Shown: positions 1 through 64,000 of the stretch, piece by piece
Layout of the letters: every line of letters begins with the position of its first letter
Position numbering within the stretch: position 1 is the stretch's first letter
Assembly: GCA_003134785.1 (NCBI GenBank)
Contig: PLCN01000005.1
Coordinates: 1 to 64,000, forward strand
From: Spartobacteria bacterium
GTDB taxonomy: Bacteria; Verrucomicrobiota; Verrucomicrobiia; Chthoniobacterales; UBA10450
Direction: 5' to 3'
DNA length: 64,000 bases
Position numbers and translations under genes: made by a program
Notes under the pieces: generated by a model
Database searches by the model: none
Seen by the model: only the letters and a program-made list of their open reading frames with translations
What the model was told of the DNA's origin: nothing

Positions 1-351
1 CCACTTTTTGGGGGTCAGGCCACGGCCTCGCCGTCGTCGCGCGCCTTTGAGTTAGAAAGAATGGGCTGAAACCGCTTCAGGCCGGTGGTAAGACGTTCGA
101 CGACTTTTTTCGAAATAGGGGGCATAAAGTCAGATATACCGAGAAGGCTGCTTGACGTAAAGGACCATTACCTGGGGGAACCAAGGAGGAAACACGGCGA
201 ATCATTACCACAGTATGACGGAAACACACAACCTGCATGTGAGATCATGTTGGCAGGCCGCAATCGTTCGAACTGGCCACCTCGGCGGTCATCCTCCTTC
301 GCCCAGCTACGGCGTGAGAGACTAGACCGACGCTACAGAAGACCTCAGCAC
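1..351. other. Window start, no supported gene
   Basis: No reading frame here has a recognisable domain, a plausible ribosome binding site or family-like composition. A plus-strand frame from 85 overlaps the end of the reverse gene at 352 and looks like chance. I see no RNA gene or clear repeat. Confidence 0.5.
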
Positions 352-1128
352 TCATCGCCGCTTCAACCAAGCCATGGCTCCAATTGCAACGAGAGCGAGA
401 AAGAGGATGGCGATAAGCAAGGTCCAGGGAAGTGATCGGGATGCTTCAGTCGGGGGACGTGGTGATGAAGATGGATCGGGCCCGGAGGAAGCGGGCGAGG
501 AGGGCGACGAAGCGGTTCGAATGGACGGTGTCTGTTGATCTCCCGCTACTTTCAGGCCGTACTGTTTCGCGAGCGCAGCGGCATTGGTCGAGGTAACCGC
601 GTCGGCGGCATCGGCGGTCTGGCTCATGTATTTATCGACGATGGCCTGCCCTATCGGTCGACCCGTGTCGGAGTCAACCGTCGGTGAATCGCGCGTGACC
701 GAAGCAATGTCTATATCGCGGACACCTTCTTCGTTAAACAGATATGCGGAAAGTATTCCTTCGCCTTCGCCGGTGGGTTTGAAGGTAACCAGTCCGTAAT
801 CTCCCAGGTCTTCGATCGGTCCGAGGTAGAAGCTTCTAGGATTAAAGGTCACCGTCCCGGCCTTGGCGTAACCGGCGGCGGTGTTAGCATAAACGGCCCA
901 GATGTTACCTAGCTTTCTGTCCTGGTCCCGGGCCATGGAAAGCAGGACTTCGTATTGGCCATCCCCATCCAGATCCAACTCGAGCCGAAGTAAGGTATCG
1001 GTGGAGTAGATGGTCTTATCTCCGTCGAGCGGTGAGAAGTTCGAAAGGTAGTCCCGAGCTGGATCGTTTTGTGCGAGCGCGGCAGATACGCCGGCTAGAG
1101 CTAGAATGAAAACGATGGCGGCTTTCAC
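352..1128 (-). CDS. Secreted, C-terminally membrane-anchored hypothetical protein
   Basis: 258 residues from a GTG start. Residues 1-19 form a signal peptide ending ALAQ. A globular part of about 160 residues contains an acidic DLDGDGQYE stretch, like the calcium-binding loops of EF-hand or FG-GAP proteins. A Ser/Pro-rich linker (about 205-230) leads to one C-terminal membrane helix and a KRR stop-transfer end. The layout is that of a type I membrane protein with its domain outside the cytoplasm. I recognise no family and the function is unknown. The gene stands alone; a hairpin repeat (1204-1267) lies upstream of its start. Confidence 0.6.
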   Translation of the reverse strand: MKAAIVFILALAGVSAALAQNDPARDYLSNFSPLDGDKTIYSTDTLLRLELDLDGDGQYEVLLSMARDQDRKLGNIWAVYANTAAGYAKAGTVTFNPRSFYLGPIEDLGDYGLVTFKPTGEGEGILSAYLFNEEGVRDIDIASVTRDSPTVDSDTGRPIGQAIVDKYMSQTADAADAVTSTNAAALAKQYGLKVAGDQQTPSIRTASSPSSPASSGPDPSSSPRPPTEASRSLPWTLLIAILFLALVAIGAMAWLKRR

Positions 1129-1203
1129 AGGTCAGGACAAAGCACTGTCCGAGAGAAGTCTTAGACGTTCAACAGCTACTCACGACGGAAGGTCGCTGCG
1201 CTC

Positions 1204-1267
1204 CAAGGAGCGGCGGTCTCTAGACCGCCGAAAGGAGGGACGGCGGTTTGGAAAGCGCCGCTCCTTG
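1204..1267. repeat. Paired-hairpin repeat, CAAGGAG family, copy 1
   Basis: The ends CAAGGAGCGGCGG and CGCCGCTCCTTG are inverted, and inside is a hairpin (GGCGGTCTCTAGACCGCC). A second copy lies at 13101-13166 in front of miaA. Both look like REPIN-type elements, that is, two REP hairpins in opposite orientation. Confidence 0.7.
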
Positions 1268-1305
1268 AGGTGGACACTAGTCCCTTCCACATTGGGGACT
1301 TCGGC

Positions 1306-2346
1306 TCAGCGCTTGATCTCGACCCACTCGTTCGCGGCACGAGAATCGGCGACGGCTTGGACGACGCGCATGTAGCGGACGCCATCCTCGAAATCGGGAT
1401 GGGGACGAACGCGGCCCTTCGATTTCACGGCGGCGATGAAGTCGTCTTCGACATGCCAGCCGCCCTCGAGCTCCGGAGTTATTTCCATCGCATGCAAGGC
1501 GACGTCACCGTCGCGGCCGGCATTGATAATGTCGGACCCGAAGTCGTAGGTCATGGTGCCGGCGTCGCCGTAGACTTCGAGACGGTCGCCGGAGGCCAGC
1601 GTGTCGATGCCGCTAAATTCGAGCACGCCTTCAGCGCCGTTCTCGAAAGTGCAAAGAACCGTGAGCAGATCCGGAACGATGACTTCGTACCCTTGCCGGC
1701 TGGCATGGAGAACTTTGCCGCGCGCAAAAACACCGGTGATGTCGCCGAGCCAGCGCTGGAGCACTTCGACGTAGATGCCCAGGGCGAGAACATTCAGGCC
1801 GCTGATCTCGATGCGCTGCCGCCAATGCGCGGGCGTTTCCGCATTCAGATAAGCGCCGGTGAAACATTGCAGGCGCACATGGTGCGGCTGGCCCAGGTAA
1901 TTTTCCGCCAGCAGTTTTTTCACCAGGAGATCGCCGCGCAGTCCGAACGGCGGCGGACAAAGCATCGTGACCAGCTCGGGAGATCGCTTCGAAGCGGCGA
2001 GCATTTCGTCGGCTTCGGCGAGATCCATCGACATGCGGGCCTGGCAGAAAACGTGTTTGCCCGCTTCCAACGCCGAGACGGTGATCGCCGAATGCATATA
2101 GGGCGGCGTCCCGATCCAAACGATGTCGATGTCGGGAAGCGAGAGCAGGTCGGCCCAGTTTTGCATGGGCGTGGCGTGCGGCGCGTTTTCCTGGCAGAAT
2201 TTCTCCGAGCTTTCGTAGGTGGAATTCGAGACCGCCACGATTTCCACTTCGGGATGCTTTTTCAACCCGGGCAAATGTCGCCGGCGAACAATGTCCCCCG
2301 CCCCAACAAATCCGATTCGCAGTTTTTGATTATTAGATCGGCTCAT
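1306..2346 (-). CDS. Gfo/Idh/MocA family oxidoreductase with altered EKP motif
   Basis: 346 residues from ATG at 2346, typical for the family. The N-terminal Rossmann fold shows the dinucleotide motif GFVGAGDI (residues 12-19), followed by the usual C-terminal alpha/beta substrate domain. Family members act on sugars, inositols or other polyols with bound NAD(P). The conserved EKP tripeptide, whose lysine normally takes part in catalysis, reads QAR here (residues 102-104, in HVFCQARMSMD). Either the chemistry differs, or the protein is a binding or regulatory member. No neighbour indicates a substrate. Family assignment is firm; substrate unknown. Confidence 0.88.
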   Translation of the reverse strand: MSRSNNQKLRIGFVGAGDIVRRRHLPGLKKHPEVEIVAVSNSTYESSEKFCQENAPHATPMQNWADLLSLPDIDIVWIGTPPYMHSAITVSALEAGKHVFCQARMSMDLAEADEMLAASKRSPELVTMLCPPPFGLRGDLLVKKLLAENYLGQPHHVRLQCFTGAYLNAETPAHWRQRIEISGLNVLALGIYVEVLQRWLGDITGVFARGKVLHASRQGYEVIVPDLLTVLCTFENGAEGVLEFSGIDTLASGDRLEVYGDAGTMTYDFGSDIINAGRDGDVALHAMEITPELEGGWHVEDDFIAAVKSKGRVRPHPDFEDGVRYMRVVQAVADSRAANEWVEIKR

Positions 2347-2351
2347 GTTTT

Positions 2352-2567
2352 CAATTAACGATTTAGCGACTTAATGAGTTAGCGAATGGAGGGGAAGGCA
2401 ATCGAATCAGGAATTGCTTGGTGTGGCCAATCGTTAATTCACTTATTCGTTACGTCGCTAATTGCTTCGAGTAATCTTTGACTCCCGTGCGCGATGAACG
2501 TTCAACTCCAGATTTTCGCGAGCGCTCGCCAATCGTTAATTCACTAAGTCGTTAAATCGCTAATTTG
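2352..2567. repeat. Three imperfect copies of a TTAACGA/GCTAATT repeat
   Basis: Segments near 2352-2387, 2430-2464 and 2531-2566 are related. The second and third read about 'tcgttaattcactta…gttacgtcgctaatt', and the first is their inverted relative. They fill the gap before rpmB. The units are AT-rich against a GC-rich background and can fold on themselves. They may contain rpmB promoter elements or be degenerate insertion sites; I cannot tell which. Confidence 0.55.
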
Positions 2568-2626
2568 AATTGTCGCTTGACCCACCGGGGCGAGCGCGCC
2601 AGCTTACGCACTCTTCGGGGGAGATT

Positions 2627-2896
2627 ATGTCGAAAGTTTGCAGCATCACAGGATCAAAAGTCACACGCGGAAGCATTATTCATCGCCGCGGTATGGCGAA
2701 GAAAAAGGGCGGCGTGGGCCGTCACGTGACCAAGAACGTGCCGCGCACCTTCAGCCCGAATCTGCACGAACGCCGCATCTGGGTGCCGGAATTGAAGAAG
2801 TTCGTTCGCATCCGCGTGACCGCGCGCGGGATGAAGACGCTCAATAAGAACGGCGCCTACGCCACCTTGAAGAAGGCCGGTTTGGTTCCGGCGTAG
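2627..2896 (+). CDS. rpmB: 50S ribosomal protein L28
   Basis: 89 residues beginning MSKVCSITGSK at ATG 2627, preceded by the purine-rich GGGGGAGA; the longer upstream frame has no good start. It shows the L28 pattern: an N-terminal C-x-x-TG-x-K core, the basic HVTKNVPRTFSPNLHERR segment, and a C-terminal ITARGMKTLNKNG-like region. L28 binds 23S rRNA in the large subunit. It is slightly longer than the usual 70-80 residues and carries an extra Lys/Gly-rich stretch around residue 25. rpmG is not adjacent. A 125-bp inverted-repeat element begins 28 bp after the stop. Confidence 0.96.
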   Translation: MSKVCSITGSKVTRGSIIHRRGMAKKKGGVGRHVTKNVPRTFSPNLHERRIWVPELKKFVRIRVTARGMKTLNKNGAYATLKKAGLVPA

Positions 2897-2924
2897 GTCG
2901 AGCTTTGGCATCGCATCACTGCGA

Positions 2925-3049
2925 TGTCGTCCCGAGCCGCGTTAGACGGCGAGGGACCTCCCAACTGTTATCGGTCACGCTAATCGCCGTTCGTGTAGTT
3001 GAATCTACGGCTGTGAGGTCCCTCGCCGTCTGCGCGGCTCGGGATGACA
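2925..3049. mobile_element. MITE-like element, TGTCATCCCGAG family, copy 1
   Basis: Long imperfect terminal inverted repeats of about 35 bp (TGTCGTCCCGAGCCGCG… and …CGCGGCTCGGGATGACA) enclose a core that includes 'cacgctaatcgccgttcgtgt'. A close copy lies at 15866-15989, and a third with a different core at 22531-22686. It has no coding capacity. It sits directly after rpmB, where its long hairpin could also stop or protect the transcript. Confidence 0.78.
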
Positions 3050-3066
3050 CGGGAGCGTCGCTAATC

Positions 3067-3153
3067 CTGTAGCCGCCGCCCTGTGGGCGGCGCATCGACC
3101 TGGAAATCTTGGTCGCGCTTTTCCCGGCGCTTCGCATAGCGAAGCGGCTACAG
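3067..3153. repeat. REPIN-like element, GTAGCCGC family, copy 1
   Basis: Two REP-like halves in opposite orientation. The left half is CTGTAGCCGCC plus hairpin GCCGCCCTGTGGGCGGC; the right half is CGCTTCGCATAGCGAAGCG plus GGCTACAG. The stems differ in sequence but each is internally paired, and the GTAGCCGC head is shared. Its right end contains the stop codon of the adjacent reverse gene (3148-3150). Confidence 0.8.
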
Positions 3154-4758
3154 CGGGAGCGAATCGGCGGTCCCGATCGTTTCCGGTGATTCTTCTGAAA
3201 CGGACTGAGCTGGTTGTTCCGGTTCGACCGAAACAGACGCTACGGTTTCTTCCGTCTCTGAAACGATAGCCTCAACCGGTTTTTCTTTCGCCTGGGCTTC
3301 CACAATTGGCTCGGCCAGCTGGGCATCCGCCACTGTTTCTGCCGGTTTGGCCTCAGTCGAATCAGCCGGTTTTTCCACAATCTCAACAGCAGGAGCAGCA
3401 GCCGGCAGCTTCGTTCGCGGCAGATCGAGCGAGCCGTCGTTGACCTCGATGACGTAACCTTCGCTCACTAGCCAATGCAGGTCGGACGCGAGCGTTAGCC
3501 TGGTGCGTTCGAGATCGGCGGATTCGGCCCCGGCGGGCGCCAGTTGTTCCGCCAATTGTTTGCGGTTGATCCCCGGTGTTGATGTCACCTTTTCGAGAAT
3601 CGCATTGATGGAAGCGGAAACACCCGCACTCTCGTGCGAAAAGACGCGCGCCCGGATAGGCGAAACGAAAAGCATCCCGCGCCGATGCCGGAAAATATTC
3701 AGGCCGGCCTGGCGCAATCCGGCCGATAATTCCTGCATCATCTTCGAAGGCGATCGCGTTTCCGCCGACCACGCGTTCTCGATCGCGCGTCCCAGAGCGC
3801 GATCCGGCAGCCGCCGGCTCAACACGCCGCCGATGGTCAACTCGTGAGCGCTTCGCAACAAATCCGGAAGATGATGTTGCCGAAAATGGCGTTCCACTTC
3901 GGCTGGATTGGTGAACGTGAGCGGCGGCTCGCGCGTTTTCGCGGTGTAAGTGGTGATGCTGCGCGCCTGCTCTTTCCATTGCTCGACCACCGCGGGATCA
4001 CTCACGATCTCGATCTGCTTTTGATAATCGGCGAAGCTCATCCGGCGGCTGAACCGGGCCTCGTAAAGATTGCGCAACTGCGGCTGGTAATTGTGGTGAT
4101 TGGTAGGGCCGAGCAAAGTCCCACTGAGACGGCAGCGCGCGACATTGGTAAAATTTCCCTTGAGCGGTTCGGTCTGGGTGACTTCGACTGTGTAAAAATC
4201 GTCCCGCGCACTGGCGAAGGCGCCGTTCTCCAGAATTCGGCGGTCGGAAGCGACGGCTCCGTTTTCGCCCAGTTGAAAGAGCGGGCGGTCCTCGGCTGTG
4301 GTCAGTTGAACGTCGTAACGCTCCGGTTTTTCCAAAAAGAGGCGGGCCAGCGCGAAAACAGAATAGGCGACCGAGCCGGACTTGATTTGCGCGATAACGC
4401 TGTTGAAAGCGGGGGCGCGCGGCAGGAAACGAACGTTGACCGCAATGGGCTGGACCACTTCCCGCTCCCGGCGCTCGTCCTGTCGCCGGTGGTCCTCAGC
4501 CGGGCGCGGCCCTCTCGGTCGATCGGGTCCGGGCCGGCGTGGCCGTGGCTCACGTGATTGCGGGGCGCGCGGATCGCGTGATCGGGGCGCGCGCCGCTCG
4601 CGATCGCGGTTGCGATCGGGCCGCGACCCGCCGCGGTCGAAGGAGCGTTCGTCCTCGCCTTCGAAATGGGAATACTCGTTGACGCGCGCGGGTTCGTTGA
4701 CCCAGGCGGGCATCAATTTCAGATCGAGCAATTCCTCAGTGGTAGTCGGGGACGACAT
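3148..4758 (-). CDS. Arg/Asp-rich protein with C-terminal winged-helix-like region
   Basis: 536 residues if started at ATG 4758 (MSSPTTTEELLD), which has the purine run AGAGAGAGAAG just upstream; the frame stays open further 5' but without family-like sequence. Residues about 40-110 are strongly Arg/Asp/Pro-rich and disordered, resembling RNA-binding RGG/RD tails. The central 300 residues are a folded domain I do not recognise. Around residues 385-455 is a helix-turn-helix/winged-helix-like pattern (INAILEKV…GINRKQLAEQL…DLHWLVSEGYVIEV). The tail is acidic and Ala/Glu-rich. It is probably a nucleic-acid-binding regulator, by inference only. Its stop codon lies inside a REPIN-like element. Confidence 0.65.
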   Translation of the reverse strand: MSSPTTTEELLDLKLMPAWVNEPARVNEYSHFEGEDERSFDRGGSRPDRNRDRERRAPRSRDPRAPQSREPRPRRPGPDRPRGPRPAEDHRRQDERREREVVQPIAVNVRFLPRAPAFNSVIAQIKSGSVAYSVFALARLFLEKPERYDVQLTTAEDRPLFQLGENGAVASDRRILENGAFASARDDFYTVEVTQTEPLKGNFTNVARCRLSGTLLGPTNHHNYQPQLRNLYEARFSRRMSFADYQKQIEIVSDPAVVEQWKEQARSITTYTAKTREPPLTFTNPAEVERHFRQHHLPDLLRSAHELTIGGVLSRRLPDRALGRAIENAWSAETRSPSKMMQELSAGLRQAGLNIFRHRRGMLFVSPIRARVFSHESAGVSASINAILEKVTSTPGINRKQLAEQLAPAGAESADLERTRLTLASDLHWLVSEGYVIEVNDGSLDLPRTKLPAAAPAVEIVEKPADSTEAKPAETVADAQLAEPIVEAQAKEKPVEAIVSETEETVASVSVEPEQPAQSVSEESPETIGTADSLPL

Positions 4759-4925
4759 CTTCTCTCTCTTACGCCAAGCGCACGCGAAGTAAACTGCGCG
4801 CAGCTCTCGCGCGAAGCAATCCAGCCGGAAATTGATTGACAAGATCGCTAATTCATTTACTTGCCATCCTTGCCGGGAATGGCTTAAAGAGCTGCCCCTC
4901 AATCAACGCCAGCGGAGAAATTTTT

Positions 4926-5174
4926 ATGAGCGACAAACCAATTGAAGAGAAGGTGAAGGACATCATCGTCGAGCAGCTCGGCGTCAACCCGGAACAGGTC
5001 ACTCCCACGGCGTCGTTCATCGAAGATCTCGGCGCGGACTCGCTCGATATCGTCGAGCTGGTGATGGCTTTCGAGGAGGAATTTTCCGTCGAAGTGCCGG
5101 ATGAAGATGCCGAGAAACTTCAGACCGTCGGCGACGTGGTGAAATACATCGAAGAGAAGTCTTCGAAGCAATAG
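4926..5174 (+). CDS. acpP: Acyl carrier protein
   Basis: 82 residues from ATG 4926 with GGAG about 10 bases upstream. It has the four-helix ACP pattern and the DSL motif, with Ser39 as the site for the 4'-phosphopantetheine arm ([15 protein letters not shown]). It is acidic throughout, as expected for the carrier of fatty acid synthesis. It is divergent from the Arg-rich protein gene, so 4759-4925 is probably a shared promoter region. The fab genes that often flank acpP are absent. A hairpin repeat and a clear terminator follow. Confidence 0.97.
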
Positions 5175-5233
5175 GTGGCATCGGCTTCTAGCCGATGATT
5201 CCGCCAAGTACATCGGCAAGATGCCGATGCCAC
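5174..5233. repeat. REPIN-like paired hairpins, GTGGCATCGGC family
   Basis: GTGGCATCGGC-ttcta-GCCGATG is followed by CATCGGCaagatGCCGATGCCAC: two hairpins in opposite orientation with a shared head. The element begins at the acpP stop codon, as seen with other repeat families in this window. Confidence 0.7.
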
Positions 5234-5234
5234 A

Positions 5235-5262
5235 AACACGGCTTCGGCCGTGTTTTTGTTTC
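5235..5262 (+). terminator. Rho-independent terminator after acpP
   Basis: Stem AACACGGC (5235-5242), loop TTCG, stem GCCGTGTT (5247-5254), then a T-rich tract TTTGTTT. It lies about 60 bases after the acpP stop. Confidence 0.85.
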
Positions 5263-5299
5263 GGGTTGCAGACCAGGTTAAGCGGCACAGACTGAACGG

Positions 5300-6400
5300 A
5301 TGAACTTTGCCCTGCTTCAGAGGCCGCTCTTTTATGTGGCCGGGCATTACGTCTCCTTTCTGGGGTTCGTCGCTTTCGCGGTCCTTTTCGCCATCGGTCT
5401 CGCCACCGCGAAGACCCTGCAAAGCGGAACGGTCCGGCGCTTCCTCGCGCGCTTCAAGTTGGACGCAAACTTCATCGCGATCGTCACCACAATCCTCAGC
5501 GTTTCGGCCCTCGCGTTTTTCACCGTCACCGCGATCAACGCCGCCGGCATTCCGCTCCTCTGGACCGCGCCCGTTCTCGGAACCACGCTCAGTCTCGTTC
5601 AAATCTTCCTGCTGATCGCGCTGCTCATCGGAGTCTTTTGGTTTTCTTCGCGGACGAAGCGATTTCTTTTCAACCGCTTCCTCGTCAACAGCGGGCTGGA
5701 CCGCGCGTTGCAATACGCCATCGCGCAGATCGTCAGCAATCTCGTCCTGGTCGTCGGCATTTTTATTGTGCTCGAGAACACCGGCATTCATCTCGGCGCG
5801 CTCACCGTTTTCGCCGGCGCGGTCGGCGTCGGGGTCGGGTTCGGGCTGCAAAATATCGCGAGCAATTTCATTAGCGGACTCGTCATTCTGGCGGAGCGAC
5901 CGATCACGATCGGCGATCGCGTCGAGGTGGCGGGCCTGGCGGGCCAGGTGGAATTGATCCGCGCGCGCAGCACCGTCATTCGCACGAACGACAACATCGC
6001 GATGATCGTGCCGAACACGAAATTCATCGACTCGCCCGTGACGAACTGGACCTATGGCGATCCCCGCGTGCGTTTCCGAGTTCCGGTCGGTGTCGCATAC
6101 GGAAGTGACGTCAACAAAGTGCGCGAAGCGTTAATCGCGGCCGGCAAAGGCCATCCGCACGTCCTGCACGATCCGGCGCCCAGTGTTTTCCTGAAGCAAT
6201 TCGGCGACAGCGCCATCGAGTTCGAGCTGGTCGTCTGGAGCAGCGAGATGAGTCATCGGCCGAGCCGATTCAAGAGCGATCTCAATTTCGCCATCGAGGA
6301 GAAATTCCGCGAAGCCGGCATCGAGATTCCCTTCCCGCAACGAGACCTTCACATCCGGAGCGGAGTGCTCAAGACGGAGAACACGGGAGGCAAGCTGTAG
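5300..6400 (+). CDS. Small-conductance mechanosensitive channel, MscS family
   Basis: 366 residues. Three or four membrane helices come first (about 12-38, 58-84, 92-112, 138-165). The MscS pore helix follows, with its Gly/Ala-rich pattern (GALTVFAGAVGVGVGFGLQN, residues about 166-185), then NFISGLVILAERP leading into the cytoplasmic beta domain with GDRVEVAGLAGQVE and VPNTKF. These are the family's defining segments. The channel opens under membrane tension to release solutes in osmotic downshock. The stop TAG at 6398-6400 is part of the CTGTAG head of a REPIN-like element. Confidence 0.93.
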   Translation: MNFALLQRPLFYVAGHYVSFLGFVAFAVLFAIGLATAKTLQSGTVRRFLARFKLDANFIAIVTTILSVSALAFFTVTAINAAGIPLLWTAPVLGTTLSLVQIFLLIALLIGVFWFSSRTKRFLFNRFLVNSGLDRALQYAIAQIVSNLVLVVGIFIVLENTGIHLGALTVFAGAVGVGVGFGLQNIASNFISGLVILAERPITIGDRVEVAGLAGQVELIRARSTVIRTNDNIAMIVPNTKFIDSPVTNWTYGDPRVRFRVPVGVAYGSDVNKVREALIAAGKGHPHVLHDPAPSVFLKQFGDSAIEFELVVWSSEMSHRPSRFKSDLNFAIEEKFREAGIEIPFPQRDLHIRSGVLKTENTGGKL

Positions 6401-6471
6401 CCGCTTCGCTGTGCGAAGCGCAATTCCGGCGTCCGATTTGTCCCGCGCTTCGCATAGCGAAGCGGCTACAG
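6395..6471. repeat. REPIN-like element, GTAGCCGC family, copy 2
   Basis: Begins CTGTAGCCGCTTCGCTGTGCGAAGCG and ends with the inverted CGCTTCGCATAGCGAAGCGGCTACAG, about 25 bases apart. The head provides the stop codon of the MscS gene. Confidence 0.85.
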
Positions 6472-6475
6472 CGGA

Positions 6476-6503
6476 GTTGAACGTTGGGCGTTGACCGTTG
6501 AGC
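6476..6503. repeat. Degenerate heptamer array (GTTGRNC)4
   Basis: Four 7-bp units: gttgaac, gttgggc, gttgacc, gttgagc, followed by gtttctt. It matches the array at 37060-37094, which is also followed by GTTTCTT. This appears to be a decayed copy of the heptamer repeat that flanks the four-helix-bundle gene at 36.5-37.0 kb. Confidence 0.6.
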
Positions 6504-6521
6504 GTTTCTTCCATTTGCCCA

Positions 6522-7697
6522 ATGCCCACCGGCCAAAGCATCCCCTTTCCACTCGGCGTCGCCCGCGTTCTTTCGCTGTCAGATCTTCGGATTGTCGAAG
6601 AATGGAAAGAGGCTTTCGCGGGCAAGAGCAAAGACCACCGCTTTTATGAGATCGTCGAGCAAACGCTCGATTCGAAATTCGAACACAGCTATTTGCTGCT
6701 CGAAGATGACGCGGGCAGGACGCGCGGGATTCAGCCGCTCTTCTTCGTGCAGCAAAATCTCGTGGAGGGTATTCCGGCATTACGCGGCGTGGTGGATGCG
6801 ATCCGCCACCGCTTCCCGCGATTTCTAACGATGCGCGTGCTCATGGTCGGCAACGCCGCCGGCGAAGGGCATTTGTCCACGCGCACGCCGGAAGATGAAG
6901 ACTGGGTGGCCAACGCGCTTCTCGCCACGCTCAAGACTTATGCGAAGCAGTCGAAAGCCTCTCTCGTCGTCTTCAAGGATTTCCCCGCGAAATACCGTCA
7001 CGCGTTCCGCAATTTTTCGGCGAATAACTTTACGCGCGTGCCCAGCATGCCGATGACGGAACTGCAGCTTCGTTACACCGATTTCAACCACTACGTGAGC
7101 ACGCTCGGCGCTTCCACGCGCAAAGACTTGCGACGGAAATTCCGCAAGACGGCCACGGCGCCGCCGATCAGCCTGGAAGTAGTGACGGACCTCACGCCCT
7201 ACGTCGACGAAGTTTACCCGCTCTACCTCCAAGTGCATGAGCGCTCGCCGCTGAAGTTCGAGCGCCTGACTAAAGAATATTTATCCGACCTGGGTCGGCG
7301 CATGCCGGAGCGAGCGCGGTTTTTTATCTGGCGGCAAAATGGAAAGGCCATTGCCTTCAGCGTCGCGCTGGTGCACGACGGCATTATCTATGACGATTAC
7401 CTCGGCCTCGATTACGGCGTCGCGCTCGATCTCCATCTTTATTTCTACACGCTACGCGACATCATCAGCTGGTCGCTCGCGCAAGGACTGGAGCGTTACC
7501 GGAGCAGCCCGTTGAATTACCATCCGAAGCTGCACCTCGGCTGCGATTTGTATCCGCTCGATCTCTACGTGATGCACACCTCGGCCTGGCTCAATCCGAT
7601 CTTCCGTCACGCGTTGAGATTCCTCGAACCTACGCGGCACGATCCGGTGCTGCGGCGTTTCCGAAACGCGCACGAACTGCATGGCGACGCAAAATAA
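6522..7697 (+). CDS. GNAT/FemAB-like acyltransferase
   Basis: 391 residues from ATG 6522 (MPTGQSIPFPLGVARV); an upstream TTG at 6498 would lie in the heptamer repeat and is less likely. It contains the pattern of the BioF2/FemAB-like acetyltransferase fold: STRKDLRRKFRK in the middle, then RARFFIWRQNGKAIAFSVALVHDGIIYDDYLGLDYG near residues 270-310, with the C-terminal half forming the acyl-CoA-binding fold. Members transfer acyl or aminoacyl groups to cell-wall or lipid precursors; the substrate here is unknown. It overlaps the next gene by 17 bases, forming an operon with two SMR-type membrane proteins. Confidence 0.78.
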   Translation: MPTGQSIPFPLGVARVLSLSDLRIVEEWKEAFAGKSKDHRFYEIVEQTLDSKFEHSYLLLEDDAGRTRGIQPLFFVQQNLVEGIPALRGVVDAIRHRFPRFLTMRVLMVGNAAGEGHLSTRTPEDEDWVANALLATLKTYAKQSKASLVVFKDFPAKYRHAFRNFSANNFTRVPSMPMTELQLRYTDFNHYVSTLGASTRKDLRRKFRKTATAPPISLEVVTDLTPYVDEVYPLYLQVHERSPLKFERLTKEYLSDLGRRMPERARFFIWRQNGKAIAFSVALVHDGIIYDDYLGLDYGVALDLHLYFYTLRDIISWSLAQGLERYRSSPLNYHPKLHLGCDLYPLDLYVMHTSAWLNPIFRHALRFLEPTRHDPVLRRFRNAHELHGDAK

Positions 7698-8091
7698 ACC
7701 ATCCGGTTTCGCCAACCCGTCGCTGCACTTGGCGTTGAGCATCCTGTTCGTCACGATCTACGAGTTGTTGCTGAAGCGAGGAGCCATCGACACGGCGCAT
7801 CTCTCGGATCGCTGGGCCTGGACGGGAGTCACCGGATTGGCCTCGCCCTACGTTTGGCTGGCCATCCTCTTCGTCATCCTCAGTCTTATAACCTGGCTGC
7901 ATGTCCTTCGCTACATCCCGCTCTCTCTCGCCTTCCCAATTTCCCAAGTGGTCCATGTTCTGGTTCCGCTTTGCAGTTGGCTCTTTCTCGGAGAATCGAT
8001 CATCGATCTGCGCTGGTATGGCATCGCGCTGGTCTCGTTAGGCCTGGCCGTGGTGGCGAAGCCGGTCGCACGCCTCGAGGAACGTTTATGA
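7681..8091 (+). CDS. SMR/EamA-type small membrane transporter, first of a pair
   Basis: 136 residues with four predicted membrane helices, the size of small multidrug resistance (SMR) subunits. It has an early helix with Glu (LFVTIYELLLKRGA, like the conserved membrane Glu of EmrE), PLSLAFPISQVVHVLVPLCSWLFLGE and a final helix ending at KPVARLEERL. It overlaps the upstream acyltransferase by 17 bases and the next gene by 4 (ATGA). The arrangement resembles heterodimeric pairs such as EbrAB or the undecaprenyl-lipid flippase ArnE/ArnF. With an acyltransferase alongside, lipid-linked precursor flipping is as likely as drug export. Confidence 0.78.
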   Translation: MATQNKPSGFANPSLHLALSILFVTIYELLLKRGAIDTAHLSDRWAWTGVTGLASPYVWLAILFVILSLITWLHVLRYIPLSLAFPISQVVHVLVPLCSWLFLGESIIDLRWYGIALVSLGLAVVAKPVARLEERL

Positions 8092-8432
8092 CGCCCATTT
8101 CTTTCGTCATCATTCTGATAGCACTAACGGGGCACGCGGCGGGGGAGCTTTTCTTGAAGAGAGCGATGGATACTTCCAATGCGGTCGGTTTCCGTTCGCG
8201 AAAATTTGTGGCGCCCTTTACCGCCGGCATTGTTCTGATGACTGTGCAATTCTTCCTTGGCCTTGGGCTGCTGCAACGATACGACCTGAGCTTCATCTAT
8301 CCGTTTCAAGGGCTGAATGTGATTCTCATCACGATCGCCGCAGCCGTTCTGCTGCGCGAAAAGCTGACGCTGCAACTGGTTATTGGCTCGGCGCTGATCA
8401 GCGCCGGGATTGTGCTGGTCTCATTCAGCTAG
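8088..8432 (+). CDS. SMR/EamA-type small membrane transporter, second of a pair
   Basis: 114 residues from ATG 8088, overlapping the previous stop as ATGA. Four membrane helices: helix 1 carries the Glu (ALTGHAAGELFLKRAMD), helix 3 reads LSFIYPFQGLNVILITIAAAVLLREKLT, and helix 4 is LVIGSALISAGIVLVSF. This is the canonical SMR layout, and pairing with an unequal partner suggests an obligate heterodimer. The last 12 bases overlap the end of the convergent ureohydrolase gene. Confidence 0.8.
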   Translation: MTPISFVIILIALTGHAAGELFLKRAMDTSNAVGFRSRKFVAPFTAGIVLMTVQFFLGLGLLQRYDLSFIYPFQGLNVILITIAAAVLLREKLTLQLVIGSALISAGIVLVSFS

Positions 8433-9257
8433 GATAGGCCAGAGCGTTTCGAACGCGCGGAGATTGACCTTCGTGGCTGCTTCCAAATCAGGCGCCGGCA
8501 ATTCTGGGTGATCCATTTCTCCAGCGAAACGCTGTTTGCGCCGCGCGTAGATGGGAGGTGAAAACGCGCCGCAGATATCGCCGCCCACGATCGGCGCGCT
8601 CGACCCGCGCAATTGCGTCAACGCCCACGCTACATCTTCCAACGTGAACCGGCCGCTCTCCCAATTCGTCACGGCATCCTCCGCGCGCAGGCAATCGAGA
8701 TCGATCGTGACATAGACGTTCGATCCTTCCAGCGCCTGGACAAATTGCACGAAATGTTCACGCCAAGTCGCGCGCAGGATCGCTCCACGCCGCGCCTGAT
8801 CCGAAAGGGGCCGATCATCGGCCCACGGATGAACTTCGAGCCTGCCCTCATGTTCCGCGCGACGGTTGCCAAAGATTTGCCACGGCCACCAGCACTCGAA
8901 ATTCCCGCAACCCCACACGCTAATTTTTTTCACACTTGGAAGCTCGAGCGCGCGATTCACCCAGCCGCCGCAACCCCAGCGCGGCGGACGCACATCCCAG
9001 TCCGGATGATTATCGAATGAAACCAGCAAGAACGGCTCGGCCACCTGACGCGCCCAGAGCGCAGTAAGATGATGAAAGTCGCCCGAGCCATAAACGACGA
9101 AAGGCTGCTTGGGCGCTTCGAGATAAAACTCTTCGACTAAGCGCGACGGCGCGGAGAAGCGAAGTTGTGGCCCCCAGGACGTAACGTCCAGCGTCTCGAA
9201 CGGCAGCGCGCCCGCGGGCCAGGCATTATCCAGGTTGAGATGAATCGCCTTGGCCAA
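8421..9257 (-). CDS. Arginase/agmatinase-fold (ureohydrolase-like) protein
   Basis: 278 residues from a TTG start (MAKAIHLNLDNAW). Metal-binding motifs typical of the ureohydrolase superfamily are visible but drifted: GSGDFHHLTAL near residue 58, SFDNHPDWD near 81 (family D-A-H-x-D), and TIDLDCLRAED near 185 (family D-x-D-x-x-D). GGDICGAFSPP near 226 follows. The family hydrolyses guanidino groups with a binuclear Mn site; the altered second motif leaves the substrate open. It is convergent with the SMR pair and divergent from the Fe permease-like gene. Confidence 0.78.
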   Translation of the reverse strand: MAKAIHLNLDNAWPAGALPFETLDVTSWGPQLRFSAPSRLVEEFYLEAPKQPFVVYGSGDFHHLTALWARQVAEPFLLVSFDNHPDWDVRPPRWGCGGWVNRALELPSVKKISVWGCGNFECWWPWQIFGNRRAEHEGRLEVHPWADDRPLSDQARRGAILRATWREHFVQFVQALEGSNVYVTIDLDCLRAEDAVTNWESGRFTLEDVAWALTQLRGSSAPIVGGDICGAFSPPIYARRKQRFAGEMDHPELPAPDLEAATKVNLRAFETLWPILAE

Positions 9258-9347
9258 GACTCAAACGTTGCCGCGGAAGGAGCGAAAGCAACGGCGCACT
9301 TCGTTTCGATGCGCGCAGCTCCGTCTCGAAGCGCGAAGCAATGGTGC

Positions 9348-9810
<463 letters not shown>

Positions 9811-9833
<23 letters not shown>

Positions 9834-10509
9834 CCGGTTCCACGACTTCCTGCGGCCGCGCTTCTCCGCTGCGGACAAAGATTTTTCCGCTCGGGCAAAG
9901 CGAAAAGATTTCGCAGTGGTGGCAGTCGGGCTTTCTCGCGAAACAGCGCCGTCGTCCGTGCCAGATCAGCCAGTGGCTCCATTTCGTCCAGTGCTGACGC
10001 GGCACCAGCTTCATCAAGTCTTGTTCGATTTTTTCCGGATCGGTCTGGCGCGTGAGCCGCAGCCGATGGGAAAGCCGCGCGACATGGGTGTCGACCACGA
10101 TGCCCTCATCCTTTCCGAAGGCGTTGCCGAGAACGACATTCGCCGTTTTCCGGCCGACACCCGGCAATCCGTGCAATTTTTCCATCGTGTCGGGAACGCG
10201 GCCCGCGTGTTCGGCCACGATCGCTGCCGCAGCCGCGCGAATGCTTTTAGTCTTGCTCCGAAAAAAGCCGGTGGAACGAATCATTCCTTCGAGCGTTTCG
10301 GTTCGCGCCGCGGCGTAATCTTTCGCGGTGCGATACTTCGCAAAGAGCGCAGGCGTTACCTGGTTGACGCGCTTGTCGGTGCACTGCGCGGATAAAATTG
10401 TCGCGACTAGAAGTTCGAGCGGAGTGCGGAAATCGAGCTCGCAATGCGCGTCACGATAGACTTTCGGCAGCGCTTTAACCAACTGGTCGACGCGTTCGCG
10501 GTTCGTCAT
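9811..10509 (-). CDS. nth: Endonuclease III
   Basis: 232 residues. The helix-hairpin-helix LHGLPGVGRKTANVV holds catalytic Lys121, and VVDTHVAR holds Asp140, matching the Lys/Asp pair of E. coli Nth. A C-terminal [4Fe-4S] loop follows (C-x6-C-x2-C-x5-C in RRCFARKPDCHHCEIFSLC). It is a DNA glycosylase/AP lyase for oxidised pyrimidines. It is about 20 residues longer than E. coli Nth owing to a C-terminal tail. The start overlaps the PGPGW gene stop by 4 bases, so the two are co-transcribed. Confidence 0.96.
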
Positions 10510-10793
10510 CGGGACATGCCTACCATCGAGCGCGCCTTGCCGGCGAGATCGCTGCGCCGCGCTTTCGCGATCAAAACCCTGCCGCGCTGGACCGCGCGAC
10601 GCGCCCAGGCGAATTCAGTCGCCAGAATCGCGAGCCCGACCGGGATCACGATGAACGCCGGTCCCGGGAGAACAATCAGGGCGACTCCGAATAAAATCAC
10701 CGTACCGCCGATCACAGCGACGATCAGTTTTCGCAGCTTAGGAAGCCCATTTAATCCAACCGCGGCGGTGAGCCGTGAAAACCATTGCATCAT
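10506..10793 (-). CDS. PGPGW-family small membrane protein
   Basis: 95 residues with two adjacent ATG codons at the start. The two hydrophobic segments (KLIVAVIGGTVILFGVALIVL and FIVIPVGLAILATEFAWAR) and the intervening LPGPAF match the 'putative transmembrane protein PGPGW' family, whose function is unknown. It is first in a two-gene unit with nth (ATGA overlap). Confidence 0.82.
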   Translation of the reverse strand: MMQWFSRLTAAVGLNGLPKLRKLIVAVIGGTVILFGVALIVLPGPAFIVIPVGLAILATEFAWARRAVQRGRVLIAKARRSDLAGKARSMVGMSR

Positions 10794-10833
10794 GGTACCT
10801 CGCCACGATGACTACGCGCGTCAACGGTTTCTA

Positions 10834-10866
10834 ATGTAGAGGCGCCTGGCACAAGCGCCTCTACAT
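10834..10866. repeat. Single hairpin repeat, ATGTAGAGGCG family
   Basis: Perfect inverted ends ATGTAGAGGCG…CGCCTCTACAT around CCTGGCACAAG. A two-hairpin version is at 20362-20427. On the reverse strand the head reads ATG TAG and supplies the stop codon of hflX (10861-10863). Confidence 0.75.
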
Positions 10867-12129
10867 CGCGAACCCGTTTAACTTCTTCTCGAGCTGTGCG
10901 GGAACGTGAGCAACGATGAGCGCGAACTCATCTTCGTAATGCAACTCGAGCACATGACCGATCCGATGAATCTCGGCGATCAATCCCGCCTCCGTCAGCG
11001 GCACGCGAAAGCGCGAGCGTAACCGCCACGACCCGAGTTCGTCCTCTAGCGCCTGCACCAGCGTGGCCACTTCGGCGCCTGTCCGTGCGGAAATCGCGAC
11101 ACTGCCCGGAAATCTTTTTTTGTAAACGTCGACCAGTTCATCATTCCGCAGCGCGTCGATCTTGTTGAATACCACCAGCGTTTGTTTGCCGAATGCGCCT
11201 AGTTCTTTTGTGACGTTGTTCACCGCTTCGATGTGCTCGTCCACCCGCGGATGACTGAGATCAACGACGTGAATTAGCAGATCGGCCTGACTCACTTCTT
11301 CGAGAGTCGCCTTGAACGATTCGATCAGTGTATGCGGAAGTTTGCGCAGGAAACCAACTGTGTCGGTGAGCAGCAGCCGCTGCTTGTTCGGCAAAGTCAG
11401 GTTTCTCGTCGTCGGATCGAGCGTCGCGAAAAGTTTATTCTCCGCGATCAGATCGGCACCCGTCAGCAAATTCAGCAGCGTCGATTTTCCAGCGTTCGTG
11501 TAACCGACGACTGCTGCCACCGGCCATTGGTGCCGCTTCCGGCCTTGCCGTTGCACGGACCGAACTTTCCGCACGCCTTCCAACTCGCGCTCGAGGCGCG
11601 CGATTCGTTCCTGCACCCGCCGCCGATCCACCTCAAGCTGCGTTTCGCCCGGACCGCGCGTGCCGATGCCGCCGGTCTGGCGCGACAAGTGATTCCACAT
11701 CCGCGTCAGCCGCGGCAGCAGATATTGCAACTGCGCCAGCTCGATCTGCAAACGTCCCTCGCGACTGCGCGCACGCTGCGCGAAAATATCGAGGATCAGT
11801 TGCGTGCGATCGAGCACTTTGCGCGAAAGAAGGTTTTCCAAGTTACGACCCTGCGCTGGCGAAAGCTCGTCATCGAAGATCACCGAGGTGACCTGCTGGT
11901 CCTTGAACGATTCCTTGATCAACTGCGCTTTGCCGCGCCCAATGTAGTACGGCGCCGTCGGCTTCTGCAATTTTTGGGTGACGGTGCTAACCACCTCCGC
12001 GCCGGCGGAATTCGCCAACTCGCGCAATTCCTCCATCGAATCGCGCAAATCCCATTTCGAGACGCCGTCTTTCTCGAGGCCGATCAGGACCGCGCGTTCC
12101 TGCGTTTTCTTCGGGCGAACTTCAATCAT
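10861..12129 (-). CDS. hflX: Ribosome-associated GTPase HflX
   Basis: 422 residues from ATG 12129 (TTG 12141 would add four). The N-terminal HflX domain includes APYYIGRGKAQLI. A basic coiled coil follows (TQLEVDRRRVQERIARLEREL) with the GTRGPGET motif before it. The GTPase domain has the P-loop GYTNAGKSTLLN, DTVGFLRKLPH as G3, and NKID as G4. HflX splits stalled ribosomes. It overlaps the upstream miaA by 8 bases; the miaA-hflX pairing is conserved across many bacteria, and hfq is missing between them here. Confidence 0.95.
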   Translation of the reverse strand: MIEVRPKKTQERAVLIGLEKDGVSKWDLRDSMEELRELANSAGAEVVSTVTQKLQKPTAPYYIGRGKAQLIKESFKDQQVTSVIFDDELSPAQGRNLENLLSRKVLDRTQLILDIFAQRARSREGRLQIELAQLQYLLPRLTRMWNHLSRQTGGIGTRGPGETQLEVDRRRVQERIARLERELEGVRKVRSVQRQGRKRHQWPVAAVVGYTNAGKSTLLNLLTGADLIAENKLFATLDPTTRNLTLPNKQRLLLTDTVGFLRKLPHTLIESFKATLEEVSQADLLIHVVDLSHPRVDEHIEAVNNVTKELGAFGKQTLVVFNKIDALRNDELVDVYKKRFPGSVAISARTGAEVATLVQALEDELGSWRLRSRFRVPLTEAGLIAEIHRIGHVLELHYEDEFALIVAHVPAQLEKKLNGFAM

Positions 12130-13093
12130 CCCTTTGCGCAAATGCGAGACGTGCGTTTTGCGCGATCAATTCGATGGCTTCGGGGAAGCCGTGCGATGAT
12201 AAGTTCAGTGGCTCGAAATTATCTTGCCGCTGAAACCAGGTCAACTGTCTTTTGGCGTAACGCCGCGTCGCTTGCTGGATTTTTGCGATGCAGTCGGGCT
12301 CGGAAATCTGGCCGGCGAGCAACGCGCGAATCTCACGCAAGCCCAGCGCTTTCTCCGCGGTCGAGCCGAGATCGGGCAGCGCTCGCAGTTCTTCGATCAC
12401 GCCATCGGCAAACATTTTTTCGACGCGACGATCGATCCGTTCGTAAAGCTCCCCGCGTTCTCGGAAAAGAAAAACACCTGTAGCCGCTTCGCTATGCGAA
12501 GCGCTGTCCTCGCGTGTAATACCCTGTCCGCGCCGCGCCTCGCATAGCGAGACGGCTACAGCCCATTGCCCGCGCTGTTCTGAGGCGGGCGCGCCGCTGA
12601 GCAAACAAATCTCGAGGGCGCGCGTGACGCGTCGCCGGTTTTTCACGTCGATCTTGCGCGCCGTCGCCGGATCAAGATCGATCAGTTGCCTCAGCAATTC
12701 ATCGAGACTCAGCGCGCTCAATTGCGCTCGTAGTTTCGCGTCGGCAGCCGGCAGTTGCGAGAGACCGTGCGTGAGCGCCTTCAGATAGAGGCCGCTTCCA
12801 CCGGCAATGATCGCGGGTTTCCCGCGCGAATGAATATCCCGAATTGTCTCCACGGCCGCCACGCGGAATTTTTCGACATTCATTTCTTCGCTCAATGGCA
12901 CCGCGCTGAGCAAGTGATGCGGCGCTTTCGCCAGCGTCGCCTGATCTGGCTTCGCCGTAAGCAGATCGAGCCCGCGATAAATCTGGAAGGCGTCGGCATT
13001 AATGATCTCCGCGTCGACGCGACTCGCGATCTCCGCCGCGATCTCGGACTTGCCCGTCGCGGTCGGTCCGACGATGAAGAAAACGCGCTTCAT
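12122..13093 (-). CDS. miaA: tRNA dimethylallyltransferase with a repeat-encoded insert
   Basis: 323 residues. P-loop GPTATGKSE (9-17), INADAFQIYRGLDLLTAKP (31-49), AGGSGLYLKAL (97-107), RRRVTRALEI (153-162) and AKRQLTWFQRQ near 290 are all MiaA signatures. The enzyme adds dimethylallyl to A37 of tRNAs reading UNN codons. Residues about 178-206 have no counterpart in the family. They are encoded by an 84-bp REPIN-like element (12478-12561) that preserves the frame, adding 28 codons between the dimethylallyl-transfer core and the FLFRERGELYERI helix. The catalytic motifs are intact, so the protein may still work. Confidence 0.94.
   Translation of the reverse strand: MKRVFFIVGPTATGKSEIAAEIASRVDAEIINADAFQIYRGLDLLTAKPDQATLAKAPHHLLSAVPLSEEMNVEKFRVAAVETIRDIHSRGKPAIIAGGSGLYLKALTHGLSQLPAADAKLRAQLSALSLDELLRQLIDLDPATARKIDVKNRRRVTRALEICLLSGAPASEQRGQWAVAVSLCEARRGQGITREDSASHSEAATGVFLFRERGELYERIDRRVEKMFADGVIEELRALPDLGSTAEKALGLREIRALLAGQISEPDCIAKIQQATRRYAKRQLTWFQRQDNFEPLNLSSHGFPEAIELIAQNARLAFAQRDD
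12478..12561. repeat. REPIN-like element, GTAGCCGC family, copy 3, inside miaA
   Basis: CTGTAGCCGCTTCGCTATGCGAAGCG at the left and the inverted GCCTCGCATAGCGAGACGGCTACAG at the right. It is 84 bp long, a multiple of three, with no stop in the miaA frame. The other copies lie between genes. Confidence 0.85.
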
Positions 13094-13100
13094 GGTCCAA

Positions 13101-13166
13101 CAAGGAGCGGCGGTTTACAAACCGCCGAACGGTTCCAGAAGGCGATTTGGAAAGCGCCCCTCCTTG
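13101..13166. repeat. Paired-hairpin repeat, CAAGGAG family, copy 2
   Basis: CAAGGAGCGGCGG with hairpin GCGGTTTACAAACCGC, ending GCCCCTCCTTG. It matches 1204-1267 in length and layout. It lies 8 bp upstream of the miaA start codon and so must be in its leader or promoter. Confidence 0.7.
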
Positions 13167-13218
13167 ACGCATTTTCCGCGCTCACGTTCACAGCGGTGAA
13201 GTGGTCGCCCTCAAAACA

Positions 13219-13266
13219 AAAAACCGGGAGACCGGCGGCCAACGCCACCTCGTCTCCCGGTTTTGC
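13219..13266 (-). terminator. Rho-independent terminator after the RRM gene
   Basis: On the reverse strand the stem AAAACCGGGAGAC…GTCTCCCGGTTTT is followed by TTTTGTTTTG. It lies about 15 bases past the stop codon at 13281. Confidence 0.82.
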
Positions 13267-13280
13267 TAAGCGACAAATCG

Positions 13281-13802
13281 TCAGTTGGCCGAATGATGCT
13301 CGCTCGATTTCGCCCCGCTCACGACCAGCTTGCGGCCGAGGAATTCCTTGTCGTGCAATTCCTGCACGGCGCGTTTCGCCTCGTCGACGGTAAGCATTTG
13401 CACAAAGGCGAAGCCCTTCGAACGCTGATTGTGTTTGTAGGTCACTACCTCGGCATTTTGCACCGCTCCCACGCCGTTGAAGAGCTCGAAGAGATCGCTC
13501 TCCGTCGCATCAAACGACAAGTTCCCGACGTAAAGCCGGGGCGTGGTGACTTCGACCGATTCAGGTTTACGCGGCGAACGCGACGGCTCGAAACCGTTAT
13601 TGCGCGTCGGTTGCTGCGATACAGGTCTGGACGCCGGTCCCGGTTTTCCACCGGTGAAGAACGCCGTTATTTTCTGCCAGAACGATTGCTTCGCCGGCGC
13701 CCTCGATGGCGCGCTCTGGTGGCGCGGGCGATTGTGGTCGCCCCTTCTGCGGGAGCCGCCGCGCGAACGCCGGCCATTTCTCCCCGATGATTGAGATGTC
13801 AT
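13281..13802 (-). CDS. RRM-domain RNA-binding protein
   Basis: 173 residues. The N-terminal 80 residues are basic, Arg/Gly/Ser-rich and disordered. One RNA recognition motif follows at about 88-165, with RNP2 LYVGNL and RNP1 KGFAFVQM, and helix 2 DEAKRAVQELHDKEFLGRKL. Single-RRM proteins of this kind occur in cyanobacteria, Verrucomicrobia and others and are often cold-induced RNA chaperones. That role is by analogy. The gene has a long upstream region and its own terminator, so it is probably monocistronic. Confidence 0.92.
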   Translation of the reverse strand: MTSQSSGRNGRRSRGGSRRRGDHNRPRHQSAPSRAPAKQSFWQKITAFFTGGKPGPASRPVSQQPTRNNGFEPSRSPRKPESVEVTTPRLYVGNLSFDATESDLFELFNGVGAVQNAEVVTYKHNQRSKGFAFVQMLTVDEAKRAVQELHDKEFLGRKLVVSGAKSSEHHSAN

Positions 13803-14162
13803 ATTGATCCTCAGGTTTCACCCAATTGTAATTTGGGCGGAGCGCATCAGTGGATGCACGGTCCCTGGCGCGCGGACGGCTAAGGAGTAGCTGGTCAGCA
13901 ATCTGCGTCGGCGCTGGGAACTCCGCCTCGTAGCGTCGGGAACTAATTCGAACGGAAAAGCGGTCCGCACCAGTCAGCCGACGAAACAGCAGCGATGCGA
14001 AGTGACGCATCCGAAACTCGTAAAAACTGAGTCGTCGTGAAAAGCGAACGGCCGGATTATCGAAGAAGATTCCCGACATCTGCGAATAACTATGGGCGCT
14101 AGGAGGAGAAATGCAAGGGAGGGCGCGAGTCGGTACACATGCGTAGTCCAAAGTTGGTGCCG
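13803..14162. other. 360-base gap upstream of the RRM gene
   Basis: I see no credible gene. A short hairpin CCCAATT-gt-AATTTGGG (about 13819-13838) would sit in the leader of the RRM protein mRNA. A long structured leader would fit a cold-regulated RNA-binding protein, but there is no direct sign of regulation. Confidence 0.4.
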
Positions 14163-15125
14163 TTAGGCGTTGCTCCACTGGCCATTCGTTTTCAAGAACC
14201 ACTCCACAAACTTCGGCAAACCGACACTCAACGGCGTTGTCGGATTGTAACCCAGCAGCTTCCTCGCCTTTGAGATATCCGCGCACGTCATCGGCATGTC
14301 TCCTGGTTGCTCGGGCAACTGATTGATCTTCGCTTTGCGGCCCAGCGCCTTCTCAATTCCCGCGATCAGGTCCCTTAACTGAATGGTATCGCTCTCGCCC
14401 AGATTGAAAATGTCGAACAGCGGCCCCTCGTATTTCAGCGCTGCCATCACTCCCTGGATGGTGTCGTCGATGTAAGTGTAATCGCGACGCGTCGTGCCGT
14501 CGCCAAACTGATCGATCGGTTCACCGGCGTGGATGCGTTTGGTGAATTGATGGATCGCGAGATCGGGCCGCTGTCGCGCGCCATAGACGGTGAAGAAGCG
14601 CAGCGCCACCACCCGCATCTGGTAGAGATGCGAATAGGTCGAGCAAAGAAATTCGCCGGCCACTTTCGTTGCGGCGTATGGGCTGATCGTTTGCGTGAGA
14701 TGCAAGCTTTCGGAGAACGGCGCCGTTTTGGAACTGCCGTAAACCGACGAACTCGACGCAAAGACGAACCGATCGATCCCGGTGAGGCGCGCGGCTTCCA
14801 GAAGATGCAGAGTTCCACCGACATTCGTGTCGTAATAAAGCTGCGGTTGGAGAATCGAAGGCCGCACGCCCGCCCGCGCCGCGAGGTGTAAGATCGCGTC
14901 GAATTTTTCTTGATGAAAAACCATGTTGACCGCGGCGCTGTCCCGCAAATCAACTCGATGGATGCGGATATCCCCCGCCACGGCCTGAATATTCGCGCGC
15001 TTGATTTGCGGGTCGTAAAAATCGTTGAAATCGTCGAGAATCGAGACTTCGTGGCCAGTCGCGAGCAACTTCTCGACCAGGTGCGAGCCGATAAACCCCG
15101 CACCGCCCGTGACCAAAATTCGCAT
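14163..15125 (-). CDS. NAD-dependent epimerase, UDP-glucuronate 4-epimerase-like
   Basis: 320 residues of the extended short-chain dehydrogenase family. NAD motif TGGAGFIG (6-13), SSSVYG (125-130) and the catalytic pair Tyr150/Lys154 (SPYAATK) are present. The segments FNDFYDPQIKRANI and RFFTVYGARQRPDLAIHQF are typical of UDP-glucuronate 4-epimerases (GAE/CapI type), which make UDP-galacturonate for surface polysaccharide. No polysaccharide cluster surrounds it. It is divergent from the M23 peptidase gene, with only 15 bp between the start codons. Confidence 0.9.
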   Translation of the reverse strand: MRILVTGGAGFIGSHLVEKLLATGHEVSILDDFNDFYDPQIKRANIQAVAGDIRIHRVDLRDSAAVNMVFHQEKFDAILHLAARAGVRPSILQPQLYYDTNVGGTLHLLEAARLTGIDRFVFASSSSVYGSSKTAPFSESLHLTQTISPYAATKVAGEFLCSTYSHLYQMRVVALRFFTVYGARQRPDLAIHQFTKRIHAGEPIDQFGDGTTRRDYTYIDDTIQGVMAALKYEGPLFDIFNLGESDTIQLRDLIAGIEKALGRKAKINQLPEQPGDMPMTCADISKARKLLGYNPTTPLSVGLPKFVEWFLKTNGQWSNA

Positions 15126-15140
15126 CGCGCGAGCGTAAAG

Positions 15141-15857
15141 ATGAAGGGAACTGCGAGCAAGGGAAGAACATCGCTGGGCTGGACGCTGCTGCTCGCCGGC
15201 GTGTTTTTGTTCGCGCTATGCGCGGGCCTGGTTTGGCGGCTGTGGCCGGAACTGCACCGGCCCACCAGAATCGATCCGGCATTTCAAATTGTGCCGGCGC
15301 TTTTCCTGGCGTCGTTGCCCACCGCGGCGCGGTTCGATTTTCCGATCGGAAGCGAGAACGGCGCGCTCGCCTACAATGCGCAACCGTTTACGCAGAACCG
15401 CCACCTCGGCGACGATCTCAATGGCATCGGCGGCGAGAACAGCGACTTGGGTGATCCGGTCTTCGCGGTGGCGGACGGGCGCGTGTTGTTCGCGGAGGAA
15501 GGCGGACCCGGCTGGGGCAACATCATAATCGTGCTTCATGCCTATGAAGAAAATGGCGCGCGGAAATACGTGCAGTCGTACTACGCGCACGTAGATGAGA
15601 TCCTGGTGGAGCCGAAACAAAAGGTGCGGCGCGGCGAGCAGATCGCGACGATCGGGACGGCGGATGGACGATATTGGGCGCATCTGCATTTCGAGATGCG
15701 CGAGTTCACCACGCCGTTTGTCGGCCCCGGTTACCGTGACGATACGCGCGGGTGGATCGATCCTTCCGCTTTCATCGCCAGCCATCGTGGTGCGCAGGAA
15801 GACGATGTTGGGCGAGCGCCGGTGCAGCCGACAGTAAATCCCCGAGCGAAGCGGTGA
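15141..15857 (+). CDS. M23 family metallopeptidase, membrane-anchored
   Basis: 238 residues from ATG 15141. One N-terminal membrane helix (about 12-34) puts the peptidase in the periplasm. The LytM/M23 zinc motifs are present: H-L-G-D-D (first His and Asp) near residue 88, and YWAHLHFEMRE near 178 (H-x-H). Such enzymes cut peptidoglycan cross-links. The fold between motifs (GDPVFAVADGRVLFAEEGG, VRRGEQIATIG) is standard. Divergent from the epimerase; followed by a MITE-like element. Confidence 0.92.
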   Translation: MKGTASKGRTSLGWTLLLAGVFLFALCAGLVWRLWPELHRPTRIDPAFQIVPALFLASLPTAARFDFPIGSENGALAYNAQPFTQNRHLGDDLNGIGGENSDLGDPVFAVADGRVLFAEEGGPGWGNIIIVLHAYEENGARKYVQSYYAHVDEILVEPKQKVRRGEQIATIGTADGRYWAHLHFEMREFTTPFVGPGYRDDTRGWIDPSAFIASHRGAQEDDVGRAPVQPTVNPRAKR

Positions 15858-15865
15858 TCCTTGCT

Positions 15866-15989
15866 TGTCATCCCGAGTCGTGCAGACGGCGAGGGACCTC
15901 GCAACTGCTATCGATCACGCTAATCGCCGTTCGTGTGATTAAGTCTACGACTGTGGGGTCCCTCGCCGTCTGCGCGGCTCGGGATGACA
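15866..15989. mobile_element. MITE-like element, TGTCATCCCGAG family, copy 2
   Basis: Terminal inverted repeats TGTCATCCCGAGTCGTGCAG… / …CTGCGCGGCTCGGGATGACA. The core 'gatcacgctaatcgccgttcgtgt' is nearly the same as at 2925-3049. It is 124 bp long and non-coding. Confidence 0.8.
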
Positions 15990-16019
15990 CTTGTTTTTCG
16001 GGCGCGCTCTGGGCATCCG

Positions 16020-16442
16020 TTAAAAGCGATCGTGGTGCGCGAGCAGATAAATCCAGTTCAGCGCCAGGAGACATATGATCGCGATTCGCGTTACTTTTTT
16101 TTCGCGCGCCGTCCAATCGACAACGCGCACCCGCGCCGCCCGCCCGATGACGACAATAACGGCGTACAGATCGAACAAGATCAGCACGCAGAACACGACG
16201 AAAGCGAATGGATTCCATTGCCACGCGGTCAAAAAATTTCCATGCAGGAATGCGATCGTGCAGCGCGTGGCGCCACAACTCACACAGGGCAACCCGGTGA
16301 GCGCGCGAAAGAGACAGCGCGGCCAGGGCAACCCCAAGGCCAGCCAGATCGTACCAACGACGACCGTGCCAACAGACACCCCGAGCAGGGCCAGCTCGTG
16401 GTCGAATTCATTGCCAGGAGCGCGACGCCAGAGAAGACGCAT
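16020..16442 (-). CDS. DUF2752 membrane protein
   Basis: 140 residues from ATG 16442, 22 bases after the AlkA gene stop. DUF2752 proteins have a membrane helix followed by a conserved P-C-x-x-C-G-x-T-R box; here LPCVSCGATRCTIAFLHGNF. Two more membrane helices follow (FAFVVFCVLILFDLYAVIVVIG and IAIICLLALNWIYLL). Function unknown; the Cys pair suggests metal or redox binding. It probably shares a transcript with the upstream glycosylase gene. Confidence 0.82.
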   Translation of the reverse strand: MRLLWRRAPGNEFDHELALLGVSVGTVVVGTIWLALGLPWPRCLFRALTGLPCVSCGATRCTIAFLHGNFLTAWQWNPFAFVVFCVLILFDLYAVIVVIGRAARVRVVDWTAREKKVTRIAIICLLALNWIYLLAHHDRF

Positions 16443-16464
16443 CGGATTTCTTGCCGCCGAGCAG

Positions 16465-17094
16465 CTAATCGAACCGGCTAGAGACTTCGGGCCGATCGAG
16501 CGCACGCCAGAAATACCAGGCGGCGACCGAACGATACGGCCGCCATTTTTCCCCGATCTTCAGAAACTGCCTCTGCGTCGGCAATTTTTTGCGGCCAAAG
16601 GTTTTCGCAAAGCCTTTCTGCACGCCGTAATCTGCCACCGGCCAGACATCGAGCCGGCCGAGTTCGAAAAGAAGCAGCATCTCCACAGTCCAGCGGCCGA
16701 TGCCGCGCACCTGCGTCAGACGCTCGATAATTTCTTCATCAGTCATTCGAGCAAGAGCGCGGCCGGACGGGACCGTTCTATCCAGCGTCTTGGCCGCCAG
16801 ATCCTTAATCGCCGCCACCTTGCTGCGCGAAAGCCCGCACCCGCGCAATTTTTCATCCGGAGTGGCGAGAACAAGTTTGGGATCGAGCCATTTCCGCTTC
16901 GGGTAAAGCGCCCGCACCCGGCCGAAAATCGTGGCGGCCGCTTTCCCGCTCAACTGCTGATACGCGATCGATGCCGCCAGCGAATCGAATGGCCTAACGA
17001 GGACTGAGGTCACCACATCGAAAGGTCTCGCCTGCGCGATAAGGGCAGCGAACCGCGGATCGGTGCCGGCGAGATGTTTTTCAGGAGCCTTCAT
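16465..17094 (-). CDS. DNA-3-methyladenine glycosylase II (AlkA type)
   Basis: 209 residues. The HhH-GPD fold is clear: SIAYQQLSGKAAATIFGRV near 42-60, the hairpin VRGIGRWTVEM (129-139), and catalytic Asp155 in WPVADYGVQKG. It removes alkylated purines from DNA. It lacks the N-terminal AlkA_N domain and Ada fusion, so it is the short form. First gene of a pair with the DUF2752 protein. Confidence 0.93.
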   Translation of the reverse strand: MKAPEKHLAGTDPRFAALIAQARPFDVVTSVLVRPFDSLAASIAYQQLSGKAAATIFGRVRALYPKRKWLDPKLVLATPDEKLRGCGLSRSKVAAIKDLAAKTLDRTVPSGRALARMTDEEIIERLTQVRGIGRWTVEMLLLFELGRLDVWPVADYGVQKGFAKTFGRKKLPTQRQFLKIGEKWRPYRSVAAWYFWRALDRPEVSSRFD

Positions 17095-17216
17095 GACGCG
17101 CGTATGTCGTTATTCGAACAACTGTCTCGTGCATGCAAGCCCGGTCCGGAAAGATTCACTTTGGCGCCAGGCTTCCGGTTTGTCCTCAGGCCCGAATGAG
17201 TTATTATCCTCGCCGA

Positions 17217-18125
17217 ATGAAAACCGCACGCCTCCTTTTCTTCGTTCTGATTTTCTTCGCTGCTTCCAGAACGTGGGGCGCGTCGATCAACGGGAATGTG
17301 GAATCGATCGCGGAAGAGAAAAGCGAAACGGTCTCGCTGGATCTGATCGAGGTTGAATCGAGTTATGTCTTCGGGAGCGATCTGCATCGGAGTGGTAGCT
17401 TCGGCGATCAATATGCGATCGGGAACTCCTTCTCCTACGGCCATCGTTTTCTCCTGAGCGGGCACCTTTATCTCCATCTAGGCGTTTCCTACGATCGCTT
17501 CGATTTTGGGTCCACGGGCGCGCCGGTCCCGGACCATTTGCAAGGCGTGGCCGGCACCATCGGCATCGACTACATGCACGGAAACGACGTCGGCGCGTTC
17601 ATCCAGGTGAAGCCGGGGTTTTATACCGAAAATGATTTCGACAGTGCCTCCTTTGACGCTCCCATCACTCTGGGACGGATTTTTGTTCTGCAACCGGACA
17701 AGCTCTACGTTTTCGTCGGCGCGAACGCCTCGTTTCTTCGCGGCCAATTCCCGGTCATACCGCTGGCCGGTTTAATTTGGATGCCTAACGAGAAGTGGAA
17801 GGTTCTCGGCATCCTGCCTGAGCCCAGGGTCATTTATTCGCCCTGCAACAAACTCGATTTCTGGGTGGGCGGGCAATTGACCGGCGGCTCGTTCCGCACG
17901 GATCGCAATGATACGATCATGCCGAACAAACTCAGCCGCGCGCAGGTCGATTACTCCGACTATCGGGTAGGCGGCGGTTTCATCTACTCGCCGTGCGATG
18001 CGATCACGATCGATATCGGCGGCGGTTATTCGATTCAACGACGATTCGACTTCTATCGCGCCGACATGACCTACAAAACGGATCCGGCGCCATATCTTCG
18101 CCTCGAGGTCAAAGCGAAGTTTTAA
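17217..18125 (+). CDS. Outer-membrane beta-barrel protein, DUF6268-like, copy 1
   Basis: 302 residues from ATG 17217 with a signal peptide (MKTARLLFFVLIFFAASRTWGA). The rest alternates polar and hydrophobic residues as in a barrel and ends in an aromatic residue (LRLEVKAKF), the usual C-terminal signal for outer-membrane insertion. Motifs such as SPCDAITIDIGGGYSIQRRFDFYRAD near the C terminus recur in the protein at 21549-22487 (GGGLDWKL…YRNFDFHRTD), so the two are paralogues. Role unknown. A GCCTAACGA word lies in frame at 17783. Confidence 0.75.
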   Translation: MKTARLLFFVLIFFAASRTWGASINGNVESIAEEKSETVSLDLIEVESSYVFGSDLHRSGSFGDQYAIGNSFSYGHRFLLSGHLYLHLGVSYDRFDFGSTGAPVPDHLQGVAGTIGIDYMHGNDVGAFIQVKPGFYTENDFDSASFDAPITLGRIFVLQPDKLYVFVGANASFLRGQFPVIPLAGLIWMPNEKWKVLGILPEPRVIYSPCNKLDFWVGGQLTGGSFRTDRNDTIMPNKLSRAQVDYSDYRVGGGFIYSPCDAITIDIGGGYSIQRRFDFYRADMTYKTDPAPYLRLEVKAKF

Positions 18126-18211
18126 CTGTAGCCGCTTCGCTGTGCGAAGCGTGAGGTGCGCAAGTTTGTCACCGGCCAACAGCCGCGCCGCCCACAGGGC
18201 GGCGGCTACAG
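18126..18211. repeat. REPIN-like element, GTAGCCGC family, copy 4
   Basis: Left half CTGTAGCCGCTTCGCTGTGCGAAGCG; right half GCCGCCCACAGGGCGGCGGCTACAG. The two halves use the two stem versions of the family in one element, starting directly at the stop of the barrel gene. Confidence 0.82.
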
Positions 18212-18213
18212 GA

Positions 18214-19401
18214 TTACTGCTCGATCCGTTTCAGGAGAATCACCGCGCCCAGGAAGGTGATGAGGACGCCCACCGCAAGCACGACGAGATCCTCGGCGTA
18301 ATATTGCGGCGTCGCCCGATACAAATTCACCAGCCGAAACGCGCGGCAGAAATGAGTGAGCGGGAAGAGTTCCGAAACGTAGCGGATAACTTTGGGCAGT
18401 TGGCTTAACGGCGCGAACGCGCCGGAGAGCACAAAGACCGGCAACAGAAAGAAGACCGAGAATTGAATCGCCTGCGTCTGCGTGCGTGAAACGGCTGAGA
18501 TGAGCAATCCCATTCCGAGGGAGCAAAGCAAAAAGAGAAAACAAATTAGCGCGAGCGCGCCGGGGTCGTAAAACTGCACCTGGAAATGCCAACCGGTAAG
18601 CAAAATGATTCCGAGGATGAGCACGATGGAGATGACCAGGTACGGAATGATTTTCCCGATCACGATTTCGCGGCGGCGCAGTGAAGTCACCATCAATTGA
18701 TAGAGCGTGCCGGCCTCGCGTTCGCGCGCGAGCGTGCATGCCATCAACGTCACGGTGATCAGCTGCAGGATGAGCCCGATCACACCCGGCAACACGTAAT
18801 CGATGAAACGCGTCTTCGGATTGTAGAGAATCTTTGCTTCAGTTTTCCAGGGCTCCATCATCGAGACGAATTGCTTGCGCACCTGCACCGGCACTTTTTT
18901 CGCCAGCTCGAAGACATCTTCCGGGAGCGCGTCGATCATCACCTGGCGTTCGCCCAGTTGGAAATCGCCCAACGTTTTCTGCACGCTCCCCTCGAGCAGG
19001 TCCGCGGTGTTCGTGTCGCTTCCGTCGAGAATAAGACGCAGCGGAACCGGATCGCCATTCGCCAGGCTATCGCTCCATCCGGACGGAATGACGAGCGCAC
19101 CCTGCACGCCGTGCCCGAGCAAGTCCTCTTCACCGGTCATCGTTGGCGGCTGCACGCGCCAGTCGAAGGTCTTGTTCTTCAGGGCCAAATCGACGAAACG
19201 TTGTGCGCGCGGAGTGCCGTCGCGATTGACGACCAGCGCTGGCACGTTCGTCCTCTCGCCGGCTTCAAACGCGTGACCGAAGACGAGGGTAAAAACGGGT
19301 GGCAAAATTAGAAGCAGGATCAAGACACGCCGATCCCGATAGATATGGAGGAACTCCTTGTAAGCCACGCTGGCGATGGCGCTGAAAGAACCTCGATTCA
19401 T
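18214..19401 (-). CDS. ABC-2 type exporter permease
   Basis: 395 residues from ATG 19401, overlapping the ATPase stop by 4 bases. One N-terminal membrane helix (about 27-44) is followed by a large extracytoplasmic domain of about 150 residues, then five helices after residue 205. These include VIGLILQLITVTLMACTLARERE, whose ARERE-x-GTL loop is the ABC-2 coupling signature. It resembles YhhJ/YbhS-type exporters, which move drugs or membrane components outward. No membrane-fusion protein gene is adjacent. Confidence 0.92.
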   Translation of the reverse strand: MNRGSFSAIASVAYKEFLHIYRDRRVLILLLILPPVFTLVFGHAFEAGERTNVPALVVNRDGTPRAQRFVDLALKNKTFDWRVQPPTMTGEEDLLGHGVQGALVIPSGWSDSLANGDPVPLRLILDGSDTNTADLLEGSVQKTLGDFQLGERQVMIDALPEDVFELAKKVPVQVRKQFVSMMEPWKTEAKILYNPKTRFIDYVLPGVIGLILQLITVTLMACTLAREREAGTLYQLMVTSLRRREIVIGKIIPYLVISIVLILGIILLTGWHFQVQFYDPGALALICFLFLLCSLGMGLLISAVSRTQTQAIQFSVFFLLPVFVLSGAFAPLSQLPKVIRYVSELFPLTHFCRAFRLVNLYRATPQYYAEDLVVLAVGVLITFLGAVILLKRIEQ

Positions 19402-20348
19402 GATTGCGCCGGTTTCAAAACCGCATCGTATCCCTGCGAGTAAGCGGTGAAGACATCTTCCATGTCCGGTTCCACCCAACGGTGGCCGATCCAGCGCAAC
19501 TCGGGAAAGGGCCATTGGTCTTGCCACTCGACCAGGAGCTTCTCGGAATCGGCGGCATAAAGCCGCAGGCTGCCGCTGCGTAAAGAGACGCCGAGAATGC
19601 CGGGGAATTCGCGCAGCCTAACGAGTGCTTCCATGACCGGTTCTACCTCGATCTCGAGCAGCTTCGCGTGGAAGCTCTCTTTCAATGCGCGCGGTGGGGC
19701 CTTCGCGAGCAGCCGCCCTCTTTCGATGAAGCCCACTTCGGTGCAGCGCTCCGCCTCATCCATGTAATGCGTCGTGACGAAGATCGTGATGCCGCGATGG
19801 CTCAAATCGTAGAGCAAATTCCACATCTGCTGGCGATGCACCGGATCGAGACCGGAGGTCGGTTCGTCCAGGAAAAGCAATGGCGGCTCATGCACGAGCG
19901 CGCAGGCCAGTGCGAGCAATTGTCGCATCCCGCCGGAGAGGCTGCCGGCCGAGGTAGCGCGTTTTTCTTTCAGATCGGTTAACTCAAGCAGCCGGTCCAC
20001 GCGCGCCGGCAATTCGCCGCGCGGCACGCGGCAGGCGCCGCCGAAAAAGCGAATGTTCTCTTCCACGGTAAGATCGCGATACAGGCTGAAGCGTTGCGCG
20101 ACGTAACCAAACTTCGAACGCGCCCTGTGCCGGTGACGCCACACGTCGAGCCCGGCGATCTTCGCCATTCCGCTCGTGGGATGGACCAGCCCGCACAACA
20201 TTCGGATGGTGGTGGTTTTTCCCGCGCCATTCGCGCCGAGAAATCCAAAGATGGTCCCGGGCGCGATCACGAGCGAGAGATCCTCGACAGCATGGGTATC
20301 GCCGTACGATTTGCTGAGGCGGTCGAAGAAGATGGCCGGTTCTGTCAT
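19398..20348 (-). CDS. ABC transporter ATP-binding protein
   Basis: 316 residues from ATG 20348. Walker A GANGAGKTT, signature SGGMRQ (as LSGGMRQLLAL), Walker B LLFLDEPTSGLDP and the switch TTHYMDEAERC are all intact. The C-terminal 90 residues (ESFHAKLLEIEVEP…) are the usual accessory domain of ABC-2 ATPases of the YbhF/CcmA group. It energises the permease encoded immediately downstream (ATGA overlap). A paired-hairpin repeat lies 13 bp upstream of the start. Confidence 0.95.
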   Translation of the reverse strand: MTEPAIFFDRLSKSYGDTHAVEDLSLVIAPGTIFGFLGANGAGKTTTIRMLCGLVHPTSGMAKIAGLDVWRHRHRARSKFGYVAQRFSLYRDLTVEENIRFFGGACRVPRGELPARVDRLLELTDLKEKRATSAGSLSGGMRQLLALACALVHEPPLLFLDEPTSGLDPVHRQQMWNLLYDLSHRGITIFVTTHYMDEAERCTEVGFIERGRLLAKAPPRALKESFHAKLLEIEVEPVMEALVRLREFPGILGVSLRSGSLRLYAADSEKLLVEWQDQWPFPELRWIGHRWVEPDMEDVFTAYSQGYDAVLKPAQS

Positions 20349-20361
20349 GAGAGATTCCGAA

Positions 20362-20427
20362 ATGTAGGACGCTTGTCCCAAGCGCCTGACCACGAACAAT
20401 AGGCGCCTGGCACAAGCGCCTCTACAT
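20362..20427. repeat. REPIN-like paired hairpins, ATGTAG family
   Basis: Left half ATGTAGGACGCTTGTCCCAAGCG; right half AGGCGCCTGGCACAAGCGCCTCTACAT. The right half is nearly identical to 10834-10866. It lies between two divergent genes, over any promoter region. Confidence 0.72.
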
Positions 20428-20472
20428 TGTTTGCAACCGCTCCACTATGGGAATAGATGTGACATCTTCAAA

Positions 20473-21516
20473 ATGGAAAAGAAAACAGCTGAAGCAATCC
20501 GCCCGACCCGCGTCTCACCATTCGTGAAAGTATTTTCCTTCATCTGCCTTCTCGCCCTGCCGGTTTCGAACGCGTTCGCCGATGCCGCCCAGGAGCTCGC
20601 GAGCTTTTCCGTCTTCGACAAAGTCGATCTCGCCGCGCTGGCAAAAGAACCGAGCGTCGCGCACGGCCCACCGATGAGCGGCAGCTACATCTCGGCGCAA
20701 AGCTGCTTCGTCGTCGCAGCGCCTGCCTCACGGGTGGCGGATGCATTGCGTCAATGGAATCCAACCCGCCATTCGGAGCTAAAGGTCCTGCTTCACTCCG
20801 ACCTTCCCGGCTCGCCGGGACCGGCAAATTTTTCCCGGCTCTCGAGCGCTCCGGATAATGGTGCGGTCCGCTCGCTCGTAAGCGCGACCCAAAAGGGTTC
20901 GAACGATCTGCAGATCAGCAAAGAAGAAGCAAAGAAGCTGCCGACGGGAAGTTCGGGCGGCGGCGCGATGCCGGCGCCGGTGGCCGGCTTTTGGGCCGGC
21001 GTGCTGAGCGGCCGCGCGCGGGCTTTTTCCTCGGGCGGCACCAGATCCCAACCGCCGTACGATTTTTCCGGACAAGCCGTCCGGCCTGCTGAGGAATTCA
21101 ACGGATTGATGCAGCAGCAGGACAAGATCCGGAAGCAGTTCTCGGGGTTGATCGATAGTTCGGGAAATGGACACGGAGCCAGGGAGCTTTTTTGGGAATT
21201 GCTCACGGCAGACGAACAGGGCGTCCTCACTCTCGGTGCTTCCTATCGCCGCTCGGGACCTAACGGAAGCTTTCAGGCTGCGGACACTCTCTACTATTCG
21301 AGCGGCGGTTATTACGTGGGCCTGACGCTTTATCAAATGTGGCCGGTCGATGTTGGCGGCAAGCCCTCCACCCTCGTGTGGCGGGGCGATTTCATCTCCT
21401 CCGGCACGATCGCGGGGCTGCATGGAATCGAGCGGGTGGCCTCCGAGTCCTCGATGATGCGAGATATTTCTAAGGCCGTGGGTGCTTTTCGGCGTGACAC
21501 GGGTGGTGGTCGCTAG
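20473..21516 (+). CDS. Secreted protein of unknown function
   Basis: 347 residues from ATG 20473. A signal peptide follows a basic N terminus (cleavage near SNAFADA, residue about 36). The mature part is about 310 residues, Ser/Gly/Ala-rich, with segments such as SGSYISAQSCFVVAAPASRVADALRQWNPTRHSELKVL and LTLYQMWPVDVGGKPSTLVWRGDFISS. The single Cys and lack of a lipobox suggest a soluble periplasmic or outer-membrane-associated protein. I do not recognise a family. It is 32 bp from the barrel gene downstream and probably co-expressed. Confidence 0.65.
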   Translation: MEKKTAEAIRPTRVSPFVKVFSFICLLALPVSNAFADAAQELASFSVFDKVDLAALAKEPSVAHGPPMSGSYISAQSCFVVAAPASRVADALRQWNPTRHSELKVLLHSDLPGSPGPANFSRLSSAPDNGAVRSLVSATQKGSNDLQISKEEAKKLPTGSSGGGAMPAPVAGFWAGVLSGRARAFSSGGTRSQPPYDFSGQAVRPAEEFNGLMQQQDKIRKQFSGLIDSSGNGHGARELFWELLTADEQGVLTLGASYRRSGPNGSFQAADTLYYSSGGYYVGLTLYQMWPVDVGGKPSTLVWRGDFISSGTIAGLHGIERVASESSMMRDISKAVGAFRRDTGGGR

Positions 21517-21548
21517 GCAGTCTAGCCGGACACCCTGATTCAGCTCCC

Positions 21549-22487
21549 ATGAAAACACCCATCCGACTCGTCGCGCTTTGCCTGGCTCTCGCGGCCATTA
21601 GATCATTCGCGGTCGAGGTTGACACGCCAACCTCATCCAAAAACGTGGCGCTGGTCGAATCGGAATCTTCTTTCTCCTTCGAGTTTCAAGCGGAAGGGAC
21701 CTACGTGGGCCAGGGCGATGTTGAGCGCGATCGCGGTTCCGGCAATCTCCACGTGCGAGACTTCGACGAGACCGACGTGAGGGGCCATTTCATCCTGACG
21801 CCGCGGGTGAAGATCGGAATCCTGCGGCTGGGCGTGGCGGCGGAACGTTATTCTTTTGGCTTTTCGCGTAACTCGGCGCTGCCCGACGTGCTCCAGTCAA
21901 CCAATCTGGTTTTGGGTCTGGACACGGAATTCTCCGATTCGTTTCTGATCCGGCTCGAAGCGCAGCCCGGATATTACGGAACTGATTTTGATGACTATGG
22001 CCAGGACACTTTCAACGTGCCGGTTGTCATCGGCGGCACTTACATTTTCAACTCAGGATTTCAGGTAATTTTTGGCGTCGGGGTGGATGCGTTTCGAAAA
22101 TATCCCGTTCTGCCCGGCGGCGGCATTCGCTGGAAATTCGCGCCACAATGGACGCTCAACGCGGTCGTGCCCACGCCGCGGCTGGAGTATGAATTGAACA
22201 GCAGCTTGATGTTTTACGGTGGCGCTGACATCCGGTCGACGAGCTATCGAGTCGATAAACAATTCGGCACTCTTCGCGGGAACACTGCGCTCAATCATGC
22301 CGCGCTGACTTACGAAGAGGTGCGGCTCGGCGGTGGCTTGGACTGGAAATTGTCGTCCGCGATCAAGCTTTCGGTCGAGGGCGGATACATTCCGTATCGA
22401 AACTTCGACTTCCATCGGACCGATGTTCGCTATCACCAGGACGGCGGCGCGCCCTATGCGATGCTCTCGTTGACGGCGGCGTTTTAG
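21549..22487 (+). CDS. Outer-membrane beta-barrel protein, DUF6268-like, copy 2
   Basis: 312 residues with a signal peptide (MKTPIRLVALCLALAAIRSFA) and barrel-like alternation ending in an aromatic residue (LSLTAAF). It shares layout and C-terminal motifs (YRNFDFHRTDVRY, APYAMLSL) with the protein at 17217-18125 (RRFDFYRADMTY, APYLRLEV). Function unknown. It is followed 43 bp later by a MITE-like element. Confidence 0.75.
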   Translation: MKTPIRLVALCLALAAIRSFAVEVDTPTSSKNVALVESESSFSFEFQAEGTYVGQGDVERDRGSGNLHVRDFDETDVRGHFILTPRVKIGILRLGVAAERYSFGFSRNSALPDVLQSTNLVLGLDTEFSDSFLIRLEAQPGYYGTDFDDYGQDTFNVPVVIGGTYIFNSGFQVIFGVGVDAFRKYPVLPGGGIRWKFAPQWTLNAVVPTPRLEYELNSSLMFYGGADIRSTSYRVDKQFGTLRGNTALNHAALTYEEVRLGGGLDWKLSSAIKLSVEGGYIPYRNFDFHRTDVRYHQDGGAPYAMLSLTAAF

Positions 22488-22530
22488 CCGACCTCACGCT
22501 GGAGTTCTGTTTTTCAACAGGGTAAGCGCG

Positions 22531-22686
22531 TGTCATCCCGAGCCGCGCAGACAGCGAGGGACCTCTCACCCGCGGCGCACGTTACCAAAAGACGTGCCAG
22601 CCCGATCCGATGATAACGCCCAATGTACCGCGAAAGCGATTGAGCACCTGTGAGGTCCCTCGCCGTCTCCGCGGCTCGGGATGACA
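22531..22686. mobile_element. MITE-like element, TGTCATCCCGAG family, copy 3 (different core)
   Basis: The same ends as the copies at 2925 and 15866 (TGTCATCCCGAGCCGCGCAG… / …GTCTCCGCGGCTCGGGATGACA). The core is about 85 bp and unrelated, including 'ccaaaagacgtgccagcccgatcc'. Only the ends are conserved, as expected if a transposase recognises them in trans. Confidence 0.78.
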
Positions 22687-22708
22687 CGTGTTTTTTGCGT
22701 TCCAGGAA

Positions 22709-23503
22709 TCAACGCTTCCCGTAAAGCTCTGGGCGGCGCTGATCGAAGACCGCCATTCGATTCCGGACGGAGCTAACCAACTCCTCCGAAATTTCCGCCA
22801 GGACCAGTTCCTCGCGATCGGTTGAGGCGGCAGCAACCGTCACGCCATAGGGATCTATGATCGCCGATGATCCGCAGCACGTGACGCCTTCGTCGGTTCC
22901 GACGCGGTTCGAGACGATTATGTAGCTCTGGTTCTCGATCGCGCGCGCCGTGGCGAGAACACGGAAATGTTCCAGTCGCGGAAACGGCCAGGCGGCGGAG
23001 AGAATGAAGACGTCCGCTTTTTCGTCGATCGCGAGCTTTCGGTAAACCTCGGGAAACCGAAGATCGTAGCAGATAGTCAATCCGAGCCGGAACCCGCCCA
23101 ACGGAAAACTCGCGAACTCGGCGCCCGGTGAAAAGCACGTGTCCTCTCCGATCGAGCCCGCAGTAAAAAGATGAGTCTTGCGATACCTCCCGATAACATC
23201 GCCCTTCGCATCGATGAAAACTTGCGAGTTGTAGATGCTACCGCCCTCGCGTTCCGAAATACCGCAAATGATCGCCAGCGAACGACTCCGCGCGATTCCT
23301 TGAAGGTCGGGCACGGCCCCTTCACTCCATGATCTCGCTGAAGACTGGATGACCCGCATCGAGTAACCGGTATCGGCCGTCTCAGGAAAAACGATCAGTT
23401 CGGCGCCGGCCTCTTTCGCCCGCGAGGAAAACTCGCGCATCTTCCGTACGTTTGCGTCAAGATCACCGAGCGAACAGGCAATTTGAGCCGCGGCAATTTT
23501 CAC
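22709..23503 (-). CDS. Carbon-nitrogen hydrolase (nitrilase superfamily)
   Basis: 264 residues from a GTG start. The catalytic triad is visible: Glu41 (VFPETADTGY), Lys109 (RYRKTHLF) and Cys145 (LTICYDLRFPEVYR). Length and motifs place it with omega-amidase/YafV-type small amidases, which hydrolyse alpha-ketoglutaramate or similar amides in the cytoplasm. Its stop and the end of the MFS gene upstream are 10 bp apart on the same strand, so the two may share a transcript. Confidence 0.92.
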   Translation of the reverse strand: MKIAAAQIACSLGDLDANVRKMREFSSRAKEAGAELIVFPETADTGYSMRVIQSSARSWSEGAVPDLQGIARSRSLAIICGISEREGGSIYNSQVFIDAKGDVIGRYRKTHLFTAGSIGEDTCFSPGAEFASFPLGGFRLGLTICYDLRFPEVYRKLAIDEKADVFILSAAWPFPRLEHFRVLATARAIENQSYIIVSNRVGTDEGVTCCGSSAIIDPYGVTVAAASTDREELVLAEISEELVSSVRNRMAVFDQRRPELYGKR

Positions 23504-23512
23504 GAGGAAACT

Positions 23513-24949
23513 CTAGCGCAAATTCTTATCGAGCGCGCCGATCTTGCGCGTCTCCGGCCAGATCCACGAGACACCGAGTACAACCAAGATCGTTCCAACG
23601 CCACCGGCGACGACGGAAACGACCGGACCAAACAGTGCCGCCGTCAATCCCGACTCCAAAGCGCCAAGCTCATTCGAGGTGCCGATGAAGATGTTGTTCA
23701 CGGCGGAAATTCTCCCACGCATCGTGTCAGGCGTGAGCAGTTGCAGCAACGTGTGCCGCACCACCACGCTCACGCTGTCGAACACGCCGGTCAGAAAGAG
23801 CATCGCGAGCGAGAGCCAAAGGTGACGCGACAAACCGAAGATGAGGGTCGCACCGCCGAACCCGGTCACGCACCACAGAAGGGTTTTTCCCGCGTGTTTC
23901 ATCGGCGGCAGATAGGCAATCAGCAGCGCCATGATGAATGCGCCGATTCCCGGCGCCGCCCGCAACCAGCCGAGCCCGATCGGACCGCAGTGCAGGATCT
24001 GATCGGCAAAGATCGGCAGCAACGCCGTCGCGCCGCCGAGCAGGACGGCAAACATATCGAGTGTGATCGTCGCGAGGATCACTTTCTTGCTCAGGACAAA
24101 ACGGATTCCTTCCTTCAGGCTGCGCCACGCGTTCCGTTCGCTGCTCGTCCCGCGATCGCTGCTGCGGATCGGCAGCACAAGCAGGAAGAACGACATCGCA
24201 CAAATAGCATCGACCATATAAATGAAAGGAAATCCGGCGCGGACGATGAGCAATCCCCCGAGAGCCGGTCCGACCACCGATCCAATCTGAAAGACGCTGC
24301 TGTTCCAGGTCACCGCGTTCGCGAACGCGTCGCGCGGAACGAGCTGCGGAAAATACGAGCTGCGCGCGGCCCAGCCAAAAGTGCGCCCCGTCGCAGAAAC
24401 AAAGAGGATCAAATAAATCAACGGGATGGAAAGATCATCGAAGTGGTAATAGGGGTGGCGCTCGAAAATTGAAGCGACCCCGGAAAGAAAATGATTCCCT
24501 TTTTGCAAGAACGGCCAGTTTGGAATTGCGAGGTGCTGCCACGAAACGAAGGCCAGGGCGAGCGAGCAGATCGCGCTTAGCGCTTGCGTCACGAGCACAA
24601 TCTTTTTTCGCGGGAAGCGATCCGCGACGTGGCCGGCGATCAAAGACAGAAGCACCACCGGCAGAGCGATCATCAGCCCGACCAGTCCCAGCGCCGTAGC
24701 CGAATGGGTGCGCGCGTAGATTTCCCATTCCACGGCAACCATGAACATGAGGCGTCCGATGACGGAAATTAGATTCCCCGTCGTATAGAACCTGAAAAAC
24801 GGAAAACGAAAAGCCGCGTAGGGGTCATGTTTTCCGGCGGGCCGCTCGAGCGTGCCTGCGGCGCTAGTCGGTCGATCCGAGCGCGCGGCCTCATAAGGTG
24901 GTGGCGGCGCGTGTGGTTTGCGGTCAGGCATGTGCGAACGCGTCTGCAT
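23513..24949 (-). CDS. Major facilitator superfamily exporter (EntS/MFS_3-like)
   Basis: 478 residues; ATG 24931 is an equally possible start. After a disordered Pro-rich N terminus (about 45 residues), 11-12 membrane helices follow. The MFS loop motif between helices 2 and 3 is GHVADRFPRKKIVLVTQ, and the half-repeat GTSNELGALESG near the C terminus is typical of the EntS-like group. Such proteins export siderophores, macrolides or other small molecules; the substrate is unknown. Divergent from the kinase-CHAT gene. Confidence 0.88.
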   Translation of the reverse strand: MQTRSHMPDRKPHAPPPPYEAARSDRPTSAAGTLERPAGKHDPYAAFRFPFFRFYTTGNLISVIGRLMFMVAVEWEIYARTHSATALGLVGLMIALPVVLLSLIAGHVADRFPRKKIVLVTQALSAICSLALAFVSWQHLAIPNWPFLQKGNHFLSGVASIFERHPYYHFDDLSIPLIYLILFVSATGRTFGWAARSSYFPQLVPRDAFANAVTWNSSVFQIGSVVGPALGGLLIVRAGFPFIYMVDAICAMSFFLLVLPIRSSDRGTSSERNAWRSLKEGIRFVLSKKVILATITLDMFAVLLGGATALLPIFADQILHCGPIGLGWLRAAPGIGAFIMALLIAYLPPMKHAGKTLLWCVTGFGGATLIFGLSRHLWLSLAMLFLTGVFDSVSVVVRHTLLQLLTPDTMRGRISAVNNIFIGTSNELGALESGLTAALFGPVVSVVAGGVGTILVVLGVSWIWPETRKIGALDKNLR

Positions 24950-25088
24950 TCACATCCGCGCGTGAAATGGTAATTTCACCACGCGATGTCGCAACTCCTG
25001 TCGGACGGCCCTCCGCGCCGTTACTTTGTCGCCGAAGCGAGATACTCTGCTGGTCGATGAGGCAGGAAATGATCAAGGTCGTTTAAAA

Positions 25089-28000
25089 GTGAGCGCGGAT
25101 TCCAACGCTTCCATTCCGCCGACGCCGCTGCCGAAAGCGGGTCGTCCAATCTTTGGCGACTACCAGGTCGAAGGCGAACTCGGACGCGGCGGCATGGGCG
25201 TGGTCTTTCGCGCCCGGCAAAAGAAACTGAACCGGCTCGTCGCGCTGAAAATGCTCACCGGCCATTACGGCCCTGACGAACTGGCGCGTTTCCGAGCGGA
25301 AGCAGAGACGGCCGCGAGTCTGCATCATACGAACATCGTCCAAATTTATGAGGTGGGAGAGGATCAGGGTGCGCCGTTTTTTTCGATGGAATATGTCGAG
25401 AGCGGTTCGCTCGCGGATCGGCTGCGCGCCGGAATGCTTCCGGCGCGGGAGGCGGCGCGATTGTTGATCAGCGTCGCGCGCGCGCTGCATTTCGCGCATC
25501 AGAACGGAGTGGTCCATCGCGACATGAAGCCTGCGAATGTGCTGCTGGATCCGGATGGCGTGCCGAAGGTGACCGACTTCGGAATTGCGAAACGCCTGAG
25601 CGGCGACAGCTCCCTCACGCTCTCCGGCGTGGTGATCGGCACACCGACCTATATGGCGCCGGAACAAGCCAGAGGAACGAGTCGCGACGTAGGAACGGCG
25701 GCGGATATCTATTCGTTAGGCGCGATCCTCTACGAAATCCTCGCGGGCCGTCCGCCGTTCCTGCCGGAGGAAAGCGAAACCGCCATCATGGTGCGCGTGA
25801 TCACGGAAGATCCGGTCTCTCCCGCGTGGCATCGGCCAGGCATCCCTCGCGATCTGGAGACGATTTGCCTAAGATGTCTGGAGAAAGAACCGCGCGACCG
25901 CTACTCGAGCGCGGCGGCGTTTGCGGAAGATTTGCGCCGGTTTCTCGAGGACGAATCGATCCTGGCCCGACCGCCGACCACGGCGGTGCGCACGGTGAAA
26001 TGGATCAAGCGCCATCCCTGGCGCTTCGTCGCTGGAGGTGCGCTCGCCCTCGCACTGGCTGCGGCGGGCCAGCGTCTCTGGCAATGGGAATTTTATCAGC
26101 GACCCCATGTGGAATACGCGGCCGCGGTCGATTATGTGAGGGGGGGATTTGAACCGATCTTGAAGATGGATGAGACGGCGGTTTCGCATCACGGCGTGAG
26201 CCTGCGTCTGACGCGCCGCGGCAGGATCGGGCCGGTCACTCGCGTGGAAGTGTTGAATTCCCGCGGGAACCCGGCGGTGCTCCGCCCGATCTATCCCGAG
26301 GTGATTCCCATTTACCTCGAAGGACTAATGGGAACGCAGCCTTACGCCGAAAAAGCGCCGGAAAGCACTAGGATCGAGTTCTCCCACAACGGCGAGACGG
26401 CGACCGAAGCGACCGCCCTGGATCGAAATGGCAATCCGATCTGGCGCATTATTTATGATCGACCGGTGTCTTCACCGCACGCTCCCGGCGCGATCTCGGC
26501 CCGCTTCGCCAATCTCCGCGGATTCGCGAAATCAAGCACCAGCGGCGCTTCGCAAATGGAAATCGAGCGCGACGCGAAGGGCCGTGACGTGAAGGTGAGT
26601 TTCTTCAACGGCGAGGGCAAGCCGGCGGCAAACGGAGAAGGTGTTTACGGATACAAACTGGAGCGCGACGCGGCCGGGAGGATTGTGCGTCTTTTCAATC
26701 TTGGCCAGGATGGACAGCCAGCGGCAAACAACGTGGGACAGATTGCGCTCGCGATGACGTGGGGCCCGGCGGGCCGCGTCGTTCGCATCGACCTGTGGGA
26801 CGGCACAGGGAAGCCCGCAGCGTGGAACGGTGTGTCCGCGATGACCATTGATTACGACGCATCGGGTAATTTGATTGGCCTTGTTCGGCTCGGTGCGGAT
26901 GGAAAGCCCGCGCGCGGAATTGACTGGACCGTGCAGGAAACGCAACGCAACGAACGGGGCGAAATCATCGGACACAAATTTTTGAAAATCGGCCCGGACG
27001 GCGCCAGGTCCCCGTTTTTTCAATGGAAGGTCGCGTACGATGAACTCGGCCATCCATCTGATCTTCAGTTCGCGGGCACGATCAAATGGCGCACTGCCAT
27101 GCTTCATGATGTGAGCGGCAATGTGACCGAGGAAAAGTACCTCGATGCGGAAGGCCGGCCATCAGCCGGAGAGATTGGCTACGCCGTGAAACGCCGCGCC
27201 TACAAATCCGGTCCGGATGGTTTCAGTTGGGAAGAAACCTACTTCGACGCGGCGGGAGCAAAGACCTACTGCAAGACCGGCTATCATCGGATGATCACTG
27301 AATTCGATCCTAATGGCGCGCTGCGGCGACAAACGAGACGGGACGAGGACCCAGCGCGATTCCGCTACTACCGCGACGTGAGCGAGCCGGAGTACGATTC
27401 GCAAGGACGCTTGCGCCGAAGCGTGTTGCGCTTTGAAGATGAAAAAGGGCAGCTCGCCGTGGGTGCCGGACTCCCCTATGCGGCGATCGACGAGACCTAC
27501 AATGAAAATGGGCGCGTGATTCTCACCTGGCAACTGGGATGCGCGGAATCGGCGGGAGCGCCCAATTTTCGCATCGACGCAGAATGGCATAAGACAGGTG
27601 CGCGCAAACGGCAGGTTCGCCAGGCGTGCGACGCGAAGCGCCAGCCGATCAGCTCCCTCTCCAGCGGAGTTTTTTGCGCGCGAAAGGAAGAGGAATTCGA
27701 TGAGATCGATCGCCCGCAGCGGATTTACGAAACCGGATTCAACGAGAAGCTCGTCGGCTTCAGCGTGCGCGAAGCGAGATTTGTTGAAGGGAAATTGCAG
27801 AGTGTTACGCACGAACGCGGCGACGGAACTGCGCTCGACGGAGTGCGCGTGATCGTTACAGGCGTGGCACCGGAACAGCCCAAGGCCACCGAGCTGAAAC
27901 TGGGCGATGAGCTTCTCTCGGCTAATGGCAATCCGATCCGCAGCGCGTATGACTGGATCTTCAGCGCTTTTCCCGGCGGCTGGATCGAGGTCAAACGCGA

Positions 28001-31000
28001 CGGCAAGACAATCCGCCTTGAAGGGTTCGCGGCGGGGAAAGTTGGGATGTTCGTCGAAGACCGCGCGCTCGACGTGCCGCCATATCTTTCCGAAGCGGAC
28101 AAGCTCGAGCAGGTAATGAAGAAACTTTATCAGGCGGGCAAATATGCAGAGGCCATTCCTCTTGCCCTTCAGCTTCTGGACATTCGCGAGAAGACCTTTG
28201 GTCCGGAGCACCCAAACACTGCGTTGACCATCAATAATCTCGCAAACTTTTATAGTGATTCCGGCGACTACGCGAAGGCCGAGCCACTCTATCAGCGCTC
28301 GCTAACAATCCGCGAAAAAGTTCTCGGCCCAGAAGACCCCAAGACCGCGGACAGCGTTAACGATCTGGCCGCGCTTTACGATAAGATGGGTTACTACGCC
28401 AAGGCTGAACCGCTCTATCAACGTTCGCTAAACATTCGCGAGAAAGCTCTCGGCCCCGAACATCCGGACACTGCGAATAGCCTCAATAACCTGGCGACGC
28501 TTTATGACAAGATGGGCGATTACGCCAAGGCGGAACCGTTGTATCAACGATCGCTGAAGATCCGTGAGAAAGCGCTCGGACCCGACGATCCGGACATTGC
28601 GACGAGTCTCAATAACCTGGCTGGCCTTTATGTGAGCATGGGCAGCTACGCCAAGGCCGAACCACTCTATCAACGCTCACTCAACATCCGCGAGAAGGCC
28701 TTTGGCCCGGAACATCCCAACATCGCGAACAGCCTTAACAACCTGGCAGAGCTTTATGATAGCATGGGCGACTACGCTAAGGCTGAAACATTCTATCAAC
28801 GCTCCCTGACCATCAACGAGAAAACGCTCGGTCCAGAACACCCACTCACTGCAACCAGCCTCAATAACCTGGCCGAGGTTTATAAGGAAATGGGAGACTA
28901 CGCCAGGGCTGAGCCACTCCTGCAGCGCTCACTCAAGATCAACGAGAAAGCGCTCGGTTCGGAACACCCAAATACCGCCAACATCCTGCACAATCTGGCT
29001 GATCTTTATGATAGCATGGGCGACTACGCCAAGGCTGAACCCCTCTATCAACGATCGCTGGCCATCATTGAGAAAGCGCTTGGTTCGGAACACCCCAGCA
29101 CCGCTAACAGCCTGAACAGCCTGGCGGCGTTCTACGTAAGTCTTGGGGACTATGCCAAGGCCGAGCCACTCTATCAACGGTCGTTAGGTATCCGCGAGAA
29201 GGCGCTCGGTCCGGAACATTCGAGCACCGCACTAAGCCTCAATAATCTGGGAGAGCTTTATCGTGAGATGGGCGATTACGCCAAAGCCGAATCGCTCTAC
29301 CAGCGCTCATTAAAGATCTTTGAAAAAGTGCTCGGCCCGGAACACCCAAGCACGGCCTTAAGTCTCAACAACCTGGCGGAGCTTTACACCAAGATGGGCG
29401 ACTATGCCAAAGCTGAACCACTCTACCAACGTTCCCTTCACATTCGCGAGAAAGCCCTCGGTTCGGAACACCCGGATACGGCACTGAGCCTCAATAACCT
29501 GGCCGGGCTTTACCATCGAACAGGCGACTACGCCAAGGCCGAGCCACTCTACCAACGTTCACTCAAGATCATTGAAAAGGTGCTCGGCCCGGATCATCCA
29601 AACACCGCGGCAAGTCTCAACAATCTGGCACTGCTCTATGGGGACATGGGCAACTCGCAGGAACAGTTACGCCTGGCCCGACTGGCGCAGCGGGCGGAAG
29701 AGAAGATTTTATCGAACGTTCTGTCCTTCACGTCCGAGCAGCAGCGTCTCGCCTTTCAGAAAACAACCCGGCCCTATACCTTGCCCGCCATTCTCGGGAA
29801 CGGCCCGGAACTCGCCCAGCTCATTCTCAGGCGAAAAGGCATTGTCCTCGACTCATTATTGGAAGACCGGCTCGTAGCCGAGACCAGCACCGATCCCCGG
29901 CAGCGCGAAACGATTAACCAACTTCGCAAAGCCAAGCAGCAACTCATGCAATTGTTATTGGAAGTGCCGAAGGATATTTCAGAAACGGCGGTCAGGAAGC
30001 GTGAGACCGAAAAGAAGGAACTCGCCCGGAAAGTAGAGGAACTCGAGGGAGGCCTTGGCCGACAGGTCGCGGGGCTTGGTCGTGTGCGACGGGCGTTGAG
30101 CTTGACCGTAGCTCAAGTGCAGACGGCGCTTGGCCCGGGTGCGGCGTTGATCGAACTCCTGCGCTACGAGAGTTATCAAGGCAAGAACAAATTTGAGCCG
30201 CGATATGGCGCGGTGGTGATCGCGTCTGGCAGCGAACCGAAATGGGTTCCACTAAGCGCCGCGGCGGAGATAGAAAAGAAGATCCAGTTGTATAAGAAAT
30301 CCGTGCGCGGGCAAACGAACGAGGCGGCTTTGGGCGCCGTGCTCAAGAAACTAGACGAGGAAGTTTGGGCGCCGATCGCGAAAGAGTGTCCACCGGGCAT
30401 CAAGACAATGATCGTAAGTCCCGATGCTGAATTGAACTTCGTTTCGTTCGCGACGCTGTTGACACCTAACGACCGATTCGTCGGCGAAGAGTTTTCCATC
30501 CGCTATGTCGCCAGCGGTCGCGACTTGTTGCGAGAAACCAAACCGGCCGCGATCGCGAAAACATCGATGCAAGTCTTCGCGAACCCTGATTTCGCGGCAA
30601 AGACTGATGGAGTTACTCTAGCAGAAGAAAAAACAAACACAGCTACCTTTCGATCTATCGAGATGCGGGAGCTGCAATCCATTTCGCTTCCAGAGTTACC
30701 GGGCACGGCCAGAGAATCGGCGAAACTGGAAGAGTGCGCGAAGAAGTCAGGCTGGCAGGCTCATCTGAATCTCGGCGAACACGCCACTGAAGCAGAGCTG
30801 CGCAAGGTGAACTCGCCGCGCATTCTGCATTTGGCCACGCATGGATTCTTTCTGCCTGAAATCGACCTCGATCCGCCACAAAACGGCTTGTCGCGAACCG
30901 AGGCTGACATTCCGAAGGATAAATTAGTTAATCCGATGCACCGAAGCGGACTTGCCGTAACAGGCGCGGAAACGACCCTGCATGCCTGGGCTAACGGACA

Positions 31001-31385
31001 AGTGCCCCCGACCGAGAACGACGGAATCGTGACCGCCGAAGAAGTAGGAGGACTTAAGCTGAACGATACCTGGCTCGTCACTCTTTCCGCTTGCGACACC
31101 GGTAGTGGTGAAGCTAAAGCCGGTGAAGGTGTGATGGGTTTGCGTCGCGGCTTTGTTCAAGCCGGCGAACAAAACCTCCTGATGACTCTCTGGCCGATCA
31201 GTGACGAGACGACCGTGCAAATCATGCTTGATTTTTATGAGGCCGCGTTCAAGACCGGCAACGCGCCGCAGGCTCTCGCCGATACGCAACGTGATTGGCT
31301 GGTGAAGCTGCGCAAAGAACATGGCTTGCTCGATGCGGTCCGGCTTGCAGGCCCATTTATCATGAGCTCGCAGGGCAAGCCTTGA
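25089..31385 (+). CDS. Giant Ser/Thr kinase - PDZ - TPR - CHAT protease fusion
   Basis: 2098 residues from GTG 25089, which has AAGG about 10 bases upstream; TTG 25026 would add 21. Domains in order: Hanks-type kinase (about 25-290) with GRGGMGVV loop, catalytic HRDMKPAN (143-150) and DFGIAK (163-168); a membrane helix (312-328). A long region of DGxP/YD-like repeats follows (about 360-900; for example FFNGEGKPAANG, LGADGKPARG), then a PDZ-like domain (about 925-1000; LKLGDELLSANGNPI). Next are 12 TPR units of 42 residues (28138-29650) and a C-terminal CHAT caspase-like protease. The CHAT dyad is His1918 (LHLATHGF) and Cys2002 (LSACDTGSG). All catalytic residues look intact. The kinase faces the cytoplasm; the topology of the rest depends on the one helix. 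CHAT proteases in other bacteria act in defence or regulated cleavage. The role here is unknown. Confidence 0.92.
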   Translation: MSADSNASIPPTPLPKAGRPIFGDYQVEGELGRGGMGVVFRARQKKLNRLVALKMLTGHYGPDELARFRAEAETAASLHHTNIVQIYEVGEDQGAPFFSMEYVESGSLADRLRAGMLPAREAARLLISVARALHFAHQNGVVHRDMKPANVLLDPDGVPKVTDFGIAKRLSGDSSLTLSGVVIGTPTYMAPEQARGTSRDVGTAADIYSLGAILYEILAGRPPFLPEESETAIMVRVITEDPVSPAWHRPGIPRDLETICLRCLEKEPRDRYSSAAAFAEDLRRFLEDESILARPPTTAVRTVKWIKRHPWRFVAGGALALALAAAGQRLWQWEFYQRPHVEYAAAVDYVRGGFEPILKMDETAVSHHGVSLRLTRRGRIGPVTRVEVLNSRGNPAVLRPIYPEVIPIYLEGLMGTQPYAEKAPESTRIEFSHNGETATEATALDRNGNPIWRIIYDRPVSSPHAPGAISARFANLRGFAKSSTSGASQMEIERDAKGRDVKVSFFNGEGKPAANGEGVYGYKLERDAAGRIVRLFNLGQDGQPAANNVGQIALAMTWGPAGRVVRIDLWDGTGKPAAWNGVSAMTIDYDASGNLIGLVRLGADGKPARGIDWTVQETQRNERGEIIGHKFLKIGPDGARSPFFQWKVAYDELGHPSDLQFAGTIKWRTAMLHDVSGNVTEEKYLDAEGRPSAGEIGYAVKRRAYKSGPDGFSWEETYFDAAGAKTYCKTGYHRMITEFDPNGALRRQTRRDEDPARFRYYRDVSEPEYDSQGRLRRSVLRFEDEKGQLAVGAGLPYAAIDETYNENGRVILTWQLGCAESAGAPNFRIDAEWHKTGARKRQVRQACDAKRQPISSLSSGVFCARKEEEFDEIDRPQRIYETGFNEKLVGFSVREARFVEGKLQSVTHERGDGTALDGVRVIVTGVAPEQPKATELKLGDELLSANGNPIRSAYDWIFSAFPGGWIEVKRDGKTIRLEGFAAGKVGMFVEDRALDVPPYLSEADKLEQVMKKLYQAGKYAEAIPLALQLLDIREKTFGPEHPNTALTINNLANFYSDSGDYAKAEPLYQRSLTIREKVLGPEDPKTADSVNDLAALYDKMGYYAKAEPLYQRSLNIREKALGPEHPDTANSLNNLATLYDKMGDYAKAEPLYQRSLKIREKALGPDDPDIATSLNNLAGLYVSMGSYAKAEPLYQRSLNIREKAFGPEHPNIANSLNNLAELYDSMGDYAKAETFYQRSLTINEKTLGPEHPLTATSLNNLAEVYKEMGDYARAEPLLQRSLKINEKALGSEHPNTANILHNLADLYDSMGDYAKAEPLYQRSLAIIEKALGSEHPSTANSLNSLAAFYVSLGDYAKAEPLYQRSLGIREKALGPEHSSTALSLNNLGELYREMGDYAKAESLYQRSLKIFEKVLGPEHPSTALSLNNLAELYTKMGDYAKAEPLYQRSLHIREKALGSEHPDTALSLNNLAGLYHRTGDYAKAEPLYQRSLKIIEKVLGPDHPNTAASLNNLALLYGDMGNSQEQLRLARLAQRAEEKILSNVLSFTSEQQRLAFQKTTRPYTLPAILGNGPELAQLILRRKGIVLDSLLEDRLVAETSTDPRQRETINQLRKAKQQLMQLLLEVPKDISETAVRKRETEKKELARKVEELEGGLGRQVAGLGRVRRALSLTVAQVQTALGPGAALIELLRYESYQGKNKFEPRYGAVVIASGSEPKWVPLSAAAEIEKKIQLYKKSVRGQTNEAALGAVLKKLDEEVWAPIAKECPPGIKTMIVSPDAELNFVSFATLLTPNDRFVGEEFSIRYVASGRDLLRETKPAAIAKTSMQVFANPDFAAKTDGVTLAEEKTNTATFRSIEMRELQSISLPELPGTARESAKLEECAKKSGWQAHLNLGEHATEAELRKVNSPRILHLATHGFFLPEIDLDPPQNGLSRTEADIPKDKLVNPMHRSGLAVTGAETTLHAWANGQVPPTENDGIVTAEEVGGLKLNDTWLVTLSACDTGSGEAKAGEGVMGLRRGFVQAGEQNLLMTLWPISDETTVQIMLDFYEAAFKTGNAPQALADTQRDWLVKLRKEHGLLDAVRLAGPFIMSSQGKP
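28138..29650 (+). repeat. Twelve 126-bp tandem repeats encoding TPRs
   Basis: Twelve consecutive 42-residue units with consensus GDYAKAEPLYQRSL…REKALGPEHP…SLNNLA.LY. The first is more divergent (GKYAEAIPLALQLL) and the middle ones are close copies. The 42-residue spacing identifies the TPR_12/kinesin-light-chain subtype. High DNA similarity between units suggests recent expansion or gene conversion. Confidence 0.93.
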
Positions 31386-31391
31386 GTGCGG

Positions 31392-33752
31392 TTAGGGATC
31401 TTGCAGGTTGTAAACCTCGAAGAGACCTACCCCAGGTTCGCCATTTCGTTCGCGAATAATGGCGGTGTAGGCGCCGGACGGGAGAGTGGTCACGATGGCT
31501 GATTCGAGATCGTTCGAGGGCGCGAGCGTTGTTTGTTCGATTTCGAGTTGCGGGCCGTCTTTCCAGTTGTCGTTGGAAGCGATGAGGGTGCCGTTGATGT
31601 CGCGCAGCTCCATGGTCGGATCGGGCATCGCGTTGTTCACGCCAAAGGCAGCCAGCGATGGCGCGACGGATCGCACCAGCACTCGCGTCGTCCCGGTTTG
31701 TCCGCCGATGATGAAGCCGCCGATCATCACGTCGCTTACGCTGCCGACCGCGCCGCGGGTGCTGATGTTTGCCAGGGTGGAATCGGAGGTGGGGCTGAGG
31801 TCAAACACTTCGACGACAGCGGTGCCGGCAGCTCCGTTTTTCCCGCCTGCAATTGCGGTGTAAGCACCCGGCGCCAGCGTTTGCACAATCGCCGCTTCCA
31901 ATTCGCTTGCGGGTGAAAGACCCGTCGCTTCGATTTCCGCTTGTTGCGAGTCGGTCCAATTATCATTCGCCGCGACGACGGCGCCGGTCTGGTCGTGCAA
32001 CTCCAGGGTTGGATCGGCCAGCGCGGAATCGATTCCGAATTGCGAGAGCGAAGGTCCGATCGCGCGGACGATCACTTTCTTGGGCGCGGTCCCTGTGATG
32101 ATGAAGCCGCCGATGAGCTGATTGTCGCCCGTCCCAGCACCGACCCGTGTGGAAATATTTGCGAGCTTTTCGGCCGCGACAACAGGCAAAGGCCCACCGA
32201 GAGAGGGATCGGCGCCGTCGGGGTCGCGCGGAAATTTCGCGTAGGGCAGTCTCGCGCCGAGGTAGGCGAATTCATCGGCACGGATATTTTCCGGCGCGAG
32301 AAAATCATGAGTGCCGGACGCGCCGACAATGTCGTCCTGGTCCACGCCGTCGCCACTGATACCGATCGCGCCGATGAGTTGCCCATTGCGATATAGCGGA
32401 AAGCCGCCGGGAAAAATTGTGATCCCGTTCGGAAATCGCGGATCCGTCCCGCTGGAATCGAGGACGAAATTCGGAAGCGCCGCGCGGTTGAAGCCGGAGA
32501 ATTGTTCCTGGAGTCCGAAATAAGGGCCGGGATCCTGGACGTCGAGCCCAGGCGGATATTTGGTTTGGGCCAGGAAACCGACGGTCCGCGTGGAAACGGC
32601 AAATGAGTTGTTCGAGAAGCCAACCGCGGTGCGGCCTTTTTGCACCGCCACATCCCAACTGAAAAGAGTCGCCTCACCGGTCCGGAATGCGCCCAGCACG
32701 CTCGGAGCCTTGGTGGGGTCGTTCGGATTATTTTCGACGGTAATGAAAACCTCCATCGGAATGCCGATGGGCAAACGAATGCCGGCGCGAGTCGTTCGCG
32801 CACGGTCCGCCGCGAAATTGATAATGCTCCTTACCTCCGCCGCGGTGAGGCGGGGTTGACCATTTATTGGAGTCGAAATGGGATCGCTCACAATGGGCTG
32901 ACGAATTTCGCCCTGCACTCCGCCGAAGGTCGCGATCGGATAAGGAAATGGCGGAGGGGCGGCCTGGACAGGATAGTCAGCCGCGGCGTTTCCAGTCACG
33001 GTAATGGGACTTACCGCTGGCGCCGGGGACAAAACGTACGGAAGCGCAATGCCGTTGATGTAGACGTTGTCCGCCTGGATCGAACGGTCGGGACGAAAGC
33101 CAAACTGTCCGGCCAGCGCGATCTCCTCGTCTTGGTCGTAACCGCCAATGAACGTGAAAGGGTTTTGCGAACGGAACACGACCGGGCCCGGCACCCCGTC
33201 GCCGGTCACTCCGATGCCGCCGACAAGTTTTCCGTCCTTGTAAAGCGGAACACCGCCGGGTGATCCATCGAGCGAAGTAAAAGGAACCGGGACGATGGTG
33301 TTGCCCGGCGTGCTGCTGAAACTAATGAGGCTGCCTGGTTTCCGGAACTTGTTGATGTCGGAAAAGAAAAGATTGGAGAGGCCAACGCCCACAAGCGGGC
33401 CGGGCGCGGTGTTGCGCACACCGGGCGGAAAATGCTGCTGGATAATGAAACCGGCGGTCCGCGACGTGAAGGCGTTTTGATTGCTGCTCAAATATGAAGC
33501 GGTGCCGGCCTTCGAGACGCAGCTCGAGATTTCCAGCGCATCCGGTTCGCCGCCGCGGACGTTCCAAATGCCGAGGACGTCTCCTTCGCGATCGGTTACG
33601 GCGATGACACTGTTCGGCGAAAGCTGGACGGCGCGGGTGATCGCCTGGTTGATAATGGTCTGAACGTCGGTCGCGGTGAGCTGCGCGCGAGCCACGGCGG
33701 GGCCGAGTGCCAGGCTAACGGCAGCGATGAACAACAGAGTGCGCAATCTCAC
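31392..33752 (-). CDS. Secreted double GlcG/HbpS-like protein with two verrucomicrobial C-terminal modules
   Basis: 786 residues from a GTG start with a signal peptide ending near ARAQ (residue 24). Two copies of the GlcG/HbpS-like fold follow, starting LTATDVQTIINQAI (about 25) and LTAAEVRSIINFAA (about 298). Each ends in a 'GGIGVTGDGV' or 'GAIGISGDGV' segment; this family binds haem or small cofactors. The C-terminal 240 residues are two copies of a roughly 115-residue module starting LANISTR, with GGFII and RAIGPSLS or RSVAPSLA. I know this module as common on exported proteins of soil Verrucomicrobia. It is probably cell-surface or extracellular. Confidence 0.82.
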   Translation of the reverse strand: MRLRTLLFIAAVSLALGPAVARAQLTATDVQTIINQAITRAVQLSPNSVIAVTDREGDVLGIWNVRGGEPDALEISSCVSKAGTASYLSSNQNAFTSRTAGFIIQQHFPPGVRNTAPGPLVGVGLSNLFFSDINKFRKPGSLISFSSTPGNTIVPVPFTSLDGSPGGVPLYKDGKLVGGIGVTGDGVPGPVVFRSQNPFTFIGGYDQDEEIALAGQFGFRPDRSIQADNVYINGIALPYVLSPAPAVSPITVTGNAAADYPVQAAPPPFPYPIATFGGVQGEIRQPIVSDPISTPINGQPRLTAAEVRSIINFAADRARTTRAGIRLPIGIPMEVFITVENNPNDPTKAPSVLGAFRTGEATLFSWDVAVQKGRTAVGFSNNSFAVSTRTVGFLAQTKYPPGLDVQDPGPYFGLQEQFSGFNRAALPNFVLDSSGTDPRFPNGITIFPGGFPLYRNGQLIGAIGISGDGVDQDDIVGASGTHDFLAPENIRADEFAYLGARLPYAKFPRDPDGADPSLGGPLPVVAAEKLANISTRVGAGTGDNQLIGGFIITGTAPKKVIVRAIGPSLSQFGIDSALADPTLELHDQTGAVVAANDNWTDSQQAEIEATGLSPASELEAAIVQTLAPGAYTAIAGGKNGAAGTAVVEVFDLSPTSDSTLANISTRGAVGSVSDVMIGGFIIGGQTGTTRVLVRSVAPSLAAFGVNNAMPDPTMELRDINGTLIASNDNWKDGPQLEIEQTTLAPSNDLESAIVTTLPSGAYTAIIRERNGEPGVGLFEVYNLQDP

Positions 33753-34086
33753 GGGGGAGCTTTGATACTAAAGAAGAGTGCGTTCGGCTATGAAAATCCC
33801 TCGATCGGCCATGAGGCGTTCCTGCATTCTGGGGGAGCGCAGGCTGCCAGCCTGCACATCCCGGCAGCCTGCCGGGATGCGTCGTTTGGTTCGCCATGCG
33901 TGAGAACTACGTCGCGTCCTCAGATGTAGCCGGCAAGCTGCCGCCTACTGTAGGCTGGCAGCCTGCGCTCCCCAGAAAACGAATCGCGCCCCGCAGGCCA
34001 TCCACCGCGCCCATAAAAACCCCATTTTTCCCGGCGCGGCCTTAGGCTTGCCAAGGGGAAACGGTTTCCGCATTCTTTCCACCCCT
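33753..34086. other. Intergenic region with a large inverted repeat
   Basis: About 330 bases between divergent genes. It is dominated by an inverted-repeat element (33832-33973). The rest has no recognisable gene. The promoter of the electron-transfer cluster should lie here, but I cannot identify clear -35/-10 boxes. Confidence 0.5.
33832..33973. repeat. REPIN-like element, GGGGAGCGCAGGCTGCC family
   Basis: The ends GGGGAGCGCAGGCTGCCAGCCTG and CAGGCTGGCAGCCTGCGCTCCCC are inverted over about 23 bp, and each contains its own hairpin (GGCTGCCAGCC). Inner segments include CCCGGCAGCCTGCCGGG, another hairpin. Confidence 0.75.
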
Positions 34087-36531
34087 ATGCCCTCGTCTCG
34101 CCAACAGGCTAGCGCGCGAGTTCGACGGATGCTTCTTGCATTCGCGGGTCTGGCCTTTGCCTGCGGCATTCCGGCGATCGGCAGCGACGACAATCTTTCG
34201 GCTCGCGATGAAGGAGCACGCGTGGAGATCAACGGCGGTCCGACCAAGTCTCCCAAGGTCGAACTCACCAGCGACAGCAAGGAGGCGCGCGTCGAGATCA
34301 ATGGCGGCCGCAACAAGTCAGGCCGAGTTGAAATCACGAGTGACAGCAAAGATGCGCTGGTCGAAATTAACGGCGCTCGCAACAAGTCCGACAGGTTTGG
34401 GGTTACCAGCGACAGCAAGGACGCGTCGGTCGAGATCAGCGGGGCGCGCAATCAAACAACTCAAATAGAAATCAATGGCCGCCGCGCCGAATCGCGTTTC
34501 CGGCTTGGACGGCGTTACCTTTTCGGGCAGGAACAGGCGCTCGAAGAACCGCCGCTGCCGCCTTCGCAATTCAATCCCGATCCCGGCGGCGGGAACCTCG
34601 CCGAGCCGATTCCACCTCCGGATTTGTTTCCGCCCATCCTCCCGCAACCGCCAGAGTACGGGGATGAGCCAATCCCACGCTCGCTCGGATTGCCGCGCCG
34701 CGGAGTGCGCGAGATGGTCCCGCAACGGCGAAAGCTAGACTACGAAACTTATCCCGACTCGGAAAACGGCGTCGGTCTTCTCCCGGGCTCCGAGCCGGTG
34801 CCGAACCGATGGTTCATCGGGTTCGGACGCTGGCAACGCTACGCCGATCCGTCGACGGAAACCCCTTATCAATCAGGTGCGTTGCGTCTCTGGCATCCCT
34901 ATTTGCAAAGCACGTTGAAAGGTGACGCCCCGATCGTCGGTCAGGACATTTTCCTCAACCTCACGTTGAACGACTTCTTTCAGTTCGAGGCGCGCCGGCT
35001 TCCGACCCCAAGCGGAGTGAGCACGGCACGTCCGAACAGCTCTGAGTTTTTCGGCCGGAGCGAGCAGCTCTTTTTCTCGAATGATTTTTCGATCGGAATC
35101 GATCTGTTCCAAGGCGAGACGGCATTCAAGCCGGTGGTGTGGGCGCTGCGTCTCCTTGCGGTCGCGAACTACAACTACATCACCGTAAAAGAGAACAACG
35201 CACTCGACCCCGATCCCCGCGGGCCGGGATTTGGCGGCCCGGCGCCCGTGCTGACCTTCCCGAATCCAGGCGATCCCACTTCGGGGCTCGGTCCCGGCCT
35301 GACTCCTTTGGCGAAGGATCTGGCGCACACGCGATACACTACGCGGGAGAAGGAGTGGTATTCGCTCCAGGAAGCGTTCGCGGAAATCCACCTCCGCGAC
35401 CTAACGAATAATTACGATTTCATTTCCTCGCGGGTCGGCATCCAGCCTTTCGTGAGCGATTTCCGCGGGTTCATCTTCAACGACTCGAATCTCGGCGTCC
35501 GCATTTTCGGGAACTACGACAACAATCTCTGGCAATATAACGTGGCCGCGTTCGACATGCGCGAGAAGGACACTTATTCCGACCTGAATACATTCGATTC
35601 GCGGGACCAGCAAATCTTCATCGCCAATGTTTTCCGCCAGGACTTCATTTGGAAGGGCTACACCGCCGAGCTAAGTTTTCACGCCAACTTCGACGGAGGC
35701 GCGCGGCACTTCGACCAGAACGATTTCATCACGCGGCCTGCTCCGATCGGGGCCGTGCGCGATCATTATGTTCAAGCCTACTACCTCGGCTGGAGCGGCG
35801 ACGGCCACATCGGCGGACTCAATCTCACGCACGCGCTCTACCAGGTCTTCGGCGAAGACGGCTTCAACGGCATCGCGCAGCAGCGGGCGGAGATCAACGC
35901 GCAAATGGCGGCGCTCGAGCTTTCGGTCGATAAAGACTGGCTGCGTTTCAAGCTCTCGGGCTTCTACGCCAGCGGCGATCGAGATCCGAGGAACTCACAC
36001 GCAACCGGGTTCGACACGATTTTCGACCGGCCATTTTTTATTGGCGGGCCGTTCAGCTATTACGTGCACCAGGGGTTCAACCTCGGCGGCACCTCGGTGA
36101 ATCTAAAGCAGCGCGACAGTCTCGTGATCGATTTGCGCACGAGCAAGAGCGAGGGGCAATCGAACTTCGTCAATCCGGGCGCGATCATTGTCGGCTACGG
36201 GACCGACGCGGACCTCACGCCGAAGTTGAAGGCGTTCATGAACGTGAACTACATCTGGATGGCCGAGACGGAATCGATCCGGCAGGTGCTGTTCACGAAT
36301 CACACGAGCAACAACATCGGACTGGATTGCAGTCTGGGATTTCAATACCGCCCGCTCCTGACGAATAATATTATTTTCTCAGCCGGTGCTGGGTTCCTGG
36401 TGCCGGGACAAGGCTACAAAGACATTTACCGGGCGAATACGAATCCGGTTTTTGGTTATGGCGGACCGCCGGCGGGGAAGGTGGACGATTTTCTTTACAG
36501 CGGGATTCTTACTCTGACGCTGACGTACTGA
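34087..36531 (+). CDS. Porin-like outer-membrane protein with N-terminal 22-residue repeats
   Basis: 814 residues from ATG 34087, with a signal peptide (hydrophobic LLAFAGLAFACGIPAIGS). Mature residues about 35-130 hold four degenerate 22-residue repeats (pattern ARVEINGGRNKSGRVEITSDSK). A Pro-rich linker follows (about 150-215). The remaining 590 residues are barrel-like, with many aromatic-rich alternating strands, ending LYSGILTLTLTY. It lies directly upstream of, and is translationally coupled into, the decaheme cytochrome operon, which suggests an outer-membrane conduit or porin partner. I cannot match it to MtrB by motif. Confidence 0.75.
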   Translation: MPSSRQQASARVRRMLLAFAGLAFACGIPAIGSDDNLSARDEGARVEINGGPTKSPKVELTSDSKEARVEINGGRNKSGRVEITSDSKDALVEINGARNKSDRFGVTSDSKDASVEISGARNQTTQIEINGRRAESRFRLGRRYLFGQEQALEEPPLPPSQFNPDPGGGNLAEPIPPPDLFPPILPQPPEYGDEPIPRSLGLPRRGVREMVPQRRKLDYETYPDSENGVGLLPGSEPVPNRWFIGFGRWQRYADPSTETPYQSGALRLWHPYLQSTLKGDAPIVGQDIFLNLTLNDFFQFEARRLPTPSGVSTARPNSSEFFGRSEQLFFSNDFSIGIDLFQGETAFKPVVWALRLLAVANYNYITVKENNALDPDPRGPGFGGPAPVLTFPNPGDPTSGLGPGLTPLAKDLAHTRYTTREKEWYSLQEAFAEIHLRDLTNNYDFISSRVGIQPFVSDFRGFIFNDSNLGVRIFGNYDNNLWQYNVAAFDMREKDTYSDLNTFDSRDQQIFIANVFRQDFIWKGYTAELSFHANFDGGARHFDQNDFITRPAPIGAVRDHYVQAYYLGWSGDGHIGGLNLTHALYQVFGEDGFNGIAQQRAEINAQMAALELSVDKDWLRFKLSGFYASGDRDPRNSHATGFDTIFDRPFFIGGPFSYYVHQGFNLGGTSVNLKQRDSLVIDLRTSKSEGQSNFVNPGAIIVGYGTDADLTPKLKAFMNVNYIWMAETESIRQVLFTNHTSNNIGLDCSLGFQYRPLLTNNIIFSAGAGFLVPGQGYKDIYRANTNPVFGYGGPPAGKVDDFLYSGILTLTLTY

Positions 36532-37037
36532 TGAAACGGAACGGGATGAGAGGGAGCGGTGGGCGCGTGAGGGAAGAGCCGGACGTGGACTTCGCGGGAG
36601 GGTTAAAAGGCAGAACGTCCAACGTCCAACGTCCAACGTCCAACGTCCAACTAAGAGAGCAGAGCGCCACGGGTTCGAGTGAAAGGCGATTTGATCTTGA
36701 GGAACGGTTGCTGGAGTACGCGGTCAGGATTATTCGATTGGTCGATGCGCTGCCGGGAACCCGGGCAGGCAGGCATGTTGCGGATCAACTGCTTCGATGC
36801 GGAATGTCGCCGCTGGCAAACCACGGTGAGTTGCAAGGCGCGGAATCGCGCAAGGACTTCATTCACAAGCTCGGGGTTTGTCTGAAGGAAATCCGCGAAG
36901 CGCGGCGCTGGCTGCGTTTGGTTCATCGCGTACCTCTACTCACGCCCGCGAAGATCGACCCGCTCATTGGCGAAACCGAAGCGTTAATCAAAATCTTTTC
37001 CGCGAGCATTAGGACCGCCGAGAAAAACAAACGATGA
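36531..37037 (+). CDS. Four-helix-bundle (23S rRNA intervening-sequence type) protein
   Basis: 168 residues. The ATG overlaps the porin stop (TGATG), and the stop overlaps the cytochrome start (ATGA). Residues about 50-165 match the S23/IVP four-helix-bundle family: FDLEERLLEYAVRIIRL, ADQLLRCGMSPLANHGE, ESRKDFIHKLGVCLKEIREARRWL. These proteins, related to the Avd accessory protein of diversity-generating retroelements, have an unclear function and often occur in odd contexts. The first 45 residues are extra and include a stretch encoded by a heptamer DNA array (TSNVQRPTSNVQ). No reverse transcriptase or variable repeat is nearby. Confidence 0.85.
   Translation: MKRNGMRGSGGRVREEPDVDFAGGLKGRTSNVQRPTSNVQLREQSATGSSERRFDLEERLLEYAVRIIRLVDALPGTRAGRHVADQLLRCGMSPLANHGELQGAESRKDFIHKLGVCLKEIREARRWLRLVHRVPLLTPAKIDPLIGETEALIKIFSASIRTAEKNKR
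36614..36651. repeat. Heptamer array (AACGTCC)5, left of the four-helix gene
   Basis: Five perfect 7-bp units plus AAC. It is the exact inverse of the (GTTGGAC) array at 37060-37094. Both arrays have five units, and they bracket about 410 bp containing the body of the four-helix-bundle gene. Confidence 0.9.
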
Positions 37038-40000
37038 ATACGCCAAGGCGGCCTCTGTCGTTGAACGTTGGACGTTGGACGTTGGACGTTGGACGTTTCT
37101 TTTTCTGCTTCCCATTCGCCATCCTCTTCATCGCGGCGGGACCTTTCATCACCCGCGATAACGAAACAACCTCCGGCAACGGACCGGAGACCTCCATCCC
37201 TGCTGACGCCTCCATCACCGCGCCCGGCGCTCGTCCACGCCAAAACTGGATCGATCAATCGCAGGCCTCGGCCGATGCCAAGAGCGCCGGCTGCAATCAG
37301 TGCCACAGCGGGATCGAACCGATGCATCAGGCCACGCACGTTGTCCTCGGCTGCACCGATTGCCACGGCGGCAACGCGTCGCGCGGCCTAACGAAAGAGC
37401 AGGCGCACGTCCTGCCGACTAACAAGGAGTTTTGGAAAACATCCGCGAACCCGCCGAACTCAAACGTCTGGCTCAACCATGAATCGCCTGAGTTCATTCG
37501 ATTCATGAACCCGGGAGACTTGCGCGTGGCAAAACAAGCCTGCGGACTTTGCCACGACGAGATCATTCGCAACGTCGATCACAGCATGATGAACAGCGGG
37601 CCGATGCTCTGGGGCGCGGCGCTCTATAACAACAGCGGCTTCTACCTGAAGAACTATCGCTTCGGGCAGGCTTACGGCGCCGATGGCGCGCCGCTCCGCC
37701 TGCTCAATTACACGCCGGTCACGCCTAACGACACCAAGCTTCACGGCATTCTCCCGTTCCTCGATCCGCTTCCGCGTTTTAACCTGAGCAATCCCGGCAA
37801 CATCCTGCGCATTTTCGAAAAGGGCGGCGATAAACAATTGCAGCTCGGAATCCCGACCACGGAAGAACCGAACGGCAAACCGCTGCGTCGTTTGTCCGAG
37901 CGGGGCCTCGGCACCCTCAACCGGACCGATCCGGTTTTTCTCGGTTTGCAAAAAACGCGTTTGCACGATCCGCTGCTCGGATTCTTGGGTTCGAACGATC
38001 ACGCGGGCGATTATCGCTCGAGCGGTTGCTCGGCCTGCCACGTCGTTTACGCGAACGATCGTTCGCCGACCAACTCAGGCTGGTGGAGCAAGTACGGACA
38101 CCAGGGCCTGACTTTCACCGCGGACAAAACCATTCCAAAAAAAGAACGCGGCCATCCGATCACTCATCAGTTCACGCGGTCCATTCCATCGAGCCAGTGC
38201 ATGAACTGCCACATGCACCAGGGCAATCTCTTCGTGAATCCGTATCTCGGTTACACCTGGTGGGACCAGGAAACGGATGGCGAGTTCATGTATCCGAAGG
38301 AGCAACGGAATCCGACCGACGACGAATTGGTGATTGAAACGCAAAGCAATCCGGAGGCGGCGGCCGCGAAAGGTCTGTGGGGCGACAAGGAATTTCTCGA
38401 CAAAGTCTCCGAGTTAAATCCGAAGCTGAAACACACGCAGTTCGCCGACTATCACGGGCACGGCTGGGTTTTCCGCGCCATCTTCAAGCACGATCGTAAA
38501 GGCAATCTGCTCGATCTGGCCGACAACAAAATCCCGCACGACGATCCGGAGAAATTCGCGAAAGCGGTTCACCTGAAGGACGTGCATCTCGCGCATGGCA
38601 TGCAATGCGCCGACTGCCATTTCGAAAAGGACGTGCACGGAAATGGGCAGCTCTACGGCGAACCGCGTAACGCGACCACGATCAATTGCATCGACTGCCA
38701 CGGCACGATCGGTGCGCGGCCGACGCTGGTCACGACGGGCAATGCCGGCCAGATCGATTTGTTGAACAACAGCAACACGCCGTGGGGTCCGCGTTTCGTT
38801 TGGGAGGGAAACGCGCTTTATCAGCAATCGGTCATGTCACCGGACAAACGCTGGGAAGTGCCGCAGACGATGGACACGGTCGATCCCCTCTCCGCGCATT
38901 ACAATCCGAAGTCCGCTTACGCGAAAACGCTTTTGCGCGACGGCAAGAGATGGGGCGATGTCCCCGCCGATTCGAGCGAGCGGCACGTCACCCTCGCCCA
39001 CGATAACAGCGCGATGGATTGCCAGATCTGCCATACCTCTTGGGCGACGAGCTGCTTCGGTTGTCATCTGCCGATGAAGGCGAATCAGCGCGTCCCGCAA
39101 AATAAATTCGAGGGCGTGATCGATCGGAATTACACGACCTACAATCCGCAGGTCGTGCGCGACGATGTCTTTATGCTCGGGATCGATGGGACCGTGAAGA
39201 AGAACCGGATGGCGGTGTTGCGTTCTTCGAGCGCGGTAGTCGTGAGTTCGCAAAACGCGAATCGCGAATGGGTTTACTCGCAGCAGCAGACTTTTTCGGC
39301 GGAAGGCTACAGCGGCCAGGCCTTCAATCCGCATTTTCCTCATACCACCAGCAGTGTCGGGACGACGAAAAATTGCACCGACTGTCACCTTTCGAAGAAT
39401 AACGACAACAACGCCTGGATGACGCAACTGCTCGGGTTCGGCACCGGCACGGTGAACTTCTTCGGTCGCTACGCCTACGTGGGAGAAGGGCGCGAAGGAT
39501 TGCACGCCGTGATCTGGACCGAGCCGGATGAACCGCAGGCGGCGATCGGGAGCCATCTGCACAAAATCGCTTACCCGGATAATTACCGGAAACATCTCGA
39601 GGCCGGGTCGATTCTGAAAGAAGGACACGAGCACAGCGGCCATGACATCCAGGACCTCGTGCTGCGCGGCGAGTATCTCTACACCGCGAACGGGCCTGGT
39701 GGCTTCGAGGTCTTCGATGTGGCGAACATCGATCAGAAAGGATTTTCGGAGCGGATTGTCAGCGCGCCGGTTTCTCCGCTCGGGCAGCGCACACGCGTGA
39801 ATACGAAATACGCCACGTCGGTCGCGCTGCCGAGCACGCTCGCGCTCGATCCCGCACGGGTCCGTCTTCCGGAAAACGAAGAGCAACCCATCGATATGTT
39901 CTACGCATTCGTCTACGTCTCGGATCGCGAAGAGGGACTCGTCGGCTCAAACGTCGCGACGCTGGTCGATGGAAATCCGGACAATAATTTCCTGAAGCGC

Positions 40001-40951
40001 GATGTGACCTTCAATCCCAACGGCGTCCTCACCGGCGCGAGCTTTGTCACCGCCGCCGGCCACCGGCTTTACCTGACCACGCCGCGCGGATTGTTCGTGA
40101 TCGACTGCACCGATCCGATGAACCCGCGGTTGGCAGGACAGTTCACCGGAAATTTCCTGCGCAATCCGCATTGTGTTGCGATCCAATTCCGTTACGCCTT
40201 CATCACCGATGATGATGGACTAAAGGTTCTCGACATTACCGACCCGGACCGGCCGGTGCCGATTTCCGGTGCCGCAGTTGGTTTGCGAAATCCGGGCCGG
40301 CTCTATGTCGCGCGCACTTATGCTTATGTCGCCAACGGACCGGAAGGCCTCGCGATTATCGACGTGGAAAATCCCGAGCGGCCGCGGCTCGATCAGATGT
40401 TCAATGCCGGCGGCTTGCTCAACGACACGCGCGCGGTGCAGATCGGCAGCGTCAGCGCATCGCAATTCGCTCTCGTAGCCGATGGCCGCAACGGCTTGCG
40501 CGTCGTGCAGCTTATCTCACCCGATACCGTGCCGGGCGCGCAGGGATTCAGTCCGCGACCCAATCCGCGATTGATCGCGACCTATCCGACGAAAGGCGAA
40601 GCGATCGCGGTCTCGCGCGGGCTCGAACGCGACCGCGTGGTCGATGAAACCGGCGGGCAGACCGTTGTCTTCGGCCGCCGGGGCTCGCGGCCATTTCACC
40701 TCGACGAGATGGAAAAGTTTTTCCGCCATTCCGAATTTGCCGACGCGAAAGACGGCTCCGCACGCCGGGGAAATTTGTATCGAGTGGAAGACGTGATTTC
40801 GCATGATGGAAAATTGATGACGAAGAGCGGCGTCTTTTTATCTCCGATGCCGACACCTACTCCACCCGCCGGCCCGAACCCGACACCACCCGAGCTACTG
40901 CCGGACATCGAACCGACTCCCCTGCCCGATGCGCCTCTGCCAAAAAAATAG
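37034..40951 (+). CDS. Decaheme c-type cytochrome with C-terminal LVIVD-like beta-propeller
   Basis: 1305 residues. Ten C-x-x-C-H haem sites are present: CNQCH, CTDCH, CGLCH, CSACH, CMNCH, CADCH, CIDCH, CQICH, CFGCH, CTDCH. They are spread between about residues 85 and 790. The C-terminal 350 residues are propeller-like repeats of the LVIVD kind (DLVLRGEYLYTANGPGGFEVFDVAN; AYVANGPEGLAIIDVENPERP). A Pro-rich tail ends it. The N terminus is hydrophobic (FFFCFPFAILFIAAG), consistent with export, but its first 22 residues come from a heptamer repeat. It should be periplasmic or surface-exposed. The ATGA overlap couples it to the four-helix gene. Electron transfer is clear; the terminal acceptor or substrate is not. 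Confidence 0.93.
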   Translation: MNTPRRPLSLNVGRWTLDVGRFFFCFPFAILFIAAGPFITRDNETTSGNGPETSIPADASITAPGARPRQNWIDQSQASADAKSAGCNQCHSGIEPMHQATHVVLGCTDCHGGNASRGLTKEQAHVLPTNKEFWKTSANPPNSNVWLNHESPEFIRFMNPGDLRVAKQACGLCHDEIIRNVDHSMMNSGPMLWGAALYNNSGFYLKNYRFGQAYGADGAPLRLLNYTPVTPNDTKLHGILPFLDPLPRFNLSNPGNILRIFEKGGDKQLQLGIPTTEEPNGKPLRRLSERGLGTLNRTDPVFLGLQKTRLHDPLLGFLGSNDHAGDYRSSGCSACHVVYANDRSPTNSGWWSKYGHQGLTFTADKTIPKKERGHPITHQFTRSIPSSQCMNCHMHQGNLFVNPYLGYTWWDQETDGEFMYPKEQRNPTDDELVIETQSNPEAAAAKGLWGDKEFLDKVSELNPKLKHTQFADYHGHGWVFRAIFKHDRKGNLLDLADNKIPHDDPEKFAKAVHLKDVHLAHGMQCADCHFEKDVHGNGQLYGEPRNATTINCIDCHGTIGARPTLVTTGNAGQIDLLNNSNTPWGPRFVWEGNALYQQSVMSPDKRWEVPQTMDTVDPLSAHYNPKSAYAKTLLRDGKRWGDVPADSSERHVTLAHDNSAMDCQICHTSWATSCFGCHLPMKANQRVPQNKFEGVIDRNYTTYNPQVVRDDVFMLGIDGTVKKNRMAVLRSSSAVVVSSQNANREWVYSQQQTFSAEGYSGQAFNPHFPHTTSSVGTTKNCTDCHLSKNNDNNAWMTQLLGFGTGTVNFFGRYAYVGEGREGLHAVIWTEPDEPQAAIGSHLHKIAYPDNYRKHLEAGSILKEGHEHSGHDIQDLVLRGEYLYTANGPGGFEVFDVANIDQKGFSERIVSAPVSPLGQRTRVNTKYATSVALPSTLALDPARVRLPENEEQPIDMFYAFVYVSDREEGLVGSNVATLVDGNPDNNFLKRDVTFNPNGVLTGASFVTAAGHRLYLTTPRGLFVIDCTDPMNPRLAGQFTGNFLRNPHCVAIQFRYAFITDDDGLKVLDITDPDRPVPISGAAVGLRNPGRLYVARTYAYVANGPEGLAIIDVENPERPRLDQMFNAGGLLNDTRAVQIGSVSASQFALVADGRNGLRVVQLISPDTVPGAQGFSPRPNPRLIATYPTKGEAIAVSRGLERDRVVDETGGQTVVFGRRGSRPFHLDEMEKFFRHSEFADAKDGSARRGNLYRVEDVISHDGKLMTKSGVFLSPMPTPTPPAGPNPTPPELLPDIEPTPLPDAPLPKK
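37060..37094. repeat. Heptamer array (GTTGRAC)5, right of the four-helix gene
   Basis: gttgaac followed by four perfect gttggac units, then GTTTCTT. Inverse of the array at 36614-36651 and related to the decayed array at 6476-6503. It is read through as part of the cytochrome N terminus (LNVGRWTLDVGR). Confidence 0.9.
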
Positions 40952-41004
40952 CCCAATCGAGAAAGACATTGCCGTTCGCGCCGGTTTTCAGTAGAAAGTT
41001 TTTC

Positions 41005-41238
41005 ATGGCCGATAAAGCAAGCAAACTACCCGAAAACGTTCCTGGTCCCTGGTATGTGGATTCGACCTGCACGCCCTGCCGCGTCTGTCTGGAGGAAGCG
41101 CCGAATCTGTTGAAATACAACGACGACGAGACCTACGTCTATTTTTACAAGCAACCCGAGGGCGACGAAGAGGCGGCCGCAGCGCAACGCGCGATGGACG
41201 TTTGCCCCACTCTCGCCATCGGCAACGACGGGGAATAA
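41005..41238 (+). CDS. [4Fe-4S] ferredoxin
   Basis: 77 residues from ATG 41005 (MADKASKLPENVPGPW). The cysteines CTPCRVC (C-x2-C-x2-C) and the later VCPTLAIG (C-P) give the four ligands of one [4Fe-4S] cluster in the small ferredoxin fold. It is acidic. It lies between the cytochrome and two NADPH-type reductases, so it probably shuttles electrons between a reductase and an acceptor. The gap of 53 bases to the cytochrome suggests the same transcript. Confidence 0.9.
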   Translation: MADKASKLPENVPGPWYVDSTCTPCRVCLEEAPNLLKYNDDETYVYFYKQPEGDEEAAAAQRAMDVCPTLAIGNDGE

Positions 41239-41245
41239 GCGATTC

Positions 41246-41322
41246 CTGTAGCGGCGGTCTATGACCGCCGATCGTTTTCACCACAACCTTCACCTTTCGG
41301 CGGTCGCAGACCGCCGCTACAA
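41246..41322. repeat. REPIN-like paired hairpins, TGTAGCGGCGG family
   Basis: Left CTGTAGCGGCGGTCTATGACCGCCG and right CGGCGGTCGCAGACCGCCGCTACA. Each half has a GCGGTC/GACCGC stem. It lies between the ferredoxin stop and the start of the first reductase gene. Confidence 0.8.
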
Positions 41323-41325
41323 AAC

Positions 41326-42468
41326 ATGCCTGAAACGACCGCAGCAGCACCCTACACGCGCACCAATCCATTTCCCGGTAAGCTCGTCGTGAATCGAAGC
41401 CTTTGCGGCGAAGGCTCGGACAAAGACACCCGCCATTTTGAAATCGATCTCAAAGGCTGGGGGTTGAACTACGAGGTCGGCGATTCGATGACGGTTTGGC
41501 CGACCAACGATCCGGCCTTGGCCGACGAAATTATTAAGACACTCGGGGCGAAAGGCGATGAGCCGGTGAAAAGTCCGAGCCGCGAGACGACTTTGCGTGA
41601 AGCGTTGCTGCGCGATTGCCGAATCACGCAAACAACCCCGAAGTTTTTGAAGGCGGTGGCGGAACGCGCCAACGCGGCGCCGCTGCTCACCGACCTACTC
41701 AAGCCCGAGCGCAAACAGGATCTCGATACGTACCTTTGGGGCATGGAGGTGATCGATTTTCTGATCGAGCATCCATCGATCAAATGGACGCCGCAGGAAT
41801 TTGTCGAAGTGCTGGCGAAATTGCAGCCGCGACTCTATTCGATTTCCTCGAGCCTGAAAGCGCGTCCGGATCAAGTGCACTTCACGATCGACGTTGTGCA
41901 CTACGAAAGCCGCGGGCGGATGCGTAAAGGCGTCTGCTCGACCTTTTTGGCCGAACGGGCTGAAGAAGTTTCGGTGCCGGTTTTTCCGAACACGTCGAAG
42001 TTTCGGCTCCCGGAAGATGGGAACACGCCGATCATCATGGTGGGACCGGGCACCGGCGTGGCGCCGTTCCGCGCGTTTTTGCAAGAGCGCAAAGCCGTCG
42101 GCGCGAAAGGCAAAAACTGGCTCTTCTTCGGATCGCAAAAGTCGGCGTGCAATTATTTTTACCGGGAGGAGTTCGAGGAATATCAGAGCGACGGATTTTT
42201 GACCCGGCGCGATCTGGCCTGGTCGCGCGATCAGGAAAAAAAGGTTTACGTCCAGGATCTCATGATGCAAAACGCAGCCGAGATTTGGAAATGGCTCGAG
42301 GAAGGCGGTCAATTCTTTGTCTGCGGTGATGCACGGCGCATGGCCAAGGACGTGGACGCCGCGTTGCGGAAAATCATTCAGCAAGAGGGCGGCCGAAGCG
42401 AGGATGCGACGAACGAGTTCGTCGAGAAGCTGAAGAGCGACAAACGTTACAAGCGCGACGTTTATTGA
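41326..42468 (+). CDS. CysJ-like FAD/NADPH reductase module, copy 1 (no flavodoxin domain)
   Basis: 380 residues of the sulfite reductase flavoprotein type. The FAD site is RLYSISSS (169-176), the pyridine-nucleotide site GPGTGVAPFRAF (240-251), and FVCGDARRMAKDVDAAL lies near the end. The C-terminal RYKRDVY ends in Tyr, the residue that stacks on FAD in this family. The N-terminal FMN-binding flavodoxin domain of CysJ is missing, so electrons from NAD(P)H must leave through another carrier, plausibly the ferredoxin encoded just upstream. No sulfite reductase haemoprotein gene is in the window. Confidence 0.9.
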   Translation: MPETTAAAPYTRTNPFPGKLVVNRSLCGEGSDKDTRHFEIDLKGWGLNYEVGDSMTVWPTNDPALADEIIKTLGAKGDEPVKSPSRETTLREALLRDCRITQTTPKFLKAVAERANAAPLLTDLLKPERKQDLDTYLWGMEVIDFLIEHPSIKWTPQEFVEVLAKLQPRLYSISSSLKARPDQVHFTIDVVHYESRGRMRKGVCSTFLAERAEEVSVPVFPNTSKFRLPEDGNTPIIMVGPGTGVAPFRAFLQERKAVGAKGKNWLFFGSQKSACNYFYREEFEEYQSDGFLTRRDLAWSRDQEKKVYVQDLMMQNAAEIWKWLEEGGQFFVCGDARRMAKDVDAALRKIIQQEGGRSEDATNEFVEKLKSDKRYKRDVY

Positions 42469-42510
42469 GATTGTTTGGAGCCATAGTCCGGCGGATTCTA
42501 CAAAACTGAC

Positions 42511-43680
42511 ATGCCGGAAGTTATTGCTCCAGCGAAGCCACCCCCTTCCGCTTCGCCCTATACGCGGGCCAATCCGTTTCCCGGCCGACTTGTCGTCAAT
42601 CGGCGTTTGAGCGGTCCCGACTCCGAGAAAGAGACCTGCCATTTCGAGGTCGACCTGACCGGATGGGGACTGAGCTTCGAAGTCGGCGATTCGATGGCGG
42701 TTTATCCGACCAACGATCCCGCGCTGGTGGAGCAAATCATTCACGCGATCGGTGCGAAAGGCGATGAGCTGGTGCCCGCCGCAAGAACTCAGAAAAGCTT
42801 AACGGACGCGCTTCTGCGCGACTATTCCATTACTCAACCCACGCCCAAACTTCTGAAAGCGATCGCGAAACGCGCTTCGGCTGCGCCCCTGCTCCAGGAA
42901 CTGCTCGATCCGGAACGGAAACAGGATCTCGACACGTACCTCTGGGGCATGGAGGTGATCGATTTTTTGAGTGAGCATCCATCGGTAAAATTTGCTCCGG
43001 AAGAATTCGTGGGGTTGCTGACGAAACTGCAGCCGAGGCTCTACTCCGTCGCCTCCAGCTTGCACGCTTATCCCGACCAAGTGCATTTCATCGTCGACGT
43101 GATTCGTTATGAAAGTCACGGGCGTTTGCGCAAAGGCGTCTGCTCATCGTTTCTGGCTGACCGTGCGGACAATGTCCCCGTGCCGGTTTATCCCAGCTCC
43201 GCCAAACATTTTCACCTCCCGGAAGATCCCGACACACCTATCATCATGGTCGGGCCGGGCACCGGCGTCGCACCGTTCCGCGCCTTTCTCCAGGAGCGGA
43301 CTGCTCTCGGCGCAAAAGGAAAAAATTGGCTCTTCTATGGAGCGCAACGCGAGGGATGCGACTTTGCCTACAGGGAAGACTTCGATCAGTTCAAACGCAA
43401 CGGCCTTCTCACGCGACTCGATTGTGCCTGGTCGCGCGACCAGGCTCACAAGATTTACGTCCAGCACCGTTTACTGGAGAACGCGGCGGAAATTTGGAAA
43501 TGGATCGATGCCGAGGGCGGGCAGTTTTTTGTTTGCGGTGATGCGCGCCGGATGGCCAAGGATGTGGACGCCGCGCTGCGCAGGATCGTTCTGGAGCAAG
43601 GCGGCAAGACCGTCGAGGAAGCGAGCGAATACGTCGAGAAACTGAAAAGCGAAAAGCGTTACAAGCGCGACGTTTACTAG
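42511..43680 (+). CDS. CysJ-like FAD/NADPH reductase module, copy 2 (no flavodoxin domain)
   Basis: 389 residues, a close paralogue of the preceding gene: PYTRANPFPGRLVVNRRL versus PYTRTNPFPGKLVVNRSL, the same GPGTGVAPFRAF and RYKRDVY end, but RLYSVASS at the FAD site instead of RLYSISSS. It also lacks the FMN domain. The genes are 42 bases apart in the same orientation, a tandem duplication with enough divergence to suggest two partners or cofactors. Its stop overlaps the end of the convergent membrane-protein gene by 4 bases. Confidence 0.9.
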   Translation: MPEVIAPAKPPPSASPYTRANPFPGRLVVNRRLSGPDSEKETCHFEVDLTGWGLSFEVGDSMAVYPTNDPALVEQIIHAIGAKGDELVPAARTQKSLTDALLRDYSITQPTPKLLKAIAKRASAAPLLQELLDPERKQDLDTYLWGMEVIDFLSEHPSVKFAPEEFVGLLTKLQPRLYSVASSLHAYPDQVHFIVDVIRYESHGRLRKGVCSSFLADRADNVPVPVYPSSAKHFHLPEDPDTPIIMVGPGTGVAPFRAFLQERTALGAKGKNWLFYGAQREGCDFAYREDFDQFKRNGLLTRLDCAWSRDQAHKIYVQHRLLENAAEIWKWIDAEGGQFFVCGDARRMAKDVDAALRRIVLEQGGKTVEEASEYVEKLKSEKRYKRDVY

Positions 43681-45899
43681 CCGGCTTGCCGCGGACGCGT
43701 CCGCCAAGCCTGGATGGCGGCCGCGAGAATCAGGACAAGGCAGCTGAGCGAGATCGCGCCGCCAAAGACCAACCACCAAGGCCGGAAGACGAGGGTCAAC
43801 CGGCCATTGGTTCCCGCGGGTATTTCGATGATCGGCATCAAGCCGCGGTCTGAATTCACTTTCAACGGGACATCGCCGATCATCGCGCGGTAACCGTTGA
43901 AGAACGGCCGCGAGATCGTGAGTAGTGCACTTTGGCCATTCGTTGGAACCGTCACGTCCGCCTCGAGCCGATTGCGGCCATTGACGATTCGAGAAATATC
44001 GGCGATGGCGAATTGCTCGTTAGGCCGCGAATCGATCGACGCCACGGAACGCACGCGAGCCAGCGCTTCGCCGCGCCGATGGAAGACGCGGCCTTCTTCC
44101 GTCGCAACGGCCAGCTTCCATTCGCTGTCGGGTTGAGGATGCCCGCCGAATTCGTTGGCGACGATGATACCATCCACGCCCAGCCGCGCCAGTTTGCCAT
44201 TGGATCCGCCTTCGTTTTCGATCAGCGAACGGCCTTTATCGGAACGTATCTCTCCATGAATGGCAAAATCAAATTCGCGCGCCACGCCGGACGGTCGGAT
44301 CGGGCTGTAGCCATTGAGCAAATGAATTCCGCCCCACATCGAGGTGCTGCCGATCCGCAAGGTCGTCCCAAATGGCATAGGCTTTCCCGCCAGCAGATAT
44401 GCGAACTCGGGGGGAGGGTAAACACTCAGATACAATCGCTCTGGATCGAGGGGAGCGGCCTTGGTCAATTTTTGGTCAAGATTGTACTTCGGCACGCCGC
44501 AATTTGGCGGGATGCAAAGATATGTCGCGAGCAACACGAGTCCGGTGAGAACCGGCGCCGTCCACGCGTGAGTTTGCCTTAGGCGCGGGAGAAGAAAATC
44601 GAGCGCCGCCCAAACTGCGGCGAGGCCAATAACGATCGCCGGGAAAGGCCACGCGTACGGACCTGCCACTCGCAGCGCCCACATCGCGGCGGCTGTCACG
44701 GTTACCAGTAACAAAGCCAGCGCGCCGGGGCTCGAAACGATTCGTCGAATTCCGTTTCCCCGCTCGCGGTGACTCAACATTTGCAACGCTTCGGCAGCGC
44801 AAAGCGCAAAGATAACATGGAGAAATGGCAGCCAGCGGAAACTCCAGCGAAAAACATTCGCGCTCGGCACCATCGAGATGATCAGGACCAGGATGAGCAA
44901 GCCGAGTTCCCATTTGATTCGCCTAACGAGCACCCGCCCGCTCGCCGCGAGGCCGGCCAGCAACGCGATCGGTGGAACCAATCCGCACGCCATCTCGGTC
45001 GCAGTGTGCGGCATCGGGCGAGTGGAAAAGTCCGCCCACTTCACTGTCCAGTTAGGCAGGATGAAAGCGGGCAGAGAGGGCGCCGGCACCAGCCACTGAA
45101 AATGAGCGGAGCTATCCTGCGCTTCGCGGGCCGAGCCGCGGACATAATCAAAAAGCGCCAGCCACGCGGGGGCCGAGAGACCAAATCCGAGGGCAAGGCC
45201 GAGGAGAAGCGGCCAGATTGAGGACAGCCTTCTGGTTTGGCCTAACGACTTCAAGGAAAGCCACGCCGCCAGCACCGCCAGCATCAAGACGGTGTAGGGA
45301 AACCCGCCCGTGACGAGCAGATAAACAAACGGCGCCGGCCAGAGAAAGCGCCAGCGGCTTCGGCGCGAATCCAACGCGCGTTCCAGGCTCCACCAGGCCC
45401 ACGGGAACCACGCGAAAGCGCCGAGGGCGCCAAACCAATCCGTTGCGCCCCAGCAAATGATCCAGCCGTTTAGCGCGGTGACCAGCGCAACCATCGTCGA
45501 AAGCGGCCGAGACAAATTTCGTCCGCGCGCGAGCAGATATCCGCCCATGGCGAGAACGAAAAGATGCGCGATGGAAAGCGCGGCCGCCTGCTGCGGAAAT
45601 GAAAGTGGGAATTTCCAGATCACAACCACGGCGGCATTCACGAAGACCGAGAACGTTCCGTACTGGAACTCTCCGGCGAGATTACCGCAGACCCACGAGT
45701 ACGGACTCAGCAGCGGCAAGTGACCTTCCGACCAACTTCGCGCGACATCGGCGAACACAGGCAAAATCGAAAGCTCATAATCGTCGTTCCAAAAGAGAAG
45801 TGGATCGTGCCAAAGCAGCACGAGACAGAACCCGGCAACAATTGCTCCGGCCCCTAGCGCGCCGAGGAAATCTAGCCACGGATTAACACGGATTTTCAC
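43677..45899 (-). CDS. YfhO-like polytopic membrane protein
   Basis: 740 residues with about 12 membrane helices in the first 470 residues, a soluble C-terminal domain of about 220 residues, and one last helix (WWLVFGGAISLSCLVLILAAAI). The pattern WNDDYELSILPVFADVARSWSEGHLPLLSPY near the N terminus and the beta-rich C-terminal domain resemble bacterial YfhO/GT-C-fold proteins linked to glycosylation of cell-surface polymers. The GTG start and the first residues (KIRVNPWLD) lie in a dispersed DNA repeat, so the true start may be further in. Confidence 0.72.
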   Translation of the reverse strand: MKIRVNPWLDFLGALGAGAIVAGFCLVLLWHDPLLFWNDDYELSILPVFADVARSWSEGHLPLLSPYSWVCGNLAGEFQYGTFSVFVNAAVVVIWKFPLSFPQQAAALSIAHLFVLAMGGYLLARGRNLSRPLSTMVALVTALNGWIICWGATDWFGALGAFAWFPWAWWSLERALDSRRSRWRFLWPAPFVYLLVTGGFPYTVLMLAVLAAWLSLKSLGQTRRLSSIWPLLLGLALGFGLSAPAWLALFDYVRGSAREAQDSSAHFQWLVPAPSLPAFILPNWTVKWADFSTRPMPHTATEMACGLVPPIALLAGLAASGRVLVRRIKWELGLLILVLIISMVPSANVFRWSFRWLPFLHVIFALCAAEALQMLSHRERGNGIRRIVSSPGALALLLVTVTAAAMWALRVAGPYAWPFPAIVIGLAAVWAALDFLLPRLRQTHAWTAPVLTGLVLLATYLCIPPNCGVPKYNLDQKLTKAAPLDPERLYLSVYPPPEFAYLLAGKPMPFGTTLRIGSTSMWGGIHLLNGYSPIRPSGVAREFDFAIHGEIRSDKGRSLIENEGGSNGKLARLGVDGIIVANEFGGHPQPDSEWKLAVATEEGRVFHRRGEALARVRSVASIDSRPNEQFAIADISRIVNGRNRLEADVTVPTNGQSALLTISRPFFNGYRAMIGDVPLKVNSDRGLMPIIEIPAGTNGRLTLVFRPWWLVFGGAISLSCLVLILAAAIQAWRTRPRQAG

Positions 45900-45953
45900 G
45901 GATGCAGAAAAACACCTCTGCCCATCCGTGTTTCATCCGTGCTCATCCGTGGC
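45875..45953. repeat. CCACGGAT/ATCCGTGG dispersed repeat
   Basis: Inverted units: GCCACGGATTAACACGGATTTTCACGGATG at the left and CATCCGTGTTTCATCCGTGCTCATCCGTGGC at the right, about 18 bases apart. The left part is read as the N terminus of the YfhO-like protein. Confidence 0.72.
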
Positions 45954-45970
45954 GAAAAAAAGTCTCGTCC

Positions 45971-46927
45971 TTACAGCACAACCGGCGCGCCCTCAGTCAT
46001 CACGAGGACCTTATCTTCGATGCCGTGAGCGCGGGCCGAGGCCAGCAACCGCGCGGGCGGCTCGTCGAGCGGTTCGTAGCCCAAACGAAAACTGCCGTAG
46101 TGCATCGGCACAAATTTCTTCGCGCGAAGCTCGAGAAACGCCTGCACTGCTTCCTCCGGATTCATGTGGACTTCGCGTCCCGTCGGCGCGTCGTAGCCGC
46201 CGATCGGCAGTAGCGCGATGTCGATGTTGTAGCGCTCGCCGATTTCCTTGAAGCCATCGAAATAAGCACTGTCGCCGCAATGAAAAATCGTGCGCCCATC
46301 CATCTTGATCACGAATCCACCGAAGCCGCGATGCAGATCGGCCAGAAAGCGCGCGCCCCAATGCGCGCAGGGCGTCAATGAAACCTCGAGCGGTCCGAGT
46401 TTCACTGTCTGCCAGTAATCGAGTTCGTGGACGATGTTGAAGCCGAGGTCGTGCACGAGATTGCCCACACCGATCGGCACCGCGATCGGCTGGTCGGACG
46501 CGACGCGGGCCAAAGTCCGCCGATCGAGATGATCGAAATGTGCGTGAGTCACGAGAACGAAATCGATCGCGGGCAGGTGATGGATTTCGAAGCCCGGCTG
46601 TTTGAGCCGCTTGATCACCTTCAGCCATTTCGACCAGATCGGGTCGATCAAGACATTGATCTCGTGCGTTTGAATCAGAAACGAGGCGTGTCCGATCCAG
46701 GTGATGCAGATTTCGCCCTTCCGAATTTTCGGGAAATGCGGCGGCGCGTGATCGCCGGAACGCTTGGTAAAAAGCGAGGGGATTAGGACCGTGGTGAGAA
46801 AATTGCGCTTGTGCCAGTCCGCGCTCGGGATCAAGCGCACCCGGGTCGAGCGCTTATTCTCAGCGCCATTGTCCGCCGCCTGGCGAACGACGTTCCTCCG
46901 GCTTTTTTTCGAAAAAGGAATCGGCAC
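45971..46927 (-). CDS. MBL-fold metallohydrolase (UlaG/NAPE-PLD-like)
   Basis: 318 residues from a GTG start. The metallo-beta-lactamase motif THAHFDHLD sits near residue 127, followed by CAHWGARF, HCGDSAYFDGF (later metal His/Asp) and PMHYGSF. The spacing matches the UlaG/NAPE-hydrolysing phospholipase D-like branch, which binds two metals and hydrolyses phosphodiesters or lactones. No N-terminal signal is evident. Substrate unknown. Confidence 0.88.
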   Translation of the reverse strand: MPIPFSKKSRRNVVRQAADNGAENKRSTRVRLIPSADWHKRNFLTTVLIPSLFTKRSGDHAPPHFPKIRKGEICITWIGHASFLIQTHEINVLIDPIWSKWLKVIKRLKQPGFEIHHLPAIDFVLVTHAHFDHLDRRTLARVASDQPIAVPIGVGNLVHDLGFNIVHELDYWQTVKLGPLEVSLTPCAHWGARFLADLHRGFGGFVIKMDGRTIFHCGDSAYFDGFKEIGERYNIDIALLPIGGYDAPTGREVHMNPEEAVQAFLELRAKKFVPMHYGSFRLGYEPLDEPPARLLASARAHGIEDKVLVMTEGAPVVL

Positions 46928-47104
46928 TGTTGGGCAAGCATATAAGCTTGGATCGGTGAATCAAAATCTTTCACCGCGATGAAGGCGGAAGGAGACCGAG
47001 CGTGCTGAGCCGCAGATCGGGCCCCTGAAGCTGGCGCGGTGACAACCGAAATCCCCCCCATGCAACATTTCGCGATTTCGTCAGCGTTCTGGGCAGCGCA
47101 GCCG

Positions 47105-47238
47105 TCTCGCGTGTTGGTTGCGGCGTCACGCCGCAACGAACTTCTTGAGGAAGTCTGGGCGTTGGAAATCGTCTTGTTCCGGGAAAGCGCCGTTGAGGAA
47201 AGTTCGCGTTGGCGCGACGCCAACGCCAGCACGCGAAG
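47105..47238. repeat. REPIN-like paired hairpins upstream of comEC
   Basis: Left CGCGTGTTGGTTGCGGCGTCACGCCGCAACG; right CGCGTTGGCGCGACGCCAACGCCAGCACGCG. The hairpins have different stems (TTGCGGCG/CGCCGCAA and GTTGGCG/CGCCAAC) but related flanks (CGTGTTGG, and CCAGCACG in inverse). It occupies most of the gap before comEC. Confidence 0.6.
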
Positions 47239-47259
47239 ACGCGTATGCGACCCAGGCGA

Positions 47260-49554
47260 ATGAAAACGCTCAATGTGCTACCGCGCCAGCCTTTCATTGG
47301 ACTAGCCATGGCGGCGAGTGCGGGGGTTCTCATCGCCGACTTGGCACCGAACCACTCACTCGTGCTGGCCATCGCCCTCGCTTTGCTCACGGTGACCGCC
47401 TTGCTCACGCGCAATTCCCCGGCGGTTTATGCATTGGTCGCGACCGGATTTTTCTTTCTGCATAGTGTGCGGACGAGCGACTCGCCTGGATTGCGGCTGG
47501 CGCGCGAACTCGGGAACGAACCGCGGCCTGTCACCGTGTGCGGAGCCGTGGTGAGCGAGCCAAAGTTTGCCGCGAACGGTTCAACTTCATTTCTGTTACA
47601 GACTGAATCCATCGAGATCGACGCCGAGACGCGGCCGTGCCGCGCAAAGCTTTTTACACGTTGGCGTCACGCAGTTGAATTCGGCGACGAGGTCAAACTC
47701 TTCGGCACGGCTGAGAAAGTCGGAGCGCCACGAAATCCCGGCGAGTTCGATATGCGCTCGTACCTGGCGCGGCAGGATGTCCACCGCGAGATGATCGTTC
47801 GCTATCCGGAGAATGGCGCGGTGCTCAACCATTCCGGCGGAAATCGGATCTTGCGGGCCGCCCAAAAATCTCGTGCCTGGATGCAAGCAGCTCTCCGCCG
47901 CGATCTGGAAAACTCGCCCGACGTCACGGGTTCGATCAACGGAATGGTGCTCGGTCTGCGTCATCAAACGCCGGAAGACATCGAGGAACCGTTTCAGCAA
48001 ACCGGCACCCTGCACTTGTTTGCCGTCGCCGGCTTGCACGTCGGGATTGTCGCGCGCCTTCTCTGGATCGTCGCCACCGTCGTTCGCTTGCCGCGAAAAT
48101 GGGCGACAGCGCTTATTATTCCTGCGCTGTTGTTTTATGCCGCGATCACCGGCTTGCACACCTCGAGCGTGCGCGCGGCGGTGATGAGCGGTGTGTTACT
48201 CGGTGGGTTCCTGGTGGAGCGAAAAGCTTTCGCGCTCAACAGCCTGGCCGCCGCGGCGATGCTCATACTTTGCTGGGACACGAACGAACTTTTCTCGATC
48301 GGCTTCCAGCTTTCGTTCTCAGTCGTGGCGGCGATCGTGCTTCTGGCCGACCCGGTTTATCGTTTTCTTCGCCGCCGGTTTGAAGCCGATTCGTTTCTCC
48401 CTCGAAGTCTGTTCAATGCGCGCCGCCGCGCGCAAACGCAAACGCTCTTGTGGCTGGCGCGAGCCGGTTCCGTTTCCTTCGCCGCCTGGATCGGCTCATT
48501 GCCGTTGATGCTTTGGTACTACCACCTGCTCACGCCGATTTCTTTGGTGGCGAACCTCGTCGTAGTGCCGGTTGCGTTCTTAGTTCTCGCGGGCGGTCTA
48601 CTCTCGATGATCGCCGCACCGTTTTCGCCGTGGCTCTCGATTGTCTTCAACAACGCGAACTGGGCGCTAACGAAAATAATCCTCGGAGCTGTGCATCTTT
48701 TCGCACAGCTGCCGGGAGGCCACATTTATCTAGAGCATCCGCACTGGCCCCGTGGCGCACGGGTGGAAATTAACGTGCTCGATTTGAGGTCCGGCGCGGC
48801 CGTGCATGTGCGCGCGGCGAATCGAGACTGGCTTTTGGATGCGGGACCAGCACGCGATTACGATCGCGTCCTGCGGCAATATCTGCGGTCGCAGGGCGTG
48901 AATCGCCTTGATGGCCTGGCGCTCACTCACGGCGACGCCGGCCACATTGGCGGAGCGAGCGGCGTCTTCCTTGATTTCCATCCGCGCCAACTGATCGACG
49001 CGACGGCACGCGATCGGTCGCCGGTTCATCGCAAGTTCATCGCGATGTTCGGGAGCGAAAGAAGCACGCGAAGACTTTGCCAGGCAGGGGATGAATTCAA
49101 TCTCTCGCACGACATCAGAGCGCGGATTCTTTTCCCGCCGCCCGCCTTCGAAGGCGAAAGGGCTGACGATCAAGCGCTCGTCATTCAGCTTGTCGTTTCA
49201 GGGCGGTCACGCGCGCTCTTGATGTCCGACAGCGGCACCGCGACGGAAGACTTTCTGTTGCAAAAGTATTCCGATCTTCAAAGCGACATTCTCGTAAAGG
49301 GCCAGCATCACTCGGGCGTCTCGGGCTCGGATGCGTTTCTCGACCGCGTCCAACCGCAAGCGATCATCGCGACGTCGCGTATTTTTCCCGAGAGCGAACG
49401 AATCAAAGAGGCGTGGGCGGAAAGCGTGCGCGCACGCGGGATAAAGCTGTTTCGCCAGGATGAAACCGGAACGGTGCAGGTCAGAATTTGGCGTGATCGA
49501 TGGGAAGCGCGAACTTACGTCACATCCGAAACCTTTCGGAGCGAAAGCCGGTGA
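47260..49554 (+). CDS. ComEC/Rec2 family DNA uptake channel
   Basis: 764 residues from ATG 47260. An N-terminal DUF4131-like part comes first, then the Competence domain with several membrane helices (FAVAGLHVGIVARLLW; SSVRAAVMSGVLLGGFLVER; PISLVANLVVVPVAFLVLAGGLLSMI). A C-terminal metallo-beta-lactamase-like domain follows with LALTHGDAGHIGGASG, LLMSDSG and LVKGQHHSGVSGSD. ComEC carries single-stranded DNA across the inner membrane in natural transformation. This is the only competence gene in the window, and it lies in a genome with an over-represented 9-mer that could be an uptake word. Confidence 0.94.
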   Translation: MKTLNVLPRQPFIGLAMAASAGVLIADLAPNHSLVLAIALALLTVTALLTRNSPAVYALVATGFFFLHSVRTSDSPGLRLARELGNEPRPVTVCGAVVSEPKFAANGSTSFLLQTESIEIDAETRPCRAKLFTRWRHAVEFGDEVKLFGTAEKVGAPRNPGEFDMRSYLARQDVHREMIVRYPENGAVLNHSGGNRILRAAQKSRAWMQAALRRDLENSPDVTGSINGMVLGLRHQTPEDIEEPFQQTGTLHLFAVAGLHVGIVARLLWIVATVVRLPRKWATALIIPALLFYAAITGLHTSSVRAAVMSGVLLGGFLVERKAFALNSLAAAAMLILCWDTNELFSIGFQLSFSVVAAIVLLADPVYRFLRRRFEADSFLPRSLFNARRRAQTQTLLWLARAGSVSFAAWIGSLPLMLWYYHLLTPISLVANLVVVPVAFLVLAGGLLSMIAAPFSPWLSIVFNNANWALTKIILGAVHLFAQLPGGHIYLEHPHWPRGARVEINVLDLRSGAAVHVRAANRDWLLDAGPARDYDRVLRQYLRSQGVNRLDGLALTHGDAGHIGGASGVFLDFHPRQLIDATARDRSPVHRKFIAMFGSERSTRRLCQAGDEFNLSHDIRARILFPPPAFEGERADDQALVIQLVVSGRSRALLMSDSGTATEDFLLQKYSDLQSDILVKGQHHSGVSGSDAFLDRVQPQAIIATSRIFPESERIKEAWAESVRARGIKLFRQDETGTVQVRIWRDRWEARTYVTSETFRSESR

Positions 49555-50141
49555 ATCTCGATTTCACCTTGTCTGAAGCGCACCTCGAAGGTGCTCGCGA
49601 CAACTGGCGACGCGTGATCATCGGTCATCACGAATCGTGGTGACCGGGCGGCCAGACGCTCGATTTCCCGGAAGTAATCGGTTTGATCCGTCGCAATCCG
49701 AAGCCTACCGCCCACAGTGAGCGCACGATGAATCGCCGCGAGGAACTCTTCCGTAAACACGCGATGGCGCGAGTGCCGCCGCTTAGGCCATGGGTCCGGA
49801 AACATCAAATGAAACACTTCAACAGAGCGCGCGGGACACAGGTGCGAGACGGCATAGGCGATTTCCACGCGCACGATCCGGGCATTCGTTAGGTCGGCGT
49901 GCAGAATCTTGTGGCATGCGCTGCGAACACGGCCAAAAAGCCGCTCGATCCCAAGGAAGTTTCGATCAGGACTCTGTTGGGCAAGGGCCGAGAGATAAGC
50001 GCCGTCACCGCAGCCGAGATCGACTTCGAGAGAGGCCGTCCGAGGAAAAATCTCGGCGAGAGAAAGCGGGCGAAAATAATCGGCGGGAACAAATTCAATG
50101 GCGTCGGCCGCCACGATGTGATTCCTGCCGTTATGTTGCAT
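49515..50141 (-). CDS. trmB: tRNA (guanine-N7)-methyltransferase
   Basis: 208 residues. AdoMet motif I is LEVDLGCGDGAYL (residues 38-50). The TrmB signature FPDPWPKRRHSRHRVF and the late RIATDQTDYFREI are also present. It makes m7G46 in tRNA. The 3' ends of trmB and comEC overlap by 40 bases in convergent orientation. Confidence 0.95.
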   Translation of the reverse strand: MQHNGRNHIVAADAIEFVPADYFRPLSLAEIFPRTASLEVDLGCGDGAYLSALAQQSPDRNFLGIERLFGRVRSACHKILHADLTNARIVRVEIAYAVSHLCPARSVEVFHLMFPDPWPKRRHSRHRVFTEEFLAAIHRALTVGGRLRIATDQTDYFREIERLAARSPRFVMTDDHASPVVASTFEVRFRQGEIEIHRLSLRKVSDVT

Positions 50142-50238
50142 TCATCTCGATAGCTCATGGCCGGGAAGAAGAAAAGGCAGTCCGACGCTGCGTGCTGAAA
50201 CGACGAGACGAATGAATCCGGCCAGCGTATTGCTTGAT

Positions 50239-50853
50239 ATGAAGAGATTACTGTTCTTAACATTCGCGCTGTCTGGGCTGGTTAGCTCAAGCGTTTTTGC
50301 ACAGGAAAACTTCCCGGCCGGGGCAAAAACAGCAGTGTTCGCCGGCGGTTGTTTTTGGTGCATGCAGCCGCCTTACGATCAGGCGAAAGGGGTAATCAAG
50401 ACCGTGGTCGGCTACACCGGCGGAAGCGAATCGGATGCGAACTACCAAAAGGTCTCGGCGCATCAGACCAAGCACCGCGAGGCGATCGAGGTGACGTACG
50501 ATCCGATGCAAATTTCCTACGATCAGTTGCTCGACATTTTTTGGGGGCAGATCAATCCAACCCAGGCCGATGGTCAATTTCACGACATCGGCTTGAGTTA
50601 TCAGGCCGCGATTTACTACGGCAACGAAGAGCAAAAAAAGGCGGCCGAAGCTTCGAAGGAAAAGTTGGGGAAGTCAGGCAAGTTTCAGAAACCGATCGTG
50701 ACGGAAATCTTGCCGGCAATGAAATTTTATCCGGCGGAAGATTATCATCAAAAATACTACCTCAAGAATCCGGCGGATTTTGAAGCGTATCACGTCGGCT
50801 CAGGGCGGGTCGCCTTTCTCGAAAAGGTCTGGGGCGAAGCGGCCAAAAAATAG
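50239..50853 (+). CDS. msrA: Periplasmic peptide-methionine (S)-S-oxide reductase
   Basis: 204 residues from ATG 50239, with a signal peptide (MKRLLFLTFALSGLVSSSVFAQ) that sends it to the periplasm. The active site reads GGCFWCMQPPYDQAKGV with catalytic Cys38. The family usually has Glu where this protein has Gln43; that Glu helps bind and protonate the sulfoxide. HRE, EVTYDP and ADGQFHDIGLSYQAAIYY are standard. A C-terminal resolving Cys is missing, so Cys41 or an external thiol may recycle the enzyme. Confidence 0.93.
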   Translation: MKRLLFLTFALSGLVSSSVFAQENFPAGAKTAVFAGGCFWCMQPPYDQAKGVIKTVVGYTGGSESDANYQKVSAHQTKHREAIEVTYDPMQISYDQLLDIFWGQINPTQADGQFHDIGLSYQAAIYYGNEEQKKAAEASKEKLGKSGKFQKPIVTEILPAMKFYPAEDYHQKYYLKNPADFEAYHVGSGRVAFLEKVWGEAAKK

Positions 50854-50856
50854 AGT

Positions 50857-51975
50857 TTACCGCGACCTTGCGCGCACCCGTTTTACCCAACGCTTCAAGT
50901 CCACCAGCGGCATGAAATTCAAGATTCGGTCAGCTGGAATCTTTGCTTTCAACGCCGCCGCTAATCCGAGCTCGATGAAATCAAGCTGCTCGGGATGGTG
51001 AGAATCTGTGCCTAACGAGATTCTCGCGCCGGCTTCGCGCGCGATCTTGAGCAAGGCGGCGCTCAGATCTTGTCGGTCCGGGTAGCTGTCGATTTCCACC
51101 GCCTTGTCCCGTTTCGCCGCCTCGGCGAAAACACGCGGCCAGTCAGTTTTCAACCCGAGCCGGTAGTTATAAATGCGGCCGCGTCGGTGCCCGAGAATTT
51201 GGATGGCCGGAGTGCGCAGGGCCGCGACATAGCGCTCGGTTTGATCCTCCTTGGTGCGAAGCGACGAGTGAAATGCACCGAGCACAAGGTCGAGACGCGC
51301 GAGCGCTTTCCGATCCATGTCCCCCTCACCCCGCGAATTCAAGTTCATCTCAATGGAGCGCAAAACGGTTAGCCCCGAACCACGCAGGGTCTCATTGGTC
51401 TCTGCAATCTCGACCGCTTGCTTCGCCAGCGCCGCTTCATCAATACCGCCCGCGATTTTCAGTCCTTTCGAATGATCGGTGATCGCAATGTATTCGTAAT
51501 GTCGTTCGGTCGCCGCCTGTGCCATTTGCAGGATGCTTCCCGAACCGTCGCTCCAAAGCGTGTGCATTTGCAAATCCCCCCGCAATTGCGCACTCCATTC
51601 CGGACACGCGGCGAGAATGCAACGCGCATCGGCTCGCGTGAGAAAATCGCGACGAATCGCAGGAGTCGTTAGGCGTGGCCGTGCCGAATCCTCGATCCAT
51701 TCCAGCATCTGCCTGGCGATGAAGGGTCCAACCTCGTGCGATTCGGTGAGAGGTCGCCCTGCCGCCGCCAGAGCTGCGGCGCGTTCCGGCCAAAGAAACG
51801 CGCTCCGCGCCGCACGCGCGAAAGCGCGGACCCGAATGCCAGAGCTTTGCTCCACGCGTCGCGCCAGCATCTGCGCTAACTCGGCATTCGAAGGCGGGAT
51901 CTGCTGCACGATAGACGAATATCGACAGATGGACGCTGCATAGCTAAACCGAAGTCGACCAAACCCTGGTGGCAT
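50857..51975 (-). CDS. PHP-domain phosphoesterase (PolX C-terminal type) with HhH region
   Basis: 372 residues from ATG 51975; GTG starts at 52014 and 51909 are alternatives. Residues about 90-150 resemble the helix-hairpin-helix part of PolX. The rest is a PHP domain with GDLQMHTLWSDGSG, AITDHSKG, GAFHSS and ISLGTDSHHPEQL as metal-binding motifs. The polymerase beta core of PolX is absent, so it is a free-standing PHP enzyme, probably a DNA 3'-end or phosphate-ester hydrolase. Its stop is 4 bp from the msrA stop, in convergent orientation. Confidence 0.87.
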   Translation of the reverse strand: MPPGFGRLRFSYAASICRYSSIVQQIPPSNAELAQMLARRVEQSSGIRVRAFARAARSAFLWPERAAALAAAGRPLTESHEVGPFIARQMLEWIEDSARPRLTTPAIRRDFLTRADARCILAACPEWSAQLRGDLQMHTLWSDGSGSILQMAQAATERHYEYIAITDHSKGLKIAGGIDEAALAKQAVEIAETNETLRGSGLTVLRSIEMNLNSRGEGDMDRKALARLDLVLGAFHSSLRTKEDQTERYVAALRTPAIQILGHRRGRIYNYRLGLKTDWPRVFAEAAKRDKAVEIDSYPDRQDLSAALLKIAREAGARISLGTDSHHPEQLDFIELGLAAALKAKIPADRILNFMPLVDLKRWVKRVRARSR

Positions 51976-52057
51976 GAGCGCTGCTTTAAGCTTAGCGCGG
52001 GGCCTGGAAGTCACTTACTAAAATATAAAAGTCACGTTACCTTCCTTCGGCTTTCGC

Positions 52058-52090
52058 AACGCGATCTGAAACGATCGCGTTCTTTTTTTC
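52058..52090 (+). terminator. Orphan terminator-like hairpin, plus strand
   Basis: AACGCGATC (52058-52066), loop TGAAAC, GATCGCGTT (52073-52081), then CTTTTTTTTCC. The T tract belongs to the plus strand, but the flanking genes are on the reverse strand. AT-rich AAAATATAAAA lies just upstream. Confidence 0.7.
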
Positions 52091-52112
52091 CGGCAAAGCC
52101 GAGCGCCGCGCG

Positions 52113-52631
52113 CTACGGCTTCGCTAGAGACACGACGTCAGCAAAAAGCGCCGTCGACGATGAAGGCGCTGGCCGTTCGAGCGTGCCAAAAGTATAGAGC
52201 TTGGCTTCGTTAGAATTGACGAAGTCCGCCTGGCTGACGGCGAGCGGTTCATGCAATACCTTCGACAGTTCCTGGGCCAGAACGATGGCGATCGCGCGCG
52301 GATCGCGTGTGTAAACGGGAATGGGAAACGCCCCCGAGTTTCGGTCGTAGCCGTAGATGTTGCCCTCAGTTTCCCAAACGCAGTAGGCGTGGCCGGCCGG
52401 ATGATTCTCAAATCGAACGAGCAAGATCTTGGCCCAGAAATTTTGATCGAGGGTGTGCTGTGTTTTGACGACCGCCAGATAATTGCAAGCGGAGACAACA
52501 CAGCCGTTCAAGATCACCAAATCATCTTCACCCGGGGTAAGAACCACGCTTCGCTGACAGCCGGTCGAAACGCAAAGCAGCAAAACTGCACAACAGACTT
52601 CAGTTATTTTTCGAAAGAGGTGATTTTTCAT
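52113..52631 (-). CDS. Lipoprotein, transglutaminase/Cys-peptidase-like
   Basis: 172 residues. A lipoprotein signal peptide ends in LLCVSTGC (Cys at about 25). The mature part contains CNYLAVVK (possible nucleophile Cys), then GHAYCVWETEGNIYGYDRNSG, a His/Asp arrangement like bacterial transglutaminase-like proteins. The protein encoded at 53370-53915 has a parallel segment (THAWVAWETETGSFILDP), so the two are related. No substrate is known. Both belong to a patch of small exported proteins that differs from the surrounding housekeeping genes. Confidence 0.6.
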   Translation of the reverse strand: MKNHLFRKITEVCCAVLLLCVSTGCQRSVVLTPGEDDLVILNGCVVSACNYLAVVKTQHTLDQNFWAKILLVRFENHPAGHAYCVWETEGNIYGYDRNSGAFPIPVYTRDPRAIAIVLAQELSKVLHEPLAVSQADFVNSNEAKLYTFGTLERPAPSSSTALFADVVSLAKP

Positions 52632-52779
52632 GAGCGACCCAAGACTTGACCCTAAATTTATTACAGATATTATGGTTATTGGTGTTTTTATAGCATCAAT
52701 CTTGCTTTATATGGAAGCTTTATCTTCAGAATTTCAGGACATCGTGGCGCAGGCAAGCCAAATGCCGAGGCAGATGTAG
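52630..52779 (+). CDS. Possible 49-residue small membrane protein
   Basis: ATG 52630 with GAGGTGA about 8-13 bases upstream, open to TAG 52777. The product starts MSDPRLDPKFITDIMV and has one hydrophobic helix (IMVIGVFIASILLYMEAL) and a polar tail. The DNA is AT-rich and uses codons unlike the neighbours. The start codon overlaps that of the divergent lipoprotein gene, and the SD-like sequence lies within that gene, so it could be chance. Confidence 0.35.
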   Translation: MSDPRLDPKFITDIMVIGVFIASILLYMEALSSEFQDIVAQASQMPRQM

Positions 52780-52823
52780 AAAAAACGATGAGAGGGTCCG
52801 ATCGTCGAAAGACCGACTCTCGC

Positions 52824-53186
52824 CTATCGAATTCGAGAATATTTTCGCTGACTGCCGTCAGCGGCTTCGATGGTGAATGAATCCCTTTGCACCACGAGAA
52901 GCTTGTCGCGGTCGGTCGCCCCAGCCGGTATTCGCTCAAATGCGTCGCTGGTGTAGTTATAAAGCAGAGTGCCGTCCTGAACAGACCAGCGCCCGATGAA
53001 TTTCGATATGAGTTTTTGGTGATATGTGACGTCGCCACTGAAGCTGCCATCCTTTTTGAAGACATAACGGCAGCTTTGGATTTTGTCGGTGTAACGCCAT
53101 TCACCCGCCAGCTGTTTCTGAGTGGTTCGCGGCGGAGCTGCGCAGGACGCCATCAGACAGAAGGTGAGCGCAACGACGGCTTTCAT
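52824..53186 (-). CDS. Small lipoprotein, lipocalin-like
   Basis: 120 residues from ATG 53186 (MKAVVALTFCLMASCAAPP), a lipoprotein signal with lipobox LMASC. The mature part (QLAGEWRYTDKIQSCRYVFKKDGSFSGDV…IGRWSVQDGTLLYNY) has the 'G-x-W' then beta-hairpin pattern of lipocalin-like single-domain proteins that bind or stabilise envelope components. Function unknown. It sits between two transglutaminase-like genes on the same strand. Confidence 0.65.
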   Translation of the reverse strand: MKAVVALTFCLMASCAAPPRTTQKQLAGEWRYTDKIQSCRYVFKKDGSFSGDVTYHQKLISKFIGRWSVQDGTLLYNYTSDAFERIPAGATDRDKLLVVQRDSFTIEAADGSQRKYSRIR

Positions 53187-53310
53187 GCGAGAGAAGGAGA
53201 ACATGATCAACTGCCAGGTCGGCAAGCGCAATCGGTCAGCTCGAGGCCTGCCTCTGTTTTGCTTGACGCGACCAGCAGATCGTCGGCTATGACATGGCTC
53301 GCGGCCTGGG

Positions 53311-53350
53311 TAAAAGCGAAGAGAGCGGCCTCTATGCGAGCGCCGCTCTC
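53311..53350 (-). terminator. Possible terminator after the transglutaminase-like gene
   Basis: Stem GAGAGCGGC/GCCGCTCTC (53321-53329 with 53342-53350). On the reverse strand it is followed by the weakly T-rich TTCGCTTTTA. It lies about 20 bases after the stop at 53370. Confidence 0.4.
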
Positions 53351-53369
53351 GAAGCTGAATCGTTTACAA

Positions 53370-53915
53370 TTAGTTCTGGGCCACGAGCGTCGAAGCAGCG
53401 CGGAATTTCTTACTCCCAGCGTAAGCGTAAAGGGGCTGATAGTTTCTCTTGCCGACTTGCACGGCTTTGCAGGCGGTATAGTTGAAGGTCGGGTCGAGAA
53501 TGAAGCTGCCGGTTTCCGTCTCCCAGGCCACCCAGGCATGCGTCTGGCGGCTGCTCGAGGTCCGTCTGCCGATCACCAGGCGGACGTTCGTGGCTCCGTT
53601 CGCCTTCATCTTTTCGTAAAGAGCAACGGCCTTCGCTTTGCAATCGGCTGGCGCGCCGGACTGAGCTTCAGCGGGAGTTTTCCACATGGCGGTGAAACCG
53701 TAGGGAATCGCTCGCAGATCACCCATCCACTGATTGACGGTGCCCAAGGAAACCCGATTCGAAGAACCGTGATTGGAGGCCGTTAGCACTGGTCGGATAC
53801 GCGCCATCTGATTATCGTAGGGCGTGGAGCTAACGGTGAACAGAAGCGCATCGGCGAACGAGTTCGTTGACGCAAAGGAGAGGAGAGCGGCGGCGAGAAG
53901 GAGTGTTTTTTTCAT
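53370..53915 (-). CDS. Exported transglutaminase-like protein
   Basis: 181 residues from ATG 53915, with a signal peptide (MKKTLLLAAALLSFASTNSFA). A Cys (APADCKAKAVALYEKM, about 93), His (RQTHAWVAWETETG, about 126) and Asp (FILDPTFNY, about 140) in this order and spacing fit the Cys-His-Asp triad of bacterial transglutaminase-like cysteine proteins. The segment VRLVIGRRTSSS between them is typical of that group. Related to the lipoprotein at 52113-52631. It begins about 185 bp from the tmRNA-like fragment, and may lie within the segment joined at that junction. Confidence 0.75.
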   Translation of the reverse strand: MKKTLLLAAALLSFASTNSFADALLFTVSSTPYDNQMARIRPVLTASNHGSSNRVSLGTVNQWMGDLRAIPYGFTAMWKTPAEAQSGAPADCKAKAVALYEKMKANGATNVRLVIGRRTSSSRQTHAWVAWETETGSFILDPTFNYTACKAVQVGKRNYQPLYAYAGSKKFRAASTLVAQN

Positions 53916-54073
53916 GGTGTATTGGCTGTAGTGACTAGAATTACCATAATTACTAGAGCAGCAGCCATGCCACCGCAGGCAGGAATGGGTCGAAAATCGA
54001 CCTTTGGAGGGGGATCCAGAGAGTGGACCCGAGGATTTCGGGTCTGGCCGGTTAAGTGGAGATGTGGGCCGCC

Positions 54074-56254
54074 CTAAGCGGGCGCACGTTCCCGGCAAAA
54101 ATGTGGAGGCGAGGGGAGTTGAACCCGCTCGAACGCACAGGCATCGCAAAAGATCGGCGCCTGCGAGAAGAAGTTGGCGATTTGTGGACCGAACGGCAGG
54201 AGACTCGTTAGGCGTGCCCACAGGTGGATCAATCCAAAGGCGTAGGCATAAACCGGTCGCAGCCTCCCAGCGTAGTAGTGTGAGAGGAACTCGGCTTTGT
54301 AGGTCGCCATGTCCACGTTCACCGGGCAATCGCCCTTGCAACCTTTGCACGCGAGACAAAGATCGAGCGCTTCCTTCACGCTCTGGTTGCGCCAGCCGCC
54401 TTTGATCGTGTTGCCGGTCAGCATTTCGAAAAGCAGCCGCGCCCGCCCGCGGGTCGAATGCATTTCTTCCCGGGTCACGCGGTAGCTCGGGCACATCGTT
54501 CCCGATTCCATCCGGCGGCATGCACCTACGCCGACGCAGCGGACGGTCGCGTGCGCAAAATCGGCGCCGTCCGCATCGAAATGAAAATGCGTTTTCGGTC
54601 TGGCCGGATGATAATTTTCGCCGAGGCGCAATTCTTTTTCCGGCGGATTGGGATCGACGATTTTTCCCGGATTCATTTTCCACTCCGGGTCCCAGATCGA
54701 TTTGAATTCGCGAAACGCCTGCACCAGTTCTGCGCCAAACATTTTCGGCAACAAGGCCGCCCGCGCCTGACCGTCGCCGTGCTCCCCGGAAATCGAACCG
54801 CCGTAGCTCACCACCAGATCAGCCGCATCATCGAGAAAGGCGCGGAATTTTTTTCGACCGTCTTCCGTTCCAAGTTCAAATGGCAACCGGCAATGCACCA
54901 GTCCCTGACCGAAATGCCCGTAAACCGAGGCGTCGTAATCGTGGCGGCGAACGAGTTTTTTCAAATCGCGCAGGTAATCGCCGATCCGCGCCGGCGGCAC
55001 CGACGAATCTTCCCAGCCCGGCCAGCGATCCGGTTTGCCGGGCGCAAACGCCGTCACCCCGAGCGCGCTCTCGCGCACTTCCCAAAGTTTTTTTTCCGAC
55101 TCGGCGTCGACGTAAAGTTTCATCTCCGGCGCGCCAGCGTTTTTCTTCAGCGCATTCATCAGCTTCCGCGCGCGCTCGTCCGCTTCCTTTTTGGTCTGTG
55201 CGCCGAACTCCACCATCAGCCAGCCGCTTCCTTCCGGCAGCAGCTTCAGTTCTTCAGGGTGCACCTGGTTTGCTTTCATCAGTCGTACCATCTCGTCGTC
55301 GAAACCTTCCACCCCGATCGGTTTGTGCTCCATGATTTCGGGGCAATGATCGCCCGCCTGAAAAATATCCGGATAACCGAGCACGAGGAGCGAGCGCGCT
55401 TTCATTTCCGGAATCAACATCAGGGTCGCTTCCAAAATCGTGACGCAAGTGCCCTCTGTGCCGGCAAGCGCGCGGGCAACATGGAAGCCATTTTCTGGCA
55501 GCAAATCGTCGAGATTGTACCCGGAAACGCGCCGCGGAATTTTCGGGAAACGCTCGCGAATGAGCGGCGCATATTTGTCGCGCAACGATTTTAGTTTGCG
55601 GTAAATCTCCGCGCGCGGGCCTCCACTGCGCACGATGCGATCGAGTTCTTCCTCGCTGGTTTTGCCAACGCGCATCCGCAGCCCGTCGTAAGTGAGAATT
55701 TCGAGCGACTCGAGATTGTCCGAGGTGCGCGCCCCGGTGCCGGCAAACTGCGCCATCACCGAATGGACCCCGCAGGAATTATTGCCGAGCATCCCGCCGA
55801 TGGTGCAGCGATTGTGCGTGGCGGGATCGGGACCAAACGTCAGCCCATGCTCCTGCGCGCGTTTCCGGAAATCATCCAACACGATTCCCGGTCGCGCCGT
55901 CGCCAGCCGCTTCTGCGGATCGATCGCGATGAAGTCGTTGAAGTATTTCGAGGTGTCGAGAACGACGGCGACGTTGCAGCATTGGCCCGCCAGACTGGTG
56001 CCGCCGCCGCGCGAAAGAATCGGCGCGCCGAATTTCCGGCACACCGAGACGGTGCTGATGACGTCATCCACATCGCGCGGAATGACGACGCCGATCGGCG
56101 TCTCGCGGTAGTTCGAGGAATCGGTCGCGTAAAGCGCGCGGCTTCCAGAATCGAAGCGAACTTCCCCGCGGATCCTGCCGCGCAGTTCTTCCGCCAGCGC
56201 AGCGGCATCGCCCTGAAAGGCGCTCCCGTTTTGCCGCGCAGCGATTTTATTCAC
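54074..56254 (-). CDS. FAD/Fe-S 2-hydroxyacid dehydrogenase, C-terminally truncated
   Basis: 726 residues. The N-terminal FAD domain has PRDVDDVISTVSVCRKFGAPILSRGGGTSLAG and NNSCGVHS, followed by FAD-oxidase C domain motifs VYGHFGQGLVHCRLP and GGSISGEHGDGQARA. Then come two [4Fe-4S] motifs (CVGVGACRRMESGTMCPSYRVT and CLACKGCKGDCPVNVDMATYK). Full-length relatives (YdiJ/D-lactate or D-2-hydroxyglutarate dehydrogenase type) run to about 950-1000 residues with CCG cysteine domains. This one stops after SQAPIFCDACAF. The last 20-odd codons run through a tmRNA-3'-like sequence (54102-54128). The FAD and Fe-S parts are intact, but quinone transfer through the missing domain is doubtful. Confidence 0.88.
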   Translation of the reverse strand: MNKIAARQNGSAFQGDAAALAEELRGRIRGEVRFDSGSRALYATDSSNYRETPIGVVIPRDVDDVISTVSVCRKFGAPILSRGGGTSLAGQCCNVAVVLDTSKYFNDFIAIDPQKRLATARPGIVLDDFRKRAQEHGLTFGPDPATHNRCTIGGMLGNNSCGVHSVMAQFAGTGARTSDNLESLEILTYDGLRMRVGKTSEEELDRIVRSGGPRAEIYRKLKSLRDKYAPLIRERFPKIPRRVSGYNLDDLLPENGFHVARALAGTEGTCVTILEATLMLIPEMKARSLLVLGYPDIFQAGDHCPEIMEHKPIGVEGFDDEMVRLMKANQVHPEELKLLPEGSGWLMVEFGAQTKKEADERARKLMNALKKNAGAPEMKLYVDAESEKKLWEVRESALGVTAFAPGKPDRWPGWEDSSVPPARIGDYLRDLKKLVRRHDYDASVYGHFGQGLVHCRLPFELGTEDGRKKFRAFLDDAADLVVSYGGSISGEHGDGQARAALLPKMFGAELVQAFREFKSIWDPEWKMNPGKIVDPNPPEKELRLGENYHPARPKTHFHFDADGADFAHATVRCVGVGACRRMESGTMCPSYRVTREEMHSTRGRARLLFEMLTGNTIKGGWRNQSVKEALDLCLACKGCKGDCPVNVDMATYKAEFLSHYYAGRLRPVYAYAFGLIHLWARLTSLLPFGPQIANFFSQAPIFCDACAFERVQLPSPPHFCRERAPA
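54102..54128 (-). other. tmRNA (ssrA) 3'-end-like fragment, possible attachment site
   Basis: The reverse strand reads GCGGGTTCAACTCCCCTCGCCTCCACA. GCGGGTTCAACTCCC matches the T-arm and loop at the 3' end of E. coli tmRNA as I recall it, and CTCCA matches the start of its 3' terminus. The rest of tmRNA is not nearby. Such fragments arise when an integrative element uses ssrA as its attachment site. Confidence 0.55.
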
Positions 56255-56493
56255 GGAACGTCGGGCGTTTGTCGGGATGCGATCAGGACACCAAGCGCAA
56301 CTTCTGCGGCGTAAATTCCGCGCGCTGTTTTTGGATGTTCCGCCAGTTCTTCCGTCGTGGCGCGCACGAGTTGCGGCCCGAAGTGCCAGAGCAGTGAATG
56401 CCAGCGTGGCTTGATCAATCCCATGATGCCGTCGCCGATGAGGACGAGAGCGCCGAGTTCAATCACGCGTCGGGTAATGAGTTTAGTTTTCAT
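56251..56493 (-). CDS. Small membrane protein of the oxidoreductase operon
   Basis: 80 residues; its stop overlaps the dehydrogenase start by 4 bases. One hydrophobic segment (RVIELGALVLIGDGIMGLI) is followed by LLWHFGPQLVRATTEELAEHPKTARGIYAAEVALGVLIASRQ, which may be a second. No family recognised. Its position between GMC and FAD/Fe-S dehydrogenase genes suggests an anchor or an accessory to electron transfer. Confidence 0.6.
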   Translation of the reverse strand: MKTKLITRRVIELGALVLIGDGIMGLIKPRWHSLLWHFGPQLVRATTEELAEHPKTARGIYAAEVALGVLIASRQTPDVP

Positions 56494-56519
56494 AAGTTAG
56501 TTTAGATTCGCCGCGGCTT

Positions 56520-58256
56520 TCATCCGAAACGCGGCACACCTTTGCCGTGTGTGCCGGGCGGCGAAAGGTGCGGCCGGACCGGCGGTGGCGTCAGGTCGCG
56601 CTTGTCGGAATTGAAAACGGTCGCGCCTTGCGAGATGAGATAATCGGCCGTGCGCGCGGCGAGCGCTTGTATCGTTAGGCCAGGGTTGGCCGAGCCTTGC
56701 GTCGGCAAAATGCTCCCGTCGCAAATGAAGAGGTTCGCGATGTCGTGGGTGCGACCGAAGAGATCGACGACCGAAGTCGCCGGATCCTTTCCCATCCGTG
56801 CCGCGCCGACGAGATGCGCGAAGCGCGCTTCATTCAATGTCTCTTTCGCGCCGGCCGCGTGCATCACTTCTTCCGTTTTCCCCTGCGCAAATTTGATCAG
56901 CTTCTTGTCGTTCTCATGCAGACTGAAATGGATGTGCGGAATGCGAATGCCGAATTGATCGCGCTCGTCCGAAAGTGTTACGCGATTATCCGGCCAGGGC
57001 AGGATTTCGCCGAGCACCCCGAACGCGCACCAATGATTGTAATCCATCATTACCCGCCGCATACCCCAGCCCCACGAACCGCGCGCGACCATCATTTGTT
57101 TCGCGAACGCGATCGGGAGCGGCCCGACGGTTTGAATGGCGAACCCGCGCGCGAAATCGCGTTTCGGATCGGTTTCGTAAAACTCTTCCGTCAACGCATG
57201 CGCCGGCGGCGCTTTGTACATGCGCACGAGCTCATCGAAACGGCCCAGCACCACCGTTCCCGCCTGCGCCATCAAGTAGCGGCCGAGCGTGCCGCTCGAA
57301 TTCGCGAGACCATCCGGATATTCGTCGCAGGCGGAATTCATGAGCAAACGCGGCGTCTCAATCGCGTAACCGCAAACGATCACCGCTTTCGCTTTTTGAA
57401 AATGCTCGCGGCCTTCGCGATCGAAATAGCTCACGCCGGTGACGCGATTTTCTTTTCCAAGTTGGATCCGGCTCGCCATCGAGCGCGGGCGTACTTCCGC
57501 GCCGTTACGGACGGCGTCCGGCACGTGAGTGATGAGCGTGCTCGCTTTCGCGCCGACTTTGCAGCCTTGAATGCAAAAGCCGCGGTAAATGCAGTGCGGT
57601 CGATCGTTGCGCGAGCCCGAAAGAATCGCGACCGGCCCGCCCGCGCTCACCCCAATGCCGAGCTTCGTGCAGCCGCGAATGAGCGCGTCGCCGACGCCGC
57701 CCATTGGATGCGGACCGTAAGCGTAACCGTGCGGATCGCCCCACGGATACCAGGCCGGGCCAGCCACCGGCATTTCCAGTTCTAACAATTCGTAGTACGG
57801 CTTCAAGTCCCAGTAGGAAATCGGCCAGTCAACGCCGACGCCGTCGCGCGTATAAACTTCGAAATCCGACGGATGAAATCGCGGCGTGAACGCGGCCCAA
57901 TGCACCGAACCGCCGCCCACGCCTTTGCCGCTGTTGTTCGCGCCGAAGGTGAGCGGATTTTCCCCGCCCGTGATCCGCATGTCTTCCCAATAAAGTTGAT
58001 GCGAACCTTTCTCGTCGCTCACCCAATCTTTTTCCGTGTCCCAGAACGGGCCCGCTTCCAATCCGACGACGCGGAAACCGGCGCGCGCGAGTCGTTGCAA
58101 TAAAACTCCGCCCGCCGCGCCAACACCGACGACGAGATAATCGACTTCATCATCGTCTGCGAATCGGCGCATCGGCGCGTCCAGCCGCTGCATCGCGCCG
58201 AGATGATGCTCGTGATCGTGCGCTTCCTCGAACTCGCCGCCGATCGGCGTTTTCAA
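56520..58256 (-). CDS. GMC oxidoreductase, gluconate 2-dehydrogenase large-subunit-like
   Basis: 578 residues. The dinucleotide motif VVGVGAAGGVLLQRLARAG is near residue 42. FGANNSGKGVGGGSVHWAAF follows the GMC signature pattern. C-terminally, HLVGAARMG (catalytic His), DLFGRTHDIANLFICDGSILPTQGSANPGLTIQALAAR complete the FAD site. CIYRGFCIQGCKVGAK in the middle is typical of gluconate/2-keto-sugar dehydrogenase relatives. It oxidises an alcohol group of a sugar, polyol or aldonate. The ATGA overlap with the subunit-3 gene indicates a complex. A GCCTAACGA word (56672) uses the rare codon CTA in frame. Confidence 0.92.
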   Translation of the reverse strand: MKTPIGGEFEEAHDHEHHLGAMQRLDAPMRRFADDDEVDYLVVGVGAAGGVLLQRLARAGFRVVGLEAGPFWDTEKDWVSDEKGSHQLYWEDMRITGGENPLTFGANNSGKGVGGGSVHWAAFTPRFHPSDFEVYTRDGVGVDWPISYWDLKPYYELLELEMPVAGPAWYPWGDPHGYAYGPHPMGGVGDALIRGCTKLGIGVSAGGPVAILSGSRNDRPHCIYRGFCIQGCKVGAKASTLITHVPDAVRNGAEVRPRSMASRIQLGKENRVTGVSYFDREGREHFQKAKAVIVCGYAIETPRLLMNSACDEYPDGLANSSGTLGRYLMAQAGTVVLGRFDELVRMYKAPPAHALTEEFYETDPKRDFARGFAIQTVGPLPIAFAKQMMVARGSWGWGMRRVMMDYNHWCAFGVLGEILPWPDNRVTLSDERDQFGIRIPHIHFSLHENDKKLIKFAQGKTEEVMHAAGAKETLNEARFAHLVGAARMGKDPATSVVDLFGRTHDIANLFICDGSILPTQGSANPGLTIQALAARTADYLISQGATVFNSDKRDLTPPPVRPHLSPPGTHGKGVPRFG

Positions 58257-59038
58257 TGCGTGCCTCCCTGGCCAGCCGGCGGATGTTCTTTGTGCGCGGC
58301 GATGTCCGGCTCGGCAGGATCAGAGACGCAAGCCGGCGGCGCTTTCCATTCATAGCGTTTTTCCTCGACTTCCCACGGCTCCGGCTCACCGCGCTCCAGT
58401 CGCATATACGCGCGCGGATACGCTGGCCCGCCAAACCCGATCTCGTCCCAGGCGAACGGATGCGCGTAATACATTTCCACGCAATCCTGCACGAGCAGTC
58501 CCCAGAAACGTTCCACCGGCATCCGGCTCCAGATTTCTTCCGCGCCTGGAAGCGGCTCGGCGTCGTGAATCGATTTCAGTAACTCGTCCTGTTTGCGCCA
58601 ATCGAGTTCGATGAAATTTTTTCCGTGAGCTTTCTGCGAGATTTGCGCGATCGCCTGCAATCCCAGCCGATAGGCTTCGCCGTCGGGCGGCATGTTCTCG
58701 AACCGATAGCCCGGCGTGCGTCCCGCGTGGAGCCGCTCATCGATGAAGGGAAAAATCGGAATGCGATGCTCGGCATCGCGATCGTCCTGCGGCATGATGT
58801 GTTCGCAAATTATTTGCAGCAGTCGCGATTCTTCAGCTTTGAAAAAACGAAACGGCGGAATTTCGTGGACGCGTTTGCGCACGACTTCGCGCGTCGTCGC
58901 GTCCCAAAAACTTTGCTGGCTCAGTGTGCTGAACCCGGGATAATAGCCGGGCTGGGCACGCGGCTTGAGCGGCAGGTCCGTGCGCGGATCAATCGGCAGC
59001 CGCTCGCGGTTAGCGTTAAATCTCTCGTTAGGCAGCAT
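58253..59038 (-). CDS. Gluconate 2-dehydrogenase subunit 3 family protein
   Basis: 261 residues. The segment FFKAEESRLLQIICEHIMPQDD…IPIFPFIDERLHAG matches the small subunit of gluconate dehydrogenase. The FWGLLVQDCVEMYYAHPFAWDEIGFGGPAYPRAYMRL part matches the C-terminal half of this family. No twin-Arg signal is visible, unlike many members. The stop overlaps the GMC gene start by 4 bases, so the two polypeptides are made together and probably bind each other. Confidence 0.9.
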   Translation of the reverse strand: MLPNERFNANRERLPIDPRTDLPLKPRAQPGYYPGFSTLSQQSFWDATTREVVRKRVHEIPPFRFFKAEESRLLQIICEHIMPQDDRDAEHRIPIFPFIDERLHAGRTPGYRFENMPPDGEAYRLGLQAIAQISQKAHGKNFIELDWRKQDELLKSIHDAEPLPGAEEIWSRMPVERFWGLLVQDCVEMYYAHPFAWDEIGFGGPAYPRAYMRLERGEPEPWEVEEKRYEWKAPPACVSDPAEPDIAAHKEHPPAGQGGTH

Positions 59039-59041
59039 CGG

Positions 59042-60061
59042 CTAACGCTCCCGTCGCATCAGACTGGCCAGCAAACCCACCGTGCCGCAGGCCGCGAAGA
59101 GAAGCGGCGCGAACACAGGCGGCCCGTAGATTAAATTGTAAAGCGGCTTCTTCATTCCGCCCGGCCGCCGCAGCACTCCGCGCGCGTGATAAAAGAATCC
59201 AACTCCACCATCGATAATCGCGAGCGCGGACATCGCGGGCAGCCAGGTGCGCGCCGCTTTCTTATTGCAGATCGCCGCCGCCGCCGCGCCCATCAGCAGC
59301 GGCGCGATGATGATAGGCGTCCACTGGGCGAGGTAGCGGAAGTTGTTTTTGTAATGCGAGTAGAGCGCTTCCGCGCCGCTGCAAAACGTGCCGACCATCG
59401 TCGCGAGGGCGAGATGTTTTTGGAAACGTCCTTCGCGTAGCCCGACCGTCCACGGGTGATGCGCGGCGATTTCCGCGGAAGTCAACGCCAGCACGAGACC
59501 TTTGGGCGCGCGAAGACCGATCGGCGGTGATTCTTCGCGCCGAAGAAAGGACGCAATCAATCCCAGATAGGCGCTGACACCGAAAAGTAGCGGCGCGAAA
59601 ATCGGTGGTCCCATGATGATGTTGACGAGAGGGAGTCGCCAGCCACCCGGTTTCCGTTGGATGCCGCGAAGGTGAAAACAGAAACCGATCAGGCCATCGA
59701 GGAGCGTCACCGCGGAGGTCCAGCGCAGAACGGTGCGCGCCGCACGTTTGCTGAACGCGCCCCAGATTCCAGCAATCGTCATCGCGCCGCCGAGCGCGAC
59801 CGGCGTGTACATGATCCGTTGACCGTAGCTCCCGCGATAGTGTTCGTAGGCGACCTCCGCGCCCGCGAGCACACTCGAGGCGCCCGCTAACAGTGACAGG
59901 CTGCGCTGGAAGCGGCCGTCTCGAATATGCGCCTCCGCGATTTCGATTTCCCTGGCGGCGCGCGATGGCAGGAGCTTCTCGAGAAAGCGGTCCGGCCAAC
60001 TACCGCGGCCGTTTTGCGTGCGGCGTTTTCCGCGCGCACCGTTCGTGGCGGTCAGCTTCAT
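59042..60061 (-). CDS. Membrane protein with two duplicated four-helix halves
   Basis: 339 residues from ATG 60061. Residues about 52-176 and 202-325 are two copies of the same unit. Each starts RFQ(R/K)xLxLA, has an H-Y motif (EVAYEHYRGSY / EALYSHYKNNF), FCFHLRGIQRKPGG / FFYHARGVLRRPGG, and (M/Y)GPP(I/V)FAPLLF. Each unit has four membrane helices, so eight in total. The repeated His residues could ligate haem, making it a candidate membrane cytochrome for the dehydrogenase encoded downstream, but that is inference. I recognise no named family. Confidence 0.72.
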   Translation of the reverse strand: MKLTATNGARGKRRTQNGRGSWPDRFLEKLLPSRAAREIEIAEAHIRDGRFQRSLSLLAGASSVLAGAEVAYEHYRGSYGQRIMYTPVALGGAMTIAGIWGAFSKRAARTVLRWTSAVTLLDGLIGFCFHLRGIQRKPGGWRLPLVNIIMGPPIFAPLLFGVSAYLGLIASFLRREESPPIGLRAPKGLVLALTSAEIAAHHPWTVGLREGRFQKHLALATMVGTFCSGAEALYSHYKNNFRYLAQWTPIIIAPLLMGAAAAAICNKKAARTWLPAMSALAIIDGGVGFFYHARGVLRRPGGMKKPLYNLIYGPPVFAPLLFAACGTVGLLASLMRRER

Positions 60062-60093
60062 CTCATGCCTGTCGTTTGCAGCATGATCTCCTC

Positions 60094-61194
60094 TCACACT
60101 GCATATTTCTCCGCGTCTGCGCGTTTGAATTCCAAGCCGTGTCCCGACCGCGAGAGGTCCGGTTTCAACGCACCATCGACCGGCTGAATCACCCCGTCGA
60201 AAAGCATGTTCTCGATCCGGACGTGATCGTGAAAATATTCCGCGTGCCGGGTTGTTTTCGCTGCGCAACCGGCGTGGACATGCATCGAAGGCCCGCAGTG
60301 TGATGAGAGCTGCACGTGCGCTGCCTGACAAAGCGTATCGGTCATGAGAAATCCGGTGATGCCGGCACAGCGTGTCGCATCCGCTTGCAAGACATCGACC
60401 GCGCCCGCTTCGAGCATTCGTCGAAAATAGGTTTCGTCGTAACCGTATTCGCCAGCGGCGATCTCCATTCCCGGCGGCCCCTGGTCGCGGATCAGGCGCA
60501 ATCCCTCGAGATCGTCGGATGAAACCGGCTCTTCAAACCAGCTCACGCCGAATTCCGAAAATCCCCGGGCGAATTCGAGCGCCTGTTTTCGTGAGTAGGC
60601 GCCGTTCGCATCCACGAACAATTCCGCGTGATCGCCGATTGCTTCGCGGACCGCCGCCACTCTTTCGAGATCTGCGCCAGGCTCGCGCCCGATCTTCATT
60701 TTCACGCGCGGAATTCCTCCTTCAATCCAGCCACCGAGTTGCCGCTGCAGTTGCTCGTTCGTGTAAGAAGTGAAACCGCCGCTGCCATAAATCGGCAAGG
60801 CATCGCGCGCCGCACCGAGCACTTTCACCAACGGTTGCGCGAGCAGTCGCGCTTTCAAATCCCAGAGCGCGTTATCGACGCCGGAAATCGCCATGGATGC
60901 AATTCCGGGACGGCCAAGGTTGCGGATCGCCTGCACCATCGCGATCCACGCGCGCGGGATGTCCAGCGCGTCGAAGCCGCGGATAGCTTTGCCTAACGAC
61001 TCGTGAATCAGATGCGCAGTCGAAGCGTCCGCGTAAGTGAAACCGATGCCGGTGGTTTCGCCTGCGGTCGCTTCCACCAGCACCAACGTGGTCGAGTCCC
61101 ACGCGAACGTACCGTCGGACTCAGGGGCGTCAGTCGGAATGCGGTAAACAAAGACTTCGATTCGGTCGATCCTATCGGAGGCTCGCGTCGCCAC
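60094..61194 (-). CDS. Enolase-superfamily (mandelate racemase-type) sugar-acid dehydratase
   Basis: 366 residues. KMKIGR gives Lys165/Lys167; Asp195 (FVDANGAYS), Glu221 (WFEEPV) and Glu249 (AGEYGY) are the metal ligands; His299 (LSSHCGPSMHVHAG) is the second acid/base. This is the mandelate-racemase subgroup arrangement found in acid-sugar dehydratases. It would convert an aldonate or uronate to a 2-keto-3-deoxy acid. Two bases separate it from the TPP gene and 32 from the next gene. Substrate unknown. Confidence 0.93.
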   Translation of the reverse strand: MATRASDRIDRIEVFVYRIPTDAPESDGTFAWDSTTLVLVEATAGETTGIGFTYADASTAHLIHESLGKAIRGFDALDIPRAWIAMVQAIRNLGRPGIASMAISGVDNALWDLKARLLAQPLVKVLGAARDALPIYGSGGFTSYTNEQLQRQLGGWIEGGIPRVKMKIGREPGADLERVAAVREAIGDHAELFVDANGAYSRKQALEFARGFSEFGVSWFEEPVSSDDLEGLRLIRDQGPPGMEIAAGEYGYDETYFRRMLEAGAVDVLQADATRCAGITGFLMTDTLCQAAHVQLSSHCGPSMHVHAGCAAKTTRHAEYFHDHVRIENMLFDGVIQPVDGALKPDLSRSGHGLEFKRADAEKYAV

Positions 61195-61195
61195 A

Positions 61196-62986
61196 TCAAT
61201 CCTTGTGCGGCAGGTATGATTCGATCGCGTCCTTGAACGTCTGCCGGATGATCCCGAGCTCTTCCGGATCGCCTTTGATCAGCGCTTTTGAAAACGCTTC
61301 GGCTTCTTTAAAGGAAATGTGCGGCGGCAACGTCGGCACATTCGGATCGGTGTAAGCCTCGACCACGACCGGGCGATCGGATGAGAGCGCCTGGTCCCAT
61401 GCCTCGCCGATCTGCTCCGGCTTATCGACAAAGATGCCGCGCAAGCCGAGCAACTCGGCATAACGTGCGAATGGAAAATCAGGAATGTCCTGGGATGCTT
61501 CGTACTTCGGATCGCCGGTCATCGCGCGTTGTTCCCACGTCACCTGATTCAAATCGCGATTGTTCAAGACCAGAATTATGAGCAACGGATTGCTCCATTC
61601 CTTCCAATACTTCGAGATCGTGATCATCCCGTTGTTTCCGAGCATCTGCATCGCGCCGTCGCCGACGAGCGCGATGGCTACGCGGTCAGGGAAACAAAAT
61701 TTCGCCGCGATCGCGTAGGGCACTCCAGGGCACATTGTCGCCAGATTTCCGGAAAGCGATGCCATCATCCCGCGGCGGATTTTCAAGTCGCGAGCAAACC
61801 AATTGGCCGACGAACCGGAGTCGGAAGAAAGAATGCAATTGTCCGGCAGGCGCGGCGACAATTCCCAAAACATTCGCTGCGGATTGATGGGATTGGCGCT
61901 GTTCATGGCGCGCGCCTCCAGCACCTTCCACCACTCTTCGATTTCCTTTTCCAGCATCTGCCGCCACGAGCGATCTTCTTTCCGTTTCAACAGCGGAATT
62001 AGAGCGCGCAACGTCTCCGCGCTGTCGCCCATCAGGTTTACTTCCATTGGGTAACGGATACTGAGGAGCCGGCCGTCGATATCGATTTGTACGCCGCGCG
62101 CCTGACCTTCTTTCGGCAAGAATTCCGAGTAAGGAAAATCCGAGCCGACCATCAGCAGCGTGTCGCACTCCGTCATCATGGTCCAACTCGGCTTCGTCCC
62201 GAGCAGTCCGATGGAACCGGTGACGAAAGGCAAATCGTCCGGCAGCGCTGCTTTGCCGAGTAAGGCTTTTGCCACACCCGCGCCCAGCAAGTCGGCAACT
62301 TGAAGCACTTCGTCCGCAGCGCCGAGCGCTCCGGCGCCGATCAGCATCGCCACCTTCTTGCCAGAGTTCAGGACTTCCGCGGCTTTGCGCAGTTCGGAGT
62401 CATGCGGAATCACCCGCGTGGATGGAAAACCGATGCCGGAATGGATGGTGCCGTGCGCGCGGGGCGGCTTCTCGACCGCATCGAGTTCCTGAATGTCGTT
62501 CGGAATAATGATGCAGGTAACGCAACGCTCTACCTTCGCGATCCGCACGGCGCGATCGACCAGATGCCGCACTTGCTTCGGATCGGAAACCATGTGCACG
62601 AACTCGTGCGCGACATCTTTGTACAAAGAAATAAGATCGACTTCCTGCTGGTACTCTCCCCCAAGCGCGGCGCGCGCCTGCTGTCCGACAATCGCGACAA
62701 CCGATTGATGATCCATCTTCGCGTCATAGAGACCATTGAGGAGATGAATCGCTCCCGGCCCGGAGGTGGCGAGACAGACGCCAACTTGTCCGGTGAACTT
62801 CGAATGCGCGCAGGCCATGAAGGCCGCCATTTCTTCATGCCGCACCTGCACGAATTTGAAGAGATCGCCCGCGCGATTGAGCGCGCCCATGATGCCGTTA
62901 ATCCCGTCGCCGGGGAAGCCGTAGATGCGCTTGATTCCCCAGGCCGAAAGCCGTTTGAGAAGAAAATCGCTGACCTGGTCGCCCAT
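61196..62986 (-). CDS. TPP-dependent pyruvate oxidase/dehydrogenase-like enzyme
   Basis: 596 residues. The N-terminal TPP domain has catalytic Glu51 (VRHEEMAAFMA). The central domain is standard, and the C-terminal TPP-binding motif is LVGDGAMQMLGNNGM (GDG-x-N). Length and motifs place it with pyruvate oxidase/PoxB-like enzymes, which decarboxylate a 2-oxo acid. It lacks an evident C-terminal lipid-binding amphipathic helix of the PoxB type. First gene of a seven-gene operon with sugar-acid enzymes. Confidence 0.9.
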   Translation of the reverse strand: MGDQVSDFLLKRLSAWGIKRIYGFPGDGINGIMGALNRAGDLFKFVQVRHEEMAAFMACAHSKFTGQVGVCLATSGPGAIHLLNGLYDAKMDHQSVVAIVGQQARAALGGEYQQEVDLISLYKDVAHEFVHMVSDPKQVRHLVDRAVRIAKVERCVTCIIIPNDIQELDAVEKPPRAHGTIHSGIGFPSTRVIPHDSELRKAAEVLNSGKKVAMLIGAGALGAADEVLQVADLLGAGVAKALLGKAALPDDLPFVTGSIGLLGTKPSWTMMTECDTLLMVGSDFPYSEFLPKEGQARGVQIDIDGRLLSIRYPMEVNLMGDSAETLRALIPLLKRKEDRSWRQMLEKEIEEWWKVLEARAMNSANPINPQRMFWELSPRLPDNCILSSDSGSSANWFARDLKIRRGMMASLSGNLATMCPGVPYAIAAKFCFPDRVAIALVGDGAMQMLGNNGMITISKYWKEWSNPLLIILVLNNRDLNQVTWEQRAMTGDPKYEASQDIPDFPFARYAELLGLRGIFVDKPEQIGEAWDQALSSDRPVVVEAYTDPNVPTLPPHISFKEAEAFSKALIKGDPEELGIIRQTFKDAIESYLPHKD

Positions 62987-62998
62987 ATGTTTGTTCCG

Positions 62999-63388
62999 TT
63001 AGTCTTGCTGTGCGTAAGCGATGGTTGTGATCAACGCGTTGTCCGCTTGGCGGGAATCCAGCCGCGTGTGTTGCACAACGATCGGCACATCAGAAACGAG
63101 GGTGCTGGCGTAATCGGTTGCGCGTGGAATTGGTTCCGGATCGTTGAGATCGTTGAATCTGACGTGTTTCGTGCGGCGCGGCGGAACCGTTACTTTGTAA
63201 GGACCAACCGGATCGCGATCGCTGTAGTAGATCGTTATTTCGACGTTCGCCTCCTGGTCAGAGACATTGAGCAGACAGGCGGTTTCGTGACTGGTCATCG
63301 CCGGTTCCGGCCCGTGGCTTGTCGGCGGGATCCAGCCTTCCGCGATTGCCCAATGCGTGCGACCGATGCTCAGGTATGCGAGAGACAT
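62999..63388 (-). CDS. ASRT-family (sensory rhodopsin transducer-like) protein
   Basis: 129 residues from ATG 63388. The core matches the Anabaena sensory rhodopsin transducer family: LSIGRTHWAIAEGWIP, MTSHETACLLNVSDQEANV, ITIYYSDRDPVGPYKVTV, VVQHTRLDSRQADNALI. ASRT forms a tetrameric beta barrel; most homologues occur without rhodopsin and may bind carbohydrates. No rhodopsin gene is present. It lies 12 bases before the TPP gene on the same strand and could belong to the same operon, consistent with sugar sensing. Confidence 0.9.
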   Translation of the reverse strand: MSLAYLSIGRTHWAIAEGWIPPTSHGPEPAMTSHETACLLNVSDQEANVEITIYYSDRDPVGPYKVTVPPRRTKHVRFNDLNDPEPIPRATDYASTLVSDVPIVVQHTRLDSRQADNALITTIAYAQQD

Positions 63389-63643
63389 GGCGGAGCGTAC
63401 GATGCCGCATCCAGGATGGCATCCCAGCCGGCGCATACGAGAAGCTCGGATCGTCAGCCTCAGCAAATCTCTTAGCCTTAACCGTTCGCGCTCTTCGGCA
63501 CCTACTGGCGGGCCGGTCGCTCTGGCTGACTGCGATATTTTCGTATGCATCAGCGCGGAGTTTCGCCAGTTGCCGATTCAGTTTGCGGGGAGTTGAATGA
63601 TGAGAGCGGGGCTGTCATCTCCCGCATCGAGAGAAAGGAAACC
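63389..63643. promoter_or_regulatory. Divergent intergenic region
   Basis: About 255 bases between the ASRT gene (reverse) and the DUF2231 gene (forward). It should hold promoters for both, including that of the sugar-acid operon. I see no unambiguous boxes; GAGAAAGGAA just before 63644 is the ribosome binding site of the forward gene. Confidence 0.5.
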
Positions 63644-64000
63644 ATGTCATCACCCGCAAGTTTCAAAGGTCATCCGTTTCACCCGATGCTCGTTCCATTG
63701 CCGATTGGTCTGTGGATTTTTTCGCTCGTTAGCGATCTGATCTACAAATTCGGCTGGGGTGGCGCAGTCTGGAGTACTGTCGCACTTTACACCTTGGCCG
63801 GTGGAACCATCGGCGCGCTCCTCGCCGCGATCCCCGGATTTATCGATTCGTTCGGTATCGAGAATCCGAAGACGAAAGCAATGGTGATTTGGCACATGTC
63901 GATCAATCTGCTCGCGGTCGCGCTCTACTGTGTGAACTTCTGGCTGCGCCTGCACCGCGCGCCCGGCGACAATCTTCCGCTATTGCTATCAATCATCGGC
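63644..64000 (+). CDS. DUF2231 membrane protein, cut by the window end
   Basis: ATG 63644 with GAGAAAGGAA 4-13 bases upstream; no stop before 64000 (119 residues visible). The start FKGHPFHPMLVPLPIGLWIFSLVSDL matches DUF2231, with helices at about 15-35, 40-62 and 80-100. The conserved His pair (GHPFHPM) and later His (WHMSINL) might bind a haem or metal. The 3' end lies outside the window. Confidence 0.85.
   Translation, partial: MSSPASFKGHPFHPMLVPLPIGLWIFSLVSDLIYKFGWGGAVWSTVALYTLAGGTIGALLAAIPGFIDSFGIENPKTKAMVIWHMSINLLAVALYCVNFWLRLHRAPGDNLPLLLSIIG

Follow-up and report, generated by a model that had tools for sequence, protein, structure and literature searches.

Results

Domain architecture of the kinase–CHAT protein

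The window analyzed is a stretch of 64,000 nucleotides, and on its forward strand, which also carries every feature given below, positions 25089–31385 hold a reading frame that stays open from a GTG start for 2,098 codons (2,098 aa); a TTG at 25026, upstream of the GTG, is a possible alternative start. The domain order of the encoded soil-bacterium protein, which we call the fusion, is Hanks kinase, transmembrane (TM) helix, RHS/YD beta-repeats, PDZ-like domain, 12 TPRs, helical linker and CHAT domain. The "2.1-kDa-thousand" scale given in a preliminary description is a slip for a length of about 2,100 residues. The genes directly around the fusion gene encode an MFS protein, a nitrilase and an HbpS-like protein, and the two adjoining genes both lie on the opposite strand, in agreement with the earlier view of the gene as solitary. 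A Craspase-like CRISPR partner for the protein was considered and rejected, as no Cas7-11, Csx30 or sigma-factor gene is found among the direct neighbors.

Residues 25–278 (25161–25922) match the Pfam Pkinase family above its cut-off (E 8e-54) and contain the complete set of Hanks-type Ser/Thr kinase motifs (GRGGMGVV, VALK, HRDMKPAN, DFG and APE), all of which are kept in both orthologs described below. The genome has 22 Pkinase matches in all, this one included. The NCBIfam model PknB_PASTA scores 293 bits against a cut-off of 450, a match that covers the kinase part alone. A predicted single membrane helix follows at about residues 311–327 (WRFVAGGALALALAAAG, 26019–26069); it is conserved and is the sole clear hydrophobic stretch outside the folded domains, and the five K/R residues before it and two after it give a positive-inside pattern that predicts an N-in, C-out orientation. 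The helix is short and its hydrophobicity weak (17-residue mean 1.44 versus 1.55–1.92 in relatives, the free-standing ones being the more hydrophobic), a property that counts against a receptor topology.

Behind the helix lies a beta-rich region of about residues 340–910 (26106–27818) that is predicted to be extracytoplasmic. It had been described as a DGxP-type repeat region; the repeats are probably of the RHS/YD type, given that Pfam RHS_repeat matches the free-standing relative L026 (27.1 against a cut-off of 22, the fusion copy falling below the cut-off) and that a low-confidence model of the fusion repeats (pLDDT 59) resembles Rhs/Tc/teneurin cages and OspA in Foldseek searches. The TM helix and RHS repeats are also found joined to an nSTAND1 NTPase encoded on another contig (G000:C7) of the genome that carries the fusion, as fits a sensor module placed behind cytoplasmic transducers. 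The PDZ-like domain (27840–28034, about residues 918–982) scores 22.2 bits in the fusion, below the Pfam gathering value of 27, yet in five of five orthologs of this part three PDZ models match, with E values as low as 1.2e-5.

The TPR array (28167–29678, about residues 1027–1530) is of the kinesin light chain type (E 1.5e-59) with 42 residues per repeat. Pfam TPR_12 and TPR_10 give 11–12 units and TPR_10 finds 12 stretches, the number first proposed. Assignment to the FxSxx_TPR family was rejected because the NCBIfam match (310.7 against a cut-off of 300) is confined to the TPRs. A helical linker (29679–30323; AF2 model, pLDDT 69–96) leads to the CHAT cysteine-protease-like domain (30339–31301), of which residues 1751–2071 match PF12770 with E 4e-55 and 187.7 bits against a cut-off of 24. 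The motifs HLATHGFF (His1914/His1918) and LSACD (Cys2002) are present and are kept in both orthologs; His1914 and the residues of the dyad, His1918 (30840–30842) and Cys2002 (31092–31094), are invariant across 12 aligned CHAT relatives. The AF2 model of linker plus CHAT (pLDDT 82) resembles Csx29/Craspase, separase and DdvA in Foldseek searches. The fusion is thus a single chain with complete kinase and CHAT centers, as had been proposed, in which known modules form an unusual union.

Conservation and origin of the gene

Full-length orthologs are found at the same genomic position in two congeneric genomes, G007 (94% identity) and G001 (73–77%). The dN/dS ratio is 0.02–0.25 across the domains; the one exception is the short TM segment, in which no replacement change separates the fusion from its G007 ortholog. 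As full-length copies exist in two congeners and every part is under purifying selection, the gene is no assembly artefact, and occurrence of the same gene in three genomes likewise rules out a chimera.

Both halves of the fusion are known as separate genes. Free-standing kinase-TM-RHS-PDZ proteins of about 1,000 aa are encoded in two congeners (G004:C22 and G001:C70) and end just past the PDZ-like domain, whereas free-standing TPR-CHAT proteins are common across Verrucomicrobiota. Comparison with these relatives places the junction at 28089–28175, where the kinase-RHS-PDZ proteins stop and downstream of which the TPRs start. Hence, two genes that already existed are read as having been joined at about residues 1000–1028, in an event that, judged by such comparisons, looks recent. 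Immediately 5' of the fusion gene, G007 carries a broken TPR-CHAT gene that has a signal-like start of its own.

The search for the same domain order in other genomes, which the preliminary description had called for, returned the full-length fusion from G007 and G001 and from nowhere else in a phylum set of 388 Verrucomicrobiota genomes; in that set, where 40 genomes have CHAT, the fusion is the sole CHAT frame longer than 1,356 aa. The RHS-PDZ part at full length was found only in the genus of the fusion. A Gemmatirosa plasmid locus (H6) having kinase, TPR and CHAT parts was considered as a second fusion, but these parts are divided between two neighboring genes. The bounded library of open-access literature searched yielded no kinase-TPR-CHAT protein with a function, and CHAT goes unmentioned in a metacaspase survey (PMC3501461). 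The covalent joining of kinase and CHAT looks new and looks restricted to a few sister species.

The fusion is present in three of eight congeneric genomes, and in G002, G005 and G006 different genes occupy the space between the flanking MFS and HbpS-like genes. Between the genome studied here (G000) and G007, synonymous divergence is 0.2–0.5 in the fusion and 0.91–1.18 in the genes on either side. The two genomes share a near-identical block (91.5%) that extends from the MFS gene start to the fusion stop codon, and divergence reaches the level of the flanks only in the last 150 or so codons of the fusion. The low divergence suggests recombination or transfer after the two lineages split; presence in three of eight genomes together with divergence below that of the neighbors is what an exchanged accessory gene would show. 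At other sites, G000 and G001 contain broken C-terminal CHAT pieces, and G002 has a weaker piece.

Topology and exported relatives

We took as the closest free-standing TPR-CHAT relatives those with a profile E value of 1e-70 or less, which gave 19 proteins, and judged export signals by hydrophobicity rather than by SignalP. On that measure 18 of the 19 have an N-terminal signal-peptide-like stretch (a strong hydrophobic stretch beside the start codon in 15 and a weaker one in 3, the start of the last protein being unresolved), and several also have a C-terminal TM segment. As the helix follows the kinase and the TPR-CHAT relatives are nearly all exported, the kinase of the fusion is probably cytoplasmic and all parts after the helix are probably extracytoplasmic.

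Two gene neighborhoods lend slight backing to a receptor. An exported TPR-CHAT gene of G001 (C132) lies 3' of a gene whose product is a TM protein that matches zf-HC2 at a borderline score; that gene is preceded by an open reading frame that is sigma-factor-like by eye and has no Pfam match. In Gemmatirosa an exported TPR-CHAT gene adjoins a kinase-PD40 gene. A general pairing of kinase and CHAT genes was not seen around the verrucomicrobial CHAT loci examined, which counts against a receptor.

Discussion

Our preferred reading, to which we give a probability of roughly 0.55, is that the fusion is a single-pass envelope receptor kinase having a CHAT-protease ectodomain that senses or cleaves a ligand. 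For such a receptor we infer the topology of the chain, ligand binding, proteolysis, the direction of signaling and the output. The Hanks kinase would lie in the cytoplasm with the RHS repeats, PDZ-like domain, TPRs and CHAT beyond the inner membrane, and the ectodomain would recognize a protein or peptide. The TPRs would pass recognition on to CHAT, as in Csx29, and CHAT could then cut an envelope protein held by the ectodomain or, by self-cleavage, the ectodomain itself. The change would cross the membrane to switch on the kinase or free it from restraint, and the activated kinase would phosphorylate cytoplasmic targets.

The invariant CHAT dyad favors proteolysis as part of the signal. A more specific form of the receptor reading, to which we give a low probability, is that CHAT gates the kinase by cutting either the ectodomain itself or an envelope protein from phage or kin, and so sets off a defense or recognition response. 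A role in defense or kin recognition is plausible because the gene is patchy in distribution and DdvA is linked to an anti-phage island. The context of the gene lends no support to a role in cell death: PADLOC found no complete anti-phage system, the six neighbors tested gave no match and the fusion itself gave only generic kinase and TPR matches.

It is rather unlikely that TPR-CHAT is instead a ligand-binding switch that works by binding and dimerization, such that proteolysis is unneeded and the kinase is the sole active enzyme. The anti-sigma factor DdvA, which is transmembrane and has a CHAT fold (8rot/8rw5), indicates that a transducer can use such a fold as its ectodomain, and the 8rw5 structure is described as dimeric. 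However, if catalysis were dispensable, neither the invariance of His1918 and Cys2002 in all orthologs and the 12 aligned relatives nor purifying selection on CHAT would be expected. Signaling from inside to outside, in which a cytoplasmic kinase controls an extracytoplasmic CHAT effector of cell death or of attack on envelope proteins, is unlikely. Other TPR-CHAT proteases such as Craspase are regulated effectors and the fusion gene is accessory and exchanged, as this scheme would have it, but the genes checked include no pore-former or toxin partner, the PADLOC matches are generic, and the TM-RHS ectodomain standing alone behind a kinase in G004 resembles a sensor rather than an effector tether.

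The preliminary description is taken here to mean a kinase-protease that is soluble or has both enzymes on one side of the membrane, that acts on its own linker by phosphorylation or on its own kinase by cleavage, and that is a death or stress effector. Both enzymes are indeed on one chain with a linker and the TM segment is weakly hydrophobic, but the presence of that segment, its charge pattern and the export signals of nearly all close TPR-CHAT relatives put the two enzymes on opposite sides of the membrane, where the kinase would have no access to the extracytoplasmic linker or TPRs, nor CHAT to the kinase, and hence we consider action of each on the other in one compartment very improbable. 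A promiscuous fusion lacking a combined function, that is, a read-through join of adjacent genes with halves that work separately, would fit free-standing halves and a joined form confined to one genus but is scarcely credible for a gene that three species have kept and in which purifying selection acts on both halves.

Among known systems the receptor kinase that we favor is closest in layout to DdvA, the anti-sigma factor of the ECF sigma factor DdvS (8rot/8rw5). DdvA restrains DdvS in Myxococcus xanthus (PMC4374960), and DdvS controls an anti-phage island (PMC12288465). In each protein a single chain would combine a CHAT fold with a regulator in the cytoplasm, the DdvA layout being taken partly from the title of the structure entry, and the fusion CHAT region matches DdvA, including its Cys region, at a Foldseek E value of 1.3e-8 and a distant profile E value of 8e-5. 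The cytoplasmic part of DdvA is an anti-sigma domain, whereas the fusion has a kinase there and no anti-sigma domain, and we know of no RHS or PDZ region in DdvA. By analogy, the fusion would be a receptor in which TPR-CHAT forms the ectodomain and the kinase acts as transducer, and if proteolysis does gate the kinase, DdvA would have its kinase counterpart in the fusion.

The top Foldseek match of the CHAT model (E 8e-13) is Csx29, the Craspase TPR-CHAT protein of type III-E CRISPR systems, which also has TPRs followed by CHAT with a His/Cys dyad. An event sensed through the TPR array of Csx29 reorganizes the active site of CHAT, and the protein that is cut is an inhibitor of a sigma factor (PMC10028731). 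Unlike the fusion, Csx29 is soluble, is partnered with Cas7-11 and has no kinase. PknB-type receptor kinases (kinase, TM, extracellular repeats) have the kinase half and the layout in common with the fusion, but their ectodomain is PASTA, whereas that of the fusion is RHS-PDZ-TPR-CHAT with a second enzyme. Within the genus, the kinase-TM-RHS-PDZ proteins correspond to the N-terminal half and the nSTAND1 protein to the TM-RHS module, in each case without TPR-CHAT.

The TPR-CHAT half is shared with exported proteins of Verrucomicrobiota and cyanobacteria, identity outside the genus being 24–47% over the CHAT region, and cyanobacterial plasmid copies match the fusion in tblastn searches. The verrucomicrobial proteins are free-standing, lack a kinase and have their own signal-like start in nearly all cases checked. 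TPR-CHAT proteins are recurrent as exported proteases in Verrucomicrobiota and occur also in cyanobacteria and other phyla. For the exported ones, the natural joining to a kinase would point to a partner pathway in membrane signaling rather than to a free death protease. Each module of the fusion is known and a clear structural analogue exists, whereas the arrangement was not found described. Together, the fusion and DdvA suggest that the TPR-CHAT ectodomain is a general sensor module mounted on varied cytoplasmic transducers, an anti-sigma factor in one protein and a kinase in the other.

Remnants of TPR-CHAT genes

Directly 5' of the full-length kinase-CHAT fusion of the same-genus genome G007 lies a broken TPR-CHAT gene with a signal, split over three frames and accompanied by a fragment of the start of the MFS gene (positions 11465-13961 of stretch L029); these remnants are the trace of a duplication or insertion. 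Isolated C-terminal CHAT fragments were found in three other stretches from genomes of this genus, at L034 4968-5207 (80% identity to the CHAT end of the window fusion), L139 5370-5670 (79% identity) and L140 4959-5246 (about 34% identity across the fragment and 70% over its final 43 residues), and are the debris of lost copies.

Neighboring genes and repeat relatives

The HbpS-like protein encoded beside the fusion (31392-33752, minus strand) carries a C-terminal domain of about 260 residues (residues 523-784; 31401-32186, minus strand), for which a Pfam search of that protein gave no match. Copies of this domain number 68 to 134 per genome in this genus, and it is perhaps a surface or sorting domain.

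Farther along the window (36531-40951, plus strand), a gene of the IVP (23S rRNA-intervening-sequence) family precedes that of a large LVIVD/cytochrome-c3-like protein; genes of similar appearance also come after in the compared stretch L024.

Elsewhere in the window's own genome, a 1,385-residue protein (G000:C7:125671-128136; L138 3609-7766, minus strand) combines an nSTAND1 NTPase, a transmembrane segment and RHS-like repeats in a long array; the repeats are kin to the ectodomain of the window kinase. Counterparts of similar size occur in G001, G002, G004, G005 and G006, all of the same genus.

Exported TPR-CHAT genes and possible partners

On a Gemmatirosa plasmid (NZ_CP007130.1; L143 1156-7171), an exported TPR-CHAT gene adjoins a kinase-PD40 gene. 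Another ends a run in G001:C132 (L032 2528-7154), preceded by a sigma-like ORF, which had no match in a Pfam search, and a transmembrane protein gene with a borderline zf-HC2 match. This run looks like DdvA, the CHAT-fold transmembrane anti-sigma factor of Myxococcus xanthus, split up.
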